This document shows, piece by piece, positions 1 to 64,000 of a DNA stretch of 64,000 nucleotides. The notes beneath the pieces are model-generated. The model was not told the DNA's origin. It was given only the letters and a program-made list of their open reading frames with translations, and searched no databases. Positions within the stretch are counted from its first letter, which is position 1. Every line of letters starts with the position of its first letter. Location of the stretch: the NCBI GenBank assembly GCA_029256105.1, contig JAQSYO010000002.1, positions 248,001-312,000 on the forward strand, read 5' to 3'. The DNA comes from Herbinix sp. (GTDB lineage: Bacteria > Bacillota > Clostridia > Lachnospirales > Lachnospiraceae). Position numbers and translations under genes: made by a program.

Positions 1-10
1 CCTCGACTAG

Positions 11-52
11 AAAAACTTATCAGTTTTATAACAAGACTGATAGGTTTTTATT
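11..52. terminator. hairpin terminator, probably bidirectional
   Basis: A 14-bp stem (11-24 with 36-49) with one G-T pair is flanked by A5 on the left and T5 on the right, as in a Rho-independent terminator usable from both sides. It probably ends a gene that lies before the window. Confidence 0.7.
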
Positions 53-85
53 TATTATTAATTATATTTTAAGGGATCAAACTAC

Positions 86-115
86 TTGACATTAGGTGGA
101 ATATTGGATTACTAT
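86..115 (+). promoter_or_regulatory. sigma-A-type promoter of the acetyltransferase gene
   Basis: TTGACA at 86-91 and TACTAT at 110-115 are separated by 18 bp. The gene start follows about 118 bases downstream. Confidence 0.5.
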
Positions 116-232
116 TTGTATAATTTAAGAGGTACAATATGGATGTGTCGTTTTGAAATATGAAATGTACTCATTCACAATTATAAAGAAGTATGATTAA
201 TAAAATACTAGGTCATATTGAGGAGGACAAGG

Positions 233-730
233 ATGGAACTGATCATTAGAGCTATGGGATTGGAAGACTGGGAGGAAGTGGCTTCGATTTATAAGGAAGG
301 AATTGAAACAAAAATCGCAACCTTTCAACAAGAAATACCTACCTACGAGGCATGGGATGAGTCTCATATTAAGTCCTGCCGTCTGGTGGCACAGGAAGAT
401 GATACGGTAATAGGATGGACAGCCCTAAGTCCAGTTAGTAGCCGCTGCGTCTATTCCGGTGTTGCTGAGGTAAGTGTCTATGTAAAAGAAAATCAGCGTG
501 GTAAACAAGTTGGTGAGAAGCTGATGCGCGAACTAATTATAGAGGCAGAAGAGGAAGGACTTTGGACACTGCAATCCGGTATTCTTGAGATTAACAGTGC
601 AAGTATAGCATTACATAAGAAGGTAGGCTTTCGCATGGTAGGGTATCGGGAAAGAATTGCGAAGGATCAGAATGGGGTATGGCAGAATACAGTTTTGATG
701 GAGAGAAGAAGTTCGTTAGTTGGTATATAG
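233..730 (+). CDS. GNAT N-acetyltransferase, phosphinothricin acetyltransferase-like
   Basis: This 165-residue protein looks like a single GNAT domain that transfers acetyl from acetyl-CoA to a small amine. The acetyl-CoA loop reads Q-R-G-K-Q-V-G (about residues 93-99), preceded by the strand AEVSVYV, and the C-terminal part has the N-S-A-S-I-x-L-H-x-K-x-G-F motif typical of the Pat/Bar/YwnH subgroup. The substrate cannot be read; methionine sulfoximine or similar amino acid analogues are known for this subgroup. I chose the ATG at 233 because AGGAGG lies at 221-226, six bases before it; an in-frame TTG at 218 lies upstream of that site and has no ribosome binding site. It is a single-gene transcript with its own promoter and a hairpin after the stop. 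Confidence 0.85.
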   Translation: MELIIRAMGLEDWEEVASIYKEGIETKIATFQQEIPTYEAWDESHIKSCRLVAQEDDTVIGWTALSPVSSRCVYSGVAEVSVYVKENQRGKQVGEKLMRELIIEAEEEGLWTLQSGILEINSASIALHKKVGFRMVGYRERIAKDQNGVWQNTVLMERRSSLVGI

Positions 731-755
731 GAAATTGAATATTGTATAAAGCGAA

Positions 756-800
756 AGGCTGTTCCCCACATTTTATATTGGTTGGGTAACAGCCTATTTA
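756..800 (+). terminator. terminator after the acetyltransferase gene
   Basis: A 13-bp stem (756-768 with 783-795) with one mismatch is followed by a short AT-rich run with few consecutive T. Moderate support. Confidence 0.5.
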
Positions 801-852
801 ATCATTTATGCTAAGGCTTCTATAAAGTTAATATATGATTACAAAGAATAGA

Positions 853-1014
853 TTAGATACCTCTTATATTACCTGAGGAAGGTGACTTATTCGATGCAGT
901 TTTTGAACGATGATCAGTATGGGTAACACTTTTATTACTAACATTATTATCTGTGGCACTACTTTTCCCTTGTTTTTTGGAGGACACGTTTTCAGTGTTA
1001 TTGCTGTTATTCAT
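853..1014 (-). CDS. small hydrophilic Asn/Ser/Lys-rich protein (53 aa)
   Basis: An ATG at 1014 is preceded by AAAGGAG at a normal distance and opens a 53-codon frame ending in TAA at 853. The product starts MNNSNNTEN, is about half Asn, Ser, Lys and Thr, has no hydrophobic segment and no Cys, and is probably disordered. I do not recognise a family. The good ribosome binding site and uninterrupted frame argue for a real gene; low complexity argues for caution. It resembles in character, not in sequence, the two tiny hydrophilic proteins at 32.7-33.0 kb. Confidence 0.5.
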   Translation of the reverse strand: MNNSNNTENVSSKKQGKSSATDNNVSNKSVTHTDHRSKTASNKSPSSGNIRGI

Positions 1015-1108
1015 AATGTAATACTCCTTTCGATAGTGGTTTTAGTAGTGTTTGTAGAAAAATAAAAAGTATACACAAATTTGAAAGTAGAACAGAGTTA
1101 AAATTTAA

Positions 1109-1390
1109 TTAACCAATCACCCACAAATGATGAATCACATCAAAACATAACGTTATGTCATTCCGGTACCCATAAGCGTCATACCTACAATAAAATATTT
1201 TGACCATGTGCTGATCCTTAATGGACTTGACCGCATCGACTTTAAATTTAAAAATTTCACAGTTATCATCTTCAACGGAAAAATATCGTGGGATGAGATC
1301 ACCTACCGTATTAAAGGCAGCTATTACAGCTACAGGATGACCTTGGGGATGTTTTATGATTGGACTATGATCAGGTTTTAAAAATGGCAT
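1109..1390 (-). CDS. hypothetical protein (93 aa) behind a palindrome-bearing promoter
   Basis: The predicted protein starts MPFLKPDHSP and is a compact, mixed alpha/beta-looking small protein with many aromatic and His residues and no membrane segment or signal peptide. I do not recognise the family. I chose the ATG at 1390 because GAGGT precedes it by seven bases; a longer frame from 1447 would run through the promoter region and has no ribosome binding site. A promoter with a 14-bp perfect palindrome in its spacer lies just upstream, so the gene is probably repressed by a dimeric regulator, perhaps LexA. Confidence 0.6.
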   Translation of the reverse strand: MPFLKPDHSPIIKHPQGHPVAVIAAFNTVGDLIPRYFSVEDDNCEIFKFKVDAVKSIKDQHMVKIFYCRYDAYGYRNDITLCFDVIHHLWVIG

Positions 1391-1418
1391 ATTGTGCACC
1401 TCAGAGATTAATAAGATT

Positions 1419-1447
1419 ACTATAACAAACATATGTTTGCATTGCAA
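1419..1447 (-). promoter_or_regulatory. promoter with operator palindrome in the spacer
   Basis: On the minus strand TTGCAA (1447-1442) and TATAGT (1424-1419) are separated by 17 bp. The spacer holds the perfect palindrome CAAACATATGTTTG (1426-1439). The centre matches the Gram-positive LexA box GAAC-N4-GTTC except for symmetric A and T in place of the outer G and C. A repressor bound here would block polymerase. Confidence 0.5.
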
Positions 1448-1540
1448 TAATCAGAATATGGAATTGGTTTTGGGAAAGAGTAATTTCCAGTTTACAGGAC
1501 TATTTCTAGCTCATGGAATAAGTGAATTTAGGCAGGAGAA

Positions 1541-1563
1541 AAGCCAACTTATTCAGTTGGCTT
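1541..1563 (+). other. perfect 8-bp hairpin in intergenic DNA
   Basis: AAGCCAAC (1541-1548) and GTTGGCTT (1556-1563) pair perfectly around a 7-base loop. No real T-run follows, so it is a weak terminator at best. It lies just before the decayed frame at 1581. Confidence 0.35.
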
Positions 1564-1580
1564 TAGGGGAGGGAAATTTT

Positions 1581-1685
1581 ATGAAAAAATCTATTTAAAT
1601 TTTACTTGTTAGCTTTGTGATTTGTTTATAGTTTTATTATATACGTGATATGTGTAGAAGATATAGAGAAATGGTGAACAATTAA
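1581..1685 (+). pseudogene. possible decayed small membrane protein or signal peptide
   Basis: GGGAGGG (1567-1573) stands at the right distance before an ATG at 1581, but the frame stops after MKKSI at 1596. Read through, the frame continues with a hydrophobic stretch ILLVSFVICL, a second stop at 1629, then FYYIRDMCRRYREMVNN and a stop at 1683. A start, a hydrophobic stretch and a basic tail in one frame look like a small membrane protein with two nonsense changes. Chance is not excluded. The rest of 1447-1844 shows no other gene. Confidence 0.25.
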
Positions 1686-1844
1686 TGAAGAAGTGCGGGA
1701 TAAATGAATGAATTGTAAACGATGTGAACGGTATCCGAATGAAAGCTTGGGGTAGGCTTTAATTCATTCATGTTTCTTAGAGTACTAGAAGTTTAGATGA
1801 AATTAAGCGAATTGATATATATGCTAATATGGTGTTGTTAAAAG

Positions 1845-1873
1845 TTGATGAATAATAGAAAATATTGTATAAT
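1845..1873 (+). promoter_or_regulatory. promoter of the 152-aa membrane protein gene
   Basis: TTGATG (1845-1850) and a consensus TATAAT (1868-1873) are separated by 17 bp. The start codon follows 27 bases after the -10 element. Confidence 0.65.
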
Positions 1874-1900
1874 GGTGTAAATGAACGATGGAGGTAAATC

Positions 1901-2359
1901 ATGAACAGATTAATTAATTTATTGACAAAAATTTTAATGAATTTTATATGTAAAAGTATCAAGAGTTTACCGATAAATAACCCATATTTTACATTCGATA
2001 TGTACAATACTGGAAATAATAGTCTTTACATATTATCTGAACATGTGAACGATGAATTATATAAATTTGAAGACAATTATATAAAGTGGCTATACCACAT
2101 ATGCAATAGTAAAGCTGAAACAGGAAGTTATATGAGTAATGCTATATCGGGAATATTTGTTCCTCTTATGGTGGCATATATGATGACTTTGATTACTGAT
2201 AAATCTGATTATGTAATATTTATAGTAATTATTGTAATATTATTTTTAATGTTATACTTTACATACCACTCTGCTAAATCGCAATTACAGACGTCTTATT
2301 ACAAATTTTATTTAGGGAAATTTAAAAATGAAGCAGATAAAAGGGGAATAGCACTATAA
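1901..2359 (+). CDS. hypothetical membrane protein with two C-terminal TM segments (152 aa)
   Basis: The ATG is preceded by GATGGAGGT. The first ~85 residues are soluble and rich in Asn, Tyr and Ile. Two hydrophobic segments follow at about 87-102 and 108-125, separated by a short TDKSDY turn, and a basic tail ends the protein. This gives a hairpin membrane anchor with a cytoplasmic or external N-terminal domain. I do not recognise the family. The gene is alone, with its own promoter and a UUCG-loop terminator about 100 bases after the stop. Its A+T content is higher than that of the metabolic genes nearby, which may mean recent acquisition. Confidence 0.6.
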   Translation: MNRLINLLTKILMNFICKSIKSLPINNPYFTFDMYNTGNNSLYILSEHVNDELYKFEDNYIKWLYHICNSKAETGSYMSNAISGIFVPLMVAYMMTLITDKSDYVIFIVIIVILFLMLYFTYHSAKSQLQTSYYKFYLGKFKNEADKRGIAL

Positions 2360-2467
2360 TGTTATGATGATAATTTCCTGATTGAATCTGATGATATTTG
2401 AACCCCATCATAGTATCTATATGATTGAAACATGTTAAGATAGATTTAGAAGTAAAATTAAATAGTG

Positions 2468-2489
2468 AAGCATCCTTCGGGGTGCTTTT
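2468..2489 (+). terminator. UUCG tetraloop terminator
   Basis: An 8-bp stem (2468-2475 with 2480-2487) closes a TTCG loop and is followed by TTTT. It is a typical Rho-independent terminator for the gene ending at 2359. Confidence 0.75.
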
Positions 2490-2605
2490 GATTCCCGATT
2501 AAGCAAACAGAACCCAAATAGAATAATCGAATAAAAATCAGACAACAATTCCTTACCTTTCTGAAACTAAAAGCTTACTGTACGTAAAATAAATAACCTA
2601 CAAGC

Positions 2606-2632
2606 TCAAAAAAACACCCATTTCTGAGTGTT
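2606..2632 (-). terminator. terminator of the tRNA-Thr transcript
   Basis: On the minus strand an imperfect hairpin built from AACACTC and GGGTGTT is followed by seven T. It lies about 40 bases downstream of the tRNA. Confidence 0.6.
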
Positions 2633-2673
2633 ATACATTATCTCTAACCATTAATTTTTAGGATTTTCTTCAA

Positions 2674-2746
<73 letters not shown>

Positions 2747-2970
2747 ATTTATTAAAATAATTATTGTAAGTCTTAGAAAAAGGCTACTCAACTATTCTAT
2801 TATAAACATGACAAAAATTCAAGGACTTTTTATAATTTGTTTGAAGCAATTGTAAACATCGGATTAATATCAAATTTATATTTGAAAATTAAATGTATTT
2901 ACATGATAAATTTTATATAAATCAATATAAGACCTTCCTCTCAAAAGAATCTAACCCAATATATAAAATA

Positions 2971-2994
2971 GACCCCTGCAATTCCGCAGGAGTC
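2971..2994 (-). terminator. terminator after the degV gene
   Basis: A 9-bp stem (2971-2979 with 2986-2994) has a 6-base loop and one A-C mismatch. On the minus strand it is followed by TCTATTTTAT. It lies about 65 bases after the DegV stop. Confidence 0.6.
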
Positions 2995-3059
2995 TATGAT
3001 GCAAATACAAATAAACTTATCTTTCGTATGCACGATTTGCAAAAATTAACAACAAATTC

Positions 3060-3929
3060 TTATCTCTTCTCCCCCATAAAGCAAAGCCCAATCGCTCCAG
3101 GCCCGGAATGAGCTCCTATACTTGGGCTAACGAAATTGATAACAATTTCTTTATTCGGTAATTTCTCAAGAATTAATTCTGCCAGATAATTCGCATCGTC
3201 AATCGAATCTCCATGAACGATACAGATTACATCATCGCCATCTTTATATTTACCCATACTATCGAGCATATCATTACAAATGGTAGCCAAGGATTTCTTC
3301 CTACCCCTTGAAGTAGAGAGAGCAACAAGCTGTCCTTCGGAATTTAAGTAAAGAATGGGTTTAATATTAATCATGGAGCCGATGAATGCAGTAGTTTTTG
3401 AAATTCGTCCACCTCGGTGAAGATGGTTTAAATCGTCAACCGTAAAGCGGACACAGAAGTCCTGCTTATGTTCCTCTAACCAATTAGCGGTTTCGTCAAT
3501 CGTTTTGCCTTCTTCCCGCATTCGAACAGCTTTCATGACGAACATGCCTTCACCCATGGATGCATTGAGCGTATCTATCACGATGATTTTGGCACCAGGG
3601 TTTTCCTCGCATATCTCGCGAGCACCTGTAACAACATTACTGCAGCCACCGCTTAAAGCGGAGGAAAAACTGATATGTAATATGTCAAATCCCTGATCCA
3701 CGTAATCTTGGAATGTTTTACGGATTACTTCGGGATTGCTAGCCATGGTTGTCGGCATAAGACCGGTTCTCATCTTATCATAGAATTCTTTCGGAGTAAG
3801 ATTAACTTCGTCTCCATAAGTAATTCCTTCTAAATCATAGTAGTGAGGTATGATACCGATTTGTTTTTCCTTGATGTAGTCTTCAAGCAAGTCGGAGTTT
3901 GAATCAGCAGTTATAACAAAATCTTTCAT
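3060..3929 (-). CDS. DegV family fatty-acid-binding protein
   Basis: This 289-residue protein has the length and layout of DegV/FakB proteins, which hold a fatty acid and present it to the FakA kinase to make acyl phosphate for phospholipid synthesis. It begins with a strand and then T-A-D-S-N-S-D. The central part has SFSSALSGG (about residues 85-93), the R-G-G-R-I-S motif near residue 172, and the C-terminus has S-I-G-A-H-S-G-P-G-A-I-G, all typical of the family. No signal peptide is present. GGGAGG precedes the ATG at a normal spacing. No fakA is visible in the window, so the kinase partner must be elsewhere. It is a single-gene transcript. Confidence 0.9.
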   Translation of the reverse strand: MKDFVITADSNSDLLEDYIKEKQIGIIPHYYDLEGITYGDEVNLTPKEFYDKMRTGLMPTTMASNPEVIRKTFQDYVDQGFDILHISFSSALSGGCSNVVTGAREICEENPGAKIIVIDTLNASMGEGMFVMKAVRMREEGKTIDETANWLEEHKQDFCVRFTVDDLNHLHRGGRISKTTAFIGSMINIKPILYLNSEGQLVALSTSRGRKKSLATICNDMLDSMGKYKDGDDVICIVHGDSIDDANYLAELILEKLPNKEIVINFVSPSIGAHSGPGAIGLCFMGEKR

Positions 3930-4092
3930 ATCTTAGACCCTCCCAAATAGTGGTGATAATCCTATTCTACTAGAGACAACATTTTTACGCAATAGAATAA
4001 TAGAAATAATGGCTGAGTATTTGTATCATACTGAATCATAAGTGGATAATTATGAAAAAAGTCCCTAATTATAGTAGATACCGTCAAGAAGA

Positions 4093-4123
4093 TCGGCTGC
4101 TTAAGGGAATTCTAAGCAGCCGA
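4093..4123 (-). terminator. terminator of the interrupted ABC transporter operon
   Basis: A perfect 11-bp GC-rich stem (4093-4103 with 4113-4123) has a 9-base loop. On the minus strand it is followed by a T-rich run. It lies about 45 bases after the permease stop. Confidence 0.75.
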
Positions 4124-4168
4124 CATAAAAAATTGATATTTAGATATAAGATACTTTAGGAACATTCC

Positions 4169-4993
4169 CTACCTGGTAAATTTTTTCTCAAAAAACGTCA
4201 ATAACTTATACAGACATGTAGCTACTACACATAGAATAACAATTGACATTATAACCCAGTCTAGTTTGAATACCTGGCTTCCATAAATAATTAAATATCC
4301 TAAGCCGGCCTTAGATGCTAAGAATTCACCTATGATTACACCCACTAAGGAAAGACCGATATTCACTTTCATCTGACTAATGATGGAAGGAATATTGGAA
4401 GGTAGGATAACCTTGAAGAGTACATCCTTCTTCTTGCCGCCCAAGGTATAAATTAACTTTATTTTGTCTTCTTCCACCGATTTGAAGTCAGAATACAAGT
4501 TTATGATGGTTCCAAATACCGCGACCGATACCGCGGCTACGATGATGGTCTTCATATTGTTGCCAAGCCATACGATAAAAACAGGCGCCAAGGCTGATTT
4601 GGGTAGGCTGTTCAGTACGATTAGATAAGGCTCCAATACCTTCGATATACTGTCGTTCCACCAAAGAATGATCGCCATTACAAGCCCGATAATGTTAACG
4701 AGAGCAAAGCTAACCAAGGTCTCAAGTAAGGTAACTCCGACGTGGTATAGGAGTTGGCCACTTACCGTCATTTCGATTATTGTTTTCCCAACCCGGGATG
4801 GGCTTGAGAACACAAAGGAGTTCAAGATACCAAGCCTTGCAGTTATTTCCCATATGGAAATAAAACTAATCAAAATAATGAATTGGTAAAAGCGAACCCA
4901 ACGAAGACGTAGCAAATGTTTTCTGACATATGCTTGTTGAGCGGCGGAAATGTTTAAGCTTTCGCTTTCAACTTTTTTGCTTTTCCTGCTCAT
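4169..4993 (-). CDS. NitT/TauT-family ABC transporter permease
   Basis: This 274-residue integral membrane protein matches the SsuC/TauC/ThiX type of BPD-transport permeases. About six TM segments start at about residue 36. The EAA loop that docks with the ATPase is visible at about residues 175-200, with the conserved G in Y-T-L-G-G and the P in I-L-P-S. The start overlaps the end of the ATPase gene by 26 bases, so the two were one translational unit. The substrate could be a sulfonate, nitrate/cyanate or a thiamine precursor; no substrate-binding protein gene is adjacent, so this stays open. Because the ATPase gene upstream is interrupted, the permease is probably starved of its motor unless the insert is excised or another ATPase serves it. 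Confidence 0.85.
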   Translation of the reverse strand: MSRKSKKVESESLNISAAQQAYVRKHLLRLRWVRFYQFIILISFISIWEITARLGILNSFVFSSPSRVGKTIIEMTVSGQLLYHVGVTLLETLVSFALVNIIGLVMAIILWWNDSISKVLEPYLIVLNSLPKSALAPVFIVWLGNNMKTIIVAAVSVAVFGTIINLYSDFKSVEEDKIKLIYTLGGKKKDVLFKVILPSNIPSIISQMKVNIGLSLVGVIIGEFLASKAGLGYLIIYGSQVFKLDWVIMSIVILCVVATCLYKLLTFFEKKFTR

Positions 4994-5615
4994 TGTGATT
5001 TAGCTCCTTCCATATCAAATTAAAATACTCTTTAAATTCAGGTGCACTTCTTGTTGTAAATGGTGTGCGGTCTTCTATAGAAGGATTAATATCAAATACA
5101 TTTACTACAGTTCCCGGACGCGAGGATAATACAATGACGCGATCCGCCATACTGATTGCCTCTGAAATATCATGCGTAATTAATATTGCTGTTTTCTTCT
5201 CTTTACGAATAATACCCCAGATATCATCCGCTACTTCAAGGCGCGTTTGATAATCTAGGGCGGAGAAGGGCTCATCAAGTAGTAGAATATCCGGCTCCAA
5301 GAGTAGTGTACGAATGAGCGCTGCTCGTTGCCTCATACCACCGGATAACTCGGAGGGGTGGGAATTTCTAAAGGTTATTAAACCGTAGGTGTTCAATAGC
5401 TCATTTATTTGGACATAACTGTTATCGTACAGTTTATGCTGAATTTCCAGGCCGAGAGTAACGTTTTTTAGTGTGTTTCGCCAATCTAGAAGATGATCTT
5501 TTTGAAGCATATAGCCGATATTTTTGCCGGAGGATTTGATGTCCTTTCCATTAATATATATTAAACCACTGCTGGGTGAGAGTAGGCCGGCTATCAGAGA
5601 GAGTAGGGTAGATTT
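4968..5615 (-). pseudogene. C-terminal part of an ABC ATPase gene interrupted by the 4.8-kb element
   Basis: Read on the minus strand from codon AAA at 5615, this segment encodes KSTLLSLIAGLL, the second half of Walker A, then the Q-loop region (GYMLQKD), the signature LSGGMRQR, Walker B ILLLDEPFSAL and the H-loop ITHDISEA. It has 215 codons plus stop. The first 46 codons lie 4.8 kb away at 10398-10535 and end exactly in GPSGCG. Together they make a 261-residue NitT/TauT-type ATPase with Walker A GPSGCGKST. In the present arrangement translation could only restart inside, at the ATG at 5510, which lacks a ribosome binding site and would give a protein without Walker A. I therefore read it as a gene split by an insertion that is reversible in principle, not as random decay: no other damage is seen. 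Confidence 0.88.
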
Positions 5616-5640
5616 GCCGATGGTAATATAGTGGAAACTT
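5614..5640 (+). other. left attachment junction of the element
   Basis: The core TTGCCG (5614-5619) is followed by the element arm ATGGTAATATAGTGGAAACTT in 5620-5640. TAGTGGAAA in this arm recurs inverted at the right end. Left of the core is the ATPase sequence that begins KST. Confidence 0.8.
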
Positions 5641-5734
5641 ATAATATGGGTGGTGTACTTAGGACAAGGATTAGTGCGTAAACTTTATTAAGATTTATTT
5701 GGATGTGGTATTTGTGAGGAATATAAATATAATA

Positions 5735-5890
5735 ATGCATTTTCCTGAGGATGAGGCATCGCTCTGTTCTATTACGAACGTTACAATAGAAACCTATCTA
5801 TTATCTGTTAAGAAAATACTTGATCAATCGAATCTAACTTTAAAAGAAAAGAAGGACCTGTTAAATAGGGTGACAATCAAGAATTGTTAA
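5735..5890 (+). CDS. possible small protein of the element (51 aa)
   Basis: A short frame starts MHFPEDEAS and ends in a helical, charged part with LTLKEKKDLLNRV. The only ribosome binding site candidate, GAGGA at 5716-5720, is about 14 bases before the ATG, which is far; an upstream TTG at 5699 has none. I do not recognise it. Its place directly inside the left end of a serine-recombinase element would suit a recombination directionality factor, which is often a small basic or helical protein, but nothing in the sequence proves that. Confidence 0.3.
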   Translation: MHFPEDEASLCSITNVTIETYLLSVKKILDQSNLTLKEKKDLLNRVTIKNC

Positions 5891-5978
5891 ATGATGTAAA
5901 TGTATGTAAATCGTAAGTATAATTAACGTAATTAGTTCGTATTTAATAAGAAAAACTCTGCAGTATCTTATTTATTTG

Positions 5979-6007
5979 TTGACAATAGAAACTTATATTG
6001 GTATATA
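5979..6007 (+). promoter_or_regulatory. promoter of the chemoreceptor gene
   Basis: A perfect TTGACA (5979-5984) and TATATA (6002-6007) are separated by 17 bp. A TATAAT at 6006 would give a 21-bp spacing. The leader before the start codon is about 115 bases long and contains a small GCCAT/ATGGC hairpin near 6071. Confidence 0.55.
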
Positions 6008-6131
6008 TAATGATATAAGAAAAACGTATGAAGGAACTGGACGAGCAGTTATACTCATATGGCTTAAAGTGCCATTGAGGATGGCTGCTTCTTTATCGCA
6101 GATTTATCGAAGGACACATAGGAGGAAGACC

Positions 6132-8318
6132 ATGACGAAAACATTCAAAATCAAAGAACTGTTGCAAAAAATACAGTTTAAAAGAAAGAAAATAGGCGCA
6201 CAAGTAATTCCTGACGTTCAGGAAGTGGTCGATCAAATTGATAACAAAAAAGAAGGACTTTTGAAAAAGCATTCGATTAAGTTACCAAATAAATTTTTGT
6301 CAAGAGTGTCTGGAATCCGAATTAAGTTATTAATTGCCTTTGCTATCCCGATTTTTTTAATGGCTATATTTGGGGTTGTGTCCTATAACAAATCTTCGAA
6401 AGCAATAATATCAAATTATGAGAAGATTTCGGGTGATACCTTAAATGCAGTAGAGGAATACATTTTCATGGGCGTAGATGCGGTTTCTACGAAATCCTAT
6501 GAGTTGGCGGATAACAATAAAGTAAAGAGCTATTATAAAAAAGCGAAAGATATGACTACTGAGGAGAGTGAGGATGCCTTTAATGTAGTTAATGAAATAG
6601 TTAATACGGCCAAAACATCTCATTCCTTTATTTATTCAATACATACCATTGGCGAAATGGGAAATAGCATTTCAACAGTGGATAAGCTCCCACAAGATAT
6701 CTATAATCAATTTCTCGCCTCTCCGGAGGGACAGATGATAGCGTCCTCTACGGAACGTTACATGTGGATTGGGAAGCATAGTTTTCTGGATGATCAATTA
6801 CAAAATAAACAGACCACCTATGCTATTTCAATTGTAAGAAAAATGGCTGAAAATAATGGATTTGTTATTATCGATGTGCCGACAACTCAAATTGAAAAAG
6901 CAATTTCTCATGTGGATTTTGGTGAAGGAAGTCTGATTGGCTTTGTGACAGAGGATGGAGTTGAAACACTTTCTAATAAAGAAGAAACAAGTGTTTTCTC
7001 GGGTTTGAAATATTATCAGGAAGCTGCCGCAGGGAATGAGCCAAATGGCTTCTCCTATGAGAAATATAAAGGGGAAGACTATTTATTCCTATATAGTAAG
7101 ATTGGCAGTACAGGAGCTTCCTTATGTGCATTGGTTCCGAAAGATACGATATTACAGCAAGCAGAACAATTAAAATTTTTAAGTTTAATATTTGTTACTT
7201 TAGCATGTATTTTAGCTGGTATAATAGGAACTGTAATCGCTAGTGGAATTGGCGGTGAGATTGTTAAATTATCAAAATCAATCGCTCTTGCTGCAAAAGG
7301 TGACTTAACTACCAAATTTGATACCAAGCGCAACGATGAGTTCCTTATTTTATCAAGCAGCTTAACCGATATGGTTGGAGGAATGCGAAATCTTATCGAG
7401 AAGGTGGCAACCTTTGGTACAAAGGTAAATGGTTCAGCGAATACGCTCTCCGATACATCCTCCGACATTTTGGGATCCACTAAGGATATCTCCTTGGCAA
7501 TTGATGAAATTGAAAAAGGTGTTGTACAGCAGGCAAACGATACGGAACAATGTCTATTCCAGATGTCAGACTTATCAGATAAAATAAATCAGGTTTACCA
7601 GAATACCTACGAAATTGAGCAGATTGCAAAAGACACGAAATTAATCGTTGGCAACGGACTTGTTACTATGGATGAGTTAAATAATAAATCAAGTGCAACT
7701 ACCGATATTACTCATGTTGTAATTAATGAGATCGAAGGATTAGAGGTTCAGACTCGCAGCATTGCAAATTTTGTTGGAGTAATCAATGATATAGCATCAC
7801 AGACCAATCTTTTATCCTTAAATGCTTCGATTGAAGCAGCGAGAGCTGGAGATGCAGGACGTGGATTTGCTGTAGTAGCAGAAGAAATTCGTAAATTAGC
7901 CGACCAATCCATGAATGCATCAAATCAAATTACAGGTATCGTAAGTGCTATTCAGAATAAGACGAAGGGAACTGTGGTTTCAGCGAAGCAAGCAAAGGAT
8001 ATTGTGGAATCACAAATGGAGGCACTAACAAAGACCATAAGTACGTTTGAAAATATTAATGAGCATGTTGGTAGTCTTGTTAATAATCTGAATAATATTG
8101 CAGAAGGCGTGAAGGGTATTGAATCAGCGAAGGATGAGACGTTGGATGCAATCCGTAATATATCAGCAATATCTCAGCAAACAGCCACTTCCTCGGAAGA
8201 AGTAAGTGCAACAGCAAATAATCAGATAACTTCCGTAGAGTATTTAAGCCAATCAGCAGCTGAACTTGCAGAGGATTCCAAGAAACTTGAGGAAGCAATT
8301 CAAATATTTCAGATTTAA
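6132..8318 (+). CDS. methyl-accepting chemotaxis protein carried by the element
   Basis: This 728-residue transmembrane chemoreceptor signals to CheA/CheW. In order it has a basic cytoplasmic N-terminal stretch of about 63 residues, which is unusually long; TM1 at about 64-85; an external sensor region at about 86-345; TM2 at about 347-371; a HAMP region; and a long MCP signalling domain. The highly conserved tip reads [15 protein letters not shown] near residues 555-570. No C-terminal CheR-tethering pentapeptide is seen. I chose the ATG at 6132 because GGAGGAAG precedes it; an upstream in-frame extension would cross the promoter. No che genes are in the window, so it must plug into an array encoded elsewhere. 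It is the only large cargo of the recombinase element, which is an odd cargo. The sensor region is diverged and its ligand cannot be told. Confidence 0.92.
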
Positions 8319-8430
8319 TGAATAATTTAATGAGAAATTTAATGAGATAGGTTGTATTAAATATAGAACTGCTTCATGAACTTGGTAAGTGATATAATGA
8401 ATAACATTAATTAAATAATTGTAATATTAG

Positions 8431-8458
8431 AATGGGTTCCTTATGGAATCCATTTTTT
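8431..8458 (+). terminator. terminator after the chemoreceptor gene
   Basis: A 10-bp stem (8431-8440 with 8445-8454) with one G-T pair and a 4-base loop is followed by a T-run. The rest of 8319-8635 is AT-rich and shows no gene. Confidence 0.75.
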
Positions 8459-8635
8459 ATAAAAATATATATTCAGTTTTTAACACATCAATAAGTATTA
8501 AAGAACTTTTATTACGAATTTCCTGTGAAGTACGATTACCAAAATTTCATCAGCTTTATTCATTCTTTGTATAAGATATCAATAATAATATGGTAAGATA
8601 CCTATTTTATTACTTAACAAAGTTTGGAGGCAGGG

Positions 8636-10372
8636 ATGCGGATTGCAATTTACAGCCGTAAATCAAAATGGACCGGTAAAGGGGAAAGTATAGAAAATCA
8701 ATTAATCATGTGCAGAGAATATGTGATGGCAAACTTTCGGGAGGTGAAGGAAGATAGTATCTATGAATATGAGGATGAAGGTTTTTCCGGTAAAAATACA
8801 CAAAGGCCGCAGTTTCAGAAAATGATCTCCGATCTGCGAAGAGAACATTATGATTATTTGGTTTGCTATAAATTAGATCGTCTGGGGAGAAATCTTACCG
8901 ATCTAGTTAATTTAATAGAGGAACTGAATAAAATGGATACCTCTTTTATCAGTATCAAGGAGAAATTCGATACCTCAACACCAATAGGTAGAGCTATGAT
9001 GTTCTTTACTGGAGTGTTGGCACAGATGGAGAGAGAGCAGATTGCAGAACGTGTCAGAGATAATATGCTAATGTTAGCTAGATCCGGAAGATGGCTTGGT
9101 GGAGCGACACCTCTTGGATTTCATTCAACGAAGGAGGAAGCAATAACCTTTCACAATAAGGTAAAAACGTCGTATCGACTGACCTTGTGCGAGGAGGAGC
9201 TAGAAATGGTCCGATTTATATATCGGGAGTTCTTAGAAAAACAATCCTTATCACAGCTAGATACCTATTTCATACAAAATAATATTAAGACAAGAAAGGG
9301 GAAGGAATATCAGATATCAACAATAAGAGATATCCTTACGAACCCGGTATATTGTACTGCTGATCAAGCTTCCTACGATTATCTGGTTAAACTCGGCTGC
9401 CAGGTATGTATGGAGGAAAGTGAGTTAGATGGTATCCATGGCTTGATTAGCTACGGGAAAACCTCCTCAGCAAAATATAAAAATAAACAAAATGACCCTT
9501 ATGAATGGATTATTGCAGCAGCTAAACACAAAGGAATAATAGGTGGTAAGGACTGGGTAAAAGTTCAGGAGATTTTAGCTAGGAACAAGTTCAAAGGAGA
9601 TAGCTTTCGCAAAGTACAAAATCCTATCTCGCTTTTATCTGGTTTGTTATATTGTAGTTGTGGGTATCCGATGAGACCCAAAAATTATCCCCTGGACCGT
9701 ACAAATGAAGAGGGTGACAGAAGTTTTGCCTATTTATGTTCCCAGAAGGAGAAATCAAACCGTAAAAATTGTGATATACCAAATATTCCTGGAAATAAAT
9801 TGGACCAAATGGTTTGTAAAGAGGTATTAGAATTTGTATGCCCTATTATAAATATCCCTCTAGAGCTAAAGAAAATAGGAGATTGTCTGGAATTGACTAA
9901 GAATAGTATTACCTCTGAAGCGGAGATGCTAAAACATGCGCTAAAGGAAAAGAAAAGCGGAATGAATCAATTGATTGTTAGCCTAAGTAAATCAGATGGA
10001 AATGATAACTTTGTAAAATATATTGAACAGCAGGTTAATCAACTGGATAGGGAGTGTAAGGAGATAGAAGAAAAAATAGAAAGCCTTGCAGGTAACGAAA
10101 AAGGGATTATGGAAAAAAGGATTAAGGAAAAAGAGATTATAGAAAAAGATATTACTGAAAAATGGATTATGGAAGAAGAAACTAGGAAAGAAGAAACTAT
10201 GAAAGAAGAAATTTTGGTAGAAGATAGGATTGAAGAACGGATTGGTTCCTTTCGTAACGCATTTGCTTTCTTATCTCTTCCACAAAAAAGAGATTACCTT
10301 AGAGCCATAATAGAGAAGGTTGTTTGGGATGGTGAAAATGCGCATATTTATATCGGAGGTAAGAAAATATAA
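8636..10372 (+). CDS. large serine recombinase (integrase/excisionase)
   Basis: This 578-residue protein has the full large-serine-recombinase layout. The N-terminal resolvase domain begins RIAIYSRKS, with the catalytic Ser in Y-S-R and the conserved D-R-L-G-R-N further on. A 'recombinase' DNA-binding domain follows (about 150-260). A zinc ribbon has C-S-C-G near residue 340 and two more Cys near 368 and 378. A coiled coil and a short C-terminal domain end the protein. The ATG at 8636 follows GGAGG by five bases; a TTG twelve bases upstream overlaps that site. The gene ends inside the right attachment arm of the element, as is usual when the recombinase acts on its own ends. Its coiled coil contains an expanded charged repeat (see 10098-10215). 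It most likely inserts and removes the element at the ABC ATPase gene. Confidence 0.93.
   Translation: MRIAIYSRKSKWTGKGESIENQLIMCREYVMANFREVKEDSIYEYEDEGFSGKNTQRPQFQKMISDLRREHYDYLVCYKLDRLGRNLTDLVNLIEELNKMDTSFISIKEKFDTSTPIGRAMMFFTGVLAQMEREQIAERVRDNMLMLARSGRWLGGATPLGFHSTKEEAITFHNKVKTSYRLTLCEEELEMVRFIYREFLEKQSLSQLDTYFIQNNIKTRKGKEYQISTIRDILTNPVYCTADQASYDYLVKLGCQVCMEESELDGIHGLISYGKTSSAKYKNKQNDPYEWIIAAAKHKGIIGGKDWVKVQEILARNKFKGDSFRKVQNPISLLSGLLYCSCGYPMRPKNYPLDRTNEEGDRSFAYLCSQKEKSNRKNCDIPNIPGNKLDQMVCKEVLEFVCPIINIPLELKKIGDCLELTKNSITSEAEMLKHALKEKKSGMNQLIVSLSKSDGNDNFVKYIEQQVNQLDRECKEIEEKIESLAGNEKGIMEKRIKEKEIIEKDITEKWIMEEETRKEETMKEEILVEDRIEERIGSFRNAFAFLSLPQKRDYLRAIIEKVVWDGENAHIYIGGKKI
10098..10215 (+). 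repeat. degenerate repeat inside the recombinase coiled coil
   Basis: The DNA is a run of degenerate GAAAAAGGGATTATG-like units of about 15-18 bases. It encodes alternating Lys/Glu with Ile/Met every few residues, such as EKGIMEKRIKEKEIIEKD. It extends the coiled coil between the zinc ribbon and the C-terminal end and probably arose by slippage without breaking the frame. Confidence 0.6.
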
Positions 10373-10401
10373 CTTTCCACTACTTCTCCATCGCATTGCC
10401 G
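10371..10401 (+). other. right attachment junction of the element
   Basis: The element arm begins AACTTTCCACTACTTCTCCAT (10371-10391) and runs through CGCA to the core TTGCCG (10396-10401). The arm is the imperfect inverse of 5620-5640, sharing TTTCCACTA. Right of the core the ATPase coding sequence resumes. Confidence 0.8.
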
Positions 10402-10535
10402 CAGCCGCTTGGACCGACGATTGCAACAAATTCTCCATCCTTCACATGAAAAGAAACATCGAATAGCGCCGGTGTTTCCCCTTCAAGGCTATGATAGGTA
10501 TAACTGATGTGATCGATTTTTAGTAATTCGCCCAT
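10380..10535 (-). pseudogene. N-terminal part of the interrupted ABC ATPase gene
   Basis: From the ATG at 10535, behind GGAGGA, the minus strand encodes a typical start of a NitT/TauT-type ATPase: MGELLKIDHIS, then L-F-D-V-S-F and the first half of Walker A, F-V-A-I-V-G-P-S-G-C-G. Native sequence ends at 10398. The frame then runs five codons (NAMEK) into the element and stops at 10380. The continuation of the gene is at 5615-4968. The 5' end, ribosome binding site and frame are intact, so the transcript start for the whole operon is here, on the far side of the insert. The product as it stands is a useless 51-residue peptide. Confidence 0.88.
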
Positions 10536-10665
10536 AGTATTCCTCCATATTTGGTTATACTGTATTATATGTAAGGACAAATGATAGGTTACATAGGTTC
10601 AGGTGTAGATCAATCTATAGGTCAAATAAACGTTGGATTAATTAATATAAGAATTTGGAATTATG

Positions 10666-10700
10666 TAATTTCAAATTGCAGAATAGTATAATTTCAAATT
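10666..10700. promoter_or_regulatory. paired TAATTTCAAATT sites upstream of the gcv promoter
   Basis: TAATTTCAAATT occurs at 10666-10677 and again at 10689-10700, spaced 23 bp, about two helix turns. The second copy ends eight bases before the -35 element of the glycine operon. Such paired sites suggest a regulator binding one face of the DNA. They lie between the divergent ATPase and gcv genes, so either could be the target. Confidence 0.35.
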
Positions 10701-10707
10701 ACATGTG

Positions 10708-10736
10708 TTGACTTTGAAGAGGCTGCATACTATAAT
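10708..10736 (+). promoter_or_regulatory. promoter of the glycine cleavage operon
   Basis: TTGACT (10708-10713) and consensus TATAAT (10731-10736) are separated by 17 bp. Transcription would start just before the riboswitch. Confidence 0.75.
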
Positions 10737-10758
10737 ATTAGTATAATCGGATGAAGAA

Positions 10759-10936
10759 TTTGGGAGAGATCATAAGCTGTTAGAAAGACTTAAGACGCCG
10801 AAGGGGAATGCAGAAACTCTCAGGCAAAAGGACCAAATTTGGACGATACTCTGGAAAGCGATGATGCACCGACGAAGCAACCTCCGGTAGCTTGAATTTT
10901 TAAGCAGGAGAGAATCTTTCAGGTAAACCAACAGAG
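10759..10936 (+). ncRNA. tandem glycine riboswitch
   Basis: Two aptamers follow each other. The first has GGGAGAGA, then GACGCCGAAGGGG, CTCTCAGGCAAAAGGACC and the closing ACTCTGG. The second has GGAAAGCG, GCACCGACGAAGCAA, and GGAGAGAATCTTTCAGGTAAACC with ACAGAGG at the end. These are the conserved blocks of the gcvT RNA motif. A terminator directly follows, so glycine binding should prevent termination and switch the cleavage genes on, as known for Bacillus. The second aptamer core reads GACGAAGCAA, slightly diverged from the usual GACGG. Confidence 0.93.
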
Positions 10937-10967
10937 GCGTATTGATTTATTCAGTACGTCTTTTTTT
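10936..10967 (+). terminator. riboswitch expression-platform terminator
   Basis: A stem (10936-10945 with 10951-10960, two G-T pairs) with a 5-base loop is followed by seven T. It shares GG at its base with the last riboswitch segment, consistent with competition between aptamer and terminator. A further 150 bases of leader without a gene follow before gcvT. Confidence 0.85.
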
Positions 10968-11116
10968 ATTGCGTAAAAATTTATTTTCCGTTATAAAATT
11001 CTAAAATAAGACGTACATATTTTACTTAACACGTATTCCTGATCTAGGAGAATGCGTGCTGAAAGGCTTTCGTGTCCATATAGAAAAGGAGACGAAAAGC
11101 AGAATAGGAGGTTAGG

Positions 11117-12268
11117 ATGGAAAGGAAAACTCCTCTATATGATTGCCATGTGAAGGCAGGAGGAAAGTTAGTTCCCTTTGCCGGTTATCTATTGCCGGTA
11201 CAATATGAGACGGGAGTAATTACAGAGCATATGGCCGTTCGAACAACAGCGGGCTTATTTGATGTATCCCACATGGGTGAAGTTGTGTTAAAAGGGAAGG
11301 ATGCTTTAAAGAACGTACAACGATTAGTGAGTAACGATTGCAGCCGTATGTATGATGGTCAAGTAAAATACAGCCCGATGTGCAATGAGAATGGCGGTGT
11401 GGTGGATGATCTATTAGTTTACCGACGTAAGGAGGACGATTACCTTATCGTAATTAATGCAGCGAATCGCTTCAAGGATGTGGAATGGATGAAACAACAT
11501 TTAATCGGAGAAGTTGAATTTGAAGACATATCGGATGAGGTAGCACAGCTGGCACTTCAAGGTCCACAGGCTAAGGCAATCTTAAGCAAGTTAGCGGAGG
11601 AGTCACTATTACCGGTTAAGTATTACAGCTTCTCAGAAGGTGTTATGGTTGCAGGTATCTCCTGCTTAGTGTCTAGAACAGGGTATACTGGAGAAGATGG
11701 TTATGAGTTGTATTGTGACAATGAAGATGCACCTAAGTTATGGGATTCCTTATTAGAAGCAGGCAATTACAAAGTTAATGATTTGCCGGAAGAAGGAAAT
11801 ACTTCGATAACTAAGGAAGAAAGTATACCTACACTCTCTATAATTCCCTGCGGTCTTGGTGCTAGAGATACGTTGCGTCTTGAAGCAGCAATGCCGTTAT
11901 ATGGACACGAGATGGACGATACGGTATCACCACTTGAGACAGGTTTGGGATTTGCAGTTAAGCTTGAGAAGGAGGACTTCATTGGCAAAACAGGAATGCT
12001 TGCAAAAGGCGTACCCACAAGAGCTAGAGTTGGATTAAACATCACTGGGCGAGGAATTGCAAGGGAAGCCTGCCCAGTTTATTATAATGGAGAGCAAATT
12101 GGTGCAACCACCTCGGGTACCCACTGTCCGTATCTTGGACGACCGATTGCAATGGCTTTAGTGTCAACGGAGCATAGTGCATTAGGAACCCACGTAGAAG
12201 TTGATGTAAGAGGAAGAAGAATAACTGCAGAGGTTGTGGCGTTACCCTTTTATAAAAGAACGACATAG
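11117..12268 (+). CDS. gcvT: glycine cleavage system T protein (aminomethyltransferase)
   Basis: GcvT takes the aminomethyl group from the lipoyl arm of GcvH, passes the methylene to tetrahydrofolate and frees ammonia. The protein has 383 residues. Family motifs are the start with K-T-P-L-Y-D-x-H, F-A-G-Y near residue 21, the V-S-H-M-G-E block near residue 50, G-Y-T-G-E-D-G-Y near residue 192, and G-A-R-D-T-L-R-L-E-A near residue 251. Between the E-A-G helix and the C-G-L-G-A-R-D motif, where relatives have a few residues, there is an extra stretch of roughly 25 charged residues (about 217-241), which is unusual. The ATG follows AGGAGG. It is the first gene of the riboswitch-controlled operon. 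Confidence 0.97.
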   Translation: MERKTPLYDCHVKAGGKLVPFAGYLLPVQYETGVITEHMAVRTTAGLFDVSHMGEVVLKGKDALKNVQRLVSNDCSRMYDGQVKYSPMCNENGGVVDDLLVYRRKEDDYLIVINAANRFKDVEWMKQHLIGEVEFEDISDEVAQLALQGPQAKAILSKLAEESLLPVKYYSFSEGVMVAGISCLVSRTGYTGEDGYELYCDNEDAPKLWDSLLEAGNYKVNDLPEEGNTSITKEESIPTLSIIPCGLGARDTLRLEAAMPLYGHEMDDTVSPLETGLGFAVKLEKEDFIGKTGMLAKGVPTRARVGLNITGRGIAREACPVYYNGEQIGATTSGTHCPYLGRPIAMALVSTEHSALGTHVEVDVRGRRITAEVVALPFYKRTT

Positions 12269-12398
12269 AATAGAAGCGTAGCAATTTAAGTTCTTTTGAT
12301 GTTATGAATAAAACATCTGACAAAAAGGCATTTCTATCAAGCAGAGTTCCTTAATTAGCGAAATAAAAAATATATTAAATCTTTAGGAGGCTTTTTCA

Positions 12399-12764
12399 AT
12401 GAAAAAAGAATATGTGTTTTCCAAATCCCACGAATGGGTAAAATTTTCAAACGGAACAACAGCAAAAGTTGGTATCTCTGATTATGCACAGGGGCAGTTA
12501 GGTGATTTAGTATTTATCAATTTACCTGAGGTTGGTGATGAGTTAGTAGCAGGAGAAGAGTTTGCAGATGTTGAATCCGTTAAAGCGGTATCCAGTGTAT
12601 ACAGTCCGGTTACAGGTACGGTAAAGGCAGTCAATGAAGAGCTGTTGGATCATCCGGAACTCGTTAATTCAGATGCGGCTGATGCTTGGTTTGTAGAAGT
12701 GGAAGATATCCGTGATCAAGTTGAATTATTATCAGAAGAGGATTATAAAGCACAACTTTCTTAA
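12399..12764 (+). CDS. gcvH: glycine cleavage system H protein
   Basis: GcvH is the lipoylated carrier that shuttles the aminomethyl group between GcvP, GcvT and Lpd. It has 121 residues, close to the usual length. The lipoylation lysine sits in D-V-E-S-V-K-A-V-S-S (residue 66), followed by the S-P-V-T-G turn. The ATG is preceded by AGGAGG. A 130-base gap without a gene separates it from gcvT; gcvPA follows 12 bases downstream. The ligase needed to charge the lysine is encoded in the same operon (lplA). Confidence 0.97.
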   Translation: MKKEYVFSKSHEWVKFSNGTTAKVGISDYAQGQLGDLVFINLPEVGDELVAGEEFADVESVKAVSSVYSPVTGTVKAVNEELLDHPELVNSDAADAWFVEVEDIRDQVELLSEEDYKAQLS

Positions 12765-12776
12765 GGGGGAAATGCA

Positions 12777-14108
12777 ATGGGCACTTATGTACCAAATACA
12801 AGTAAGGAACAGCTGGAAATGCTTCGTGAAATTGGTGTAGAGCATACGCGTGATTTATTTAAAGCAATTCCAGATGCGGTATACCTTGATCGTCCACTAG
12901 AACTTCCGAAGGGATTATCGGAATTCGAAGTTAGGAGAAGAATGACAGAGGTTGCAGGAAAGAATAAAGTGTTCCAATCCATTTTTAGAGGATGCGGAGC
13001 CTACAATCATTTCATTCCCTCAATCGTGAAACAGATTACCTCTAAGGAAGAATTTGTAACAGCTTATACACCTTATCAGGCTGAGATTAGCCAGGGTATT
13101 TTGCAGTCCATATTTGAATATCAGACGATGATATGTGAATTAACCGGGATGGAGGTCTCCAATGCTTCCGTCTACGATGGCGCTACTGCAGCAGCAGAAG
13201 CAGTGATTATGTGTAAGGAACGTCAGAGAAAAAAGGCAATCCTTTCAGAGACTGTTCATCCGGAGATAATAGAGACAATTAAAACCTATTGTACAGGCAC
13301 GGATCTTGAGATCATATTAGTTCCGGTTAAAGATGGTCTGACAGATCTTGAAAAATTAAAAGAATTAATCGATGAAGAAACAGCCTGCGTCTTAATCCAA
13401 CAACCGAACTATTATGGTCAATTGGAGGATGGGGATAGTATTGGTGTAATTACAGCGAATAAGGAAGCAAAGTTTATTGTAAGCTGTAACCCTATCTCCT
13501 TAGGAATTCTAAAAACGCCGATTGAATATGGTGCAGACATTGCAGTAGGGGAAGGTCAACCCTTGGGAATGCCATTATCATTTGGTGGCCCCTATCTTGG
13601 ATTTATGGCAACTACCAAGAAGCTGATCCGTAGTCTTCCTGGAAGAATCGTCGGAGAAACCACGGATAATAAAGGGCGCAGAACCTTTGTATTAACTTTA
13701 CAAGCTAGAGAACAGCATATACGGAGAGAGAAGGCTTCCAGTAATATCTGCTCCAACCAAGCATTATGTGCAATGACGGCAGCAGTATACCTGGATGCAT
13801 TGGGCAAGAAAGGGCTGCAGCAGGTTGCAGAGCTTTCGATGTCCAAGGCACATTATCTAGCTAGTCAGTTATGCGAATTGGACGGCTTTGATTTGGTATA
13901 TGCAGGAGAATATTTTAATGAATTTGTTACTACCTGCAAGGGTAGTGTGGATAAAGTCCTAAGTAAATTAGAGGAACGTGGAATTCTTGGTGGTTATCCT
14001 CTGACTGGGGCGAATAGTGGTCACATTCTCTGGTGTGCAACAGAAATGAATACCAAGGAAGAGATTGACTCCTTAGTTAATATATTAAAGGAGGTGCAGA
14101 GCTTATGA
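12777..14108 (+). CDS. gcvPA: glycine dehydrogenase (decarboxylating) subunit 1
   Basis: This 443-residue protein is the N-terminal half of the split P protein found in Firmicutes and archaea. With GcvPB it decarboxylates glycine using PLP and loads the aminomethyl group onto GcvH lipoate. It begins Y-V-P-N-T, has R-G-C-G-A-Y-N-H-F-I-P near residue 77, the P-Y-Q-A-E-I-S-Q-G block near residue 98, and the glycine-rich loop around G-E-G-Q-P-L-G-M-P. This half does not carry the PLP lysine. GGGGGAA precedes the ATG. Its stop overlaps the start of gcvPB by four bases (ATGA), implying translational coupling of the two subunits. Confidence 0.97.
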   Translation: MGTYVPNTSKEQLEMLREIGVEHTRDLFKAIPDAVYLDRPLELPKGLSEFEVRRRMTEVAGKNKVFQSIFRGCGAYNHFIPSIVKQITSKEEFVTAYTPYQAEISQGILQSIFEYQTMICELTGMEVSNASVYDGATAAAEAVIMCKERQRKKAILSETVHPEIIETIKTYCTGTDLEIILVPVKDGLTDLEKLKELIDEETACVLIQQPNYYGQLEDGDSIGVITANKEAKFIVSCNPISLGILKTPIEYGADIAVGEGQPLGMPLSFGGPYLGFMATTKKLIRSLPGRIVGETTDNKGRRTFVLTLQAREQHIRREKASSNICSNQALCAMTAAVYLDALGKKGLQQVAELSMSKAHYLASQLCELDGFDLVYAGEYFNEFVTTCKGSVDKVLSKLEERGILGGYPLTGANSGHILWCATEMNTKEEIDSLVNILKEVQSL

Positions 14109-15538
14109 AACTAATCTTTGAGAAAAGCACGGAGGGAAGAGGTTGTGATCTGCTTCCTTTATGTGATGTTCCGATAACGAAGCCTTCGGAGAAATTCCTT
14201 CGTAAGAAAGAACTGCATCTTCCCCAGGTATCCGAAACAGAGATCAGCAGACATTATACAGAATTAATGAAACGTACCTTTGGCATCAATAATGGCTTTT
14301 ATCCACTTGGTTCCTGCACTATGAAATACAATCCTAAAATAAATGATGAAATCGCAAAGCTCCCAGGGTTTACAGAGATTCATCCTCTTCAACCACAATC
14401 TTCTATTCAGGGCTGCCTTGAGGTTATGAAGCTGGCCCAGGACAGTTTAAGTGAGATTACCGGCATGGATGCAATTGATTTCCAACCGGCAGCAGGGGCT
14501 CATGGAGAATTTACAGGGCTCAAATTAATATGGGCATACCATCAAGATCGTAAGGATTCAAAAAGAACGAAAATCATTGTTCCGGATTCTGCACATGGTA
14601 CTAATCCGGCAAGTGCGGCAATGGCAGGTTTTTCTGTAATTAATGTGCCCTCCACCAAAGAGGGATATGTTGATACAGAGGAGCTTCGTAAGGTCGTTGG
14701 TGATGATACAGCAGGATTTATGTTAACGAACCCCAATACAATTGGTATGTTTGATGAGAATATTCTTGAGATAACGAAGATCATTCATGATGCCGGCGGT
14801 TTGAATTATTACGATGGTGCAAACCTCAATGCAATCATGGGTATCGCAAGACCGGGAGATATGGGATTTGATGTGGTGCATTTGAATCTTCATAAGACAT
14901 TTTCCACCCCTCACGGAGGTGGAGGCCCTGGCAGTGGGCCGGTAGGCTGTAAGGAGCTTTTAGCGAAATACTTACCTTCACCTCGCATCATCTTTCATGA
15001 GGGTGCTTTTGAGCTGGAGCAAAAAAGAGAAGAGAGCATCGGTAGAGTGAAATCCTTCTATGGTAACTTTTTAGTTGTCGTAAGGGCACTTACCTATATG
15101 CTTACCCTCGGAGGCGAAGGTTTAAGGAGTGCTTCCGTAAATGCAGTACTCAATGCCAATTACATGCAGCAGCTTTTGAAGGATACCTTTGACATACCTT
15201 TTGCAGGTCCTTGCATGCATGAGTTTGTAATATCCTTAGAGAATCTGAAGAAGGAAAAGGGAGTATCCGCACTAGACTTTGCAAAAGCTTTATTAGACTA
15301 TGGCATGCATCCACCAACGATGTACTTTCCTCTGATTGTTCACGAGGCTCTCATGGTAGAACCTACGGAGACAGAATCGAAGGAAACGCTTGAGGCAGCG
15401 GTGGCAGTGTATAAGGAAGTATATGAGGCGGCGATCAATAATCCGGAAGCAATGCATTTATGCCCTTTGAACACACCGGTGGGTCGCCCGGATGAAGTGG
15501 CAGCAGCAAGAAATCCTATGATAAGATATCATTTTTAA
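14105..15538 (+). CDS. gcvPB: glycine dehydrogenase (decarboxylating) subunit 2
   Basis: This 477-residue protein is the C-terminal, PLP-binding half of the P protein. The PLP lysine is in H-L-N-L-H-K-T-F (about residue 264), followed by the glycine-rich stretch P-H-G-G-G-G-P-G-S-G. The G-S-C-T-M-K-Y-N-P motif near residue 68 and D-S-A-H-G-T-N-P near residue 161 are also typical. It starts inside the last codons of gcvPA and needs that protein for activity. Length and motifs are normal; no damage is seen. Confidence 0.97.
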   Translation: MKLIFEKSTEGRGCDLLPLCDVPITKPSEKFLRKKELHLPQVSETEISRHYTELMKRTFGINNGFYPLGSCTMKYNPKINDEIAKLPGFTEIHPLQPQSSIQGCLEVMKLAQDSLSEITGMDAIDFQPAAGAHGEFTGLKLIWAYHQDRKDSKRTKIIVPDSAHGTNPASAAMAGFSVINVPSTKEGYVDTEELRKVVGDDTAGFMLTNPNTIGMFDENILEITKIIHDAGGLNYYDGANLNAIMGIARPGDMGFDVVHLNLHKTFSTPHGGGGPGSGPVGCKELLAKYLPSPRIIFHEGAFELEQKREESIGRVKSFYGNFLVVVRALTYMLTLGGEGLRSASVNAVLNANYMQQLLKDTFDIPFAGPCMHEFVISLENLKKEKGVSALDFAKALLDYGMHPPTMYFPLIVHEALMVEPTETESKETLEAAVAVYKEVYEAAINNPEAMHLCPLNTPVGRPDEVAAARNPMIRYHF

Positions 15539-15554
15539 TAGAAAGAGGTAGCTC

Positions 15555-16565
15555 TTGATTGATAAAATTAAATATATAATAACTACGGAGACGAACCCCT
15601 ATAATAATCTCGCTTTGGAAGAATTTTTACTGAAGCAAGTAGGGGAACAGGAAATAATCCTGTATCTTTGGCAGAATGAAAGAACGGTGGTTATTGGTAA
15701 AAATCAGAACCCTTGGAAGGAATGCAAGGTTGCAGAACTGGAGGCCGACGGAGGAAAGCTTGTTCGTCGGTTATCCGGAGGCGGTGCAGTATTTCATGAC
15801 TTGGGCAATATGAATTTTACCTTTCTAGTGTCGAAGGATAATTATAACGTTGAGAAGCAATTAGAAGTGATTGTGAAAGCGGTCAACAAGCTTGGAATAC
15901 CGGCAGAAAAGTCGGGTCGAAATGATATTACCGTGGAAGGTAAGAAGTTCTCAGGGAATGCTTTTTACTCCGATGGACTTCACTCTTATCACCACGGAAC
16001 CATATTGGTTAATGTGAATATGAGCATGTTATCCTTATATCTGAATGTATCAAGAGATAAACTGGTATCAAAAGGCGTTGAATCTGTGCGCTCTAGAGTT
16101 ACTAATCTTACGGAATTTCGAACCGATCTGGATATTCTAAGGATGCAAGAGGAATTAATTCATGCGTTTGGTGAGGTATATGGCTTACCACCAGTGAAGC
16201 TGGAAGTATCGGATATCGATCCGATGGAATTGTCCAAATTGGAAGAGAAATTCTCTTCATGGGACTGGATCTTTGGTAAGAAGATGGAGTTTAATTACAC
16301 CATAGACAAAAGGTTCGCTTGGGGAGATATTGATCTACGGTTTGTAGTGGATTCCGGTAGAATAAAAGAATGCGTAGCTTATTCCGATGCATTGGAAGTT
16401 GAGCTTTTTGATCTACTTTCGCGAGAACTGACGGGGTGTATCTTTTCTTTGGCTTCGATGGTTGAAGCGGTTGAGAATATCAATAGGATGCAAGGAAAAG
16501 AAAAGCTACAGAAGGATATGCTGGCAGATGTGATAACTTTACTGCAGGAGTTAATGAGAGGATAA
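15555..16565 (+). CDS. lplA: lipoate-protein ligase A
   Basis: LplA activates free lipoate with ATP and attaches it to lipoyl domains, here most likely GcvH. The 336-residue protein has the R-R-L-S-G-G-G-A-V-F-H-D motif (about residues 72-83) and the adenylate-contacting Lys in E-G-K-K-F-S-G-N-A (about residues 130-138), followed by the C-terminal accessory domain of bacterial LplA. The start is a TTG at 15555 behind AAAGAGGT; the first ATG in frame would remove the R-R-L-S-G-G-G motif. It lies 16 bases after gcvPB in the same operon. No lipoyl synthase is seen in the window, so the cell may depend on scavenged lipoate. Confidence 0.95.
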   Translation: MIDKIKYIITTETNPYNNLALEEFLLKQVGEQEIILYLWQNERTVVIGKNQNPWKECKVAELEADGGKLVRRLSGGGAVFHDLGNMNFTFLVSKDNYNVEKQLEVIVKAVNKLGIPAEKSGRNDITVEGKKFSGNAFYSDGLHSYHHGTILVNVNMSMLSLYLNVSRDKLVSKGVESVRSRVTNLTEFRTDLDILRMQEELIHAFGEVYGLPPVKLEVSDIDPMELSKLEEKFSSWDWIFGKKMEFNYTIDKRFAWGDIDLRFVVDSGRIKECVAYSDALEVELFDLLSRELTGCIFSLASMVEAVENINRMQGKEKLQKDMLADVITLLQELMRG

Positions 16566-16617
16566 CAGATACGCTTTCTGATTAACTATATCAAATAAAC
16601 TGGAGAGGATAGGATAC

Positions 16618-18027
16618 ATGAAGGATAGATTTGATTTAATCGTGATCGGTTCTGGCCCAGGAGGCTATGTAGCTGCAATCAAGGCAGCAAAACTAGGGAT
16701 GAAGACTGCTCTGATTGAAAGCAGAGAGATCGGAGGAACCTGTTTAAATCGAGGATGTATTCCTACAAAGACCTTGATGCACAGCTCCCATCTCTATTAT
16801 GAAGCGCAAAGTTTGCAGGAAATCGGGATCAGGTATGAGGGACTTCATTTTGATATGGATCAGATACAAGAACATAAGGATTCTATCGTGAATAAAATCC
16901 GACAGGGAATTGTTGCTCTTCTAGAGGCTAACAAGGTAACAATATTATATGGTACAGCTACAATCCTAGGAGAAGGCAGAATACAATTAAAGACATCAGA
17001 GAGTGAGCTGGAGCTTGAAACAGGTAAAATTTTGATTGCTACTGGCTCCAAGCCTGTAATTCCTAAAATTGAGGGTGCCAATCTTAACAATGTCATTACC
17101 AGCGATGAACTATTATCTAAGAAGGGAAATCCTTATGATAAGTTATTGATTATTGGTGGAGGCGTCATCGGAGTTGAGTTTGCAACAATATATAAGGAAC
17201 TAGGCTGTGAAGTTGAAATAATCGAAGCAATGGATCGAATCTTACCCAATATGGAGAAAGAGATTTCTCAAAGCATTGCAATGAGTCTGAAGAAAAAGGG
17301 AATTGTCATCCACACCAAAGCAAAAGTAACTCGCATAACGGAAGGGGAAGGTAATACCCTCAGTTGCGAATACGAAGAAAAAGATACCTTGAAAATTACA
17401 TCAGCAAATGCAGTTTTATTATCGGTAGGTCGAAGAGCCAACCTAGAGGGATTATTTGCTCCTGAGGTATTCTTAGAATTGGATGGACCCAATATAAAGG
17501 TTGATGAGAAATTTGAGACTAGTATCTCAGGAATCTATGCCATTGGTGATGCGATACGGGGAAAACAACTCGCTCATGCTGCATCCGCACAAGGAATTGT
17601 AGCAGTAGAGAAAATGTGTGGAAAAGAACCCTCCATCGATTTAAATATCATCCCCTCCTGTATTTATACACAACCGGAGGTTGCAGTTGTTGGCTTAAAC
17701 GAGGAAGAGGCAGAGGAGAAGGGCTATACGGTAGCAATTGGCAAATACCCTATGCTAGGTAATAGTAAAACAATTCTTTCTATGGGAGAGAGAGGTTTTA
17801 TTAAAGTGATAAGTGATGCTGGAACTGGACGCATTCTTGGAGCGCAGCTTTTATGTGACCGTGCAACTGATATGGTCAGTGAATTCACTACAGCTATCGT
17901 GAATGGACTAACAACGAAGGATTTAGCAGCAGCCATCCACCCTCATCCAACCTATAGTGAAGCGATTACGGAAGCAGTAGAAGATGTTGAGGGTATGGCA
18001 ATCCATCTGATTCCGAAGAAGAAATAG
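16618..18027 (+). CDS. lpdA: dihydrolipoyl dehydrogenase
   Basis: The L protein reoxidises dihydrolipoyl-GcvH and reduces NAD+. The 469-residue flavoprotein has the FAD-binding G-S-G-P-G-G-Y near residue 13, the redox disulfide G-G-T-C-L-N-R-G-C-I-P near residues 40-50, the NAD-binding G-G-G-V-I-G-V-E near residue 180, the second FAD motif A-I-G-D near residue 309, and the C-terminal catalytic H-P-H-P-T-Y-S-E. There is no extra N-terminal lipoyl domain. GGAGAGGAT precedes the ATG. It is the last gene of the gcv operon, and a strong terminator follows. Confidence 0.97.
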   Translation: MKDRFDLIVIGSGPGGYVAAIKAAKLGMKTALIESREIGGTCLNRGCIPTKTLMHSSHLYYEAQSLQEIGIRYEGLHFDMDQIQEHKDSIVNKIRQGIVALLEANKVTILYGTATILGEGRIQLKTSESELELETGKILIATGSKPVIPKIEGANLNNVITSDELLSKKGNPYDKLLIIGGGVIGVEFATIYKELGCEVEIIEAMDRILPNMEKEISQSIAMSLKKKGIVIHTKAKVTRITEGEGNTLSCEYEEKDTLKITSANAVLLSVGRRANLEGLFAPEVFLELDGPNIKVDEKFETSISGIYAIGDAIRGKQLAHAASAQGIVAVEKMCGKEPSIDLNIIPSCIYTQPEVAVVGLNEEEAEEKGYTVAIGKYPMLGNSKTILSMGERGFIKVISDAGTGRILGAQLLCDRATDMVSEFTTAIVNGLTTKDLAAAIHPHPTYSEAITEAVEDVEGMAIHLIPKKK

Positions 18028-18058
18028 TGAAAATGATTATAACTATTAACAAATAAAG

Positions 18059-18120
18059 TACAAACTAACAAGGACTAAATCCAGTTTATACCGGATTTAG
18101 TCCTTGTTAGTTTGTATTTT
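18059..18120 (+). terminator. very long perfect terminator hairpin after the gcv operon
   Basis: A perfect 24-bp stem (18059-18082 with 18093-18116) and a 10-base loop are followed by TTTTATT. It ends the riboswitch operon. The length and perfection of the stem are well beyond a usual terminator. Confidence 0.85.
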
Positions 18121-18205
18121 ATTAAATTGACTACTCCTCAGTTTATTACTAAAGTTGCGATGCTTTATGAAAAAGTTTCATCATAATTAAAATCATTATG
18201 TCTAT

Positions 18206-18583
18206 TTATTTTATATTGTTATATAAGGTGTTTTGATCATAAATCAAACCCCATTTATCTTCACTCATTTTAAATAATAATGTCAAATAATAATTTAATG
18301 TGTATTCATTACCCTTTGAATCAATATCTTTATAGTCCACCTTTAACAAGGCTAAGGATAATTCCTTACCTGAATCTATTTTCAGAATTTCGTAATCCAT
18401 AGCCCAATCTTTATCTGAAAACCAATCCTTATGAAACTCAATAAATTTTGTCCTACCACTAATTAACACTCCATTTGGCAATATTAAAGTGACATCCTCA
18501 TTATTAATAGTTGTAATGAATTGATCCAAGTCTCTATCCTTTACGGCCTTTAGGTGAATTTCTAGAACTTCCTTAAAATCCAT
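18206..18583 (-). CDS. NTF2-like / SnoaL-fold protein (125 aa)
   Basis: A single small alpha+beta domain: an N-terminal helix with L-E-I-H-L-K-A-V-K-D-R-D-L-D-Q-F, a strand pair around V-T-L-I-L-P-N-G, and a C-terminal sheet ending in K-W-G-L-I-Y-D-Q-N. This order is typical of the NTF2/SnoaL/DUF4440 superfamily, whose members are enzymes or ligand-binding proteins. The function cannot be told. No signal peptide. AAGGAG precedes the ATG. It lies next to a truncated VOC gene. Confidence 0.65.
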   Translation of the reverse strand: MDFKEVLEIHLKAVKDRDLDQFITTINNEDVTLILPNGVLISGRTKFIEFHKDWFSDKDWAMDYEILKIDSGKELSLALLKVDYKDIDSKGNEYTLNYYLTLLFKMSEDKWGLIYDQNTLYNNIK

Positions 18584-18665
18584 TTTATTTTCTCCTTAAT
18601 TTAAATTCTATATTTTTGATACACAATATAATACTGTTACGACTCTTTATGGATAAATGGTAACT

Positions 18666-18755
18666 CTAAAAAACAAAAATTCGGAACAATTGCTTATAAA
18701 GCTCAAAAGCCCCATCACTTTTCTTAACATAAATCTGATGTATTGTTCTAAACAT
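18666..18755 (-). pseudogene. 5' remnant of a VOC/PhnB-like gene
   Basis: AGGAGG stands seven bases before an ATG at 18755, and the frame encodes MFRTIHQIYVK...AFELYKQLF before stopping at 18666 after 29 residues. An opening strand followed by a helix with F-E-L-Y-K is how PhnB-type glyoxalase-fold (VOC) proteins begin; the rest of such a protein (over 100 residues) is missing and the DNA beyond is AT-rich. Ribosome binding site and start are intact, so this looks like a 3' deletion. The product itself could not fold as a VOC domain. Confidence 0.45.
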
Positions 18756-18885
18756 ACTACATCCTCCTAGTTTATAAACATGTTTTTTATACTACTTAAC
18801 AGTTCTTTGAATTTCTCCATCTTGAAGATCAGACCCGTAAGTTGGTAATAATTCGCCCAGTTTTATAAATTAAACTATCCGCAAA

Positions 18886-19512
18886 TTATCGAATATTTTT
18901 ATAATAAAAAATTGCAATCTGCGTACGATCTCTAAGATTTAACTTCTCAAGAATGGTACTGATATTATTACGTATGGTACCTTCACTTAGATATAATATC
19001 TCAGAGATTTCTTTGTTTGATAAACCATCCGCGATTTTCATGATAATCTCTAATTCTTTATCGGTGATGCCCAATTTCTCAAGGCTTTTTGTCTCGTTTG
19101 ACTTTCCTATCAGTTGGGGCAACTTTGTAACGATTTCATTACCATATACGTTTTGACCCATATAAACAGCTTTTAAAGCTGGGATAATACTTTCATAATT
19201 TTGCTTTAGCATATAACCTTTTGCACCGATATGTAGGGCTTTAATGATATAGTCATCATCCAAGAAGGTGGTAAGATAAAGAACTTTCGCTTCTGGAAAT
19301 TCCAGTAGAAGTTTCTCACCGGCATCGAGCCCACTCATGATTTCCATTCGAATATCCATCAAAAGCACGTCCGGCCTTAGCTTTTGATACAACTCAATTC
19401 CTTCTTTTCCGTTATTACCTGTTCCAACAACCGTAATCTCAGGGTCGGCGGATAGGATTATCTGCAAAGAGGAGCAGACTAATTTATCATCATCAATTAA
19501 TAAAACCTTCAT
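18886..19512 (-). CDS. NarL/LuxR-family response regulator
   Basis: The 208-residue protein has a receiver domain (about 1-118) with the acidic pair in L-I-D-D-D, the phosphoacceptor Asp53 in L-L-M-D-I-R-M, the conserved T in Y-L-T-T and K in Y-M-L-K. A GerE-type helix-turn-helix follows (about 140-205), with L-S-N-K-E-I-S-E-I-L-Y-L-S-E-G-T-I-R-N. It lies 34 bases after the histidine kinase gene in the same direction and is its evident partner. Relatives such as LiaR, DesR and VraR act on nearby transporters or membrane stress genes. The paired sites before the ABC exporter (21649-21684) are a candidate target. Confidence 0.93.
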   Translation of the reverse strand: MKVLLIDDDKLVCSSLQIILSADPEITVVGTGNNGKEGIELYQKLRPDVLLMDIRMEIMSGLDAGEKLLLEFPEAKVLYLTTFLDDDYIIKALHIGAKGYMLKQNYESIIPALKAVYMGQNVYGNEIVTKLPQLIGKSNETKSLEKLGITDKELEIIMKIADGLSNKEISEILYLSEGTIRNNISTILEKLNLRDRTQIAIFYYKNIR

Positions 19513-19546
19513 GTAATGTTACCTCCAATATAAGCTTTTAGATTTA

Positions 19547-20656
19547 TCATTTGTTATTGTTGTTCTTCGGAAATGTGATAAACAATTTAAATCCATTATC
19601 AGCAGATAGATTAATATTACCTCCAAAACTCTTAACGCGTTCGGAAATGTTACGAAGACCCATGCCCTCTCCAAACTCTTGCTGACTAAAGATATTGTCA
19701 AGGTTTTTTCGTATTTTTTCATTCATAGTTCCATTATCTTGGATTACCAATTGATACATGGCAGGATGTTCTCGTAATATTATGGTGACCTTGGTAGCAT
19801 TGGAATGGTGGATAATATTGGACAAGGCTTCCTTCGTTATTCCAATAATACAGTGTTTTAACTGTATCTGAGGGGAAGTTTTAATATCGTATTCATAACT
19901 AATGGAGCAGAAGGTGAATTCCTTTGACAGATGTTCAATTTGGACATATAAATCAATTGATTCATCATACATATGATGAATGCTGTTACGGATTTGATCC
20001 ATTCCACCGGATAAGGAATCCTTTAAAGCAGCTAAGCCATCTCGAGTAATCTCTTCCTTTGTAATTGTAAGTAGAGCACCTATCTGCAATAACGCACGAG
20101 ATAGGAGATGCCCGATATTATCGTGTATCTCCTTTGAGATACGATTTCGTTCATTCAATGTAGCTAGATTTATTTCATAATCCTGATCCTTTTGAAGGCT
20201 TCGGTTTTTCTCTTCCAGTAAGAGAGACATGGCAGTGGTATTATCCCTAAGTTCATTGTATTCTGCTTTTAAAGTATTTAGGAGATCGGTTTTATATTTC
20301 AACAGATATGAAACAACCAGTAATACTATTGTCAAAGAGACCGTGATTGCAGAATATTCCGTCCTGTGATAAAGAAATAAAATCGGAACCAGTAACATAC
20401 CGTTTTGATATTTTGTATGGAGAATATCATAAAGTATTAAGGGTAGAAAGAGGATAAATTCAGGTACAAACAAGCATAGGACAGCAAAAATAAGATTACC
20501 AACCATTTTCAAACGACCTTTTTCATAATAAACAAAAAGGCTGCTGATCAAGATACCTAATATGATCGGGACGATGACAAAACTGAAATTCACCTGTAAT
20601 ATATATAAGGTTGTACAACATAGTAATAACAATAATTTATCTGAAATTTCGCTCAT
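19547..20656 (-). CDS. sensor histidine kinase, HisKA_3 type
   Basis: The 369-residue protein starts with about 120 residues of closely packed hydrophobic segments (about five) with hardly any external loop, so it likely senses within or near the membrane. A linker helix leads to the HisKA_3 domain with the phosphorylated His178 in I-S-K-E-I-H-D-N-I-G-H. The HATPase domain shows the N box E-A-L-S-N-I-I-H-H-S and the G box G-E-G-M-G-L-R-N-I. This is the architecture of LiaS, DesK and YvfT-like kinases. It is the first gene of a two-gene operon with the regulator at 18886. A ribosome binding site-like GAGGAG lies before the ATG. Confidence 0.93.
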   Translation of the reverse strand: MSEISDKLLLLLCCTTLYILQVNFSFVIVPIILGILISSLFVYYEKGRLKMVGNLIFAVLCLFVPEFILFLPLILYDILHTKYQNGMLLVPILFLYHRTEYSAITVSLTIVLLVVSYLLKYKTDLLNTLKAEYNELRDNTTAMSLLLEEKNRSLQKDQDYEINLATLNERNRISKEIHDNIGHLLSRALLQIGALLTITKEEITRDGLAALKDSLSGGMDQIRNSIHHMYDESIDLYVQIEHLSKEFTFCSISYEYDIKTSPQIQLKHCIIGITKEALSNIIHHSNATKVTIILREHPAMYQLVIQDNGTMNEKIRKNLDNIFSQQEFGEGMGLRNISERVKSFGGNINLSADNGFKLFITFPKNNNNK

Positions 20657-20843
20657 GGTTACTCCTCATCAAAGGTAGATATTTTCGCAATGTCACAATA
20701 GGATAAGTATTACATGATAACCATATTATGTCAAGCCAACTATCATTCACTTTCGCTTGAAAGGATTAGGCTTGGATGCTATAATCAGTTTACGAATGTT
20801 AAGGGACATAACAAAAATTGTTATTACAATAAGGGAGATAAAA

Positions 20844-21389
20844 ATGAGAATAATAGCAGAAGATACGATGGCTTTAGTCATTGACTTTCAAGAACGTTTA
20901 GTACCGGTTATCCATAACAGTGATGAGCTGCTTCATAATACACAAATTCTAATTAGGGGCCTTCAGACACTAGGAATTCCGATGCTAGTAACTCAACAAT
21001 ATACCAAGGGAATAGGGATGACAGTACCCATTCTAGCGGATACTTTTGGTGAAGCATTTAATTATGAGGATAAGATTACCTTTAGCTGTGCCGAGAATGA
21101 GATAATAATGAGAAAAATCGAAGAAACAGGTAAGAAGAATATCATTGTGTGTGGCATTGAAGCACATATTTGTGTTCTGCAGACGGTAATTGATTTAATC
21201 GCCATGGGATATAATGTGGTGATGGTGGAAAATTGCGTAGGCTCTAGAAAAGAGAGTGATCGCCAGGTGGGAATAAAACGTGCGGTTGCTGAGGGAGCAA
21301 TTCTTACGACTTACGAGTCAATTTTATTCGAACTGACTAGAGTAGCCAAAACGGATGCCTTCAAGGAAATATCTAGATTAATAAAATAA
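20844..21389 (+). CDS. isochorismatase-family cysteine hydrolase
   Basis: The 181-residue protein has the alpha/beta fold of isochorismatase/nicotinamidase hydrolases. The catalytic Asp is in A-L-V-I-D-F-Q-E, the Cys in G-I-E-A-H-I-C-V-L-Q-T (about residue 116) with the typical nonprolyl cis bond before it. A Lys in E-D-K-I-T-F is the likely third member of the triad. Relatives are often annotated 'hydrolase YcaC/YecD-like' and their substrate is unknown. I chose the ATG at 20844 because AAGGGAG precedes it; an upstream frame to 20757 has no ribosome binding site. It is divergent from the histidine kinase gene. Confidence 0.88.
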   Translation: MRIIAEDTMALVIDFQERLVPVIHNSDELLHNTQILIRGLQTLGIPMLVTQQYTKGIGMTVPILADTFGEAFNYEDKITFSCAENEIIMRKIEETGKKNIIVCGIEAHICVLQTVIDLIAMGYNVVMVENCVGSRKESDRQVGIKRAVAEGAILTTYESILFELTRVAKTDAFKEISRLIK

Positions 21390-21418
21390 TATCAGTTCAG
21401 GAAGAAAATATGGAAACT

Positions 21419-21510
21419 TATAAAAATATGTAAAACAATAAAAAATATGTAAACCAAAAAAATGGATGTAAACCAATAAAAAATATGTAATCGAAAGATA
21501 TAAACTAATA
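21419..21510 (+). repeat. AATATGTAAA-type short tandem repeat
   Basis: About five degenerate copies of a 16-20 base unit with the common part AAAAATATGTAAACCAATA follow each other between the hydrolase gene and its terminator. No coding potential is evident. Confidence 0.55.
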
Positions 21511-21555
21511 AAAGATGTAGACTGCATGTAAACCGTGTAACTACATCTTTTTTGT
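21510..21555 (+). terminator. terminator after the isochorismatase-family gene
   Basis: An 11-bp stem AAAAGATGTAG/CTACATCTTTT (21510-21520 with 21541-21551) with a 20-base loop is followed by TT. Flanking A and T runs would let it work from both sides. Confidence 0.65.
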
Positions 21556-21648
21556 TGCATTGTGTCCAACAAAGCTAACTCTTACCTAGCAGAGTGCAAT
21601 CTTATATAAAATAATATTTAGTATCCTCTTTTCATAATTTTTGTAGCA

Positions 21649-21684
21649 ATGACAAATGTCACGCTAACTCATGACGCATTTCAC
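21649..21684 (+). promoter_or_regulatory. 22-bp-spaced operator-like repeats before the ABC exporter
   Basis: ATGACAAATGTCAC (21649-21662) and ATGACGCATTTCAC (21671-21684) agree at 11 of 14 positions and lie 22 bp apart, two helix turns. Each is a partial inverted repeat. They sit just before a promoter region with a fair -10 (TATAGA at 21713-21718) but a poor -35 (TTTCAT at 21690), the setting of an activator-dependent promoter. The NarL-type regulator at 18886 is the obvious candidate. Confidence 0.5.
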
Positions 21685-21758
21685 TAGGTTTTCATTGTTA
21701 GATTTTATATAGTATAGATAAAGAAAACGATATATACGAAAATTTTAGGAGGATAATT

Positions 21759-22691
21759 ATGATAGTAAAAGTTGAGGGATTAGTAAAACGATATGATAAA
21801 TTAGTAGCACTTGATTATTTGGATCTCAATGTAGAAGAAGGAGAGATATATGGCTTATTAGGACCGAACGGCTCCGGTAAGACTACAGCAATCAATTGTA
21901 TTCTTTCCTTACTCAAGTATGATAAGGGAAGTATAGAAATCTTTGAAAAACCAATGTCTCCGGTAGCCTATAGCATAAAAAAAGACATTGGCATTATCAT
22001 GCAGAATGTAGCTGTATTTGAAGAATTAACGGTATATGAGAATATTTCATATTTCTGTAGTCTCTATATTAAAGATAGAGCAGAAGTGAAGCGCCTTACC
22101 AAGGAAGCAATCGAATTTGTATCCCTGGAGGAATTTCAGAAGTTCTATCCCAAAAAGTTGAGCGGGGGTTTACTACGAAGACTTAATATTGCTTGTGGTA
22201 TTGTTCATAAACCGAAACTGATAATTTTAGATGAGCCAACAGTGGCAGTTGATCCTCAAAGTAGAAATAAAATATTAGAAGGCATCAAGAAATTAAATCA
22301 AGAGGGTGCTACCATAATTTATACCTCTCATTACATGGAAGAAGTCGAGCAAATCTGCACGAATATAGCAATTATCGATAAGGGAAGAGTGATCGCCAAA
22401 GGAACAAAGGATGAATTAAAAGAAATGATATCCATCGGAGAAAAAATTTCTATGGAGGTATTTAGTATTGAAGAGGAACAACTTGTTGAATTAAAAGCGT
22501 TACCTAATATTTATTCTGTTGAATACAGAGATAATTTACTGGTGATTAAGTCTGGAAGAGGAAAAAACAATCTGGTTAAAGTACTAGAATTTATGTCTGA
22601 TAGAAATATCGGTTTCGGTAAGGTTATCACAGAGATGCCTACACTCAATGATGTATTCCTTGAGATTACAGGAAAAGAATTAAGAGATTAA
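21759..22691 (+). CDS. ABC exporter ATP-binding protein, DrrA/CcmA type
   Basis: The 310-residue ATPase has Walker A G-P-N-G-S-G-K-T-T near residue 39, Q-loop I-M-Q-N, signature L-S-G-G-L-L-R-R, Walker B L-I-I-L-D-E-P and H-loop Y-T-S-H-Y-M-E-E. The signature has L-L where most have M-K or Q-R. A C-terminal extension of about 90 residues is typical of drug or lantibiotic exporters (DrrA). AGGAGG precedes the ATG. It powers the two ABC-2 permeases at 22898 and 24018. Substrate unknown; lipids, peptides or antibiotics are possible. Confidence 0.93.
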   Translation: MIVKVEGLVKRYDKLVALDYLDLNVEEGEIYGLLGPNGSGKTTAINCILSLLKYDKGSIEIFEKPMSPVAYSIKKDIGIIMQNVAVFEELTVYENISYFCSLYIKDRAEVKRLTKEAIEFVSLEEFQKFYPKKLSGGLLRRLNIACGIVHKPKLIILDEPTVAVDPQSRNKILEGIKKLNQEGATIIYTSHYMEEVEQICTNIAIIDKGRVIAKGTKDELKEMISIGEKISMEVFSIEEEQLVELKALPNIYSVEYRDNLLVIKSGRGKNNLVKVLEFMSDRNIGFGKVITEMPTLNDVFLEITGKELRD

Positions 22692-22699
22692 GTGATTGA

Positions 22700-22813
22700 G
22701 AACGAGATAAAGAACGAGATAAAGAACAAAAAGAACAAGATAAAGAACAAGATAAAGAACAAGATAAAGAACAAGATAAAGAATGAGATAAAGAAAGAGA
22801 TAAAGAAAGAGAA
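22700..22813 (+). repeat. 12-bp tandem repeat (AAGAACAAGATA) within the exporter operon
   Basis: About nine copies of a 12-base unit AAGAACAAGATA, with AAGAACGAGATA and AAGAAAGAGATA variants at the ends, fill most of the gap between the ATPase gene and the first permease gene. Being a multiple of three, the array is open in frame, but it has no start codon with a ribosome binding site. It could change mRNA stability or spacing when copy number varies. Confidence 0.85.
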
Positions 22814-22897
22814 TGGGTAATTAAAGTTATCGCATCGAAATTTTGATGTTTATATATTTATATGATTCCGAATAAAAGAACTTAGATGGAGGGTAAA

Positions 22898-24031
22898 ATG
22901 AGTTTTCAATTGTATAAAACCAGGCTAAAATGCCTGTTTCGAAATAAAGAGGGTATGTTTTGGAGCTATTTGTTCCCGATTTTATTAGCATCTTGTTTCT
23001 TCTTTGCTTTTAATAATATGTGGAAAATAGATTCATTCAAGACTATCTCTATCGCATATGATAGTGAAAATGCCAAGGAAGATACGTTTAAGGAAGTGCT
23101 GAGTGGAGCAAAAGTATCCGACGATACACCGATGTTTAAGATTACTTATTGTGATACAACAGAGGCAAGAGAGCTTTTGGCAAATGATGAGGTCGAAGCA
23201 TACATCGTCGGAAGTACCGATCCGGTCCTGTATCTTAAGAAAAATGGTTTAAATCAGACGATAATTAAATCCTTCTTAGACAGCTATCGTCAAATGTCAT
23301 TTACAGTAGCTACCATACTTCAAGAGAATCCCAATGCAATACAGGAAGGCTTGATTGACGATGTAATGCATTTTGATTCCTACGTAAAAGAAGTACAGAA
23401 TTCAAAAAGCCCAGATTCATTATTGATCTATTTTTATTCCCTGTTGGCATTTTCCTGTATTTTCGCAGCAAACTGGGGATTAGAAGAAGTAATTAATATT
23501 CAAGCTGATTTATCCGCTAGAGGAGCTAGAATTAGCGTTTCACCAATTCATAAAATGAAGCTGTTTATATGTAATATAGCAGCTGCTTTCACGGCACATA
23601 TGGGAAGTATCCTTCTTTTATTCCTTGCTATGTATTATATCTTTAAGATTGATTTCGGCGACAACCTTTTCTTGTTATTTATTATTTGCCTGATTGGATC
23701 TCTAGCAGGTTTGGCCTTGGGTGGAACTGTTGGTATATGGGTGAGGAAAAAGGCAGAAGTAAAGGAGGCTATCCTTACCTTTATTGTATTGGGAGGAGGC
23801 TTTCTATCCGGTATGATGGTTGCTGATATGAAATATATAATTGCAAGTAAGGCTCCAATTTTGGGATATATTAATCCGGTAAATTTAGTTACAGATGCGA
23901 TGTATAGCTTGTATTATTATGATACCAACGATCGTCTTTACCTGAATTTGTCTATTTTATGTATTATTACTGTTATGTTGTGTGTAGCTTCATATGTAGG
24001 AATTAGGAGGAAAAGTTATGCAAGTCTTTAA
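22898..24031 (+). CDS. ABC-2 type permease subunit 1
   Basis: The 377-residue protein has the ABC-2/YhfE-like layout: one TM near the N-terminus (residues 20-40, L-F-P-I-L-L-A-S-C-F-F-F), an external domain of about 140 residues, then five TM segments from about residue 175 to the end. The motif G-G-G-F-L-S-G-M is in the expected place of the penultimate loop. I chose the ATG at 22898 because GGAGGG lies seven bases before it; a more distal ATG at 22886 overlaps that site. It pairs with the next gene, which it overlaps by 14 bases, to form a heterodimeric channel. Confidence 0.88.
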   Translation: MSFQLYKTRLKCLFRNKEGMFWSYLFPILLASCFFFAFNNMWKIDSFKTISIAYDSENAKEDTFKEVLSGAKVSDDTPMFKITYCDTTEARELLANDEVEAYIVGSTDPVLYLKKNGLNQTIIKSFLDSYRQMSFTVATILQENPNAIQEGLIDDVMHFDSYVKEVQNSKSPDSLLIYFYSLLAFSCIFAANWGLEEVINIQADLSARGARISVSPIHKMKLFICNIAAAFTAHMGSILLLFLAMYYIFKIDFGDNLFLLFIICLIGSLAGLALGGTVGIWVRKKAEVKEAILTFIVLGGGFLSGMMVADMKYIIASKAPILGYINPVNLVTDAMYSLYYYDTNDRLYLNLSILCIITVMLCVASYVGIRRKSYASL

Positions 24032-25190
24032 AACTTATATCAAAATATTAAGAAAGCAGTTGGTTTCCATCCTGATTTATGCAGTGATGTTTCTTTCCAT
24101 TACAATAATGATTACTTCAAATATAAAGAATGAAAATACGAAATTTGAGCCGAGTAAAGTAGATATTACGGTGGTTAACGAGGATGGGGAGAGTAGTCTT
24201 ATCAATGGTTTCTTAAAACACCTGGAGAACTATGTTAATTTTATTGAAATTGATGATAACGATAGCGCTAGACGTGATGCCCTCTTTTTTAGAAGAGTAG
24301 TATATATTCTAACTATTCCGGAAGGTTTTACAGATCGTTTTATGTCAGGCAATGATGTACAATTAAGTAAGCTGATGGTTCCTAATTCCGTCGAAGCGAT
24401 AACGGTTGATAATGCAATTGATAATTATTTTAATACAGCTAAGGTTTATATAAAGCATGTTCCTAAGATTGATTATGAGGTATTAAATGCTTATGTAGAG
24501 CAGAATTTGAAGGAAGAAACGAAAGTATCCTTTGATGTTGCAATGGATGATGAGGTCATTGGTTCAAATAGCTTTAATAGAAATTATTTTAATTATCTGG
24601 GCTATATCATTATTTCAGCATTTATTACAGGTGTAAGCATCATAATGGTATCCTTTCATGGAATGGATATTCGTAGAAAACATTTTGCCTCACCGCTTTC
24701 CAGCCGTAGTATGAACGCACAATTGATTTTTGGAAATCTCGTGTTTGTATTCGTGTATTTACTGGTATTTATCGTCGCTGGTTACCTTCTAAATGCGGAT
24801 CGGAAGTTGAATGCCAATACCATTTTAACGTGGATGAATGTGATTGCATTTGCATTAGCCGCTTTAAGTATCAGTTATTTGGTAGGTATTACTGTGAAAA
24901 GTAGAAAAGCAATCAATGCAATTTCTACCGCCTTATCCTTAAGCTTAGCTTTCATCAGTGGAATATTTGTACCACAGGAATACTTGGGAGCATCCGTATT
25001 AAAAGTTGCAAGCTTTACGCCTACCTATTGGTATGTGAAAGCAAATACTGCACTTGAGACGGTTACTTCGTCTAAATGGTCTGATATATCGGATATCATT
25101 GGGTACATGGCAATACAGATTGGATTTGCGGCAGCGATTATCTCAATCGCTTTGGTGGTTAGTAAGAGAAAGAGACAACAGGCCTTCTAG
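24018..25190 (+). CDS. ABC-2 type permease subunit 2
   Basis: The 390-residue partner of the preceding permease has the same layout: an N-terminal TM at about 15-33, an external domain to about residue 185, and five or six TM segments ending in a basic tail K-R-K-R-Q-Q. F-I-S-G-I-F-V-P-Q-E-Y-L-G is the family's conserved loop before the last TM. AGGAGG lies inside the end of the upstream gene, so the two are co-translated. A terminator follows after about 70 bases. Confidence 0.88.
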   Translation: MQVFKTYIKILRKQLVSILIYAVMFLSITIMITSNIKNENTKFEPSKVDITVVNEDGESSLINGFLKHLENYVNFIEIDDNDSARRDALFFRRVVYILTIPEGFTDRFMSGNDVQLSKLMVPNSVEAITVDNAIDNYFNTAKVYIKHVPKIDYEVLNAYVEQNLKEETKVSFDVAMDDEVIGSNSFNRNYFNYLGYIIISAFITGVSIIMVSFHGMDIRRKHFASPLSSRSMNAQLIFGNLVFVFVYLLVFIVAGYLLNADRKLNANTILTWMNVIAFALAALSISYLVGITVKSRKAINAISTALSLSLAFISGIFVPQEYLGASVLKVASFTPTYWYVKANTALETVTSSKWSDISDIIGYMAIQIGFAAAIISIALVVSKRKRQQAF

Positions 25191-25259
25191 GATATTGTTT
25201 CATCAGTAATTAAATTACAAAAGAATTTAAAAAGAATTTTGATAAAGCCAAGCTTCTTA

Positions 25260-25312
25260 GAAAGAACTCCAAAATGAATTCCATAAGAATTTTATTTTGG
25301 AGTTCTTTCTTT
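25260..25312 (+). terminator. terminator after the ABC exporter operon
   Basis: A perfect 16-bp stem (25260-25275 with 25294-25309) with an 18-base loop is followed by a T-rich stretch. Confidence 0.75.
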
Positions 25313-25412
25313 ATATGCTGCTACTTTGCAGTGTCATGTTTAGAAATATGAGTAAAAGGCTGTGCTGTTCCGATAATTAAGGAATGTCATCAACCATTTG
25401 TTCATTGCGAGC

Positions 25413-26477
25413 TTAGACAATCATAAGTTCGGAGGTATCACAAAAGTGTTTGTAATTTAGCTCCCGGATTTTCGCTAATAAATCCTCTGATATCGTATCT
25501 ATTATAATAGGATTCGGTTTTGCTGTATAGAAGCCTTGGATATAATCAACACCTATGCTTATCACATATTCTAGTTCTTCATAGGATTCTATTCCCTCTG
25601 CAATAATTTTAATCTGGTTATGGTTTGCAAAGTTTACGAGGTTCGATACTAAATGCTGTTTTTTAGAATCCACATTTATATTATGTATTAAGGAATGATC
25701 GATCTTCACGAAATTAGGATTTGAAGTGAGCAATATGGAAGCGTTGGAATACCCGGCTCCGTAATCATCCAATGCAAGCTGAAAGTTGGTTTTTTGTAAT
25801 CTTTTGTGGAGAAGTTTTATTCCATCATCATTAAGAAGTGTTGCTTCGGTTATCTCTATTACAATATCTTTAAATAATGATCCATATTTCTGATACAAAA
25901 GGTTGAAATCTTCATCAAACAATTGGTGACTGGAGACACTATTAATAAATAGTTTCCTGGTCTGAAAGGTATTGGAATTGTCTTTCATGATTTTTAAAGT
26001 ATTATAAAAAGTATATTTCTCTATATCATAGAGACGATTTTCTTTCGCTGCTAAATCCAATATCTCAACCGGCTGCATCCCAATTACCTCAGTATTAGTT
26101 CTCATTAATGCCTCATAAGCATAAATATCACCAGTCCTTGCGTGAATGATTGGCTGAAAATGATACTCAAATAGATTTTCTTCCATTAATTTATGAAACC
26201 GTTTTATTTTATTCACAGAGGTTCCATAGTTGTTGTGAAGAAAGGATTCCTCCAGATTTTTAATTATTGATGAATTTCTTTTCGAAAACACCAAGGTATA
26301 CATTAAACAGAAGATGTCAAGCAACAAGAAGCCGACCGTAAAGAGCTGGGAATATCTCATAGGTATCAGTGAGGAGATGAGAGCAAGTAATAAGATAAAT
26401 AAATCTAGACAAAATAAAAGTATAATTTGCTTACCTTGTTTGCGATAAGCTTGAAAATCTTGAAATCTTTTAAGCAT
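25413..26477 (-). CDS. membrane-bound EAL-domain c-di-GMP phosphodiesterase
   Basis: The 354-residue protein has two TM segments near the N-terminus (about 18-35 and 40-62) and a cytoplasmic EAL domain (about 95-335) that should cut c-di-GMP to pGpG. The key residues are present: E-A-L-M-R, the Asn in L-F-I-N-S, the Glu in I-E-I-T-E, D-D in L-A-L-D-D-Y-G, Lys in V-K-I-D, Glu in A-E-G-I-E and Gln in Y-I-Q-G-F. So it looks active. The ATG at 26477 follows AGGAG by five bases; a longer frame to 26534 has no ribosome binding site. No GGDEF domain is attached. It is a single gene. Confidence 0.92.
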   Translation of the reverse strand: MLKRFQDFQAYRKQGKQIILLFCLDLFILLLALISSLIPMRYSQLFTVGFLLLDIFCLMYTLVFSKRNSSIIKNLEESFLHNNYGTSVNKIKRFHKLMEENLFEYHFQPIIHARTGDIYAYEALMRTNTEVIGMQPVEILDLAAKENRLYDIEKYTFYNTLKIMKDNSNTFQTRKLFINSVSSHQLFDEDFNLLYQKYGSLFKDIVIEITEATLLNDDGIKLLHKRLQKTNFQLALDDYGAGYSNASILLTSNPNFVKIDHSLIHNINVDSKKQHLVSNLVNFANHNQIKIIAEGIESYEELEYVISIGVDYIQGFYTAKPNPIIIDTISEDLLAKIRELNYKHFCDTSELMIV

Positions 26478-26765
26478 AGCTACTCCTATATCAATATGGT
26501 GGTTATTGGGACTGAGTCGAAACAAAGAAGTCAAAGTAGGAATTAAGTAGGTTAATTATATTATCATTAAATTCAAGATGTAATAGATTGTGTCAATAAT
26601 AATATGCACAAGTATTTAAATGGGTCTTTATATAATCGATTTTAGTTTAAAAGTTTGTAGATTAATTAAACTAATTAAGTTTAAGCCAACAGTTCCACAG
26701 TATATATGTTGTAGAAAATTTTGTCAATAGAAAATTTGAGATATAATTGAACAATTGTTAAAACA

Positions 26766-26834
26766 GAACAAACGTTTGAAAAATAGTTGACTTTTCAACC
26801 TGATTTTGATAAAATCAAGAGAGAACAAATGTTT
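26766..26834 (+). promoter_or_regulatory. SOS promoter with two LexA-type boxes
   Basis: GAACAAACGTTT (26766-26777) and GAACAAATGTTT (26823-26834) match the Gram-positive LexA box GAAC-N4-GTTY apart from the last base. Between them lies a good promoter, TTGACT (26787-26792), 17 bp, TAAAAT (26810-26815). One box is upstream of -35 and the other just past the start point, 57 bp apart. Confidence 0.72.
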
Positions 26835-26853
26835 GATAACGGGAGAACAAACC

Positions 26854-28299
26854 ATGGTAATTCAAGAGAATATGTCAGTGCAAAGAAAATTAGAGGTTCT
26901 TTCTGATGCAGCCAAATATGATGTGGCCTGCACCTCGAGTGGTGTTGACCGTAAGGGCAAGGGAACTGGAATGGGCAATAGTATTGCTGCTGGTATTTGC
27001 CATAGTTTTTCAGCGGATGGTAGATGTATCTCTCTTCTAAAGGTACTTTATACGAATGAATGTGTTTTTGATTGTAAGTATTGCATTAACCGCTCATCTA
27101 ATGATATTGCTAGGGCATCGTTTACGCCACAGGAGATAAGTGAACTTACAATGGAATTTTATAGAAGGAATTATATAGAAGGATTATTCTTAAGCTCCGG
27201 CATTTTGATAAGTCCGAATCATACGATGGAACTTATTCTTGAGTCTTTGCGACTTTTAAGGGAGGTTCATCATTTTAATGGGTATATTCATTGCAAAGCA
27301 ATTCCCGGAGCGGATCCGGCTTTAATTGAGATGCTCGGTTGGTACACTGATCGTATGAGCATTAACCTCGAACTACCGACGGCAGAGAGTCTTAAGGATT
27401 TAGCACCTCATAAAAGTCGTAAGAATATACTGAAGCCAATACGACAAATTCAACTGGGAAGGAAGAATAATCGCGATTTTTTGGGTTTACCTGATCATAA
27501 ACTACAGCCTAAGAAGATAATCACAGCTCAGGATCAAGGAGATCATGATATTAAAGAGATAATAACTATGGATACCGGACTTGTGCCCCTTCAGAAAAAA
27601 CCGATAATTAATCGTAATTTTGTACCGGCAGGGCAGAGCACACAGATGATAATTGGCGCTACAAAAGAAAGCGATTATCAGATTATGTCAGTTGCACAAG
27701 CCCTTTATGATAATTTTGATTTAAAAAGAGTTTTCTATTCAGCGTTTATGAATGTTAATCAAGATATAAGGCTACCTTCCACGGAGGCTGGACCACCATT
27801 ACTTCGGGAACACCGACTTTATCAGGCCGATTGGCTGCTTCGTTTTTATGGTTTTCAAACAATGGAACTTCTGGATGAGAAGTATCCAAATTTTAATGTA
27901 TTACTAGATCCCAAATGTGATTGGGCGCTTCGTCATCTTGAGATATTTCCTGTAGAAATTAACCGAGCAGATTATTATTCCCTGCTTCGTGTTCCTGGTA
28001 TTGGTACGAATTCAGCACAGCGCATTATGATGGCGAGAAAAAGTGCAGTTTTGGATTTTAAGGATTTAAAACGCATGGGAATTGTACTAAAGAGAGCGGT
28101 GTATTTTATAACTTGTAATGGTAGGATGATGTATCCGATTAATATTGAAGAGAATTTTATTACAAGACAGTTGGTAGCACTGAAGGACCAAGTTCCCTTA
28201 GGCATAGAGAAGGATATCACGTATAAGCAATTATCTTTATTTGATGATGTAAGTTTTAAACCGGATTATCCTGTCGCTATAAAGATGGTAAATATGTAG
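26854..28299 (+). CDS. putative DNA modification/repair radical SAM protein (TIGR03916 type)
   Basis: The 481-residue protein carries the radical SAM cluster motif C-V-F-D-C-K-Y-C-I-N-R (CX3CX2C) near residue 70. Its N-terminal R-K-L-E-V-L-S-D-A-A-K-Y-D-V-A-C-T-S-S-G block and a C-terminal helix-hairpin-helix (R-V-P-G-I-G-T-N-S-A-Q-R-I, about 378-390) are characteristic of the family. The HhH suggests that it works on DNA. The reaction is not known. The ATG at 26854 follows GGGAG; an upstream TTG frame overlaps the promoter and one LexA box. It is co-transcribed with its family partner at 28324, 24 bases on. The two LexA-type boxes place the pair in the SOS response. Confidence 0.9.
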   Translation: MVIQENMSVQRKLEVLSDAAKYDVACTSSGVDRKGKGTGMGNSIAAGICHSFSADGRCISLLKVLYTNECVFDCKYCINRSSNDIARASFTPQEISELTMEFYRRNYIEGLFLSSGILISPNHTMELILESLRLLREVHHFNGYIHCKAIPGADPALIEMLGWYTDRMSINLELPTAESLKDLAPHKSRKNILKPIRQIQLGRKNNRDFLGLPDHKLQPKKIITAQDQGDHDIKEIITMDTGLVPLQKKPIINRNFVPAGQSTQMIIGATKESDYQIMSVAQALYDNFDLKRVFYSAFMNVNQDIRLPSTEAGPPLLREHRLYQADWLLRFYGFQTMELLDEKYPNFNVLLDPKCDWALRHLEIFPVEINRADYYSLLRVPGIGTNSAQRIMMARKSAVLDFKDLKRMGIVLKRAVYFITCNGRMMYPINIEENFITRQLVALKDQVPLGIEKDITYKQLSLFDDVSFKPDYPVAIKMVNM

Positions 28300-28323
28300 A
28301 GCAGTATTAGGAGTTGATGATGC

Positions 28324-29103
28324 ATGGATATGAAAAGAATATACCTTTGTGATAATAGTATTGATGGAATATTTACTGCTATCTACCTCGCATGGAGTTC
28401 AAGACTTGGGCATTCTAATATTAAAATCGAAGAAAAAAGTGAAGGAAGTAAGTATTCTAATATAGAATTGTTTGCAGAGTACATGGCAGTTGACACCGAT
28501 TATACATTATCCCTTAAGGTAGCCAAGTCGATTAGGGATAAGATTTCTGAGGAAGCATATGAGATGGTTTGTAGAGTAGCACTTTCTGATCATTTAGGAA
28601 AAGCAGATTTGATCTATCGATTTTTGATTATTGGTTTTGCGATTGGAAAAAGGATAACGGAACATCTTAGTAATGAAGTGGTAAATACTATGTTTCGCGT
28701 GAACAAGAATGTGAATAACGAAGTACACCACTTGTTGGGATTTGTACGCTTTTCCGAACAAGAGAATGGATTACTGACATCGATCATACATCCCAAGAAT
28801 AATGTACTTTCATTGATTACACCTCATTTTGCCGACCGGCTTCCGCAAGAGAGATTTCTCATCTATGATGGAGATCGTAATCTTGCTGCGCTTCATGTAC
28901 CGGGTAGCCCATGGATATTGGCTGAGGTGCCGAATATTGATCAAGATAGAATGAAAGAAATTTCCATTCGTGAGGATGAATATCGCGATTTGTGGAAGGC
29001 TTTCTTTAATCATATTGCAATTAAAGAACGAATAAATCCCAAGCTTCAACGTAATAACTTGCCACTTCGTTTTCGTGGGGACATGACTGAGTTTAATCAT
29101 TAA
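28324..29103 (+). CDS. partner protein of the radical SAM DNA-repair pair (TIGR03915/DUF4130 type)
   Basis: The 259-residue soluble protein begins R-I-Y-L-C-D-N-S-I-D-G-I-F-T-A-I-Y-L-A-W, the hallmark of this family, and ends with a helical region containing F-R-G-D-M-T-E-F near its C-terminus. It almost always stands beside the radical SAM gene, as here. A uracil-DNA-glycosylase-like role has been suggested for some fused relatives, but nothing here proves it. GGAG precedes the ATG. No other gene follows in the operon; a 136-base gap leads to the lipoprotein gene. Confidence 0.85.
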   Translation: MDMKRIYLCDNSIDGIFTAIYLAWSSRLGHSNIKIEEKSEGSKYSNIELFAEYMAVDTDYTLSLKVAKSIRDKISEEAYEMVCRVALSDHLGKADLIYRFLIIGFAIGKRITEHLSNEVVNTMFRVNKNVNNEVHHLLGFVRFSEQENGLLTSIIHPKNNVLSLITPHFADRLPQERFLIYDGDRNLAALHVPGSPWILAEVPNIDQDRMKEISIREDEYRDLWKAFFNHIAIKERINPKLQRNNLPLRFRGDMTEFNH

Positions 29104-29239
29104 AATTAATTTTTAATTAATAAATTAATTTTTTGAAATATCTAGATGCAGACTTAACTAAAATTTACTTGTGCATAATTGAGTAGAACCGAGAGATACT
29201 AATCTTGTAATTAGATAAATTTTTTTAGGAGGAGTATCT

Positions 29240-29551
29240 ATGAAAAAGAAATTAGGAATATTGATTGGAATATGCGTTTTTTCAATGTTTGTGTTTAGTG
29301 CATGTGCCGCTGATAACAATGGAACAACTGACGGTACTACAATGGTACCAACCAAAAGTGCTGCAACAGTCGCACCAACCAAAAGTGCTACCGGTACAAC
29401 AATTGCACCTACCAATAATGCCGTAAACAATGGAACGACAAATGGAACAACCAACGGCACAGGTACAACAGATAATAATACTACCGGAGGAACGACTGGA
29501 GGAACTGGTGGAACAACAGGAACAGGCTCAGGTAACGGCACAGCGCAGTAA
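29240..29551 (+). CDS. small Thr/Gly/Asn-rich lipoprotein (103 aa)
   Basis: A lipoprotein signal peptide (MKKK, a hydrophobic core, then F-S-A-C at residues 18-21) directs lipid attachment at Cys21 on the outer face of the membrane. The rest is a low-complexity tail of Thr, Gly, Asn and Ala with repeats such as V-P-T-K-S-A and T-N-G-T, probably disordered and perhaps glycosylated. It has no catalytic domain. Repeats with PTKSA spaced about ten residues apart suggest internal duplication. Many clostridia carry such spacer-like lipoproteins; the role is unknown. AGGAGGAG precedes the ATG, and a perfect terminator follows. Confidence 0.75.
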   Translation: MKKKLGILIGICVFSMFVFSACAADNNGTTDGTTMVPTKSAATVAPTKSATGTTIAPTNNAVNNGTTNGTTNGTGTTDNNTTGGTTGGTGGTTGTGSGNGTAQ

Positions 29552-29564
29552 TAAAATTGTTATT

Positions 29565-29598
29565 AAAATAGACAAGTCTGGAAAGACTTGTCTATTTT
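29565..29598. terminator. perfect bidirectional terminator between lipoprotein and fur-like genes
   Basis: A perfect 15-bp stem (29565-29579 with 29584-29598) and a GGAA loop, with A and T runs at the ends of the stem. It can serve both the lipoprotein gene and the convergent Fur-family gene. Confidence 0.85.
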
Positions 29599-29676
29599 AA
29601 TATATAAATTTATATTTATAATAAAAAGATAATTAAATTATTACATATACATTCAAATTTTAAAATATATATTATT

Positions 29677-30084
29677 TCATTGACCTTTCGTATGTCCCTT
29701 AGCACATGTCTTACAGATACCACTAATTTGAATTAAGTGTTCTTTAATTATGAAACCTTCCTCCTCCATAGCATTTTCAAGAGCATGGATAGGACAGGAG
29801 GGTAAATCGAAGACTTTCTTACAATCATCACATATGATAAAGTGTTTATGTTCATGACTGTCAGCTTTTATACGATAAAAGACCTCGTTATCATTAAGGT
29901 GATATTTATCAATCAAGTTTTGGTTTAGGAGTGAATCAATGTTACGATAAATAGTTGACTTTGCGATTTTAGGCACTTGAAGAACAACCAAAGCATAAAT
30001 CTCATTAATTGACATAGGCCGGTTGGATTCTTTTAATATACTTAATATTAGTTGTTTTTGTTTTGTATTCCTTTGGCTCTCCAT
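29677..30084 (-). CDS. Fur-family metal- or peroxide-responsive repressor
   Basis: The 135-residue protein has the winged-helix domain with recognition helix S-T-I-Y-R-N-I-D (about 42-49), the H-E-H-K-H-F-I-I-C-D-D-C segment that combines metal ligands and the first structural CXXC, and a second C-K-T-C at the C-terminus. Both Cys pairs for a structural zinc site are present. Whether it senses iron, zinc, manganese or peroxide cannot be decided; the short N-terminus and the C-terminal CXXC are found in Fur, Zur and PerR alike. AAGGAGG precedes the ATG. No Fur box next to it was identified with confidence. Confidence 0.9.
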   Translation of the reverse strand: MESQRNTKQKQLILSILKESNRPMSINEIYALVVLQVPKIAKSTIYRNIDSLLNQNLIDKYHLNDNEVFYRIKADSHEHKHFIICDDCKKVFDLPSCPIHALENAMEEEGFIIKEHLIQISGICKTCAKGHTKGQ

Positions 30085-30128
30085 GCCATCCTCCTTATCA
30101 AAATCTACTTGATTTTATTTAGTTTATG

Positions 30129-31313
30129 TTATTGATGATACGTAATCTCATATAGATAGCAATCCCGATTATTTCTCATTGTTTTGCTAAATTGATGCAT
30201 ACCCACTTGTTCTGCAAGATGGATGGAACGAATATTGTTTTTATCAATTACGGCTACAATCCGGTGAATTTCTAACTCCATAAAACAATAATTTATAGTA
30301 GCAGTTACGAATTCTTTCGCATAGCCGTGTCCTTGGTAGGAATCATCTAATAAATAACCGATTTCATAAACTTCATTATCCTCAAGTATTTTTAGTTCAA
30401 TACCACAGCGACCGATAAGCTGCCCGTTTTCTTTTAAGAATACACCCCAAAATCCGAAGCCGTATAAATGATACATATTATGAATATAAGCTTCTTGTTT
30501 TTCTTTCTCTACTTCTAGATCATCATTAAAATCATCTTGAAATTCCCTGATTGAGGGTTTCATGTATATGGGATAAAGATCTACGATATCCTTTGTAGTA
30601 AGTTCCCTTAGGATAAAGTGCTCGGTGGTTAGGACCGTAGCAGGCTCCATATGATCATATTGATAAACTTTATTAATAAATTCATAATCTACTTCATCAA
30701 AACCTTCCACCAAAATGGCTGCTTTTCGAAGATCTTGATTTCCAGAGTTTGGATTAACAAATCCGATACTGGTTATCCCTGCCGCCTCAGCAGCTGAAAC
30801 ACCATTAGAAGAATCTTCAATTACGAGACATTCGGATGGATCAACTCCAAGTCTTTTGGCAGCCTCAAGGAAGATGTCAGGTGCAGGCTTTGGATGCGCC
30901 ACCATCATACCGGATATAAATCCGTCAAAATAATCTTTTATCTTAAGCGTATTCATTACTTCTTCTATTGCTGCGGTAGGTGAGGAAGAGGCAATGATTA
31001 ACTTGATACCATTACCATATAAATTCTTCATCAAGTCGATAATATAAGGAATTACGATATGTCCTTCAGCCGCCAAAAGTTGATTCTTCATTTCATTATT
31101 AACTTTCAGAAGTTCTTCAGTCGTAACATTAATCTTAAAATCTTCAATCATTTTCTGACACATGTAATAAGTTGTACTTCCGATAAAACCATGTATATAT
31201 TCTAAAGAAACATCCACATTATATTTTTGTAGGGCTAAAATAGCCGCTCTGGTATGCATGGGTTCACTATCGATAATCACACCATCCATATCAAATATCA
31301 CTGCTTTTAACAA
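30129..31313 (-). CDS. HAD phosphatase fused to a GNAT acetyltransferase
   Basis: The 394-residue protein joins two enzymes. Residues 1 to about 215 are a beta-phosphoglucomutase-like HAD hydrolase with the nucleophile motif F-D-M-D-G-V, the S-S-S-P-T motif II and the E-D-S-S-N-G-V motif IV. Residues about 225-394 are a RimJ/RimL-type GNAT domain with the acetyl-CoA loop D-S-Y-Q-G-H-G-Y-A and the N-I-R-S-I-H-L-A-E-Q-V-G motif. The start is a TTG at 31313, eight bases after AGGAGG; a frame to 31355 overlaps that site. The combination is uncommon and may link dephosphorylation of a sugar or nucleotide with N-acetylation of the same or a related compound. Confidence 0.85.
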   Translation of the reverse strand: MLKAVIFDMDGVIIDSEPMHTRAAILALQKYNVDVSLEYIHGFIGSTTYYMCQKMIEDFKINVTTEELLKVNNEMKNQLLAAEGHIVIPYIIDLMKNLYGNGIKLIIASSSPTAAIEEVMNTLKIKDYFDGFISGMMVAHPKPAPDIFLEAAKRLGVDPSECLVIEDSSNGVSAAEAAGITSIGFVNPNSGNQDLRKAAILVEGFDEVDYEFINKVYQYDHMEPATVLTTEHFILRELTTKDIVDLYPIYMKPSIREFQDDFNDDLEVEKEKQEAYIHNMYHLYGFGFWGVFLKENGQLIGRCGIELKILEDNEVYEIGYLLDDSYQGHGYAKEFVTATINYCFMELEIHRIVAVIDKNNIRSIHLAEQVGMHQFSKTMRNNRDCYLYEITYHQ

Positions 31314-31512
31314 GTATTGACCCTCCTGATTGTTGGTAACGATGACGTAGTACATGCCATATGCATGAATGAAAGGCCATCTCTAAAGTAAATATAGTAT
31401 ACATCTTTTTGTACTGCCTTTCAAGCTTGCAATTCTATGTTGCAGAATGGAGTCCGTACTTGCTATAATAAATATGCAGATGCAATTGATTTGTTAAGGC
31501 AAATCAATTTTC

Positions 31513-31548
31513 ATAAATAAAAAAAGCGGTTGTAATATACAAACCGCT
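31513..31548 (-). terminator. terminator overlapping the stop of the membrane protein gene
   Basis: A 7-bp GC-rich stem (31525-31531 with 31542-31548) with a 10-base loop is followed on the minus strand by T7. Its left arm overlaps the stop codon of the gene at 31547. A second hairpin, AATTGATTTG/CAAATCAATT at 31484-31509, lies just beyond. Confidence 0.7.
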
Positions 31549-31945
31549 AATTTCTATTTAATACTTTTTCAAAAAAGAGACCGGCGAGAAACCAAGCCGG
31601 TGCATAATCAAGCCTAACTACACCCTTGTAATTTAACTTTGCTTTGCTGTAATCCCATGGACATGCACCATATTTTTTAAGAAGTACACCAGATGTGTAT
31701 TCCGCCATATAAATGAAAAATGCATAAACACCCCCTCGTAGCAGTGCATTCCGGTTTTTTAGCTTATTGCAAATAGGGGTAAGGCAAGCAGCCATTCCGT
31801 AGATGGGGAACATCCATACGGAGGTGTGACAGGAAAGTGTTTTATCTTTATGTTTTCGGAGGGAATCCAAACCCGTCCAAAAGCACTCCATACACCATCC
31901 ACAAAGGCCGCAAATAAAGAAATTTTTAACGAAACATTTTTTCAT
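31547..31945 (-). CDS. DUF1113/PF06541-like small membrane protein (132 aa)
   Basis: A 132-residue protein with about four hydrophobic segments and several conserved small motifs: G-x-x-x-E-x-x-W-T-G near residue 18, S-V-W-M-F-P-I-Y-G near residue 42, Y-x-A-E-Y-x-S-G near residue 79 and C-P-W-D-Y-S-K near residue 94. These are the pattern of the 'putative ABC-transporter type IV' family. The name is historical; no function is known. Cys-rich N-terminus (six Cys in the first 40 residues) is noteworthy. It is a single gene with its own terminator. Confidence 0.65.
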   Translation of the reverse strand: MKKCFVKNFFICGLCGWCMECFWTGLDSLRKHKDKTLSCHTSVWMFPIYGMAACLTPICNKLKNRNALLRGGVYAFFIYMAEYTSGVLLKKYGACPWDYSKAKLNYKGVVRLDYAPAWFLAGLFFEKVLNRN

Positions 31946-32101
31946 GACAATAGTATCTACAGATAGACTGTTCCTATACGGAAAATGATTGCAATAACGA
32001 TGGAAAGAATAACCTATTGCTAAGTTGTTAAGATAGATGAATATTAGAGTAATAAAATATAGGGACTAAGAGATAATATAATCGAGAGGAATGGATGATA
32101 A

Positions 32102-32596
32102 ATGGAAATAGAACGCAAATACGCAATACATAATTTACCGGGAGATCTATCGCAATATCAGTATAAAAAAATTGAACAGGGGTATCTCTGTCATAATCCG
32201 ATTATAAGAATTCGAAAAAGTAATGAAAATTATATACTAACGTATAAATCCAATTTTGGACTTAAGAAGCAAGTAGATGGTGGAGCAATCATTAATAATG
32301 AAGTTGAGCTTCCTTTGACGGAGGACGCATTTCTTACATTAAAGAAAAAAACTGATGGGAATATTATCCATAAAACAAGATATTTAATTCCGTTACAAGC
32401 CGGGGTGACTGCTGAACTCGATGTATTTGAAGGATTACTCACAGGGCTTATATTTGTGGAAGTAGAATTTGAGGATGAAAATGCGGCAAATGAATTTAAT
32501 CCGCCTGCATGGTTTGGCAAAGAGTTATCATCTGATAAACGTTTTTCTAATTATCAGTTATCCAAGTTATCCAGTTTTGAGGAACTTGGATTATAA
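32102..32596 (+). CDS. CYTH-domain triphosphatase-like protein
   Basis: The 164-residue protein begins with the signature E-I-E-R-K (ExExK) on the first strand and shows the alternating charged residues (R-I-R-K, L-T-Y-K, E-V-E-L, E-L-D-V-F-E, E-V-E-F-E) of a CYTH tunnel that binds a metal-triphosphate. Bacterial members cleave tripolyphosphate or thiamine triphosphate; a few make cAMP. The C-terminus with K-R-F-S-N-Y-Q-L matches the family. It likely forms a transcript with the small genes and the HD gene that follow. Confidence 0.88.
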   Translation: MEIERKYAIHNLPGDLSQYQYKKIEQGYLCHNPIIRIRKSNENYILTYKSNFGLKKQVDGGAIINNEVELPLTEDAFLTLKKKTDGNIIHKTRYLIPLQAGVTAELDVFEGLLTGLIFVEVEFEDENAANEFNPPAWFGKELSSDKRFSNYQLSKLSSFEELGL

Positions 32597-32679
32597 AGTG
32601 AAAATGGATATGAAACAATAGAATGTATATACTAATTGGTGTAAAAGTGTTAACACGGTTTTTAGAAGAGGAGGTTTTT

Positions 32680-32814
32680 ATGCCAAAAGATAGTCAACCA
32701 GACAATAAACAGGCCAGAATGGAAAAAGCAGATGGACAAACACCCATCACGAAGGAAAATCAAAATAAAAATAAGAATGCCAAGAGGAAATCAATCAAGC
32801 AAAATGATGTTTAA
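32680..32814 (+). CDS. small hydrophilic Lys/Asn-rich protein (44 aa)
   Basis: GAGGAGG precedes an ATG at 32680 that opens a 44-codon frame, MPKDSQPDNKQA to KQNDV. A longer frame from 32623 has no ribosome binding site. The product is rich in Lys, Asn and Gln, has no hydrophobic segment and is probably disordered. I do not recognise it. The good ribosome binding site and tight placement before 32830 support it. Confidence 0.55.
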   Translation: MPKDSQPDNKQARMEKADGQTPITKENQNKNKNAKRKSIKQNDV

Positions 32815-32829
32815 GCAGGAGGAACAAGT

Positions 32830-32994
32830 ATGGCAAAAGCAGGTATGAGAAGGCCAAATATAACAGAACCACATGGAACAGAAGGCTGGCAAAGAATGCA
32901 TATTCAAAAGAATGAAGCAGAGCCTGTTCCTGAAATCCAAGGGAAAGCAAAAGCGGGTCATGAAAAGTCAAAACCCATGGATGAACCCAAATAA
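32830..32994 (+). CDS. small conserved-looking hydrophilic protein (54 aa)
   Basis: AGCAGGAGG precedes the ATG, and the frame encodes MAKAGMRRPNITEPHGTEG, then a charged part with V-P-E-I-Q-G-K-A-K. The composition is less simple than that of the 44-residue neighbour, and similar small proteins with R-R-P and P-H-G-T-E near the start appear common in Lachnospiraceae, though I cannot name a family. The stop TAA overlaps the ATG of the HD gene (TAATG), so it is translationally coupled to it. Confidence 0.65.
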   Translation: MAKAGMRRPNITEPHGTEGWQRMHIQKNEAEPVPEIQGKAKAGHEKSKPMDEPK

Positions 32995-33641
32995 TGAATG
33001 CTACGATAGAAGGAATAAATCAAATTTCATTTCAAGATATAACGGAGCATCTGCTTACAGAGGAAAAACCTTCAACTTATATCAACATGTTATCAAAAAG
33101 AGAGCTATTTAACGAATATCCGTTCAAAATGCTACAGATGTTGAGAAAAACGGAACAATCAGTAAAATATCATCCAGAGGGAAATGTATGGAATCATACA
33201 ATGCTTGTACTCGATGAAGCGGGAAAAGTACGCAACCAAAGTAAGGATCCAAAGACTCTGATGTGGGCAGCGTTATTACATGACATTGGAAAACCCGATA
33301 CTACTAGGACGCGTAGGGGCAGAATAACCTCCTATGATCATGATAAAGAAGGGGAAAAATTATGCATTGATTTTCTGCATGCATTAACAGATGATGAGGA
33401 ATTTGTACAAAAAGTAGCAGCCTTAGTAAGGTACCATATGCATATGCTTTATGTTTTGAAGGAGCTTCCATATGCTGATACAAATAATATGCTTCGTAGG
33501 GTTGATATCCATGAAATTGCGCTATTATGCCGCTGTGACCGTCTTGGCAGAGCCGGTGCTGATATTGAAGCGGAAGAGGTGGAGTATAGAGAGTTCTTAA
33601 CAAGGTTGGAACTGATGATGGAGCATAAATTAAAGACATAA
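32994..33641 (+). CDS. HD-domain phosphohydrolase, tRNA nucleotidyltransferase HD type
   Basis: The 215-residue protein has an HDIG-type domain with the metal ligands H (in W-N-H-T-M, about residue 65) and H-D (in L-L-H-D-I-G-K-P, about residue 94), then H-D-K-E-G-E, R-Y-H-M and R-C-D-R-L-G-R. This set is close to the HD domain found in CCA-adding enzymes and related 2',3'-cyclic phosphodiesterases. No nucleotidyltransferase domain is present, so it is a stand-alone HD hydrolase, likely for nucleotides. The start overlaps the stop of the upstream small gene. Confidence 0.85.
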   Translation: MNATIEGINQISFQDITEHLLTEEKPSTYINMLSKRELFNEYPFKMLQMLRKTEQSVKYHPEGNVWNHTMLVLDEAGKVRNQSKDPKTLMWAALLHDIGKPDTTRTRRGRITSYDHDKEGEKLCIDFLHALTDDEEFVQKVAALVRYHMHMLYVLKELPYADTNNMLRRVDIHEIALLCRCDRLGRAGADIEAEEVEYREFLTRLELMMEHKLKT

Positions 33642-33678
33642 TTAATATTACGAATATCATTCTCTGCAAAATATAGGG

Positions 33679-33782
33679 AGGACTTTATCTTTTGATCTTT
33701 TGTATAGTTATGCAATAAGCTGTTAATTCCTGCCAGGTTTATGCATAATTACAAAAAGAAGAGGAAATAAAGTCCTTTTTTA
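33679..33782 (+). terminator. large imperfect hairpin with T-run, after the HD gene
   Basis: AGGACTTTAT (33679-33688) pairs with ATAAAGTCCT (33767-33776). Inside it a longer imperfect pairing continues to TATGCA on each side. The right side is followed by T-rich sequence, so it can act as a terminator. The rest of 33642-33963 holds no gene. Confidence 0.5.
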
Positions 33783-33963
33783 TACAATGCAGTCGAATCA
33801 TTACATAATCTTGATGCAAATATATTAAATATGCCGAAATATGGTTAACCACGCTCTTTCACAAAAAAATCGCTGGATTTTTTATAGTAAGTACCGTATA
33901 ATGAAAACTAATAATTCATAATTATTATAAGCAATTTTGAATATAAGGAAGAGGTTAATTGAA

Positions 33964-34866
33964 ATGGCAGAGAGCTATATATATACCATCATGAAAAAGG
34001 AAAGTCTTGCTAATTCTATTTATCTTATGGATATAAAAGCCCCCAGAGTTGCAAAAAAATGTTTTCCGGGGCAATTTGTAATTGTTAAAATGGATGAAAA
34101 GGGAGAAAGAATTCCTTTGACGATATGTGATTATGACAGAGAAGCAGGAACGGTAACCATAGTGTTTCAAGCGCTTGGATCATCAACGCAGTTAATGGCT
34201 AGTTATGAAGAAGGAGAGGCTTTCCGAGATTTTACCGGTCCGTTAGGTCACAGATCTGAATTGATTGATTTACCCAGAGAAGAATTATCTTCGAAAAAGA
34301 TTTTATTCATTGCGGGAGGTGTGGGTGCAGCACCTGTCTACCCGCAGGTAAAATGGATGAAGGAAAACGGATATGATGTGGATTGTATTATCGGTGCAAG
34401 AAATAAAGATTTAATCATTTTAGAAAATGAAATGAAGAAATGGGCAAAAGATTTATACATAACTACAGATGACGGTTCCTATGGCTTTAAAGGCAATGTA
34501 AATGATTGCATTAAGGATTTGGTGAATAATCAGGGTAAGAAGTATGATTTAATCATCGCAATCGGACCAATGATTATGATGAAATTTGTAAGTATTTTAA
34601 CAAAAGAATTAGGAATTAGAACAATCGTAAGTATGAATCCTGTAATGGTAGATGGCACTGGTATGTGTGGTGCTTGCAGGTTAACAATAGGGAATGAAGT
34701 GAAGTTCGCCTGTGTAGATGGACCTGAATTTGATGGACATCTGGTGAATTTCGACGAAGCAATGAAAAGACTTCAAATGTATAAATCGGAAGAGGGTAAA
34801 ATAGTACTCCGAGAAAAAGAAGGAGCTACACACCATCATCCAGGCTGTGAGTGCCATGAAGAATAA
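33964..34866 (+). CDS. nfnA: ferredoxin-NADP oxidoreductase subunit alpha (NfnA / sulfide dehydrogenase type)
   Basis: The 300-residue flavoprotein has an FAD domain with R-I-P-L-T-I-C-D-Y, the nucleotide-binding part with F-I-A-G-G-V-G-A-A-P-V-Y-P-Q, and a C-terminal [2Fe-2S] site with G-M-C-G-A-C-R and a later Cys in F-A-C-V-D-G-P-E-F. With NfnB it forms the electron-bifurcating transhydrogenase that makes NADPH from NADH and reduced ferredoxin. The ATG at 33964 follows AGAGGT; a TTG frame to 33937 has no ribosome binding site. The C-terminus has an added H-H-H-P-G-C-E-C-H segment, a possible metal site. The partner lies 293 bases downstream behind an unusual repeat array. Confidence 0.9.
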   Translation: MAESYIYTIMKKESLANSIYLMDIKAPRVAKKCFPGQFVIVKMDEKGERIPLTICDYDREAGTVTIVFQALGSSTQLMASYEEGEAFRDFTGPLGHRSELIDLPREELSSKKILFIAGGVGAAPVYPQVKWMKENGYDVDCIIGARNKDLIILENEMKKWAKDLYITTDDGSYGFKGNVNDCIKDLVNNQGKKYDLIIAIGPMIMMKFVSILTKELGIRTIVSMNPVMVDGTGMCGACRLTIGNEVKFACVDGPEFDGHLVNFDEAMKRLQMYKSEEGKIVLREKEGATHHHPGCECHEE

Positions 34867-34920
34867 ACATACTTTAATAACCAACTCTGGGAGAGGTGAA
34901 ATCCTATCCCAAAAAGTATA

Positions 34921-35148
34921 GGAGGGAATGCCCTCCAAAACCATGGAGGGATACCTTCAAAAGGTATAGGAGAGTAAACCCACCAAGAACATGGAGGAAA
35001 ATCCTCCAAGAACATGGAGGAAAATCCTCCAAAAAACATGGGAGGAAAATCCTCCAAAAAAACATGGGAGGAAAATCCTCCAAAAAAACATGGGAGGAAA
35101 ATCCTCCAAAAAAACATGGGAGGAAAATCCTCCAAAAAAACATGGAGG
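34921..35148 (+). repeat. array of Shine-Dalgarno hairpins between nfnA and nfnB
   Basis: GGAGGAAAATCCTCC, a perfect 6-bp hairpin (GGAGGA/TCCTCC) around AAA, occurs six times at 34993, 35016, 35041, 35067, 35093 and 35119, with the start-to-start distance growing from 23 to 26 bases. Upstream are two diverged relatives, GGAGGGAATGCCCTCC (34921-34936) and ACCTTCAAAAGGT near 34953. Downstream the last unit (35144) keeps only GGAGG and serves as the ribosome binding site for nfnB. Each unit also contains an ATG. The linkers are A-rich (AAAAAAACATG). All three plus frames are open through the core. Confidence 0.9.
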
Positions 35149-35159
35149 ATTGCATATAA

Positions 35160-36545
35160 ATGGATGTTTTAAAGAAGGTCCCAGTAAGGGAACAAGATCC
35201 AAAGATTAGGGCAACCAATTTTAAAGAGGTTTGTCTTGGATATAATATGGAAGAAGCTCAAGAAGAAGCCTCACGCTGCATACAATGTAAAAATCCGAAA
35301 TGTGTAGCCGGATGTCCGGTCTCCATTGATATTCCAGGATTTATTAAAGAGATTGTTAATGGAGATGTAGAAACTTCCTTCAAAGTATTAGGTAAATATT
35401 CATCACTTCCTGCTGTATGCGGTAGAGTTTGTCCGCAGGAATCACAGTGTGAGGAACGGTGTATCCGTGGTATTAAAGGTGATCCGGTCTCCATTGGAAA
35501 GTTAGAGCGTTTTGCAGCAGATTGGGCGATGGAGCATGAGATTAAGCCTGAGATGCCAAAGGAGTTTAATGGCAGGAAAGTAGCTGTAATCGGAGCAGGA
35601 CCGGCGGGTCTTACCTGTGCAGGCGATCTTGCGAAATTAGGGTATGATGTAACCATATTCGAGGCATTACATGAGCCGGGTGGAGTATTGGTTTACGGAA
35701 TTCCAGAATTCAGACTTCCGAAAGACGATGTTGTAAAGAAGGAAATTAATAATGTGAAGGCTCTTGGAGTAAAGATCGAGACAAATGTTGTTATTGGTAA
35801 ATCAACTACAATTGATGAATTGATGGAAGAAGAAGGCTTTGAAGCAGTATTTATTGGTTCTGGAGCAGGACTTCCGAAGTTCATGGGTATTCCGGGAGAG
35901 AATGCCAATGGTGTTTTTTCAGCAAATGAATATCTTACTCGTAGTAATTTAATGAAAGCCTTTGACAACAGTTATGATACTCCAATCATTGCTGGAAAGA
36001 AGGTAGCAGTGGTTGGTGGTGGAAATGTCGCTATGGATGCTGCTCGAACAGCATTAAGACTTGGAGCAGAGGTATATATTGTTTATCGAAGAGGTGAGGA
36101 AGAACTTCCCGCAAGAATTGAAGAAGTACACCATGCGAAGGAAGAAGGAATTATTTTCAAACTTTTAACCAATCCGAAGGAAATTCTTGTGAATGAAAAT
36201 GGATGGGTATCAGGAATGCTTTGTGTAGAGATGGAACTGGGGGAACCGGATGAATCAGGAAGAAGAAAGCCTGTCGAAAAGAAGGACTCCGACTTTATAA
36301 TTGAACTTGACACTGTAATCATGTCCTTGGGTACAAGCCCTAATCCATTAATTTCATCAACTACTAGAGGGTTGAATACAAATAAATATAAATGTATCAT
36401 AGCAGACGAAGAAACGGGCTTAACATCACGTGAAGGCGTTTTTGCTGGTGGTGACGCGGTTACGGGAGCGGCTACAGTAATACTTGCAATGGGGGCAGGG
36501 AAAGCAGCAGCAGTCGGAATTGATAATTACTTGAAATCAAAATAA
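35160..36545 (+). CDS. nfnB: NADPH-dependent glutamate synthase-like / NfnB subunit
   Basis: The 461-residue protein has an N-terminal pair of [4Fe-4S] Cys motifs (C-I-Q-C-K-N-P-K-C, then C-G-R-V-C-P-Q-E-S-Q-C and C-I-R-G), an FAD site V-I-G-A-G-P-A-G-L-T near residue 143 and an NADP site V-V-G-G-G-N-V-A-M-D near residue 286. This is the homotetrameric GltA / NfnB type. Beside nfnA it is best read as the bifurcating subunit rather than a glutamate synthase small subunit; no gltB-like glutamate synthase large subunit is present. The ribosome binding site is the last half-unit of the hairpin array, 11 bases before the ATG, which is long. Confidence 0.92.
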   Translation: MDVLKKVPVREQDPKIRATNFKEVCLGYNMEEAQEEASRCIQCKNPKCVAGCPVSIDIPGFIKEIVNGDVETSFKVLGKYSSLPAVCGRVCPQESQCEERCIRGIKGDPVSIGKLERFAADWAMEHEIKPEMPKEFNGRKVAVIGAGPAGLTCAGDLAKLGYDVTIFEALHEPGGVLVYGIPEFRLPKDDVVKKEINNVKALGVKIETNVVIGKSTTIDELMEEEGFEAVFIGSGAGLPKFMGIPGENANGVFSANEYLTRSNLMKAFDNSYDTPIIAGKKVAVVGGGNVAMDAARTALRLGAEVYIVYRRGEEELPARIEEVHHAKEEGIIFKLLTNPKEILVNENGWVSGMLCVEMELGEPDESGRRKPVEKKDSDFIIELDTVIMSLGTSPNPLISSTTRGLNTNKYKCIIADEETGLTSREGVFAGGDAVTGAATVILAMGAGKAAAVGIDNYLKSK

Positions 36546-36582
36546 CTAAAGAAAATACGTTCTGGGGCGTATTGGAGGACTT

Positions 36583-38130
36583 ATGGGATATTTTGTGATT
36601 GACCTAACAGCCGGGATCGCTATAATAGCAGCAGCTATTTTCATTGTTGTGCTGCTTATTGTTTTTGTAGTTAAATTGAGAAATGGTCAGTTTAAACAGA
36701 ACCTGATGAATCAAGAATATCAAGATATGAAAGAGCGTTATCGAGAATTAGAAGATATTTATAATTCCTCACTTTCCTCCTTGAGTGACCTGACGGGTAA
36801 ATATGATGAACTGAGTAAAAACAAAGAAAGCATGAAGAAACTGGCATACACGGATTATTTGACAGAGCTACCAAATCGTGCTGCTTTTACTGAAATGTTA
36901 GATAATATTATGCTGACACTCCGAAGTGAAGAGACAATAGCGATTATGGACATTGATATTGATAATTTCAAAAATATCAATGACTCACTTGGACATTCTT
37001 ATGGAGATGAGCTTTTAATCGATGTAACCTATCGTTTAAAACAGGTTTTGGATGAAAATGATTACCTAGCTAGAATAGGCGGCGATGAATTTATCGTACT
37101 TACACAAAACCTTCAGGACACCGTATACTTTGAAGATAAAATCAAAAAAATAAAGAATGTATTTACGTATCCCTTTGTATTATCTACAAAAGAATATTTT
37201 GTAACGGTAAGTATTGGAGTTGCTTTTGCACCTAAGGATGGTAAAAGCTCACAATCTTTAATAAAGAATGTTGATTCTGCAATGTATGTTGCAAAAGCAA
37301 ACGGTAAAAACACACATGCTTACTTTGATTATTCCTTTAACCTTAAGCTTACTGAGAAGATTGAAACTCAGTCCGAGCTAAGAAAAGCAATCGAACGTAA
37401 TGAATTTGTTTTATTCTATCAAGCACAGATGGACCTGGAAACAAAACAAGTTGTAGGGTTTGAAGCACTGATACGTTGGAATCACCCAACAAAAGGTCTC
37501 GTTTTTCCGGATGAATTCATCTATCTTGCGGAAGAGACAGGATTGATTATACCAATTGGTAAATGGGTTTTACAGACTGCTTGTCAACAACTGAAACAAT
37601 GGTCAGAGGAATATCCAAACATAAAGATGGCGGTAAATCTATCTGCAAGACAATTTAAAGATAGAGAAATTGTAAAACTTGTTTATGATGTTATTGAGGA
37701 AACCGGCATTAATTCAAACAATTTGGAACTGGAGATTACAGAAACCATTGCTTTGGATGATATTGAATATACGATTGCAACAATTCATGAATTAAAGAAA
37801 ATAGGCGTAAAATTTTCCTTGGATGATTTCGGTACGGGGTACTCCTCCATGAATTATCTGAAGCGTCTTCCGGTAAGCAATTTAAAGATTGATAAGAGTT
37901 TTCTTGATACTGTGATGGAGGATCGATCTGATCAGAAGATTATACAGACGATTATTACACTTGCAAGAAATCTTGATTTAAATGTTATCGCGGAAGGTGT
38001 AGAGAACTTTGATCAAGAAGTTTTTCTTAAAGAAGCAAATTGTGATAAAGCGCAAGGCTTCTTATATAGCAAACCGATTCCTAAGGATTTAGCTGTTTTG
38101 TTTTTAAGAAAACAAGATGCTATATTGTAG
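36583..38130 (+). CDS. GGDEF-EAL protein (c-di-GMP turnover)
   Basis: The 515-residue protein has an N-terminal TM (about 7-29), a short coiled coil (about 40-85), a GGDEF domain with an intact I-G-G-D-E-F near residue 165, and an EAL domain with F-E-A-L-I-R-W near residue 292, [14 protein letters not shown] and A-E-G-V-E. Both active-site motifs are intact, so it could make and break c-di-GMP. The inhibitory RxxD site is not seen before GGDEF. It lies 38 bases after nfnB, with GGAGG before the ATG, and may belong to the same transcript. Confidence 0.93.
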
Positions 38131-38198
38131 ACGATTGTGAGATAATTTGAGAAGTAGTTGATTTAAAGTATGTTAGAAATCGATGAAGGAGAGGCTAA

Positions 38199-39023
38199 GT
38201 GAAACAATACACCAAAAAGGTTAACATGGGATTACTGTTTGTTTTGTTTCAGGCATTTTTATATGGAGCATTTCTTACTCTGGACCTTACTGGTGGTAGC
38301 ATTGATCTTTCCAAAATAATTAAATTTAGCATTATTATATTATGCTTTTGTTACGCACTTTTTAATAATATGAGTGCTGGCAGGAGCATAATTTGCTTTC
38401 CGGGTTCTCAAAATAAAGGTTTGCATTCATTCACGAAACGTAAGTCTCAGACGAAAAGCGATCATATTTCACAATGTCTTCAGGCAGCACTTTTCTTTAC
38501 AGTAATCTCAGATCTTTTTATTCTTATGTTGGATTATTATTTGTATGGTGTTTTGACTTTTATCCTTGTCCAGCTATTGTATGAAATGAAGCTTATCATG
38601 GTACAGAGGGCAAAGGTAAAGGGAAGAATTGACTTAGGCGTGCTACGAGTTTTAAGTATTCGCATTGCACTTCAAGTGAGTATTGCTGGTATAGTCTGTA
38701 TTATACTTCAACAGATGGGTCTGGTATTAGAGAATTTATTAATTGCAACTGTTTTCTATTTTATATGTATCTTAACGAATACAATTATTGCGATTAGAGT
38801 AGCAATTATTAACCCGAAGGCCAAAGAAAATGTTATTTTTGCTATCGGTATGTTTCTCTTTCTTCTTTGCGATATTAATGTCGGACTCTTTAACCTTTCT
38901 GGTTTTATTTCCATGCCAGAGAATCTGTATGCTCAGATTTATACTTTATCCTCAATTCTTATGTGGACATTTTACGCACCTGCGCAGGTTCTGATTGCGC
39001 TCAGCGTCAGACGGAGTTGGTAA
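38199..39023 (+). CDS. multi-pass membrane protein, possibly YhhN/lysoplasmalogenase-like
   Basis: The 274-residue protein has about eight TM segments. The part S-K-I-I-K-F-S-I-I-I-L-C-F near residue 37 and the S-D-L-F-I-L-M-L-D-Y-Y-L-Y-G block near residue 104 resemble the YhhN/TMEM86 pattern, in which members hydrolyse lysoplasmalogens; the match is weak and conserved acidic residues are only partly clear. The start is a GTG at 38199 behind GAAGGAG. It lies 68 bases after the GGDEF-EAL gene. A lone hairpin at 39053 may end the transcript. Confidence 0.6.
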   Translation: MKQYTKKVNMGLLFVLFQAFLYGAFLTLDLTGGSIDLSKIIKFSIIILCFCYALFNNMSAGRSIICFPGSQNKGLHSFTKRKSQTKSDHISQCLQAALFFTVISDLFILMLDYYLYGVLTFILVQLLYEMKLIMVQRAKVKGRIDLGVLRVLSIRIALQVSIAGIVCIILQQMGLVLENLLIATVFYFICILTNTIIAIRVAIINPKAKENVIFAIGMFLFLLCDINVGLFNLSGFISMPENLYAQIYTLSSILMWTFYAPAQVLIALSVRRSW

Positions 39024-39052
39024 GGCTGGCAAAATATACAAAAAAGGAGTAA

Positions 39053-39081
39053 AAGTTTATGTAAAAATATGGCATAAACTT
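39053..39081 (+). terminator. weak terminator hairpin
   Basis: A perfect 9-bp AT-rich stem AAGTTTATG/CATAAACTT (39053-39061 with 39073-39081). No clear T-run follows. Confidence 0.35.
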
Positions 39082-39224
39082 CTTGCTATTGACTACCATT
39101 TTTGTTACAATAACCTACATAAAACAATCTTTTTTGATAATCTAAATCTTAATTAATCAAGGTCTCTTTATTTATATTATTCTTTAGATAACAAATCATC
39201 CAGAATTTCAATACTCCCCAATTG

Positions 39225-39352
39225 CAGTATACCAAGGACTCAATATACCAAGAACTCAATATACCAAGAACTCAATATACCAAGAACTCAATATACCAAG
39301 GACTCAATATACCAAGGACTCAATATACCAAGGACTCAATATACCAAGAACT
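39225..39352 (+). repeat. eight copies of a 16-bp tandem repeat
   Basis: The unit CAATATACCAAGRACT is repeated eight times without spacers; copies differ only at the R (A or G) and in the first unit (CAGTATACC). A second, shorter repeat of TTCCAAAATCACAGTA follows at about 39403-39446. The repeats fill a non-coding gap of 625 bases (39024-39648); I see nothing else there. They have no start codon. Confidence 0.9.
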
Positions 39353-39648
39353 CAGTATTCAAAGTTTCATTACTCCAAGGTCTTTATATATTCTAAAATA
39401 AAATCACAGTATTCCAAAATCACAGTATTTCAAAATCACATATTTTGATCTGCTTTCCATGATTTTTATATTTACTACTAGACAAGAGTCCTTCCATTTA
39501 GAAGAATTTAAATATGAACATAGATAAATGTTCTTGTTCTTTCAATAATTCTATTTATTCTAAAATCCCATTAATATAACTCAATAAATACCCTAACAAA
39601 TAAATTAGTTTATTATCAATGTAAAAATAAAAAGGAGGATTTATACGA

Positions 39649-40608
39649 ATGATGCAAGTGCTTCGAGAAACAACAACCGATTATAATTCATTTGTTAATG
39701 AGATTACCGGTAAGGTTAAGAAAATGATGGGTGAGGAGTATTCGGTGCAAATTTATAAGGTTACGAAAAACAACTCAATGGAGCTTGACAGCTTAGTTTT
39801 ATTAAAGCAAGGCAAGAATTTTGCTCCCAATATTTATCTACTCCCATATTATGAAGCGTATGTAGAGGGGATAAGTATTAATGAATTGGCCCAACGATTA
39901 TGTGATATCTATAAAAACTGCACAATTCCGATTGTGGCTGAGGAATTTACCTATTCCTTTGAGGAAATGAAACCATATATTATTTATCGACTTGTAAGTT
40001 TTGATAGGAATAAAAAGCTATTGGAACAAGTCCCTCATATTAAATATTTGGATCTAGCAATCACCTTTCATTGTCTTGTACGTGATGATGACGATGGAAT
40101 AGGAACTATCCGTATTACCAACGAACATATGTTAAACTGGAGGACTTCACTTCAGGAATTACAGGTATTAGCAACGGGTAATACGAAGATACTATTTCCC
40201 TCTACAATAAGAAGTATGGATGAAGTAATTAAAGGAATGCTCACAGATGAGATGTTTCAAAGTGGAGATGATTTTAAAGAAGACATACTTGCGGGCATCT
40301 TAGGTGAGAAAATTAATAAGAATCAACATAAGATGTATATTCTATCAAATCTGAAAGGAATTAATGGAGCCTCCTGCCTATTATATGAAGATGTTTTGCG
40401 AGAATTCGCAAGACAAATCCAATCCGACTTTTATATACTTCCTAGCAGTATTCACGAGATCATTCTTGTTCCTTTTGACAAAACAATGAAAAAGGAGTCA
40501 TTAGCCGAGATGGTGAAGGACGTAAATCGTACACAAGTTGCCAGAGAGGAAGTATTATCCGATCGTGTTTACTATTTTTCGAGGAAAAATAATGCTATAA
40601 CAATGTAA
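39649..40608 (+). CDS. DUF5688-family protein (319 aa)
   Basis: The soluble 319-residue protein has the features of the DUF5688 family common in Lachnospiraceae: an N-terminal helix with I-T-G-K-V-K-K-M-M-G, the N-I-Y-L-L-P-Y-Y-E-A-Y block near residue 63, and the C-terminal N-L-K-G-I-N-G-A-S-C-L-L-Y and Y-I-L-P-S-S-I-H-E-I-I-L-V-P blocks. The family has no known function. AAGGAGG precedes the ATG. It is a single gene between the repeat region and pfor. Confidence 0.75.
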   Translation: MMQVLRETTTDYNSFVNEITGKVKKMMGEEYSVQIYKVTKNNSMELDSLVLLKQGKNFAPNIYLLPYYEAYVEGISINELAQRLCDIYKNCTIPIVAEEFTYSFEEMKPYIIYRLVSFDRNKKLLEQVPHIKYLDLAITFHCLVRDDDDGIGTIRITNEHMLNWRTSLQELQVLATGNTKILFPSTIRSMDEVIKGMLTDEMFQSGDDFKEDILAGILGEKINKNQHKMYILSNLKGINGASCLLYEDVLREFARQIQSDFYILPSSIHEIILVPFDKTMKKESLAEMVKDVNRTQVAREEVLSDRVYYFSRKNNAITM

Positions 40609-40916
40609 CAGCTAATTACAATTGGAATAAATCACCTTAATATTATAAAAAATGTCGATTTTATATATATTTCAACACATAAAATTGTATAAAATTCATT
40701 TCATGCAGAATAACTAACAAAAATTTATAAGATTTTTATAAGTTATACATATTTTATGTTTCAATATTTTTTACAATGTGTTATAATTATGAATCGACGA
40801 ATATAAACATAAATTGATTCTTATCAATTTGGTTTTGTTCATGTCAAGTGAGTTGTATAATAATCAATTCATCTTGTATAAACACAAACTCAGAAAGAAT
40901 TAAGGAGGACATTTCA

Positions 40917-43900
40917 ATGGCAAGGAAAATGAAAACTATGGATGGTAATAATGCAGCGGCTCACGTGTCTTATGCGTTTACCGATGTTGCAGCGATCTAT
41001 CCTATCACCCCTAGCTCAGTTATGGCCGAAGTGACTGATAAATGGTCAACAGAAGGCAGAAAAAACATATTTGGACAAGAGGTTAGGGTTGTTGAGATGC
41101 AGTCAGAAGCAGGCGCAGCTGGTACCGTTCACGGTTCTTTAGCAGCAGGTGCTTTAACAACTACTTTCACTGCATCACAAGGTTTATTACTAATGATCCC
41201 CAATATGTATAAAATCGCAGGTGAGTTACTGCCGGGCGTTATTAACGTATCAGCTCGTGCTTTAGCAAGTCATGCGTTATCAATTTTCGGTGATCACTCC
41301 GATATCTATGCATGCCGTCAAACCGGTTTTGCTTTTTTAGCAAGTAGCAATCCTCAGGAAGTTATGGACTTAGGTGCAGTAGCGCATTTGGCAGCAATCA
41401 AAGGAAGAATACCTTTCGTACATTTCTTTGACGGATTTAGAACTTCCCACGAAATTCAGAAAATTGAAGCTTGGGATTATGAAGATCTTAAGGAAATGGC
41501 TGATTTGGATGCAGTTGATGCATTCCGTCGTAACGCATTAAATCCTGAGCATCCAGTACTTAGAGGATCTGCTCAGAACCCTGACGTATTCTTCCAAGCA
41601 AGAGAAGCATGCAATACATATTATGATGCAGTTCCTGGCATCGTTGAAGAGTACATGGCAAAAGTAAATGCTAAAATTGGTACTGATTATAAATTATTCA
41701 ACTATTATGGTGCAGCAGATGCAGACCAAATTATCATCGCCATGGGTTCTGTAAGCGATACAGCAGAAGAAACCATTGATTTCATGAATGCGAACGGTTC
41801 TAAGGTTGGTCTTGTAAAGGTTCGTTTATATCGTCCTTTCAGCGCAAAGCACTTGATTGAAGCTATTCCTGCAACTGTTAAAAAAATTACTGTATTAGAT
41901 AGAACAAAAGAGCCAGGTTCTCTTGGCGAGCCATTGTTCTTAGATGTAGTAGCTGCTTTAAAGGATAGTGTGTTTAACAATACTCCTGTATTTAACGGCC
42001 GTTACGGTTTAGGCTCCAAGAATACAACTCCTGCACAGATTATTGCAGTATATGAGAATACAGCAAAGAAGACATTTACCATTGGTATTAATGATGATGT
42101 AACTCATTTATCCCTTGAGACAAAGGCTAGTCCTAATACAACACCGGAAGGAACTATTAGCTGTAAATTCTGGGGTCTTGGTGCAGATGGTACCGTTGGC
42201 GCTAATAAGAACTCCATTAAGATCATTGGCGATCATACAAGCATGTACGCTCAGGCTTACTTTGATTATGACTCCAAAAAATCTGGTGGTGTTACTATGT
42301 CCCACTTAAGATTTGGTAAGAAGCCGATTAAGTCTACCTACCTTATCACAGAAGCTAACTTTGTTGCCTGTCATAATCCTTCCTATGTTAGAAAATATAA
42401 CATGGTTCAGGAATTAAAAGATGGCGGTACCTTCTTACTCAACTGTGGTTGGGATATGGAAGAAATCGAGAGACATTTACCAGGTCAGGTTAAGCGTTAT
42501 ATTGCAGAACACAACATTAAATTCTTCACCATTGATGGTATCAGCATTGGTAAGGAAATTGGCTTAGGCGGACGTATTAATACAATACTTCAGTCAGCGT
42601 TCTTTAAACTTGCTAACATTATTCCGGTTGAGGAAGCTGTTAAATACATGAAGGATGCAGCAACCTATTCCTACAGCAAGAAGGGCGAAGCAATCGTTGC
42701 TATGAATCATACAGCAATTGATCGCGGTCTTACTGGTTTGAATGAAGTTATAGTTCCTGATAGCTGGAAAAATGCTCAGGATGAAGAAATACTATTAAAA
42801 GTTAGTGAAGGAAGAAAAGAAGTTGTTGATTTCGTTAACAATATCTTAACTCCTATCAATGCACAACAAGGTAATGATTTGCCAGTATCTACATTCCTTG
42901 CAGAAGCAAATGGTACTCTTCCTCAAGGTTCTGCTGCATTTGAAAAACGTGGTATTGCAGTTGATGTTCCTACTTGGGATCTTGAAAATTGTATTCAATG
43001 TAACTTCTGTTCTTATGTATGTCCTCACGCTGTAATCCGTCCGGTTGCATTAACTGCAGATGAGTCAGCGAATGCTCCTGAGGGAATGAAAAAGACAGCT
43101 ATGACTGGTGTTCCTGGAATGGAATTTGCAATGACTGTTTCCGTACTTGACTGTACCGGATGTGGATCTTGTGCGAATGTATGTCCAGGTAAGAAGGGCA
43201 ATAAAGCTCTTATTATGAACCCTCTAGAATCTCAATTAGCAGAGCAGAATATCTTTGAATATGGTTTATCTTTAGAGGAGAAACCAGAAGTTGCTGAGAA
43301 GTTTAAAGATGTTTCCGTAAAAGGTAGCCAGTTCAAACAACCATTACTCGAATTCTCCGGCGCATGTGCAGGTTGTGGTGAGACTCCTTATGCTAAATTA
43401 GTTACTCAATTATTTGGTGAAAGAATGTATATTGCAAACGCTACCGGATGTTCTTCAATCTGGGGTGGTTCCATGCCTTCCACACCTTATACTGTTAATA
43501 AAAAGGGTCAAGGTCCTGCATGGGCAAACTCCTTATTTGAAGATAATGCTGAGTTTGGTTTAGGTATGTCGCTTGCGCAACAAGCATTAAGAAGTAGATT
43601 AAAAGATAAAGTTGCAGCATTAGCAGCAACAACAGATAAAGATGATGTGAAGACAACAGCAGAAAGATATCTTTCTACCTATGACAATGGCCGTGAGAAT
43701 TCTGGCGCATCAAGCGCATTACTTAGAGTATTAGAATCTTGTGATGCTGCAGAAGCAAAGGATATCATTAAGGATAAGGACTTCTTATCCAAAAAATCTC
43801 AATGGATCTTTGGTGGAGACGGTTGGGCATATGATATCGGTTTCGGCGGTTTAGATCATGTAATTGCTAGTGGTCAGGATGTTAATATTTTAGTATTTGA

Positions 43901-44459
43901 TACAGAGATTTACTCCAACACTGGCGGTCAATCTTCAAAAGCTACCAATGTCGGTGCAATTGCACAATTCGCAGCTGCTGGTAAAGAAGTAAAGAAGAAG
44001 GATTTAGCACAGATCGCAATGAGCTATGGCTATGTATATGTAGCACAAATCGCTCAGGGTGCTGATTACAACCAAACTGTAAAAGCCTTAGTAGAAGCAG
44101 AAAGCTACAATGGACCTTCCCTTGTTATAGCTTATGCTCCTTGTATCAGCCATGGAATTAAGGGTGGTATGTCGACTGCTCAAACAGAAGAGAAGAATGC
44201 AGTTACTTCAGGATATTGGAATACATTCCGTTTTGATCCTCGTATGGTTGAGGAAGGAAAGAATCCATTCCAGTTAGATAGCAAGGCTCCTACAACAAGC
44301 TATCAGGATTTCTTGAAGAACGAAGTTCGTTATAGTCAACTTAGTCGTCAGAATCCAGAAAGAGCAGAGGAATTATTTGCTCGATCAGAAAAGAATGCAA
44401 TTAATAAATATGCTCACTTACAGAAATTGTCTACACTTTATGGTACTGAAAACGCATAA
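40917..44459 (+). CDS. nifJ: pyruvate:ferredoxin (flavodoxin) oxidoreductase
   Basis: The 1180-residue homodimeric enzyme oxidises pyruvate with CoA to acetyl-CoA and CO2 and reduces ferredoxin. All domains are fused in one chain: the pyruvate-binding N-terminal part (A-Y-P-I-T-P-S-S region), two [4Fe-4S] motifs in the middle (C-I-Q-C-N-F-C-S-Y-V-C-P and C-T-G-C-G-S-C-A-N-V-C-P), a proximal-cluster motif C-A-G-C-G-E-T-P-Y, and the TPP site G-D-G-W-A-Y-D-I-G-F-G-G-L. I chose the ATG at 40917 because AAGGAGG precedes it. The 308-base upstream region is very AT-rich with TATAAT-like boxes at 40782 and 40856 but no clear -35. It supplies reduced ferredoxin to NfnAB. Confidence 0.97.
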   Translation: MARKMKTMDGNNAAAHVSYAFTDVAAIYPITPSSVMAEVTDKWSTEGRKNIFGQEVRVVEMQSEAGAAGTVHGSLAAGALTTTFTASQGLLLMIPNMYKIAGELLPGVINVSARALASHALSIFGDHSDIYACRQTGFAFLASSNPQEVMDLGAVAHLAAIKGRIPFVHFFDGFRTSHEIQKIEAWDYEDLKEMADLDAVDAFRRNALNPEHPVLRGSAQNPDVFFQAREACNTYYDAVPGIVEEYMAKVNAKIGTDYKLFNYYGAADADQIIIAMGSVSDTAEETIDFMNANGSKVGLVKVRLYRPFSAKHLIEAIPATVKKITVLDRTKEPGSLGEPLFLDVVAALKDSVFNNTPVFNGRYGLGSKNTTPAQIIAVYENTAKKTFTIGINDDVTHLSLETKASPNTTPEGTISCKFWGLGADGTVGANKNSIKIIGDHTSMYAQAYFDYDSKKSGGVTMSHLRFGKKPIKSTYLITEANFVACHNPSYVRKYNMVQELKDGGTFLLNCGWDMEEIERHLPGQVKRYIAEHNIKFFTIDGISIGKEIGLGGRINTILQSAFFKLANIIPVEEAVKYMKDAATYSYSKKGEAIVAMNHTAIDRGLTGLNEVIVPDSWKNAQDEEILLKVSEGRKEVVDFVNNILTPINAQQGNDLPVSTFLAEANGTLPQGSAAFEKRGIAVDVPTWDLENCIQCNFCSYVCPHAVIRPVALTADESANAPEGMKKTAMTGVPGMEFAMTVSVLDCTGCGSCANVCPGKKGNKALIMNPLESQLAEQNIFEYGLSLEEKPEVAEKFKDVSVKGSQFKQPLLEFSGACAGCGETPYAKLVTQLFGERMYIANATGCSSIWGGSMPSTPYTVNKKGQGPAWANSLFEDNAEFGLGMSLAQQALRSRLKDKVAALAATTDKDDVKTTAERYLSTYDNGRENSGASSALLRVLESCDAAEAKDIIKDKDFLSKKSQWIFGGDGWAYDIGFGGLDHVIASGQDVNILVFDTEIYSNTGGQSSKATNVGAIAQFAAAGKEVKKKDLAQIAMSYGYVYVAQIAQGADYNQTVKALVEAESYNGPSLVIAYAPCISHGIKGGMSTAQTEEKNAVTSGYWNTFRFDPRMVEEGKNPFQLDSKAPTTSYQDFLKNEVRYSQLSRQNPERAEELFARSEKNAINKYAHLQKLSTLYGTENA

Positions 44460-44492
44460 TTAGTGATTGTAGAATTTACTTAAATTATAAAT

Positions 44493-44534
44493 AAAACAGA
44501 CTCGGTATGTTAATTATATTGAGTCTGTTTTTTT
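44493..44534 (+). terminator. terminator after the pyruvate oxidoreductase gene
   Basis: An 11-bp stem AAAACAGACTC/GAGTCTGTTTT (44493-44503 with 44521-44531) with a 17-base loop ends in a run of T. Confidence 0.85.
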
Positions 44535-44541
44535 GTTGATG

Positions 44542-44763
44542 TTATAATCTTGGTTGAGCTTCAATAATTTCGGTCTCCGGAACTGCGATTGGAACAACAT
44601 TTTTATCACCCGCCAAAAGATCTTCATTAACAGCTATTGTCGCTAAGGAGGCGGCAAGCTGTCCTAAGATAGCCGTAAGCAGGGGAAGATCATCCTTTGG
44701 TGTACACTTTGCAATGATACAAGCTAGAGTATTGACGAAAGTAATAAGTTCGCAGGAATTCAT
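44542..44763 (-). CDS. small protein with Cys-rich helical part (DUF6774-like, 73 aa)
   Basis: The 73-residue protein starts MNSCELITFVNTLACIIAKC: three Cys on an amphipathic or hydrophobic helix, then L-L-T-A-I-L-G-Q-L-A-A-S-L-A-T-I, a second helix that could pack on it, and an acidic/Pro tail. It resembles a small clostridial family with this start (DUF6774, from memory). Function unknown. GAGGTG lies six bases before the ATG at 44763; a longer frame to 44814 has no ribosome binding site. Confidence 0.6.
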   Translation of the reverse strand: MNSCELITFVNTLACIIAKCTPKDDLPLLTAILGQLAASLATIAVNEDLLAGDKNVVPIAVPETEIIEAQPRL

Positions 44764-44880
44764 ATGATTCACCTCGTTATTATATATACGAGAATTTATG
44801 AATTTTGTTACCATAGCATAACCATAATTAATTATGCAACATTACAGATAAGAATAGAGATGTATATGAGTGCAACAAAA

Positions 44881-44943
44881 AGGTCTGTCACAAAGTGATT
44901 CACGCCTTTTAATCAGAGGAGCGAAACACAAAGTAACAGACCT
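44881..44943 (-). terminator. terminator of the tRNA-Arg transcript
   Basis: AGGTCTGT (44881-44888) pairs perfectly with ACAGACCT (44936-44943), with further imperfect pairing inside. On the minus strand it is followed by TTTTTG. It starts seven bases after the tRNA 3' end. Confidence 0.7.
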
Positions 44944-44950
44944 AAAAATA

Positions 44951-45023
44951 TGCACCTGACTGGATTTGAACCGGCGACCTTTCACTTCGGAGGCGAACGC
45001 TCTATCCACTGAGCTACAAGTGC
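44951..45023 (-). tRNA. tRNA-Arg(CCG)
   Basis: On the minus strand GCACTTG pairs with CAGGTGC, the D arm is AGCTCAGTGGATAGAGC, the anticodon loop is CTCCGAA (anticodon CCG) on a stem with one G-T, and the T arm has GGTTCAAATCC. It reads the CGG arginine codon. CCA is not encoded. Confidence 0.94.
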
Positions 45024-45156
45024 AAGTAAAAGAAAGCACATAAGAAACTGGGCTTTCTTAGACTATGTTATTATATACTATATAAATTGCAAAGTAAAGA
45101 AAGTTTTGAGCAAATTTATAACAACTCTAAGGCTTGAATGCGATACATTAAAATAT

Positions 45157-45969
45157 TTAGTTTGGAGGAAATTCCTCAATTTCTATGCGTTTGTGTAGAT
45201 ATCTTTTTTTATACTTTATCCTTGCATATTTTGCAATCCGATTCACTATATTATAGTTAACTACACCACCAACTACTCCAACTACAGGAATGCCTTGTAT
45301 AAATTTGGCTGTTAGTAAGGCCTCGGATAATACCTTGGAAGTAGCCGCCACCAGTTTTTCGGTATCATAATTACTATCGATGTTTTTATCTATTTTTTCA
45401 CCCAATTGCTCAAGTATCTTATCAAATTCCTTTTGTTGCTCACCTTTCGTTATTGCTCCACAGATTAATAATAACATATAGTTTCGTTCCTCTGGAGCAT
45501 CACATTGGTAGCCATAACTTAAGGCAACTTCATAGTTGGTTCTAAGAATTACGGAAAGAAAAAGTGGAATATCCGGTAAACCTATCCCAAGAAGTCCAAG
45601 GATACTACCCTCTAGAACGGAGAAAGTGGAATTCACCAGTTTTGATTGCTTTGATTGCTTATCGAGTCTTTTTATATGCTCTTTGCTGAATTTCTTATTA
45701 AGTGCATAATTGTTAATATCATGATTTAATTCAATTTTTTCTTTATTATAGGTTCGTTCAATATAAGGACTCCCTTTTTCGAATACTAATTGAAATCCTT
45801 TATTAATGGCTTTATCCAATACGTCTATTAACTTCTCAGGTATCTTGCTTTGGATTTTATCCATAACTGGCGAGATTTTGTCATTAATAAAAGTGTGGTC
45901 TGATTGCGTTAAAATCTTTTGCTCCTGCTTTTCCAAACGCTTTAACTGTTGGTTCAATACTTGTTCCAT
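45157..45969 (-). CDS. EcsC-family protein
   Basis: The 270-residue protein shows the EcsC pattern: a basic, helical N-terminal part, then a glycine-rich amphipathic region L-G-L-L-G-I-G-L-P-D-I-P near residue 131, the S-Y-G-Y motif near residue 152, and a C-terminal glycine-rich stretch I-P-V-V-G-V-V-G-G-V-V-N-Y near residue 233. These proteins associate with the membrane; in Bacillus one is encoded beside an ABC transporter, but here the gene stands alone. Its role is unknown. No ABC gene is adjacent. Confidence 0.8.
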   Translation of the reverse strand: MEQVLNQQLKRLEKQEQKILTQSDHTFINDKISPVMDKIQSKIPEKLIDVLDKAINKGFQLVFEKGSPYIERTYNKEKIELNHDINNYALNKKFSKEHIKRLDKQSKQSKLVNSTFSVLEGSILGLLGIGLPDIPLFLSVILRTNYEVALSYGYQCDAPEERNYMLLLICGAITKGEQQKEFDKILEQLGEKIDKNIDSNYDTEKLVAATSKVLSEALLTAKFIQGIPVVGVVGGVVNYNIVNRIAKYARIKYKKRYLHKRIEIEEFPPN

Positions 45970-46125
45970 TCATCATCGTCCTCTCATATTAAATCTCATA
46001 TTCTTATTATATGTTTTCTTTCTGTATTTGTATAATTATATTCCAATTAAAATTGGTAAAGTATAGCTAAAATGTAAATGTTACGAAATTGTTAAATAGT
46101 ATTACATAAAAATGAAATATTTATG

Positions 46126-46154
46126 TTGCATTTTTTCCGTATTTTTGTTAAAAT
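46126..46154 (+). promoter_or_regulatory. promoter of the exported protein gene
   Basis: TTGCAT (46126-46131) and TAAAAT (46149-46154) are separated by 17 bp. The start codon lies 47 bases downstream. Confidence 0.55.
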
Positions 46155-46201
46155 AGAAACAACAATTAATTAACAAAGGTACAAGGATTCGAGGAGATTA
46201 A

Positions 46202-46999
46202 ATGAAACTTAAATATAAAAAGATTATTTTAATGACAACAATGAGCACCATGGGCATAGGATTACTAACATTATCCGTAAGCCAAGACAAATCGAAAATA
46301 GAAGGAAACTTAGGTGCTGACACTGCGATAGAAGCTAGTTTATTATCAGATGATTCCACCTCAGAGTTAAATATATTATCTAAGGAAGCTACAACAGAAG
46401 CAACTGATTTACCGACCGTAACACCGACACCGACGGATATTCCAACACCTACTGAATGGCCGGTTTATGATATTGAGAAATCAGGTACTTATCCTAAAAT
46501 TGATGATCTCTTTGAGGATTATTATACGGCTAAGTACAATCGCGATGTCGACAAATTAAAAAGTATTTTAAGTGATCCTAGTAAAGCAGAGACAGAAGAG
46601 CAACTACAAAGTAAGACAGAATATATCGATGATTATCGTAACATTAAGACTTATACAAAGAAGGGTGTGGAAGAAGGCACTTATATTGTATATGTTTATC
46701 ATGAAATCAAATTTACCAGTGTTAATACACCAGCACCAGGACTTGCCAAATTTTATGTTGTTACTGGAGAAGACAAGAAGCTTAAAATCTATTCCGGAGA
46801 TATGGATGACGATTTAAAAGCGTACTTTGACGCCAGAAATGAAGACGAAGATGTTGTCGCTTTAATCGAAATGACCAACGAAAAAAGTGAAAAAGCAAAA
46901 GACAATGATGAAGATTTGCAAAATTTCTGGAAAAATATTGATGAGATGGCGAATAACAGTCAGGATACTAAAACAGCAGAAGGCGATTCAGCTGAATAA
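46202..46999 (+). CDS. exported Thr/Pro-linker protein (265 aa)
   Basis: A basic start and hydrophobic segment (residues 5-27, L-M-T-T-M-S-T-M-G-I-G-L-L-T-L) form a signal peptide or anchor without a lipobox. A Ser/Thr/Pro-rich linker with T-P-T-P-T-D-I-P-T-P-T (about 74-84) follows, then a folded domain (about 95-225) with F-E-D-Y-Y-T-A-K-Y and E-E-G-T-Y-I-V-Y-V-Y-H-E-I-K-F that looks like an NTF2/cystatin-type sheet, and an acidic tail. No Cys is present. I do not recognise the family. It is followed by a terminator that also contains the ribosome binding site of the next gene. Confidence 0.7.
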   Translation: MKLKYKKIILMTTMSTMGIGLLTLSVSQDKSKIEGNLGADTAIEASLLSDDSTSELNILSKEATTEATDLPTVTPTPTDIPTPTEWPVYDIEKSGTYPKIDDLFEDYYTAKYNRDVDKLKSILSDPSKAETEEQLQSKTEYIDDYRNIKTYTKKGVEEGTYIVYVYHEIKFTSVNTPAPGLAKFYVVTGEDKKLKIYSGDMDDDLKAYFDARNEDEDVVALIEMTNEKSEKAKDNDEDLQNFWKNIDEMANNSQDTKTAEGDSAE

Positions 47000-47009
47000 A
47001 TAACTATTA

Positions 47010-47051
47010 ACTCCTTATACTATGTAATACAATAGTATAAGGAGTGTTTTT
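47010..47051 (+). terminator. terminator hairpin that hides the next ribosome binding site
   Basis: A perfect 14-bp stem (47010-47023 with 47032-47045) with an 8-base loop is followed by GTTTTT and directly by the ATG at 47052. The right arm contains AAGGAG, the ribosome binding site of the next gene. Folding would both end transcription and cover the ribosome site. Confidence 0.8.
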
Positions 47052-47486
47052 ATGGTAGGAAATGTAGATTTAGATTTATTGGAAAAGACATATCAAAATG
47101 CCTCCATTGGTATTACAGCGATTGAAGCTGTACTCGATAAAGCCTCAGATAAAGAATTCAGCAGTGAGTTACACAAGCAGTTAAAGGATTATCAGGAGCT
47201 GGCAGATCAATCGAAAAGCCAGTTATTAAAGAATGGTGCAGAGGTAAAGGACAAATCCTTCTATGATAAAACTATGATGAAGGGTAATGTAAAAATGAAT
47301 ACCTTAATCGATTCCTCGGATAGTCATATTGCACAGATGGTAATTCAAGGTAGTACAATGGGAGTAACGCAAATGACAAAGTTATTACATTCCAGTCAAG
47401 GAGCCGATGGAGTCAGTACGCAAATAGCAAAAGACTTTATTAAAAGAGAAGAAAATAACATCGAAGTTATGAAAAATTACCTGTAA
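47052..47486 (+). CDS. helical-bundle protein, DUF2383/ferritin-like (144 aa)
   Basis: The 144-residue all-helical protein has four amphipathic helices of about 25-30 residues, with N-A-S-I-G-I-T-A-I-E near residue 16, M-K-G-N-V-K-M-N-T near residue 76 and S-S-D-S-H-I-A-Q-M near residue 88, the features of the DUF2383-type four-helix bundle seen in spore-forming clostridia. The metal-binding Glu/His set of true ferritins is not clear. The ribosome binding site is inside a terminator hairpin, so expression of this gene from the upstream promoter is likely limited. Function unknown. Confidence 0.6.
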   Translation: MVGNVDLDLLEKTYQNASIGITAIEAVLDKASDKEFSSELHKQLKDYQELADQSKSQLLKNGAEVKDKSFYDKTMMKGNVKMNTLIDSSDSHIAQMVIQGSTMGVTQMTKLLHSSQGADGVSTQIAKDFIKREENNIEVMKNYL

Positions 47487-47559
47487 GCTTGATAACCTGA
47501 ACGATAACTTAAGTATTAGTGAATTTAATTGTTGTGAATGCATTTGATATGAATAAAAG

Positions 47560-47600
47560 GACTGCTGCTTCGACCAAATGTCGTAAACAGCAGTCTTTTC
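47560..47600 (+). terminator. terminator after the helical-bundle gene
   Basis: An 8-bp GC-rich stem GACTGCTG/CAGCAGTC (47560-47567 with 47588-47595), with a further small CGAC/GTCG pairing inside the loop, is followed by TTTT. Confidence 0.75.
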
Positions 47601-47697
47601 CTTAATAAACTGGGGAAAAACAAGTGGACGGATTATGCCAAATCAAGTATAATAAAACATAAATATAACAGGTTTTTGGTCGGAAAGTAGGATACTT

Positions 47698-48456
47698 ATG
47701 GCAAAGAGAACGAAGAGATTAACCTCGCAAGGGGAAGAAAAGAATGATGGCATCAGAATAAATAAATTCTTAAGTGAAGCTGGTGTTTGCTCTAGAAGAG
47801 AGGCAGATCGATTTGTCGAAGAAGGTAAAGTGAAGATCGATGGAGCCATTGCTCAGATGGGATCAAAGGTTACAAAAGAGAATAAGGTTACCTTTTGCGA
47901 TAAATTAGTAAAGAAGGAAGAAAAGTTAGTACTGATTGCCTTCAATAAACCGGAGGGTATTGTATGTACTTCAGATCATAGTGAACCAGATAATATCATT
48001 GATTACATCAGTTATGGGATGCGGATTTACCCAATCGGCAGACTGGACAAGGATTCAGAGGGCTTAATATTGCTAACGAATGATGGTGATATCGTGAATA
48101 AGATATTAAGAGCCGAGAACAAGCATGAAAAGGAATATATTGTTACTGTGAACAAGGAAATAACCCAGGAATTTACTAAGAAAATGTCAAATGGAGTACC
48201 AATTCTAGATACTGTAACAAACCCCTGTAAGGTAAATCAAATTGATAAGTTTAACTTTAATATCATTTTAACACAGGGCTTAAACAGACAAATCAGACGT
48301 ATGTGCGAAAATCTGGGATATCGTGTTGTTAATTTAAAGCGTATCAGAATTATGAATATACAACTAGGGAGATTAAAGACCGGAGATTATCGAAATGTTA
48401 CGGAGAAGGAAATTGAGGACTTAAACAAATTAATTCAGCAAAGAGCAAATAAATAA
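47698..48456 (+). CDS. rluF: RluF-type ribosomal large subunit pseudouridine synthase
   Basis: The 252-residue protein has an N-terminal S4 RNA-binding domain (I-N-K-F-L-S-E-A-G-V-C-S-R-R-E-A-D-R, about 18-35) and the catalytic domain with the essential Asp in P-I-G-R-L-D-K-D-S-E-G-L (about residue 118). The L-N-R-Q-I-R-R-M-C motif follows. It isomerises uridine in 23S rRNA; the spacing and the M-C-E-N-L-G-Y segment are closest to RluF, which modifies U2604, but RluB/RluE cannot be excluded. It is a single gene with its own upstream region. Confidence 0.9.
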   Translation: MAKRTKRLTSQGEEKNDGIRINKFLSEAGVCSRREADRFVEEGKVKIDGAIAQMGSKVTKENKVTFCDKLVKKEEKLVLIAFNKPEGIVCTSDHSEPDNIIDYISYGMRIYPIGRLDKDSEGLILLTNDGDIVNKILRAENKHEKEYIVTVNKEITQEFTKKMSNGVPILDTVTNPCKVNQIDKFNFNIILTQGLNRQIRRMCENLGYRVVNLKRIRIMNIQLGRLKTGDYRNVTEKEIEDLNKLIQQRANK

Positions 48457-48680
48457 CTGTATTTTTAACATGGACATCAGATGGAACGGTTGTGTGTTAA
48501 ACTATGTATTAAGGTAAGTGTTTGAAACGAAAAGAATGATGTGAATAGAATTATGTGAATAGAATGATATGCATTGATTCAAACAAATAGTTAATTAGAG
48601 GAAAATACGATTATCTGTACAGATATAACAGAATATATAACCAAAAATAAAAAGAATATATTAAGTAAGGAAGGTACAGT

Positions 48681-50687
48681 GTGACTATGGATATCAAGCA
48701 GGAGATAGAAGAATTAAGAAAACAGCTGAAATACCATAATGACCGGTATTATAACCAGGATGATCCAGAGATTTCGGATTATGAATATGATCAATTATCC
48801 TTACGTCTGCGTAAATTAGAGCAGGAGCATCCGGAATTTATGAAAGCCGATTCTCCGACACAAAAGATTGGTGGTACGGTAAAAAGAGAAGCAGGAATAC
48901 TAGTAAAACATAATATACCGATGCAAAGCCTCCAAGATGTATTCAATAAAGAAGAGGTATTTAGTTTTGTAGAAAAGATCCAGAAGGAACGTAGCGATAC
49001 AGTATTTATTGTTGAGAAGAAGATAGATGGTCTATCAGTTTCCTTACGTTATACAGAAGGAAATCTGACCATGGGCGTTACCAGGGGTGACGGAATTAAC
49101 TATGGTGAGGATGTAACAGATAATATTAAGATGATTAAAGATGTAAAGACGAAGCTAAAGGTAGCAGTTCCTTATATCGAAATCAGAGGCGAAGTTCATA
49201 TGAAAAATGAAGACTTCGAAGCTGTAAATGAACGACTTGAGGCAGCAGGTAAGAAACTGTTTGCGAATCCACGTAATTGTTCAGCGGGAACTCTTCGACA
49301 ACTAGATCCCCAAGTAGTCAAGGAGCGAAAACTCTCGTTATTCATATTCAATGTTCAGGAGTCCAGAGGCATATCCTTTCAGTCGCATTCGGAGAGTCTT
49401 GAGTGGTTAAAGGAGCAAGGGATTAAGGTTATAGAGGGATATCAAAAATGTAAAACAGCAGAGGAAGTATGGGATGCAATTACCGCAATTGGTGAATCCC
49501 GAGGAAATCTGCCTTATGATATTGACGGTGCTGTGGTTAAGGTTGATAACCTAGAGGATCGCGTGTATTTTGGCACTACTTCCAAGGTGCCCAAATGGGC
49601 AATTGCCTATAAATATCCACCAGAGGAAAAGGAAACCATAGTAAAAGAAATTCGTCTCACTGTTGGCAGAACAGGTAGGATAACTCCTACTGCTATCTTT
49701 GAACCTATTCGGTTATGTGGAACCAATGTTGAGAGAGCGACATTGCATAACCAGGACCGAATCAATGAACTTGATGTTCGAATCGGAGATACGATTGTAG
49801 TCAGAAAAGCAGGAGAAATTATCCCCGAGGTGTTATCTGTGGTTAAATCCAAACGTCAAGTGGATGCAGTACCCTTTCAGATATCCACCACCTGCCCTAG
49901 TTGTGGTGCTCCTACGGTTCGAGATCTTAATACAGCCGATACCAAGTGTACCAATTTGAATTGCCCGGCACAGTTAAGTCAACATATTATGAACTTTGTA
50001 GGCCGCAATGCTATGGACATCAAAGGTTTTGGTGAAGCATATGTAGAGGTGTTAATTAAAGAAGGATATTTAAAAGATATAGCAGATATTTATTATTTGA
50101 AAGATTATCGTGAGGAACTGATTGAGAAAGGGTTAATCGGGAAAGAAAAGAATACAGATAAGTTATTGAAGGCAATCGAGGATAGCAAATCAAATGATAT
50201 TGACCGTTTAATTACCGGACTTGGTATAAAGAATATAGGTAGACAGGCTGGAGCGGAGTTAAAGAAGCATTTTAAGTCACTAAATGAACTAAAAGAGGCG
50301 TCCTATGAAGAGTTAGTAGCTATCAATGATGTTGGTGCTATTAGTGCGACCTCGATTGTTGACTTTTTTAATTTTGAAGAGAACCGCAACATACTGAAAC
50401 GCTTAGAAATTGCAGGCATGAATTTTACCTCACTTGAGGATTTTAGTGCAAAAGATCAGCGCTTTGCAGGATTAACCTTTGTAATAACCGGAACCTTGCC
50501 ATCTATGGGAAGGTCTGAGATGGAGGAGCTTGTGAAAAGTTATGGTGGTAAGGTATCCGGTAGCGTATCGAAAAACACAAATTATTTAATTGCCGGTGAA
50601 AATGCAGGAAGTAAATTAACCAAGGCTCAAGAACTTGCAATCTCAATTCTTACAGAAGATGAGATAAAGGAAATGATTCAAAAGTAA
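48681..50687 (+). CDS. ligA: NAD-dependent DNA ligase
   Basis: LigA seals nicks in DNA during replication and repair. The 668-residue protein has the adenylation lysine in E-K-K-I-D-G-L-S near residue 115, the OB region, a four-Cys zinc finger (C-P-S-C-G, then C-T-N-L-N-C-P), helix-hairpin-helix repeats and a C-terminal BRCT domain (F-V-I-T-G-T-L-P near residue 598). The start could be the GTG at 48681, six bases after AAGGAAGG, or the ATG at 48687; both keep the same protein apart from two residues. The 224 bases before it contain two ATGTGAATAGAAT copies and no gene. Confidence 0.97.
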   Translation: MTMDIKQEIEELRKQLKYHNDRYYNQDDPEISDYEYDQLSLRLRKLEQEHPEFMKADSPTQKIGGTVKREAGILVKHNIPMQSLQDVFNKEEVFSFVEKIQKERSDTVFIVEKKIDGLSVSLRYTEGNLTMGVTRGDGINYGEDVTDNIKMIKDVKTKLKVAVPYIEIRGEVHMKNEDFEAVNERLEAAGKKLFANPRNCSAGTLRQLDPQVVKERKLSLFIFNVQESRGISFQSHSESLEWLKEQGIKVIEGYQKCKTAEEVWDAITAIGESRGNLPYDIDGAVVKVDNLEDRVYFGTTSKVPKWAIAYKYPPEEKETIVKEIRLTVGRTGRITPTAIFEPIRLCGTNVERATLHNQDRINELDVRIGDTIVVRKAGEIIPEVLSVVKSKRQVDAVPFQISTTCPSCGAPTVRDLNTADTKCTNLNCPAQLSQHIMNFVGRNAMDIKGFGEAYVEVLIKEGYLKDIADIYYLKDYREELIEKGLIGKEKNTDKLLKAIEDSKSNDIDRLITGLGIKNIGRQAGAELKKHFKSLNELKEASYEELVAINDVGAISATSIVDFFNFEENRNILKRLEIAGMNFTSLEDFSAKDQRFAGLTFVITGTLPSMGRSEMEELVKSYGGKVSGSVSKNTNYLIAGENAGSKLTKAQELAISILTEDEIKEMIQK

Positions 50688-50714
50688 ATAAATGGTTAAA
50701 TTTGTGATTGTTTA

Positions 50715-50743
50715 TTGATTTATTCAGGTAATCATGATATGAT
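50715..50743 (+). promoter_or_regulatory. promoter of metA
   Basis: TTGATT (50715-50720) and TATGAT (50738-50743) are separated by 17 bp. The gene starts 41 bases downstream. No SAM riboswitch or T-box is visible in this short leader. Confidence 0.6.
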
Positions 50744-50784
50744 ATCTACTGCTATGACAAAATTTATGAAAATGGTGATGAATT

Positions 50785-51690
50785 ATGCCGATTAAAGTAC
50801 AGAGCGATTTACCTGCTAAGAAAATTCTCGAAGATGAGAACATATTTATAATGGATGAGACCAGAGCAATGCATCAGGATATCAGACCACTGAAGATTGC
50901 CATCTTAAATTTGATGCCAATTAAGGAAGATACTGAGGTTCAATTGCTACGGAGTCTTTCGAATACACCTTTGCAGGTGGATGTTACCTTTTTGACCACA
51001 GGAACCTATGTTGGATCACACACACCCACCAGTCATTTAGACCAATTTTATGAAACCTTTGACAATATTAAAAACCGTAAATTCGATGGTTTGATTATTA
51101 CAGGTGCTCCGGTAGAATTAATGGAGTTTGAAGAAGTCACTTATTGGGACGAGTTAGTGAAAATTATGGAATGGTCAAAAGCAAATGTAACCTCTACGCT
51201 TCACATTTGTTGGGGTGCTCAAGCAGGGTTGTATTATCACTACGGTATTAATAAATTGACGTTGGACAAAAAGATGTTTGGAATTTTTGAGCACAAAGTA
51301 GCACAACGTAAAAATCCTTTTGTGAGAGGCTTTGATGATATATTCTTTGCTCCTCATTCCAGATACACAACTGTATCTAGAGAGGATATTATAAATTGTA
51401 AGGACCTTACCATTCTAGCTGAATCTGACGAAGCGGGGGTATTTATCGTAGCAGCTCAGGATGAAAAACAACTATTTGTTATGGGACATCCCGAATATGA
51501 CCGCATATCGCTGGACAAAGAATATAAAAGAGATGTTGCTAAAGGCCTTGATATTGATTTACCTAAGAATTATTATCCGCAGGATCAACCGGAGTATCGG
51601 CCGAATCTTGTTTGGCGGGCACATGCCAATGCGATGTATACAAATTGGCTCAATTACTACGTTTATCAAAGAACACCTTATGAACTTTAA
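50785..51690 (+). CDS. metA: homoserine O-acetyltransferase (MetA family)
   Basis: The 301-residue protein of the MetA/HTS family acylates homoserine as the first step of methionine synthesis. The nucleophile Cys142 is in H-I-C-W-G-A-Q-A-G, and the E-H-K and H-P-E-Y-D motifs carry the other catalytic residues. Residue 111 is Glu (P-V-E-L). In characterised MetA proteins a Glu at this place selects acetyl-CoA over succinyl-CoA, so acetylation is the better prediction despite the common 'succinyltransferase' name. GGTGATG precedes the ATG weakly. It is a single gene, and no other methionine gene is adjacent. Confidence 0.94.
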
Positions 51691-51800
51691 AGAGAAAGTT
51701 GATAGGGATCACAGTAACACGGTCTTAACTATAATCATAATCAAGGTAATGGGATGTGATTTTAACATTTGAATTCAGTTTTAAGTTGGGGGACGAGTAT

Positions 51801-53207
51801 ATGAAACTGATCAATGAGTTACAGAACAAACCTACAATTTTTCTGATACTGATGATAGCAATTGTAAGTATATGTATTATTGTTGTAGTTGCCATCATGT
51901 TATTTCGTCTTGAAAATGAAAAGAGAGTTACCAGAGCGGCTCTGGAACTTAAGAAAATAACAAATAGCATTCGAGCTGGGTTAGTTCATTTTACTTTAGA
52001 GGATAATTGTAAAATTATATATGCTAGTAAGGGTTTTTATGATTTGCTAGGATATGAGAAAAATGTAGCAAATGTGGATGATAAAAAATCCTTATTAGAT
52101 TTTATTGATCCAAGAGACGTTCATTTCCTTCAGAGTGTTAAGGATCAATTGAACAATGAAACGATCCGATGTGAAGTCCGAATGCAAACCCAAGATGGTA
52201 GTGCTTTATTCATGTTGATGAATGGTAATAGCACATACGGTAAAGATGGGAAAAACACCATTTCAGTGGTGTTTTTAGATATCACTGAGCAAAAGCAAAT
52301 GCAGGAGATTATTCTTCTTGAGGGTGAGCGCTATCGAATAGCGACTGAACTTTCGAAGGATGTTCTATTTGAATATCACATCAAATCAGATGAGATGATT
52401 TACACCGAGAAATTCAGAGATTTATTTGGTTCAAATCCAGTGATACCTCAGTTTTACAACACCTGTGAGAAGCGCAGGGATTCAATCCACCCCGATGATT
52501 GGGGTATTTATCTGGAGTTATGCCAGGAGCTCTCGAAAGGTAAATCAATTATAGAAATAGAATTCCGAATTAAGGATCGTTTAGGAGAATATATCTGGTG
52601 TCAGCTTATGGGTAAGACCATATATGACGATGATAAGTTACCGGTTCGTGTCATAGGTAAAGTAGTTAATGTCGATATCCAAAAACGGGAACTAGAAGCA
52701 TTGGAATACAAGGCGACCAGAGACCCGTTGACTGGTGTTTATAATAAAGAAGTTACAATTAAAAAAATAGATAAATTCATTAGTGGAAATAAAAATGGCA
52801 TGCATATTCTGATGTTTATTGATTTTGATGATTTTAAGAGCATAAATGACAATTATGGACACCTGCTAGGAGATAAGGTCTTAATTTATGTTATAAGCCG
52901 AATTAAGGAGATCTTCTCTGAGGGTGAAATAATTGGGCGCATCGGTGGAGACGAATTTGTTGTTTTCGCCGGAAATATAACAAGTATCGATGAGGTAATG
53001 GAAAAAGCAGAGGTCTTAAAATGTGCCTTAGATACTACTTATATTGGTGAAGTAAAATCAATACCGATTTCAGGAAGCGTTGGTGTATCCATTTACCCCG
53101 AGGCAGGTTTACATTATGAGCAGCTGATGGATCGCGCTGATCAAGCCCTTTACCGAGTTAAGGAGCAGGGTAAGAATAATTATAGCTTGTATACACCGAC
53201 TATCTAA
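51801..53207 (+). CDS. membrane PAS-PAS-GGDEF diguanylate cyclase
   Basis: The 468-residue protein has one N-terminal TM (about 13-36), two PAS-like domains (about 50-165 and 170-300; the second with the PAC part I-E-I-E-F-R-I and R-V-I-G-K-V-V) and a C-terminal GGDEF domain with intact I-G-G-D-E-F. It should make c-di-GMP in response to a signal sensed by a PAS domain. The start at 51801 follows a GGGGGA stretch; an upstream frame to 51756 has none. Its end overlaps the end of the opposite flippase gene by eight bases. Confidence 0.9.
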   Translation: MKLINELQNKPTIFLILMIAIVSICIIVVVAIMLFRLENEKRVTRAALELKKITNSIRAGLVHFTLEDNCKIIYASKGFYDLLGYEKNVANVDDKKSLLDFIDPRDVHFLQSVKDQLNNETIRCEVRMQTQDGSALFMLMNGNSTYGKDGKNTISVVFLDITEQKQMQEIILLEGERYRIATELSKDVLFEYHIKSDEMIYTEKFRDLFGSNPVIPQFYNTCEKRRDSIHPDDWGIYLELCQELSKGKSIIEIEFRIKDRLGEYIWCQLMGKTIYDDDKLPVRVIGKVVNVDIQKRELEALEYKATRDPLTGVYNKEVTIKKIDKFISGNKNGMHILMFIDFDDFKSINDNYGHLLGDKVLIYVISRIKEIFSEGEIIGRIGGDEFVVFAGNITSIDEVMEKAEVLKCALDTTYIGEVKSIPISGSVGVSIYPEAGLHYEQLMDRADQALYRVKEQGKNNYSLYTPTI

Positions 53208-54777
53208 AATCCTTTTTAGAGATAGCTTTTGTAATCAATAATAAACCGGTACAGATGACACATAACAAAAAACAGAAGGTCAGTAGGAATACTACCTCGT
53301 TGATGTGTGTCATCTTTTTTATGTATTCATAACTTTCCTTTAATAAATAGCCGGCAAGAGCAACGATTAAACCGGGCTTGACGATCGAATTTACCGCATC
53401 CATTGAGAATTGGACATTTCTCATAACGGCGAAAACATCAAGGCAAGTGATAATTAACTGACCAATTAATAGGGCAATTAAATACCCGGAGATACCACGT
53501 GTTGGAATTAATACTACAATTAAAAGTATTTTGCTCAACGTACCTACTACAGAGTTAATGAAGGTTACGTGTGCTTTCCCTAATCCATTTATAATACTGC
53601 TAAGGGTTGTTGTTAAATAAATAAAGGGGCAAAGCCATGCTAAGACCACAAGATATGCTCCGGCCTGTTCGTTGTGGAAAATGGTATTACCAAGATCTCT
53701 ACCAAAAATAATAAATACACCAGCGCTAATAATACCGATTATAAGACTATACTTTATAGTAATAGCGGTCGTTTTCCCAATGAGTTTGTTGTTATTAACA
53801 GCTTGTGCCTCGGATACCGTTGGTAACAGGAGTACGGCTAAAGCGTTAATCAAGGCTGTCGGAAACATAATAAAAGGTATGGACATACCATTTAAAATAC
53901 CATAGATAATAAGCGCTTCCTGAGTGCTAAGGCCATATCTTCGAAGCATGGTAGGTATTAATACAGCTTCAATACTATGTAATATACTAATTAATAAACG
54001 GTTTGCAGATAGGGGAACGCTTAAGCTAAGCATACTTTTGGCTATTCGTTTGCGTTTGGTGGCTTTTGCATTTGGATCTGGGCCAAGGATCAGTAATTCA
54101 GAGGGTGACTTGGTTACGAAGAGTGCGATAACATTGTATAAGCAGGAGGCAATTTCACCAATTACGATACCAAATACAGCCAATTCGATGGTTACTTTCA
54201 TGCTTCCGTTTCCTGCATATAGGGCAACCATATATACGATTACAACACGGATTAACTGCTCTAATAATTGTGTAGTAGCAGGTACTCCAGCTTTTTTTAA
54301 TCCATAATAATATCCGTTAATACAGGAGGTTACACCACAAAACGGAAAGGCCAGTGCAAGTAAACGTAGTGAGGAGGCACTCCGTTCCTCCATAAGAAAA
54401 CGCCATGCAATAAAATCAGCGTTTATATAAACTAATACAGATAAAAGAGCGGCTAAAGTAACGGAGAGTACTAATCCGATTCGAAGAATTTTATATGCAT
54501 TTTTTGGATTTCTTTTCGCTAATTCAGCAGCGACCAGTCTCGAAATTGATGTCTGTATCCCGGCTGCGAAGATGGTGAAACAAATACCAAATACCGGAAA
54601 AACCAGCTGATAAATGCCCATTAATTCAGCACCCATAGTATTTGATAGAAAGATCCTATAAAAGAAACCGATAAATCGGGTAATGAATCCGGCTATTGTT
54701 AGGATAATGGTTCCTTTTAAAATATTACTTCTTTTTATATGTCGGGCTTCTTGCATGGTTACAACTTTATTCGTCAT
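53200..54777 (-). CDS. SpoVB-like lipid flippase (MOP superfamily)
   Basis: The 525-residue protein has about 14 TM segments and belongs to the polysaccharide flippase/MurJ group. The N-terminal block L-K-G-T-I-I-L-T-I-A-G-F-I-T-R-F-I-G-F, then R-I-F-L-S-N-T-M-G-A-E-L-M-G-I-Y-Q, is typical of SpoVB and related proteins that flip lipid-linked peptidoglycan or spore cortex precursors. Whether it acts in sporulation or in growth is open. No ribosome binding site better than the weak AAGGAC was seen. It is a single gene, tail-to-tail with the diguanylate cyclase. Confidence 0.85.
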   Translation of the reverse strand: MTNKVVTMQEARHIKRSNILKGTIILTIAGFITRFIGFFYRIFLSNTMGAELMGIYQLVFPVFGICFTIFAAGIQTSISRLVAAELAKRNPKNAYKILRIGLVLSVTLAALLSVLVYINADFIAWRFLMEERSASSLRLLALAFPFCGVTSCINGYYYGLKKAGVPATTQLLEQLIRVVIVYMVALYAGNGSMKVTIELAVFGIVIGEIASCLYNVIALFVTKSPSELLILGPDPNAKATKRKRIAKSMLSLSVPLSANRLLISILHSIEAVLIPTMLRRYGLSTQEALIIYGILNGMSIPFIMFPTALINALAVLLLPTVSEAQAVNNNKLIGKTTAITIKYSLIIGIISAGVFIIFGRDLGNTIFHNEQAGAYLVVLAWLCPFIYLTTTLSSIINGLGKAHVTFINSVVGTLSKILLIVVLIPTRGISGYLIALLIGQLIITCLDVFAVMRNVQFSMDAVNSIVKPGLIVALAGYLLKESYEYIKKMTHINEVVFLLTFCFLLCVICTGLLLITKAISKKDFR

Positions 54778-54902
54778 TTTGAATGTCCTTATAAAATCTT
54801 TTCTATGTATATATATTTCTTTGGTCGAAAACTTATGTTACGGTAGAAATATATGCATTTGAAATATATTATAAATATTTTGGGAAAATTGTAGAAATAA
54901 TA

Positions 54903-54931
54903 TTGACAAGATTTAGACGAGGTGATATATT
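54903..54931 (+). promoter_or_regulatory. promoter of the isc operon
   Basis: TTGACA (54903-54908, consensus) and TATATT (54926-54931) are separated by 17 bp. A leader of about 120 bases follows. Confidence 0.65.
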
Positions 54932-54949
54932 ATAACCGAGTAAATTAAT

Positions 54950-54994
54950 AGGAATTAAAATGCTAGGAATTAAAATAGTAGGAATTATATTATT
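54950..54994 (+). repeat. three 15-bp repeats in the isc leader
   Basis: AGGAATTAAAATGCT, AGGAATTAAAATAGT and AGGAATTATATTATT follow each other at 54950, 54965 and 54980, directly downstream of the promoter. An Rrf2-type protein bound here would block transcription. No known IscR consensus is claimed. Confidence 0.55.
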
Positions 54995-55058
54995 AATTCT
55001 AAGTAAATCATGAAACCGGAGGATTGAATAACCGGAGGAATAAGTTGAGGTGAATGGG

Positions 55059-55532
55059 ATGAAGTTATCTACGAAGGGTAGATACGGATTAAGAGCAGTG
55101 CTAGATCTTGCTGTTCATGCTGATGAAGAAACAGTAGCATTAAGTCAAATCGCAGAACGACAAGGGATATCCATTAACTATTTAGAACAATTAATTGCCA
55201 AACTCAAAAAAGCAGGTATAGTCAATGGTGTGCGAGGAGCGCAAGGAGGTTATATGCTTGCGGTTCCGGCAGAAAAAATATCAGTAGGTGCCATCTTAAG
55301 GGCCTTAGAAGGTGACTTAAACCCGGTAGACTGTTCTGAAGTAAACAAGGGTGAGGGTATTTGTAGTAGCTCGGATTCTTGTGTAACAAAATATGTTTGG
55401 AAGCGTATAAGTGATAGTATAAATGACGCAGTTGATGGAATTTATCTTTCCGAACTGGTAGCTGAAAGTAAAAAGGTTCAAGCTGGCATAAGTGCCACGG
55501 ACACGAAAGCCAAACAAACATGTGGTAAATAA
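55059..55532 (+). CDS. iscR: Rrf2-family Fe-S regulator (IscR type)
   Basis: The 157-residue protein has the Rrf2 winged helix with K-L-S-T-K-G-R-Y-G-L-R-A at the start and A-E-R-Q-G-I-S-I-N-Y-L-E-Q-L near residue 36. Three Cys in C-S-E, I-C-S-S-S and D-S-C-V-T (about residues 89-105) are the ligands of a [2Fe-2S] cluster in IscR. The ATG at 55059 follows GAGGTG by six bases; a GTG upstream at 55050 overlaps that site. It is the first gene of iscR-iscS-iscU and probably represses them when clusters are plentiful. Confidence 0.92.
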   Translation: MKLSTKGRYGLRAVLDLAVHADEETVALSQIAERQGISINYLEQLIAKLKKAGIVNGVRGAQGGYMLAVPAEKISVGAILRALEGDLNPVDCSEVNKGEGICSSSDSCVTKYVWKRISDSINDAVDGIYLSELVAESKKVQAGISATDTKAKQTCGK

Positions 55533-55555
55533 AAAGTATATTAGGAGATGACAAC

Positions 55556-56734
55556 ATGGAAAAAAAAATATATCTTGATAATGCGGCAACAACAAAAACT
55601 AGGCCGGAAGTAGTGGAAGCGATGCTACCCTACTTTACAGAGTTGTTTGGCAATCCATCCAGTGTGTATGAATATGCTACTCAGAATAAAAAAGCAGTTG
55701 ATGAAGCAAGAAATAATATTGCAAAAGCAATGGGAGCTGATATTACAGAAATTTATTTTACGGGTGGCGGTACAGAAGCCGACAACTGGGCTTTAAAAGC
55801 TACAGTAGATGCCTATGCCAGTAAAGGAAATCATATCATTACCTCAAAAATAGAGCATCATGCAATCATTCATACCTGTGAATATCTTGAAAAGCATGGA
55901 GTAGAAGTAACTTATATTGATGTAGATGAAAATGGAATTCTCAAACTTGACCAGTTAGAAAAGGCAATCCGCCCATCAACGATATTGATTTCGGTTATGT
56001 TTGCAAACAACGAAATCGGAACCCTTCAACCGATTAAAGAAATAGGAGCAATAGCAAAGAAACATAATATATTATTTCACACGGATGCTGTACAGGCGTA
56101 TGGTCAGCTTGAAATAGATGTAAATGAATTGAATATAGATATGCTGAGTGCTAGTGCACATAAATTGAACGGACCAAAAGGAATTGGTTTCCTTTATATC
56201 AAAAAAGGTGTTAAAATACGTTCCTTAATTCACGGCGGAGCACAGGAAAGGCAAAGAAGAGCAGGAACGGAAAATGTTCCGGGTATTGTTGGTTTTGGCA
56301 AAGCAGTCGAAATAGCGATGGCTACGATGAAGGATAGAATAGAGCATGAAATAAAGCTCCGAGATTTATTAATAAAACGAGTAATGGAAGAAATTCCATT
56401 TGTTCGAGTAAACGGAGATAAAATAAGAAGACTCCCCAACAATGTAAACTTCAGCTTCCAATTCATTGAAGGTGAGTCGCTACTAATCATGTTGGATATG
56501 AAAAATATCTGCGCTTCCAGTGGATCTGCATGTACTTCAGGATCCCTTGATCCCTCCCATGTCCTACTTGCAATCGGATTACCTCATGAGATAGCACATG
56601 GTTCCTTGAGATTAACAGTTGGCGAGGATACTACGGAGGAGGATATCAATTACACAGTTGATCAAATCAAAGAAATTGTTGATAAGCTTCGTAAAATGTC
56701 TCCACTCTATGAGGATTTCATGAAGAAAAGATAA
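55556..56734 (+). CDS. iscS: cysteine desulfurase (IscS/NifS)
   Basis: The 392-residue PLP enzyme takes sulfur from cysteine and holds it as a persulfide for Fe-S assembly and tRNA thiolation. The PLP lysine is in S-A-S-A-H-K-L-N-G (about residue 205), and the persulfide Cys is in G-S-A-C-T-S-G (about residue 325). TTAGGAGA precedes the ATG. It lies 23 bases after iscR and hands sulfur to IscU and MnmA, both encoded next. Confidence 0.96.
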   Translation: MEKKIYLDNAATTKTRPEVVEAMLPYFTELFGNPSSVYEYATQNKKAVDEARNNIAKAMGADITEIYFTGGGTEADNWALKATVDAYASKGNHIITSKIEHHAIIHTCEYLEKHGVEVTYIDVDENGILKLDQLEKAIRPSTILISVMFANNEIGTLQPIKEIGAIAKKHNILFHTDAVQAYGQLEIDVNELNIDMLSASAHKLNGPKGIGFLYIKKGVKIRSLIHGGAQERQRRAGTENVPGIVGFGKAVEIAMATMKDRIEHEIKLRDLLIKRVMEEIPFVRVNGDKIRRLPNNVNFSFQFIEGESLLIMLDMKNICASSGSACTSGSLDPSHVLLAIGLPHEIAHGSLRLTVGEDTTEEDINYTVDQIKEIVDKLRKMSPLYEDFMKKR

Positions 56735-56788
56735 GCCTTAAGACGATACTAACTAATATAAATTTACGATAACATTGGAGGAAAGATT

Positions 56789-57226
56789 ATGTATACAGAG
56801 AAAGTTATGGACCATTTCACAAATCCCAGAAATGTGGGTGAAATAGAGAATGCTAGCGGCGTAGGTACAGTTGGAAATGCGAAATGTGGAGATATCATGA
56901 GAATTTATCTGGATATAGATGAAGCAGGTATAATTAATGATGTTAAATTCAAAACCTTTGGTTGTGGCGCTGCGGTAGCTACCAGCAGTATGGCGACAGA
57001 ACTTGTGAAAGGTAAATCTGTTCAGGATGCATTGCAAATTACAAATAAGGCAGTTATGGAAGCACTTGATGGGCTTCCTCCGGTAAAGGTTCATTGCTCC
57101 TTATTAGCAGAAGAAGCTATTCATGCTGCACTGTGGGATTATGCAGAAAAGAAGGGCATTAATATCGTAGGTTTGGTAAAGCCAAAGTCTGATATACATG
57201 AAGATGAAGAACAAATTGAGTATTAA
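56789..57226 (+). CDS. iscU: Fe-S cluster scaffold protein (IscU/NifU N-terminal type)
   Basis: The 145-residue scaffold has the three conserved Cys: in G-N-A-K-C-G-D (about residue 33), F-G-C-G-A-A (about 59) and K-V-H-C-S-L-L-A-E-E (about 103), with the usual Asp after the first Cys. It matches the stand-alone NifU-N type of clostridia. The L-P-P-V-K-V motif that binds chaperones in other bacteria is conserved (L-P-P-V-K-V-H-C). GGAGG precedes the ATG. It lies 54 bases after iscS. Confidence 0.95.
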   Translation: MYTEKVMDHFTNPRNVGEIENASGVGTVGNAKCGDIMRIYLDIDEAGIINDVKFKTFGCGAAVATSSMATELVKGKSVQDALQITNKAVMEALDGLPPVKVHCSLLAEEAIHAALWDYAEKKGINIVGLVKPKSDIHEDEEQIEY

Positions 57227-57406
57227 ATAGTATCGAATGAATAAGATGCCGGGAATAACATGAGCATCTTATTTGTTAGTAATACTATTGAAATAAATGC
57301 AATTGTTACCTTGCTGTAACATGCGTTTCGAAATAGTGGAAACAAGAAGTCTTGTAAAAGCACAAGCCAAATAAATATACTAGATTTGGTAAGTATGGAG
57401 GATAAC

Positions 57407-58543
57407 ATGGAAAAAGTAGTAGTGGGAATGTCCGGAGGAGTTGATTCCTCTGTTGCGGCATACCTTTTACAAAAACAGGGATACGATGTGATGGGCATAA
57501 CGATGCAGATCTGGCAGGATGAGGATGTCTGTTCCATGGAAGAAAACGGGGGCTGCTGTGGACTAAGCGCAGTTGAAGATGCCAGGAGAGTAGCAGATGT
57601 ACTTAATATCCCTTACTATGTTATGAATTTTAAGAAGGAATTCAGAGAAAATGTAATTGATTATTTTGTAGCCGAATATCTGGAGGCACGAACACCAAAT
57701 CCATGTATCGCATGCAACCGTTATGTTAAGTGGGAGGCATTGTTGAAGCGCTCACTGGATATAGGAGCTTCCTATATTGCAACCGGACATTATGCAAGTA
57801 TAACAAAGTTGCCAAACGGCAGATTTACAATTAAAAAATCAGTTACTTTGGCTAAGGACCAGACCTATGCCTTATATAATCTGACGCAGTATCAATTAGC
57901 ACATACCTTGATGCCTGTTGGTGAATACACGAAGGATGAGATCCGAATCATAGCAAATGATTTAAAGTTACCAGTAGCAAATAAGCCGGACAGTCAAGAG
58001 ATTTGCTTTGTCTCTGATAATGATTATGCTGGTTTTATAACAAATTATCTTCAAGAAAATGATAAAATGAAAGATAATAATAGCTTGGCCGCAAATAAAA
58101 ACCAAAAAGGTACTTACAATGGGTTGACTCCGGGTAATTATATTAATACAAATGGGGATATAATCGGTAAACACAAAGGCTTGGTTCATTATACGGTTGG
58201 ACAGAGAAAAGGACTCAATTTGGCAATGGGACAACCTGTATTTGTCTTGGAATTACGTCCGGAAACCAATGAGGTAGTTATCGGAAGTGCAAATGATGTC
58301 TTCTCTGACCGCTTACTTGCAAATCGATTGAATTTTATGGCGATTGAGGATTTAGAAGGCGAGATGCAAGTAGATGCTAAAATCCGCTACAGCCATAAGG
58401 GAGCACGCTGTACGATTAAGAAGACAGCAGCAGATGAAGTACTATGTATTTTTGACGAACCGCAGCGTGCGATTACGCCAGGACAGGCAGTGGTATTTTA
58501 TCAAGGCGATTATGTAATTGGTGGCGGAACGATAATAAAGTAA
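57407..58543 (+). CDS. mnmA: tRNA-specific 2-thiouridylase
   Basis: MnmA uses sulfur from IscS and ATP to make 2-thiouridine at position 34 of tRNAs for Lys, Glu and Gln. The 378-residue protein has the PP-loop G-M-S-G-G-V-D-S-S near the N-terminus, the two catalytic Cys in N-P-C-I-A-C-N (about residue 101) and S-Q-E-I-C-F-V (about 198), and the T-V-G-Q-R-K-G-L motif near 265. About 20 extra Asn/Lys-rich residues lie near 222-242, before P-G-N-Y-I. GGAGG lies five bases before the ATG at 57407. It follows iscU by 180 bases and may be in the same transcript. Confidence 0.95.
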   Translation: MEKVVVGMSGGVDSSVAAYLLQKQGYDVMGITMQIWQDEDVCSMEENGGCCGLSAVEDARRVADVLNIPYYVMNFKKEFRENVIDYFVAEYLEARTPNPCIACNRYVKWEALLKRSLDIGASYIATGHYASITKLPNGRFTIKKSVTLAKDQTYALYNLTQYQLAHTLMPVGEYTKDEIRIIANDLKLPVANKPDSQEICFVSDNDYAGFITNYLQENDKMKDNNSLAANKNQKGTYNGLTPGNYINTNGDIIGKHKGLVHYTVGQRKGLNLAMGQPVFVLELRPETNEVVIGSANDVFSDRLLANRLNFMAIEDLEGEMQVDAKIRYSHKGARCTIKKTAADEVLCIFDEPQRAITPGQAVVFYQGDYVIGGGTIIK

Positions 58544-58568
58544 AACAGGCGAATTAAGATAAATAAAG

Positions 58569-58615
58569 ACACAGGTGCGTAAGGAAGAATAATTCCAAAT
58601 ACACCTGTGTTTTTT
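58569..58615. terminator. terminator between mnmA and the convergent acetyltransferase gene
   Basis: A 9-bp stem ACACAGGTG/CACCTGTGT (58569-58577 with 58602-58610) with a 24-base loop is followed by TTTTT. It can serve both convergent genes. Confidence 0.8.
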
Positions 58616-59165
58616 ATAATTCCTCATTCAACAAAACCATATGAACATGATCTTCCCATATCCCATTAATTCGTAAATATTGTTTGGCTAAGCCTTCGTT
58701 ATGAAATCCTAATTTCTCAGCAACGCGTAGAGAACGGGAATTTTTAGGCATTATATTTGCTTCGATTCTATGTAAGCCATAATCTTGAAATATAATATCA
58801 ATACCCCTTCGAATTGCTTCGGTGATATAACCGTGATTAATTTCTGTTTGATCCAATTTGTAACCGAGATGGCAAGACTGAAAGCATCCCATAATAATAT
58901 CAGAAAAGCTAAGGGTACCAATTATTCTTTTGTCATCCTCTTTTTTATATAACCATAAGCGCAATAAGCTTTTATCATGGATTTTTTGAAAATCGTTCTC
59001 TAATAAATCTTGTTGGAACTGCTTCGTATAAAACTCATCACAACGATAAGGTTCCCATTCTTGTAAGAAATCTTTATTCCGATCAATATAATCAAGAACC
59101 GCTGCTACATCGTTTTTATCGATTACCTTTAATATAAGTCGTTCCGTTTCGTATATTCTTTGCAT
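58614..59165 (-). CDS. RimJ/RimL-type GNAT N-acetyltransferase
   Basis: The 183-residue protein is a single GNAT domain of the ribosomal-protein acetyltransferase group. It starts E-T-E-R-L-I-L-K, has L-G-Y-K-L-D-Q-T-E-I-N-H-G-Y-I-T-E-A near residue 96, where most have N-x-G-Y, and the R-I-E-A-N-I-M-P-K-N-S-R-S-L-R-V-A-E-K-L-G motif near residue 132. The C-terminal W-E-D-H-V-H-M matches RimJ-type proteins. Substrate unknown. It is a single gene convergent with mnmA. Confidence 0.88.
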   Translation of the reverse strand: MQRIYETERLILKVIDKNDVAAVLDYIDRNKDFLQEWEPYRCDEFYTKQFQQDLLENDFQKIHDKSLLRLWLYKKEDDKRIIGTLSFSDIIMGCFQSCHLGYKLDQTEINHGYITEAIRRGIDIIFQDYGLHRIEANIMPKNSRSLRVAEKLGFHNEGLAKQYLRINGIWEDHVHMVLLNEEL

Positions 59166-59201
59166 AACAATGAGTACCTCGTAAATTTGTAATTTGCTAT
59201 A

Positions 59202-60017
59202 TTATAGTTTCTCATAAATAGGTTTGCCTTGTACAAAGGTAGCATAATAACGAAACCCTAATCCCTTCAATAACTCTGGTACAAGATTAAAGTCATATGC
59301 CAAATGCTCGGGTTTATGTGCGTCGGAACCGATGGTGATTAATTCGCCGCCCAGTTCTTTATATCTACTAATTACCTCTGGCTTCGGATGGGCAAAGCCA
59401 AGGCCGTATTTATACCCTGCCGTATTAATTTCAATTCCCTTGCCATATGAAATAATTGTTTTTAACACTTCGTCCAGAAGCTCAGCATAATCAGAATAGG
59501 AGTAGGTTGCTTTCGTCTCTGATTGTCCGGGTACATAGCGTATGATGTAATCTAAGTGTCCGTATATATGGAAGCCTTGGAACGATTTACAGTTCTCTAT
59601 TATGGACTCGAAGTATAATTGGATACCTTCTTTCTTCGTACGATTTTCCCAGTATTGCGGATAATAGGGATCGACATGATCGACCACATGGGAGGAACCG
59701 ATGATAAAATCAAAGGGATATTGATTAACTAAGGAAGAAAGTTGCGTGGTTAAATGAGGCTGCAAACCAAGCTCAATCCCCATCAGAAGTTCTATCTGCT
59801 TATGGTAATGCTCCTTTAATTCCAATAATTTCTTTCCATAAACATCAACATCAAAAATAAAGTTATGATCGTTCACCTGTGGGTAATCAATATCCATGTG
59901 ATCTGTAAAACATAGCTTTTTTAAACCTAATCGAATCGCTTGCTCTATCATTTGCTCCATAGGAGCTTTTGAATCACTGGAAAAGTCAGAATGAACGTGA
60001 TAATCTGCTATAATCAT
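59202..60017 (-). CDS. PHP-domain histidinol-phosphatase-like protein (HisK/HolPase type)
   Basis: The 271-residue PHP phosphatase has the metal-binding motifs D-Y-H-V-H-S-D-F-S at the N-terminus, C-F-T-D-H-M-D near residue 36, the E in I-E-L-G near residue 82, G-S-S-H-V near residue 111, and a C-terminal G-S-D-A-H. This set is that of HisK-type histidinol-phosphatases in Firmicutes. No other his genes are nearby, so the role may be broader. AAGGAG precedes the ATG. It stands 105 bases after rqcH on the same strand. Confidence 0.88.
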   Translation of the reverse strand: MIIADYHVHSDFSSDSKAPMEQMIEQAIRLGLKKLCFTDHMDIDYPQVNDHNFIFDVDVYGKKLLELKEHYHKQIELLMGIELGLQPHLTTQLSSLVNQYPFDFIIGSSHVVDHVDPYYPQYWENRTKKEGIQLYFESIIENCKSFQGFHIYGHLDYIIRYVPGQSETKATYSYSDYAELLDEVLKTIISYGKGIEINTAGYKYGLGFAHPKPEVISRYKELGGELITIGSDAHKPEHLAYDFNLVPELLKGLGFRYYATFVQGKPIYEKL

Positions 60018-60122
60018 ACGTAATCTCCTTTATCATAATAATGAATTAGCATCAAATATTTATTTAAGCCACTACCTAAAGCTGATACAAAAATTATATC
60101 ATGGATTGTATGGTCAGAATAT

Positions 60123-61892
60123 CTATTGGACCTGAACAATACCAGAGATGTCCGTCGTAGAAACCAAGGAATAATTCGTATAATAAACCACAAAGCCGGG
60201 CTTTCCACCGCCAGGTTTCTTTACATTCTTCTTCAAGGTATAATCAATCTCCACCTTATCCGCATCACGTGCACTGGAATAGAATGCTGCTAATCTAGCA
60301 GCTTCCTCATAGGTCTTATCCGGTAACTCAATTCCGCCAGCTTTAACAATAACGTGGGAACCGGCTATTTTCTTAGCATGAAACCACCAATCTCCAGCCT
60401 CCGCAAATTGGAAGGTCAGTTCATCGTTTTGATAATTGTTCTTCCCAACATACATATGATAACCATCTGAGGAGATGTAATGAAAGGGTTTACTCTTAAC
60501 ACTTGATTTTTTAGAATTTGCTTTTCGTTCTTGCTTTGAACCACTGGTAAATTTACGTTTGATGTAACCATATTCGGTCAATTCATGTTTTAACTGGGTT
60601 AAATCATCCTCCTCTGTTGCTATATCGAGGGCTGTTTTAATCGATTCCAAATGGGTTAATTCATCTCCGGTATCTTGTACCTGAAGGGTAAGTGCATCAT
60701 ACGTACGTTTCAATTTGTTATACTTTTCAAAATAATGCTTCGCATTTTCCATTGGTGTAATTGTTGGGTCAAGTGGAATGCTGATTTCCTCATTATCATA
60801 ATAATTGATCGTAGTCAATACTTTGGCACCTGGCACCAAACCATAACCATACGCAGTGATTAATTCCCCATAAACCTTAAACTTATCGCGTTTATCGGTA
60901 TCTTTCAGTTGTTTTAACTGTAGGTCGTATTTTTTGCTAGCGCGGTCGATTGCATTAGATACAACTTTACGTAAATCAACCGACTTTTGGCGAATTCTAG
61001 TGACAGCGTTCTTCGCCGCGTAGAACTCCTCCAATAAGGAAGAAATACTTTTAAAGTCCTGAACCTCATGATTTGCATAACAAGTTAATGCAACACTAGA
61101 GAATTCAACCGGAACACCGTCAAGAGATACGATATTGGGTGTAAAAGAAGCGCTCTTGACCTGATCCATCAAGCGCTCAAAATTCTTGTATAAATGTATT
61201 CCTGCTGCTTCACTTAACGCTTCGGTTGGATCACCTGCATCGATAGAAGCGCGACAGCAGAGTTCATTTGCAAGTAGAGGGCTAAGTCCGGTTAGGCTGT
61301 TATAAAGAGCTTTTCCTATGGGCTGGGGCTTCTTGAGTACAGTTTCTTGGAAGGTTTCGTAAGTAATGGTTAGTGGATCAAATTTCTCTGTCGTTGCAGG
61401 AATAAAATATTCTCTACCGGGTAATACCTCACGGACGGAGCTTACGAATTGATTAATTCGCTTAATACTATCAATAATCGTCATATCTTCATCGCAAAAG
61501 ATTATATTACTATGCTTACCCATCAATTCGATTATCAAGTACTTGATACGAAGGTCGCCCATCTCGTCTAAGTGTTCCAACTTGAAATTTATAATACGTT
61601 CCAAGCCTGGTTGCGAGATATCAAGTATTCTTGCACCATTTAGATGCTTTCTTAACAGCATACAAAAATTAGGCGCAGTCATAGGACTGGGCTTTGTATT
61701 CTCGGTTAAGTAAATGAGCGGTAATCCAGCTCCAGCTGAGAGTAACAATTTATACTGCTCTCTAATCTGCCCCTTCACGGTCAAAATTAGCTCATCCTTT
61801 TCCGGTTGAGCAATTTTATTAATCCTGCCGCCCAGCAGGGTTTCACGTAGCTCGTGTATTACATTTGCAATAACTACTCCATCGAATGCCAT
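60123..61892 (-). CDS. rqcH: Rqc2 homolog RqcH (NFACT family)
   Basis: RqcH binds stalled large ribosomal subunits and recruits tRNA-Ala to add an alanine tail that marks the chain for degradation. The 589-residue protein has the NFACT-N domain with M-A-F-D-G-V-V-I-A-N-V at its start and G-R-I-N-K-I near residue 27, a coiled-coil middle (about 270-430), and the C-terminal NFACT-R part with D-W-W-F-H-A-K-K-I-A-G-S-H-V-I-V (about 480-500), where the conserved H and the D-W-W are present. The ATG at 61892 follows AAGGAG; an extension to 61910 overlaps that site. Confidence 0.93.
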   Translation of the reverse strand: MAFDGVVIANVIHELRETLLGGRINKIAQPEKDELILTVKGQIREQYKLLLSAGAGLPLIYLTENTKPSPMTAPNFCMLLRKHLNGARILDISQPGLERIINFKLEHLDEMGDLRIKYLIIELMGKHSNIIFCDEDMTIIDSIKRINQFVSSVREVLPGREYFIPATTEKFDPLTITYETFQETVLKKPQPIGKALYNSLTGLSPLLANELCCRASIDAGDPTEALSEAAGIHLYKNFERLMDQVKSASFTPNIVSLDGVPVEFSSVALTCYANHEVQDFKSISSLLEEFYAAKNAVTRIRQKSVDLRKVVSNAIDRASKKYDLQLKQLKDTDKRDKFKVYGELITAYGYGLVPGAKVLTTINYYDNEEISIPLDPTITPMENAKHYFEKYNKLKRTYDALTLQVQDTGDELTHLESIKTALDIATEEDDLTQLKHELTEYGYIKRKFTSGSKQERKANSKKSSVKSKPFHYISSDGYHMYVGKNNYQNDELTFQFAEAGDWWFHAKKIAGSHVIVKAGGIELPDKTYEEAARLAAFYSSARDADKVEIDYTLKKNVKKPGGGKPGFVVYYTNYSLVSTTDISGIVQVQ

Positions 61893-62221
61893 AACAATCT
61901 CCTTTATCAATAACGGTAATATGAAATCACCGTGAATTTGTTCTTTTATAACAGGTGAATTAACTAATCATTTTAACTAATATATTGAAAAATTATAGCA
62001 CATTAGCTTATAAATGAATACCTTTTTTACTACGATTAACCATTTGAGCGCATATCATTCAGGAAGGACAAAATACATATAGACCATAATTGATAGAAGT
62101 TATATGAATCAAATGTTTAGATTAAAATTTTTTCACATACTTTCTAATTATGTACTTTCTCCATAATATCTCCACAACCAATTGATATGATAAGAAAGAA
62201 GTAGAAAAAAGGAGGATGCAT
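61893..62221. other. non-coding gap between rqcH and the metal-handling gene
   Basis: This AT-rich divergent stretch of about 330 bases holds the two outward promoters, which I cannot place with confidence, and no gene. A short ACGGT/ACCGT inverted repeat is near 61914-61932. Confidence 0.4.
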
Positions 62222-64000
62222 ATGTCTTCAAATATGATTACCAAAACAATATTGATTGATAATATGACCTGTGTCAATTGTGAGAACATAATTGAACAAG
62301 AATTGTCTCGACTAGAGGGAATAGCAAAGGTCAAAGCTAGTTATTCCGCGGGTATGGCTACCATAACTTATGATGAAAATGTAATTAATCTCGAAAAAAT
62401 TGAACAAGTATTACTGGAACATGATTACTACGTGAAAAAAAGTACTTCAAAAGAATTTGCAAATGCACCGTATACGAATATTCCAAATAGTAACAGCAAA
62501 ACACTTTCTTCCGGTAAAGTATATAATACTGCAACAAACAAAATTGATTTTACCAATGTGATCGCTGTAGCTATTATCATTTTTGCTCTTTATACAGTGG
62601 CAAATCGGTTTGGATTATTGAACATATTTAATACCTTTCCGGTAGCAAAGGATGGTATGGGATATGGAATGCTGTTCCTGATCGGAGTTCTTACCTCTGT
62701 TCATTGTGTAGCAATGTGTGGTGGTATTTGCCTTTCCCAATGTGTACCGAAAAATCCTACCAGCAGTGGTGGAGAAAGCAAGTTTGCAGCTATGAGACCT
62801 AGCTTATTATATAATTTAGGTCGAGTAATCTCCTATACAGCAATTGGAGCTGTTGTTGGAGCAATCGGTTCCGTAGTTAGCTTCTCAGGAACAATGAAAG
62901 GCATCGTACAGATCTTGGCTGGTGTATTCATGGTGATCATGGGATTGAATATGTTAAATATTTTCCCTTGGCTACGTAAATTCAATCCTAGAATGCCAAA
63001 AATATTCGCTAAAAAAATCTATGCACAAAGAAGTAGTAATAGCCCGCTTTACATTGGGTTGTTAAATGGGTTGATGCCCTGTGGACCTTTACAGGCGATG
63101 CAGCTGTATGCACTATCAACCGGCAGCCCGATAAAAGGTGCAGTATCAATGTTCTTATTCAGTGTAGGAACAGTACCCTTGATGTTTGCCTTTGGAGCAC
63201 TCAGCTCATTCTTAAGCAAAAAATTCACCAGTAAGATGCTGACAGCCAGTGCAATCCTAGTAGTAGTGTTAGGTGTATTCATGTTCAACAATGGAATTGG
63301 TTTATCAGGAATTACCTTGCCTTCGATATCACCCATAACAAGTTCAGCGCAGACAGGTAATGTAGCAACACTCGAAGATGGTGTGCAGGTAGTTACTACA
63401 AGCCTATCCTCCGGTCGCTACGAACCAATCGTCGTTCAAAAAGGAATTCCGGTTAAGTGGACGATCCAAGCAGAGGATGGAGATATCAACGGTTGTAATA
63501 ATAAAATGATTATTCAAAAGTATAACATTCAAAAACAACTTGTTGCAGGCAACAATGTAATTGAATTTACTCCAACGGATACCGGAGTAGTCCCATATAG
63601 CTGCTGGATGGGTATGATACGTAGCAAGATAACGGTGGTAGATGATCTTAAGGCAGTTGATAATAGTGTTGTGACGGATAGTAGTGGTGTCACAGAAAGC
63701 ACAGGAGGATCCTGTTGCGCAGGTGGAGCAAGTACGAATTCAGCTGATACTAGTTCAAATACAAATGGAGCAGGCTCGAATACAAGCGGAGCAAGTTCAA
63801 ATGCAAGCGGTTTAGATGACTACAATAACCTTCTTGATGTGCAAATACCAACCGATAACATTGCAATAGCAAAGGTTGAGGATGGTATTCAAACAGTAGA
63901 TATAACTTATGATGGAAAAGGATTTTCTCCTGCAGTTGTGGTTGTACAAGGTGGATTAGAGACGACCTGGACAATTAATGGAATCAAGAAAGATATGAAA
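62222..64000 (+). CDS. HMA / DsbD-like membrane / cupredoxin fusion protein (partial, runs off the window)
   Basis: The frame is open from the ATG at 62222 (behind AAAGGAGG) to the window end, 593 codons so far. In order it has an HMA metal-binding domain with M-T-C-V-N-C near residue 15; a TM near residue 115; a six-TM transporter-like core (about 140-375) with H-C-V-A-M-C-G-G-I-C and M-P-C-G-P-L-Q, the pattern of the DsbD/SafE 'urease accessory UreH-like' group; a first cupredoxin-like domain (about 385-475) with N-G-C and S-C-W-M-G-M as likely copper ligands; a low-complexity Ser/Asn/Gly linker with a C-C pair; and the start of a second such domain (S-P-A-V-V-V-V-Q-G-G). It probably moves or senses copper or other metal across the membrane. 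The missing C-terminus lies beyond the window. Confidence 0.85.
   Translation, partial: MSSNMITKTILIDNMTCVNCENIIEQELSRLEGIAKVKASYSAGMATITYDENVINLEKIEQVLLEHDYYVKKSTSKEFANAPYTNIPNSNSKTLSSGKVYNTATNKIDFTNVIAVAIIIFALYTVANRFGLLNIFNTFPVAKDGMGYGMLFLIGVLTSVHCVAMCGGICLSQCVPKNPTSSGGESKFAAMRPSLLYNLGRVISYTAIGAVVGAIGSVVSFSGTMKGIVQILAGVFMVIMGLNMLNIFPWLRKFNPRMPKIFAKKIYAQRSSNSPLYIGLLNGLMPCGPLQAMQLYALSTGSPIKGAVSMFLFSVGTVPLMFAFGALSSFLSKKFTSKMLTASAILVVVLGVFMFNNGIGLSGITLPSISPITSSAQTGNVATLEDGVQVVTTSLSSGRYEPIVVQKGIPVKWTIQAEDGDINGCNNKMIIQKYNIQKQLVAGNNVIEFTPTDTGVVPYSCWMGMIRSKITVVDDLKAVDNSVVTDSSGVTESTGGSCCAGGASTNSADTSSNTNGAGSNTSGASSNASGLDDYNNLLDVQIPTDNIAIAKVEDGIQTVDITYDGKGFSPAVVVVQGGLETTWTINGIKKDMK

Follow-up and report, generated by a model that had tools for sequence, protein, structure and literature searches.

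A small recombinase element at the Walker A codon of an ABC transporter ATPase gene in Herbinix sp. and its likely relation to sporulation

The window analysed here, a stretch of 64,000 nucleotides from Herbinix sp., carries an ABC ATPase gene that is split in two by inserted DNA. What is this DNA, and does it leave the gene at some stage in the life of the cell? The preliminary description placed a large serine recombinase (LSR) element at Walker A, proposed that the ATPase could be restored if the element were precisely excised, and suggested that the insert may switch a nutrient importer reversibly. The first proposal is supported by in-frame rejoining of the gene halves. In place of the second we argue below that the insert is likely a skin-like element of sporulation, small and not of phage type, that intervenes in a gene and leaves it when the mother cell sporulates.

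The split ATPase gene and the inserted element

The ATPase halves on the minus strand (10535–10398 and 5615–4968) and the TTGCCG common to both junctions, as previously reported, were confirmed from the sequence; the chemoreceptor and LSR placed between the halves were confirmed by Pfam. The features are as follows.

4169..4993, minus strand: cognate permease (BPD_transp_1, Pfam), overlapping the end of the ATPase gene
4968..5615, minus strand: 3′ part of the ABC ATPase, residues 47–261 plus stop, beginning with the Walker A K (PF00005; LSGG, Walker B and H-loop present)
4968–4970, minus strand: stop codon of the ATPase 3′ part
5614..5619: shared core TTGCCG, left end (sequence and recurrence in kindred elements)
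5616..10397: inserted element, 4,782 bp (sequence and junction comparison)
5619..5638, plus strand: left inner att arm, GATGGTAATATAGTGGAAAC (similar arms recur in kindred elements)
5714..5890, plus strand: small ORF, 58 aa, GTG start, TTG at 5699 possible (profile match)
6132..8318, plus strand: cargo, methyl-accepting chemotaxis protein (PF00015)
8636..10372, plus strand: LSR, 578 aa (PF00239, PF07508, PF13408), of the ATPase-target clade
10372..10393, minus strand: right inner att arm, an imperfect inverted copy (similar arms recur in kindred elements)
10396..10401: shared core TTGCCG, right end (sequence and recurrence in kindred elements)
10398..10535, minus strand: 5′ part of the ABC ATPase, residues 1–46, ending in Walker A GPSGCG (sequence and in-frame rejoining)
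10563..10589, minus strand: sigma-K-type promoter AC-N16-CATATAATA, 27 bp ahead of the ATPase start codon (motif recurrence and local sequence)

The ATPase is of the NitT/TauT type and is split at the Walker A lysine codon; residues 47–261 (KSTLL...) are coded by 5615–4971 of the minus strand. Joining of the flanks by script gave a single uninterrupted frame of 261 codons, in agreement with the earlier claim. This is the arrangement of a skin-like element: a coding gene is split, and removing the insert in silico at the short core common to both ends recovers its frame. Pfam ABC_tran was found on the C-half, with a match below cut-off on the N-half, and BPD_transp_1 on the next gene; no NCBIfam equivalog scored above cut-off for ATPase or permease. 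Control of the ATPase gene by a riboswitch was considered and rejected: in window positions 1–20000 the gathering score was reached by just two RNAs, a tRNA and a glycine riboswitch that lies upstream of gcvT.

Attachment sites of LSRs have imperfect inverted-repeat arms. Such arms are present just inside the element ends (GATGGTAATATAGTGGAAAC on the left and, reversed, GATGGAGAAGTAGTGGAAAG on the right), and they are similar among kindred elements. In junction reads, in which some loci were read twice, TT was found at the split in 37/37 cases on the C side and 64/64 on the N side. The crossover point is probably this TT, inside the K47 codon.

Resolvase, Recombinase and Zn_ribbon_recom domains were found above cut-off in one long protein, which identifies it as a large serine recombinase. 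The plausible genes of the window element are the LSR, the small ORF and the chemoreceptor, with no structural phage genes such as a prophage would have. The chemotaxis cargo has paralogues in its own genome that match part of it at 66–68% DNA identity.

The element family and its recombinase lineage

A search for LSRs in genome contigs left 80 loci, 56 of them with an ATPase half and 52 with the N-half antiparallel and no more than 600 bp from the LSR end. The same Walker A junction was met again in other species, some of them represented by isolate genomes. Since many other species have their orthologue cut at this very codon by kindred LSRs, the split is not a product of chance. Carriers number in the dozens and are related gut bacteria; culturable commensals among them are Schaedlerella arabinosiphila DSM 106076, Eubacterium sp. 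14-2 and Petralouisia muris. Members of the family differ in size and cargo, the smallest elements being 2.4 kb long. In a scan of 20 cargo proteins, primase domains turned up in one and a HerA-like helicase domain in another, and no phage structural or relaxase families were seen. Uninterrupted genes exist in relatives: orthologues within the genus are mostly 85–92% identical to the ATPase, and most of the genera in which the gene occurs carry it uninterrupted. The element is therefore dispensable, which counts against a skin-like role. An apparent ATPase break in one genome (G028) was rejected, being a scaffold gap of N.

In a quick LSR tree (support by SH-aLRT, without bootstrap), 59/59 ATPase-target LSRs fell on one side of a single branch with SH-aLRT of 100. 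The neighbouring groups are LSRs located beside sigK pieces, i.e., those of skin elements, which places the window LSR in the lineage of clostridial sigK-element recombinases. The analogy with skin drawn in the preliminary description thus fits, and the link is closer than analogy, as the LSR clades adjoin each other and a small-ORF family is held in common.

Matches to the profile of this small ORF are shared by other ATPase elements and sigK elements, and from sequence the ORF is a candidate recombination directionality factor. A sigma-E-like box was found upstream of 22/54 copies (random mean 1.1, maximum 5), while a control sigma-A-like motif was found upstream of 5/54 copies against 4.6. 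The window's own copy has an imperfect box, CGTA instead of CATA, which counts against a skin-like element. The AlphaFold model is a two-helix hairpin (pLDDT 78.7, pTM 0.41), a shape too plain for fold comparison to be informative. Assignment to a known family was rejected: Pfam and PHROGs gave scattered weak matches, and in the PDB it was mainly designed helical proteins that matched.

The same kind of ATPase gene is also occupied by prophages. At 18/80 IMG/VR loci, many of them near-identical, prophages are inserted at a second site, near residue 196–201, and their gene lies beside its permease where this was read. They resemble the window element in having an LSR (~38–39% identical) and in targeting the same ATPase gene family, but differ from it in the site, which is not Walker A. 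L044, a locus of another family, likewise belongs to this second site of the ATPase gene; the remainder of the ATPase was not found within the L044 stretch examined. The tree, which takes in the L044 LSR and leaves out those of the IMG/VR prophages, puts L044 outside the Walker-A clade. Carriage of Walker-A-type LSRs by phages was rejected (best match among those listed 39%; in viral contigs, 39% at full length and 41% over part), as was carriage by plasmids (best 37% at 84% coverage and 36% at full length among matches listed, with 5,000 plasmid records kept).

Probable sporulation link of the target and state of the halves

The promoter AC-N16-CATATAATA was named on the basis of the sigma-K consensus. 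The motif is present ahead of the ATPase at 99/110 loci (50/54 split and 49/56 intact), compared to a mean of 1.45 and a maximum of 6 in shuffles. In 299 genomes, about one per genus, ATPase and SpoIVA occurred together in 148, ATPase alone in 3, SpoIVA alone in 46 and neither in 102 (p=5e-39, kinship uncorrected). Judged by these two sequence features, the target qualifies as a mother-cell sporulation gene. A sporulation list based on B. subtilis counts ytlC/ytlD as sigma-K genes (PMC3416734), and ytlC is placed in the C. difficile sigma-K regulon (PMC3789822). Family, promoter and published lists agree with the ATPase being a candidate YtlC, a sigma-K-dependent ABC ATPase. Counting against the skin-like reading, the window's assembly yielded no sigK, in one piece or in two, that passed the curated cut-off, though SpoIVA is present.

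Decay of the halves, which would speak against excision, was not seen among those found: 56/56 N-halves are open, without a stop, and 50/50 split C-halves have LSGG, Walker B and H-loop and no disrupting stop. In two groups LSR, host genes and cargo all look vertically inherited. C-half dN/dS is 0.047 in L169/L171 (cargo read as L356/L357; 13 shared clusters) and 0.005–0.027 in L114/L187/L197 (3–4 shared clusters). Purifying selection acts on the split halves, also in cases of apparently vertical inheritance of the element.

Other observations count against a skin-like element. Median dN/dS is higher in split pairs (0.091, n=46) than in intact pairs (0.052, n=32). Among the pairs that look vertically inherited, L135/L137 has dN/dS of 0.45 at dS 0.11, and its group has in-frame loop insertions. 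In 5/39 carrier genomes (G358, G374, G383, G388 and G396) the search at E <= 1e-50 gave no C-half, which may have been lost, be too diverged or be unassembled. Horizontal movement is clear for L131/L136 (host genes near-identical, dS 0.07–0.12, LSRs at saturated dS), L140/L142 (LSR dS 0.03 against permease dS 0.98) and L133/L136. Not all splits are therefore old.

Readings of the insertion and known sporulation elements

Precise excision probably takes place at spore formation, to judge from the sequence evidence. The course of events that we infer, including when excision occurs, what the small ORF does and what the transporter is for, is as follows. During vegetative growth the ATPase gene would be split and useless, but the cell would have no need of it. 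In the mother cell the small element protein, as candidate directionality factor, would let the LSR join attL to attR, and the element would depart as a circle. The rebuilt ATPase–permease operon would then be transcribed from the sigma-K promoter, while the spore would retain the element.

The most serious alternative, which we nevertheless consider unlikely, is an ordinary site-specific mobile island that uses the conserved Walker A codon as attB, the gene being lost meanwhile, the intact look of the halves due to recent insertion and excision serving transfer only. Such an island would fit the movement seen in L131/L136 and L140/L142, the differing cargo, the intact gene of most genera with the ATPase, the five carriers with no C-half found and the dN/dS of L135/L137. 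It does not fit a C-half dN/dS of 0.005–0.047 where LSR and host divergence match and cargo is shared, nor the lack of any decayed half among the 50 C-halves and 56 N-halves found. Moreover, the target resembles a sporulation gene, the LSR kin are those of sigK elements, and in the scanned cargo, where primase and HerA-like helicase domains each turned up once, neither relaxases nor phage structural families were seen.

It is very improbable that the insert turns a nutrient importer reversibly on and off while cells grow. Excision would restore the gene, and LSR reactions are reversible in principle, by attP × attB integration. Such integration has been shown for the C. difficile skin LSR (PMC5025042). 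Yet the gene is marked as one of sporulation by its sigma-K-type promoter and its co-occurrence with SpoIVA, and these point to excision in the terminal mother cell, which no daughter inherits; with the element retained in the spore, the change would be terminal. The excision product was looked for in the window's assembly, and neither an empty-site junction nor a circle was seen there, which counts against the skin-like reading as well. An assembly artefact or plain pseudogene can hardly be entertained: the window genome is a draft (101 contigs, contamination estimate 7.48%), but the junction lies within a single 407-kb contig and recurs in other species, including isolate genomes, and the halves are open.

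Beyond excision in the mother cell, we lean towards a wider picture in which a skin-type recombinase lineage moved from the gene of a sigma factor to one in the regulon of that factor. Mother cells of many gut Lachnospiraceae would rebuild the ATPase by excising a small cargo-swapping element, and the gene would be a docking place, at two sites, for LSR elements and prophages. In elements down to 2.4 kb the system is reduced to a recombinase, a small helper and optional cargo, and the family supplies LSRs that can be paired with their own att sites and candidate directionality factors. It makes testable how a skin-type recombinase switched target, which small proteins steer LSR direction, and why such elements settle in mother-cell genes, where the dying cell would pay and the spore would retain the element.

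The gene-intervening elements named in PMC5025042, PMC5595907 and PMC10747680 (skin, SPbeta, vfbin, gin and yin) are few and mostly prophage-like; the family described here would be among the most widespread of sporulation gene-intervening elements. Among the literature matches listed (the best 20 where there were more), none was seen to describe an ABC ATPase interrupted in this way, most subscription journals being outside the search. The closest counterpart is skin of sigK in Bacillus subtilis and C. difficile, in which an LSR likewise splits a mother-cell sporulation gene in frame (PMC5025042); the C. difficile element has LSR CD1231 and directionality factor CD1234 (PMC5025042). Both there and here an ORF of ~60 aa accompanies the LSR, and the LSRs are neighbours in the tree. 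In contrast to skin, the target is a transporter ATPase with a sigma-K-type promoter rather than a sigma factor, att lies at the Walker A codon, elements are as small as 2.4 kb, and excision is predicted only. The gin element of gerE in Bacillus cereus is also a non-phage island in a sporulation gene, with serine recombinase and helper, and has a short shared core, 9 bp compared to 6 bp here; it differs in its size of 28.6 kb, three recombinases and a regulator gene, and is found in Bacillus (PMC5595907). Finally, yin of yabG in Clostridium botulinum, SPbeta in spsM and vfbin in spoVFB are, like the window element, recombinase elements in late sporulation genes, but they are prophage-like and occupy other target genes (PMC10747680).

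The split gene and the element in the window

Analysis of the sequence bore out the preliminary description, which had an ABC ATPase gene on the minus strand split by an insert containing a chemoreceptor and a large serine recombinase (LSR). The chemoreceptor has an MCPsignal domain and the LSR is 578 aa long; a 58-aa ORF is a further gene of the element. The relevant features are:

10398, minus strand: end of the N-half (residues 1–46) of the NitT/TauT-type ATPase
5616–10397: inserted element, 4,782 bp
5714–5890, plus strand: small ORF, candidate recombination directionality factor
5615, minus strand: start of the C-half (residue 47 onwards)

Precise rejoining at TTGCCG, also claimed earlier, was reproduced by joining the flanks computationally and yielded a 261-codon frame with a restored Walker A, GPSGCGKST. 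The inner ends of the element form imperfect inverted arms. Both junctions lie on one 407-kb contig, and the entire element is present as a single copy in its genome, G000. No excised ATPase junction was found when looked for in the window's assembly, and that assembly contains SpoIVA, a sporulation marker, and no sigK, whole or split, above the curated cut-off, perhaps owing to an assembly gap. These two absences call for caution regarding the window element itself. A glycine riboswitch (10751–10845) is located upstream of glycine-cleavage genes beginning with gcvT.

Distribution, recombinase lineage and attachment sites

The preliminary description had proposed looking in relatives for an uninterrupted gene, and the orthologue is indeed whole in most genus mates, mostly at 85–92% identity. 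One genus mate, G003 (locus L039), has the same split, with an LSR 66–72% identical to that of the window, but its cargo is a GH30 glycosidase instead; L128, from a Herbinix sp. MAG record, was grouped with this split. G003 carries both a split sigK (contig C82, L043) and the split ATPase (contig C46). LSRs 40–54% identical lie beside the N-half in seven further genera of the family.

Among the best 80 of 433 confirmed relatives in the genome_contigs LSR search, an ATPase half was present at 56 loci. The N-half was antiparallel and at most 600 bp past the LSR at 52 of the 80, and not directly past it at L150, L165, L166 and L173; the remaining 24 loci contained sigK pieces or a target that was not made out. 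Isolate carriers include Sporofaciens musculi, Eubacterium sp. 14-2, Petralouisia muris, Schaedlerella arabinosiphila and Lachnospiraceae bacterium A2. A C-half starting at residue 35–76 was found in 34 of the 42 genomes behind LSR loci (39 of them ATPase type), with none at E ≤ 1e-50 in five of the 39 (G358, G374, G383, G388 and G396). G355 and G388 have a whole ATPase copy, 60–62% identical, besides the split one, either a paralogue or contamination. G373 has two different clade LSRs, one on the C-half contig and the other beside the N-half (L150, L162), perhaps tandem elements. When 299 genomes were surveyed, close to one for each genus, the orthologue was present in 151 at E ≤ 1e-62 and plainly split in 7, not counting partial matches in G112, G162 and G180; the split gene of G259 fell short of the cut-off.

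The break interrupts the codon for the Walker A lysine. TT stands at the break in 37/37 C-side and 64/64 N-side junction reads (some loci counted twice), and split C-halves begin with KST (48/50) or KTT (2/50). The inner arms are recognisable across kindred elements, as GTTTCC(G/A)CT...ACCATCGCATT on the N-half side and TTTGCCGATGGTATAGTAGTGGAAAC on the C-half side.

Recombinase lineages were compared in a tree of 100 sequences (one row was removed for a stop; the tree was a quick one, not bootstrapped, and some of its branches are long). All 59 ATPase-target LSRs fell on one side of a single branch (SH-aLRT 100). One adjoining group consists of LSRs next to a C-terminal sigK piece; another comprises 11 LSRs, four of which (L181, L182, L189 and L190) are near the N-terminal piece. 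Judged by sequence, the window element's recombinase is kin to sigK-element recombinases.

A second site was revealed in viral_contigs, where a C-terminal piece of the same kind of ATPase (residues 196 to 252–258, 41–54% identity) follows a prophage-type LSR at 18 of 80 loci, many near-identical (L211, L220–L231, L233, L234, L239, L262 and L266). The permease comes next in all three loci read (L211, L221 and L229), and L221 matches a Paraclostridium sordellii record at 95% across 87% of the compared stretch. At L044, from another family, the ATPase is split at about residue 201 by an LSR accompanied by a 72-aa small ORF (L044:8521–11302), with the rest of the 3′ part not found nearby. Thus, different LSR elements dock at two sites, Walker A and residue ~196–201, in one kind of transporter gene.

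Complete elements measured 2,421 to 16,442 bp, and some others are larger by contig coordinates. Twenty cargo proteins were scanned and included surface LRR and fn3 proteins, a primase-like protein, a kinase-regulator hybrid, Lon, FtsX and ABC-2 permeases, an AraC regulator, alcohol dehydrogenase, a pyruvate formate-lyase-like protein, PfkB, GH30 and a HerA-like helicase domain, among others; three had no family and none a phage structural family. A conserved HTH-like ORF of ~155 aa begins in or beside the left att arm, within the first 500 bp, of many larger elements (L138, L323, L326–L329, L346, L348 and others).

Putative sporulation signals at the target gene and the small ORF

The sigma-K consensus is AC-N15-17-CATANNNTA. 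Such a motif was found in the 130 bp preceding the ATPase start, usually at a distance of 26–29 bp, at 99 of 110 loci (112 minus two with too little sequence), which are not 110 independent tests because the rows are related. It precedes 50/54 split and 49/56 intact genes; 200 dinucleotide shuffles averaged 1.45, with no more than 6 in any of them. SpoIVA was present in 194 of the 299 survey genomes: 148 had both genes, 3 the ATPase alone, 46 SpoIVA alone and 102 neither (Fisher p = 5e-39, kinship of genomes not corrected for). One published list has ytlA, ytlC and ytlD (ABC transporter) as sigma-K genes, marked in only one of two compared genomes, which we read as C. lentocellum, not Epulopiscium (PMC3416734). 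The C. difficile sigma-K regulon includes ytlC (CD1927), a permease (CD1904) and a 'fragment of ABC-type transport system' (CD1891) (PMC3789822). These lists agree with a sigma-K-type sporulation role of the ATPase, which is presumably an orthologue of YtlC.

A profile built from 21 small ORFs, the majority taken from ATPase elements (window and L044 members added by eye), matched sigK-element ORFs, e.g. at L119 (2.7e-10), L123 (4.4e-9), L200 (2.3e-8) and L116 (1.2e-7). Upstream of 54 copies (52 distinct), scanned with generally known sigma consensus forms, a sigma-E-like box AT[AT]-N15-18-CATANNNT occurred in 22 (mean 1.1, maximum 5 in 200 Markov-random draws), whereas no excess was seen for a sigma-A-like control motif (5 versus 4.6 expected). 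The window's own box is imperfect (CGTA); GGACAAG, a SpoIIID-like word, lies upstream of its ORF. The C. difficile directionality factor CD1234 has 72 aa and is controlled by sigma-E and SpoIIID (PMC5025042).

Maintenance of the halves and comparison with skin

Decay of the halves, raised earlier as a counter-indication, was looked for, and all 56 N-halves read lacked a stop. Among the split C-halves, permeases and LSRs (50 of each), a scan for stops flagged the L128 C-half alone, where the stop is its natural end. LSGG, Walker B and the H-loop are retained in all 50 C-halves. At dS 0.2–1.5, C-half pairwise dN/dS had a median of 0.091 for split pairs (range 0.005–0.33, n=46) and 0.052 for intact pairs (n=32).

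In a gene dead since the insertion, dN/dS is expected to drift towards 1. Two sets of loci look vertically inherited, judging by the agreement among LSR, host genes and cargo: L169/L171 (LSR dS 1.25, permease dS 0.86; elements of 16,440 and 16,442 bp sharing 13 cargo clusters, cargo read as L356/L357), with a C-half dN/dS of 0.047, and L114/L187/L197 (3–4 shared cargo clusters), at 0.005–0.027. Such low values argue against a gene dead since insertion. The vertical-looking pair L135/L137, however, gave 0.45 at dS 0.11; C-halves of L135, L137, L138 and L155 have in-frame loop insertions with motifs retained. Element replacement or transfer at L131/L136, L140/L142 and L133/L136 counts against a purely vertical story. 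The L131/L136 hosts are near-identical, with LSRs of different lineages at one codon, a case of element replacement.

We infer excision of the element, its timing and the role of the small ORF. A skin-like reading of the window element appears likely. The wider reading, in which a skin-type LSR lineage moved from sigK to a sigma-K-regulon transporter gene with two docking sites, is somewhat favoured. Confidence in both is slightly lowered by L135/L137 and by the five carriers in which no C-half was found. In most respects testable by sequence, the window element is like skin, the LSR element that splits sigK.
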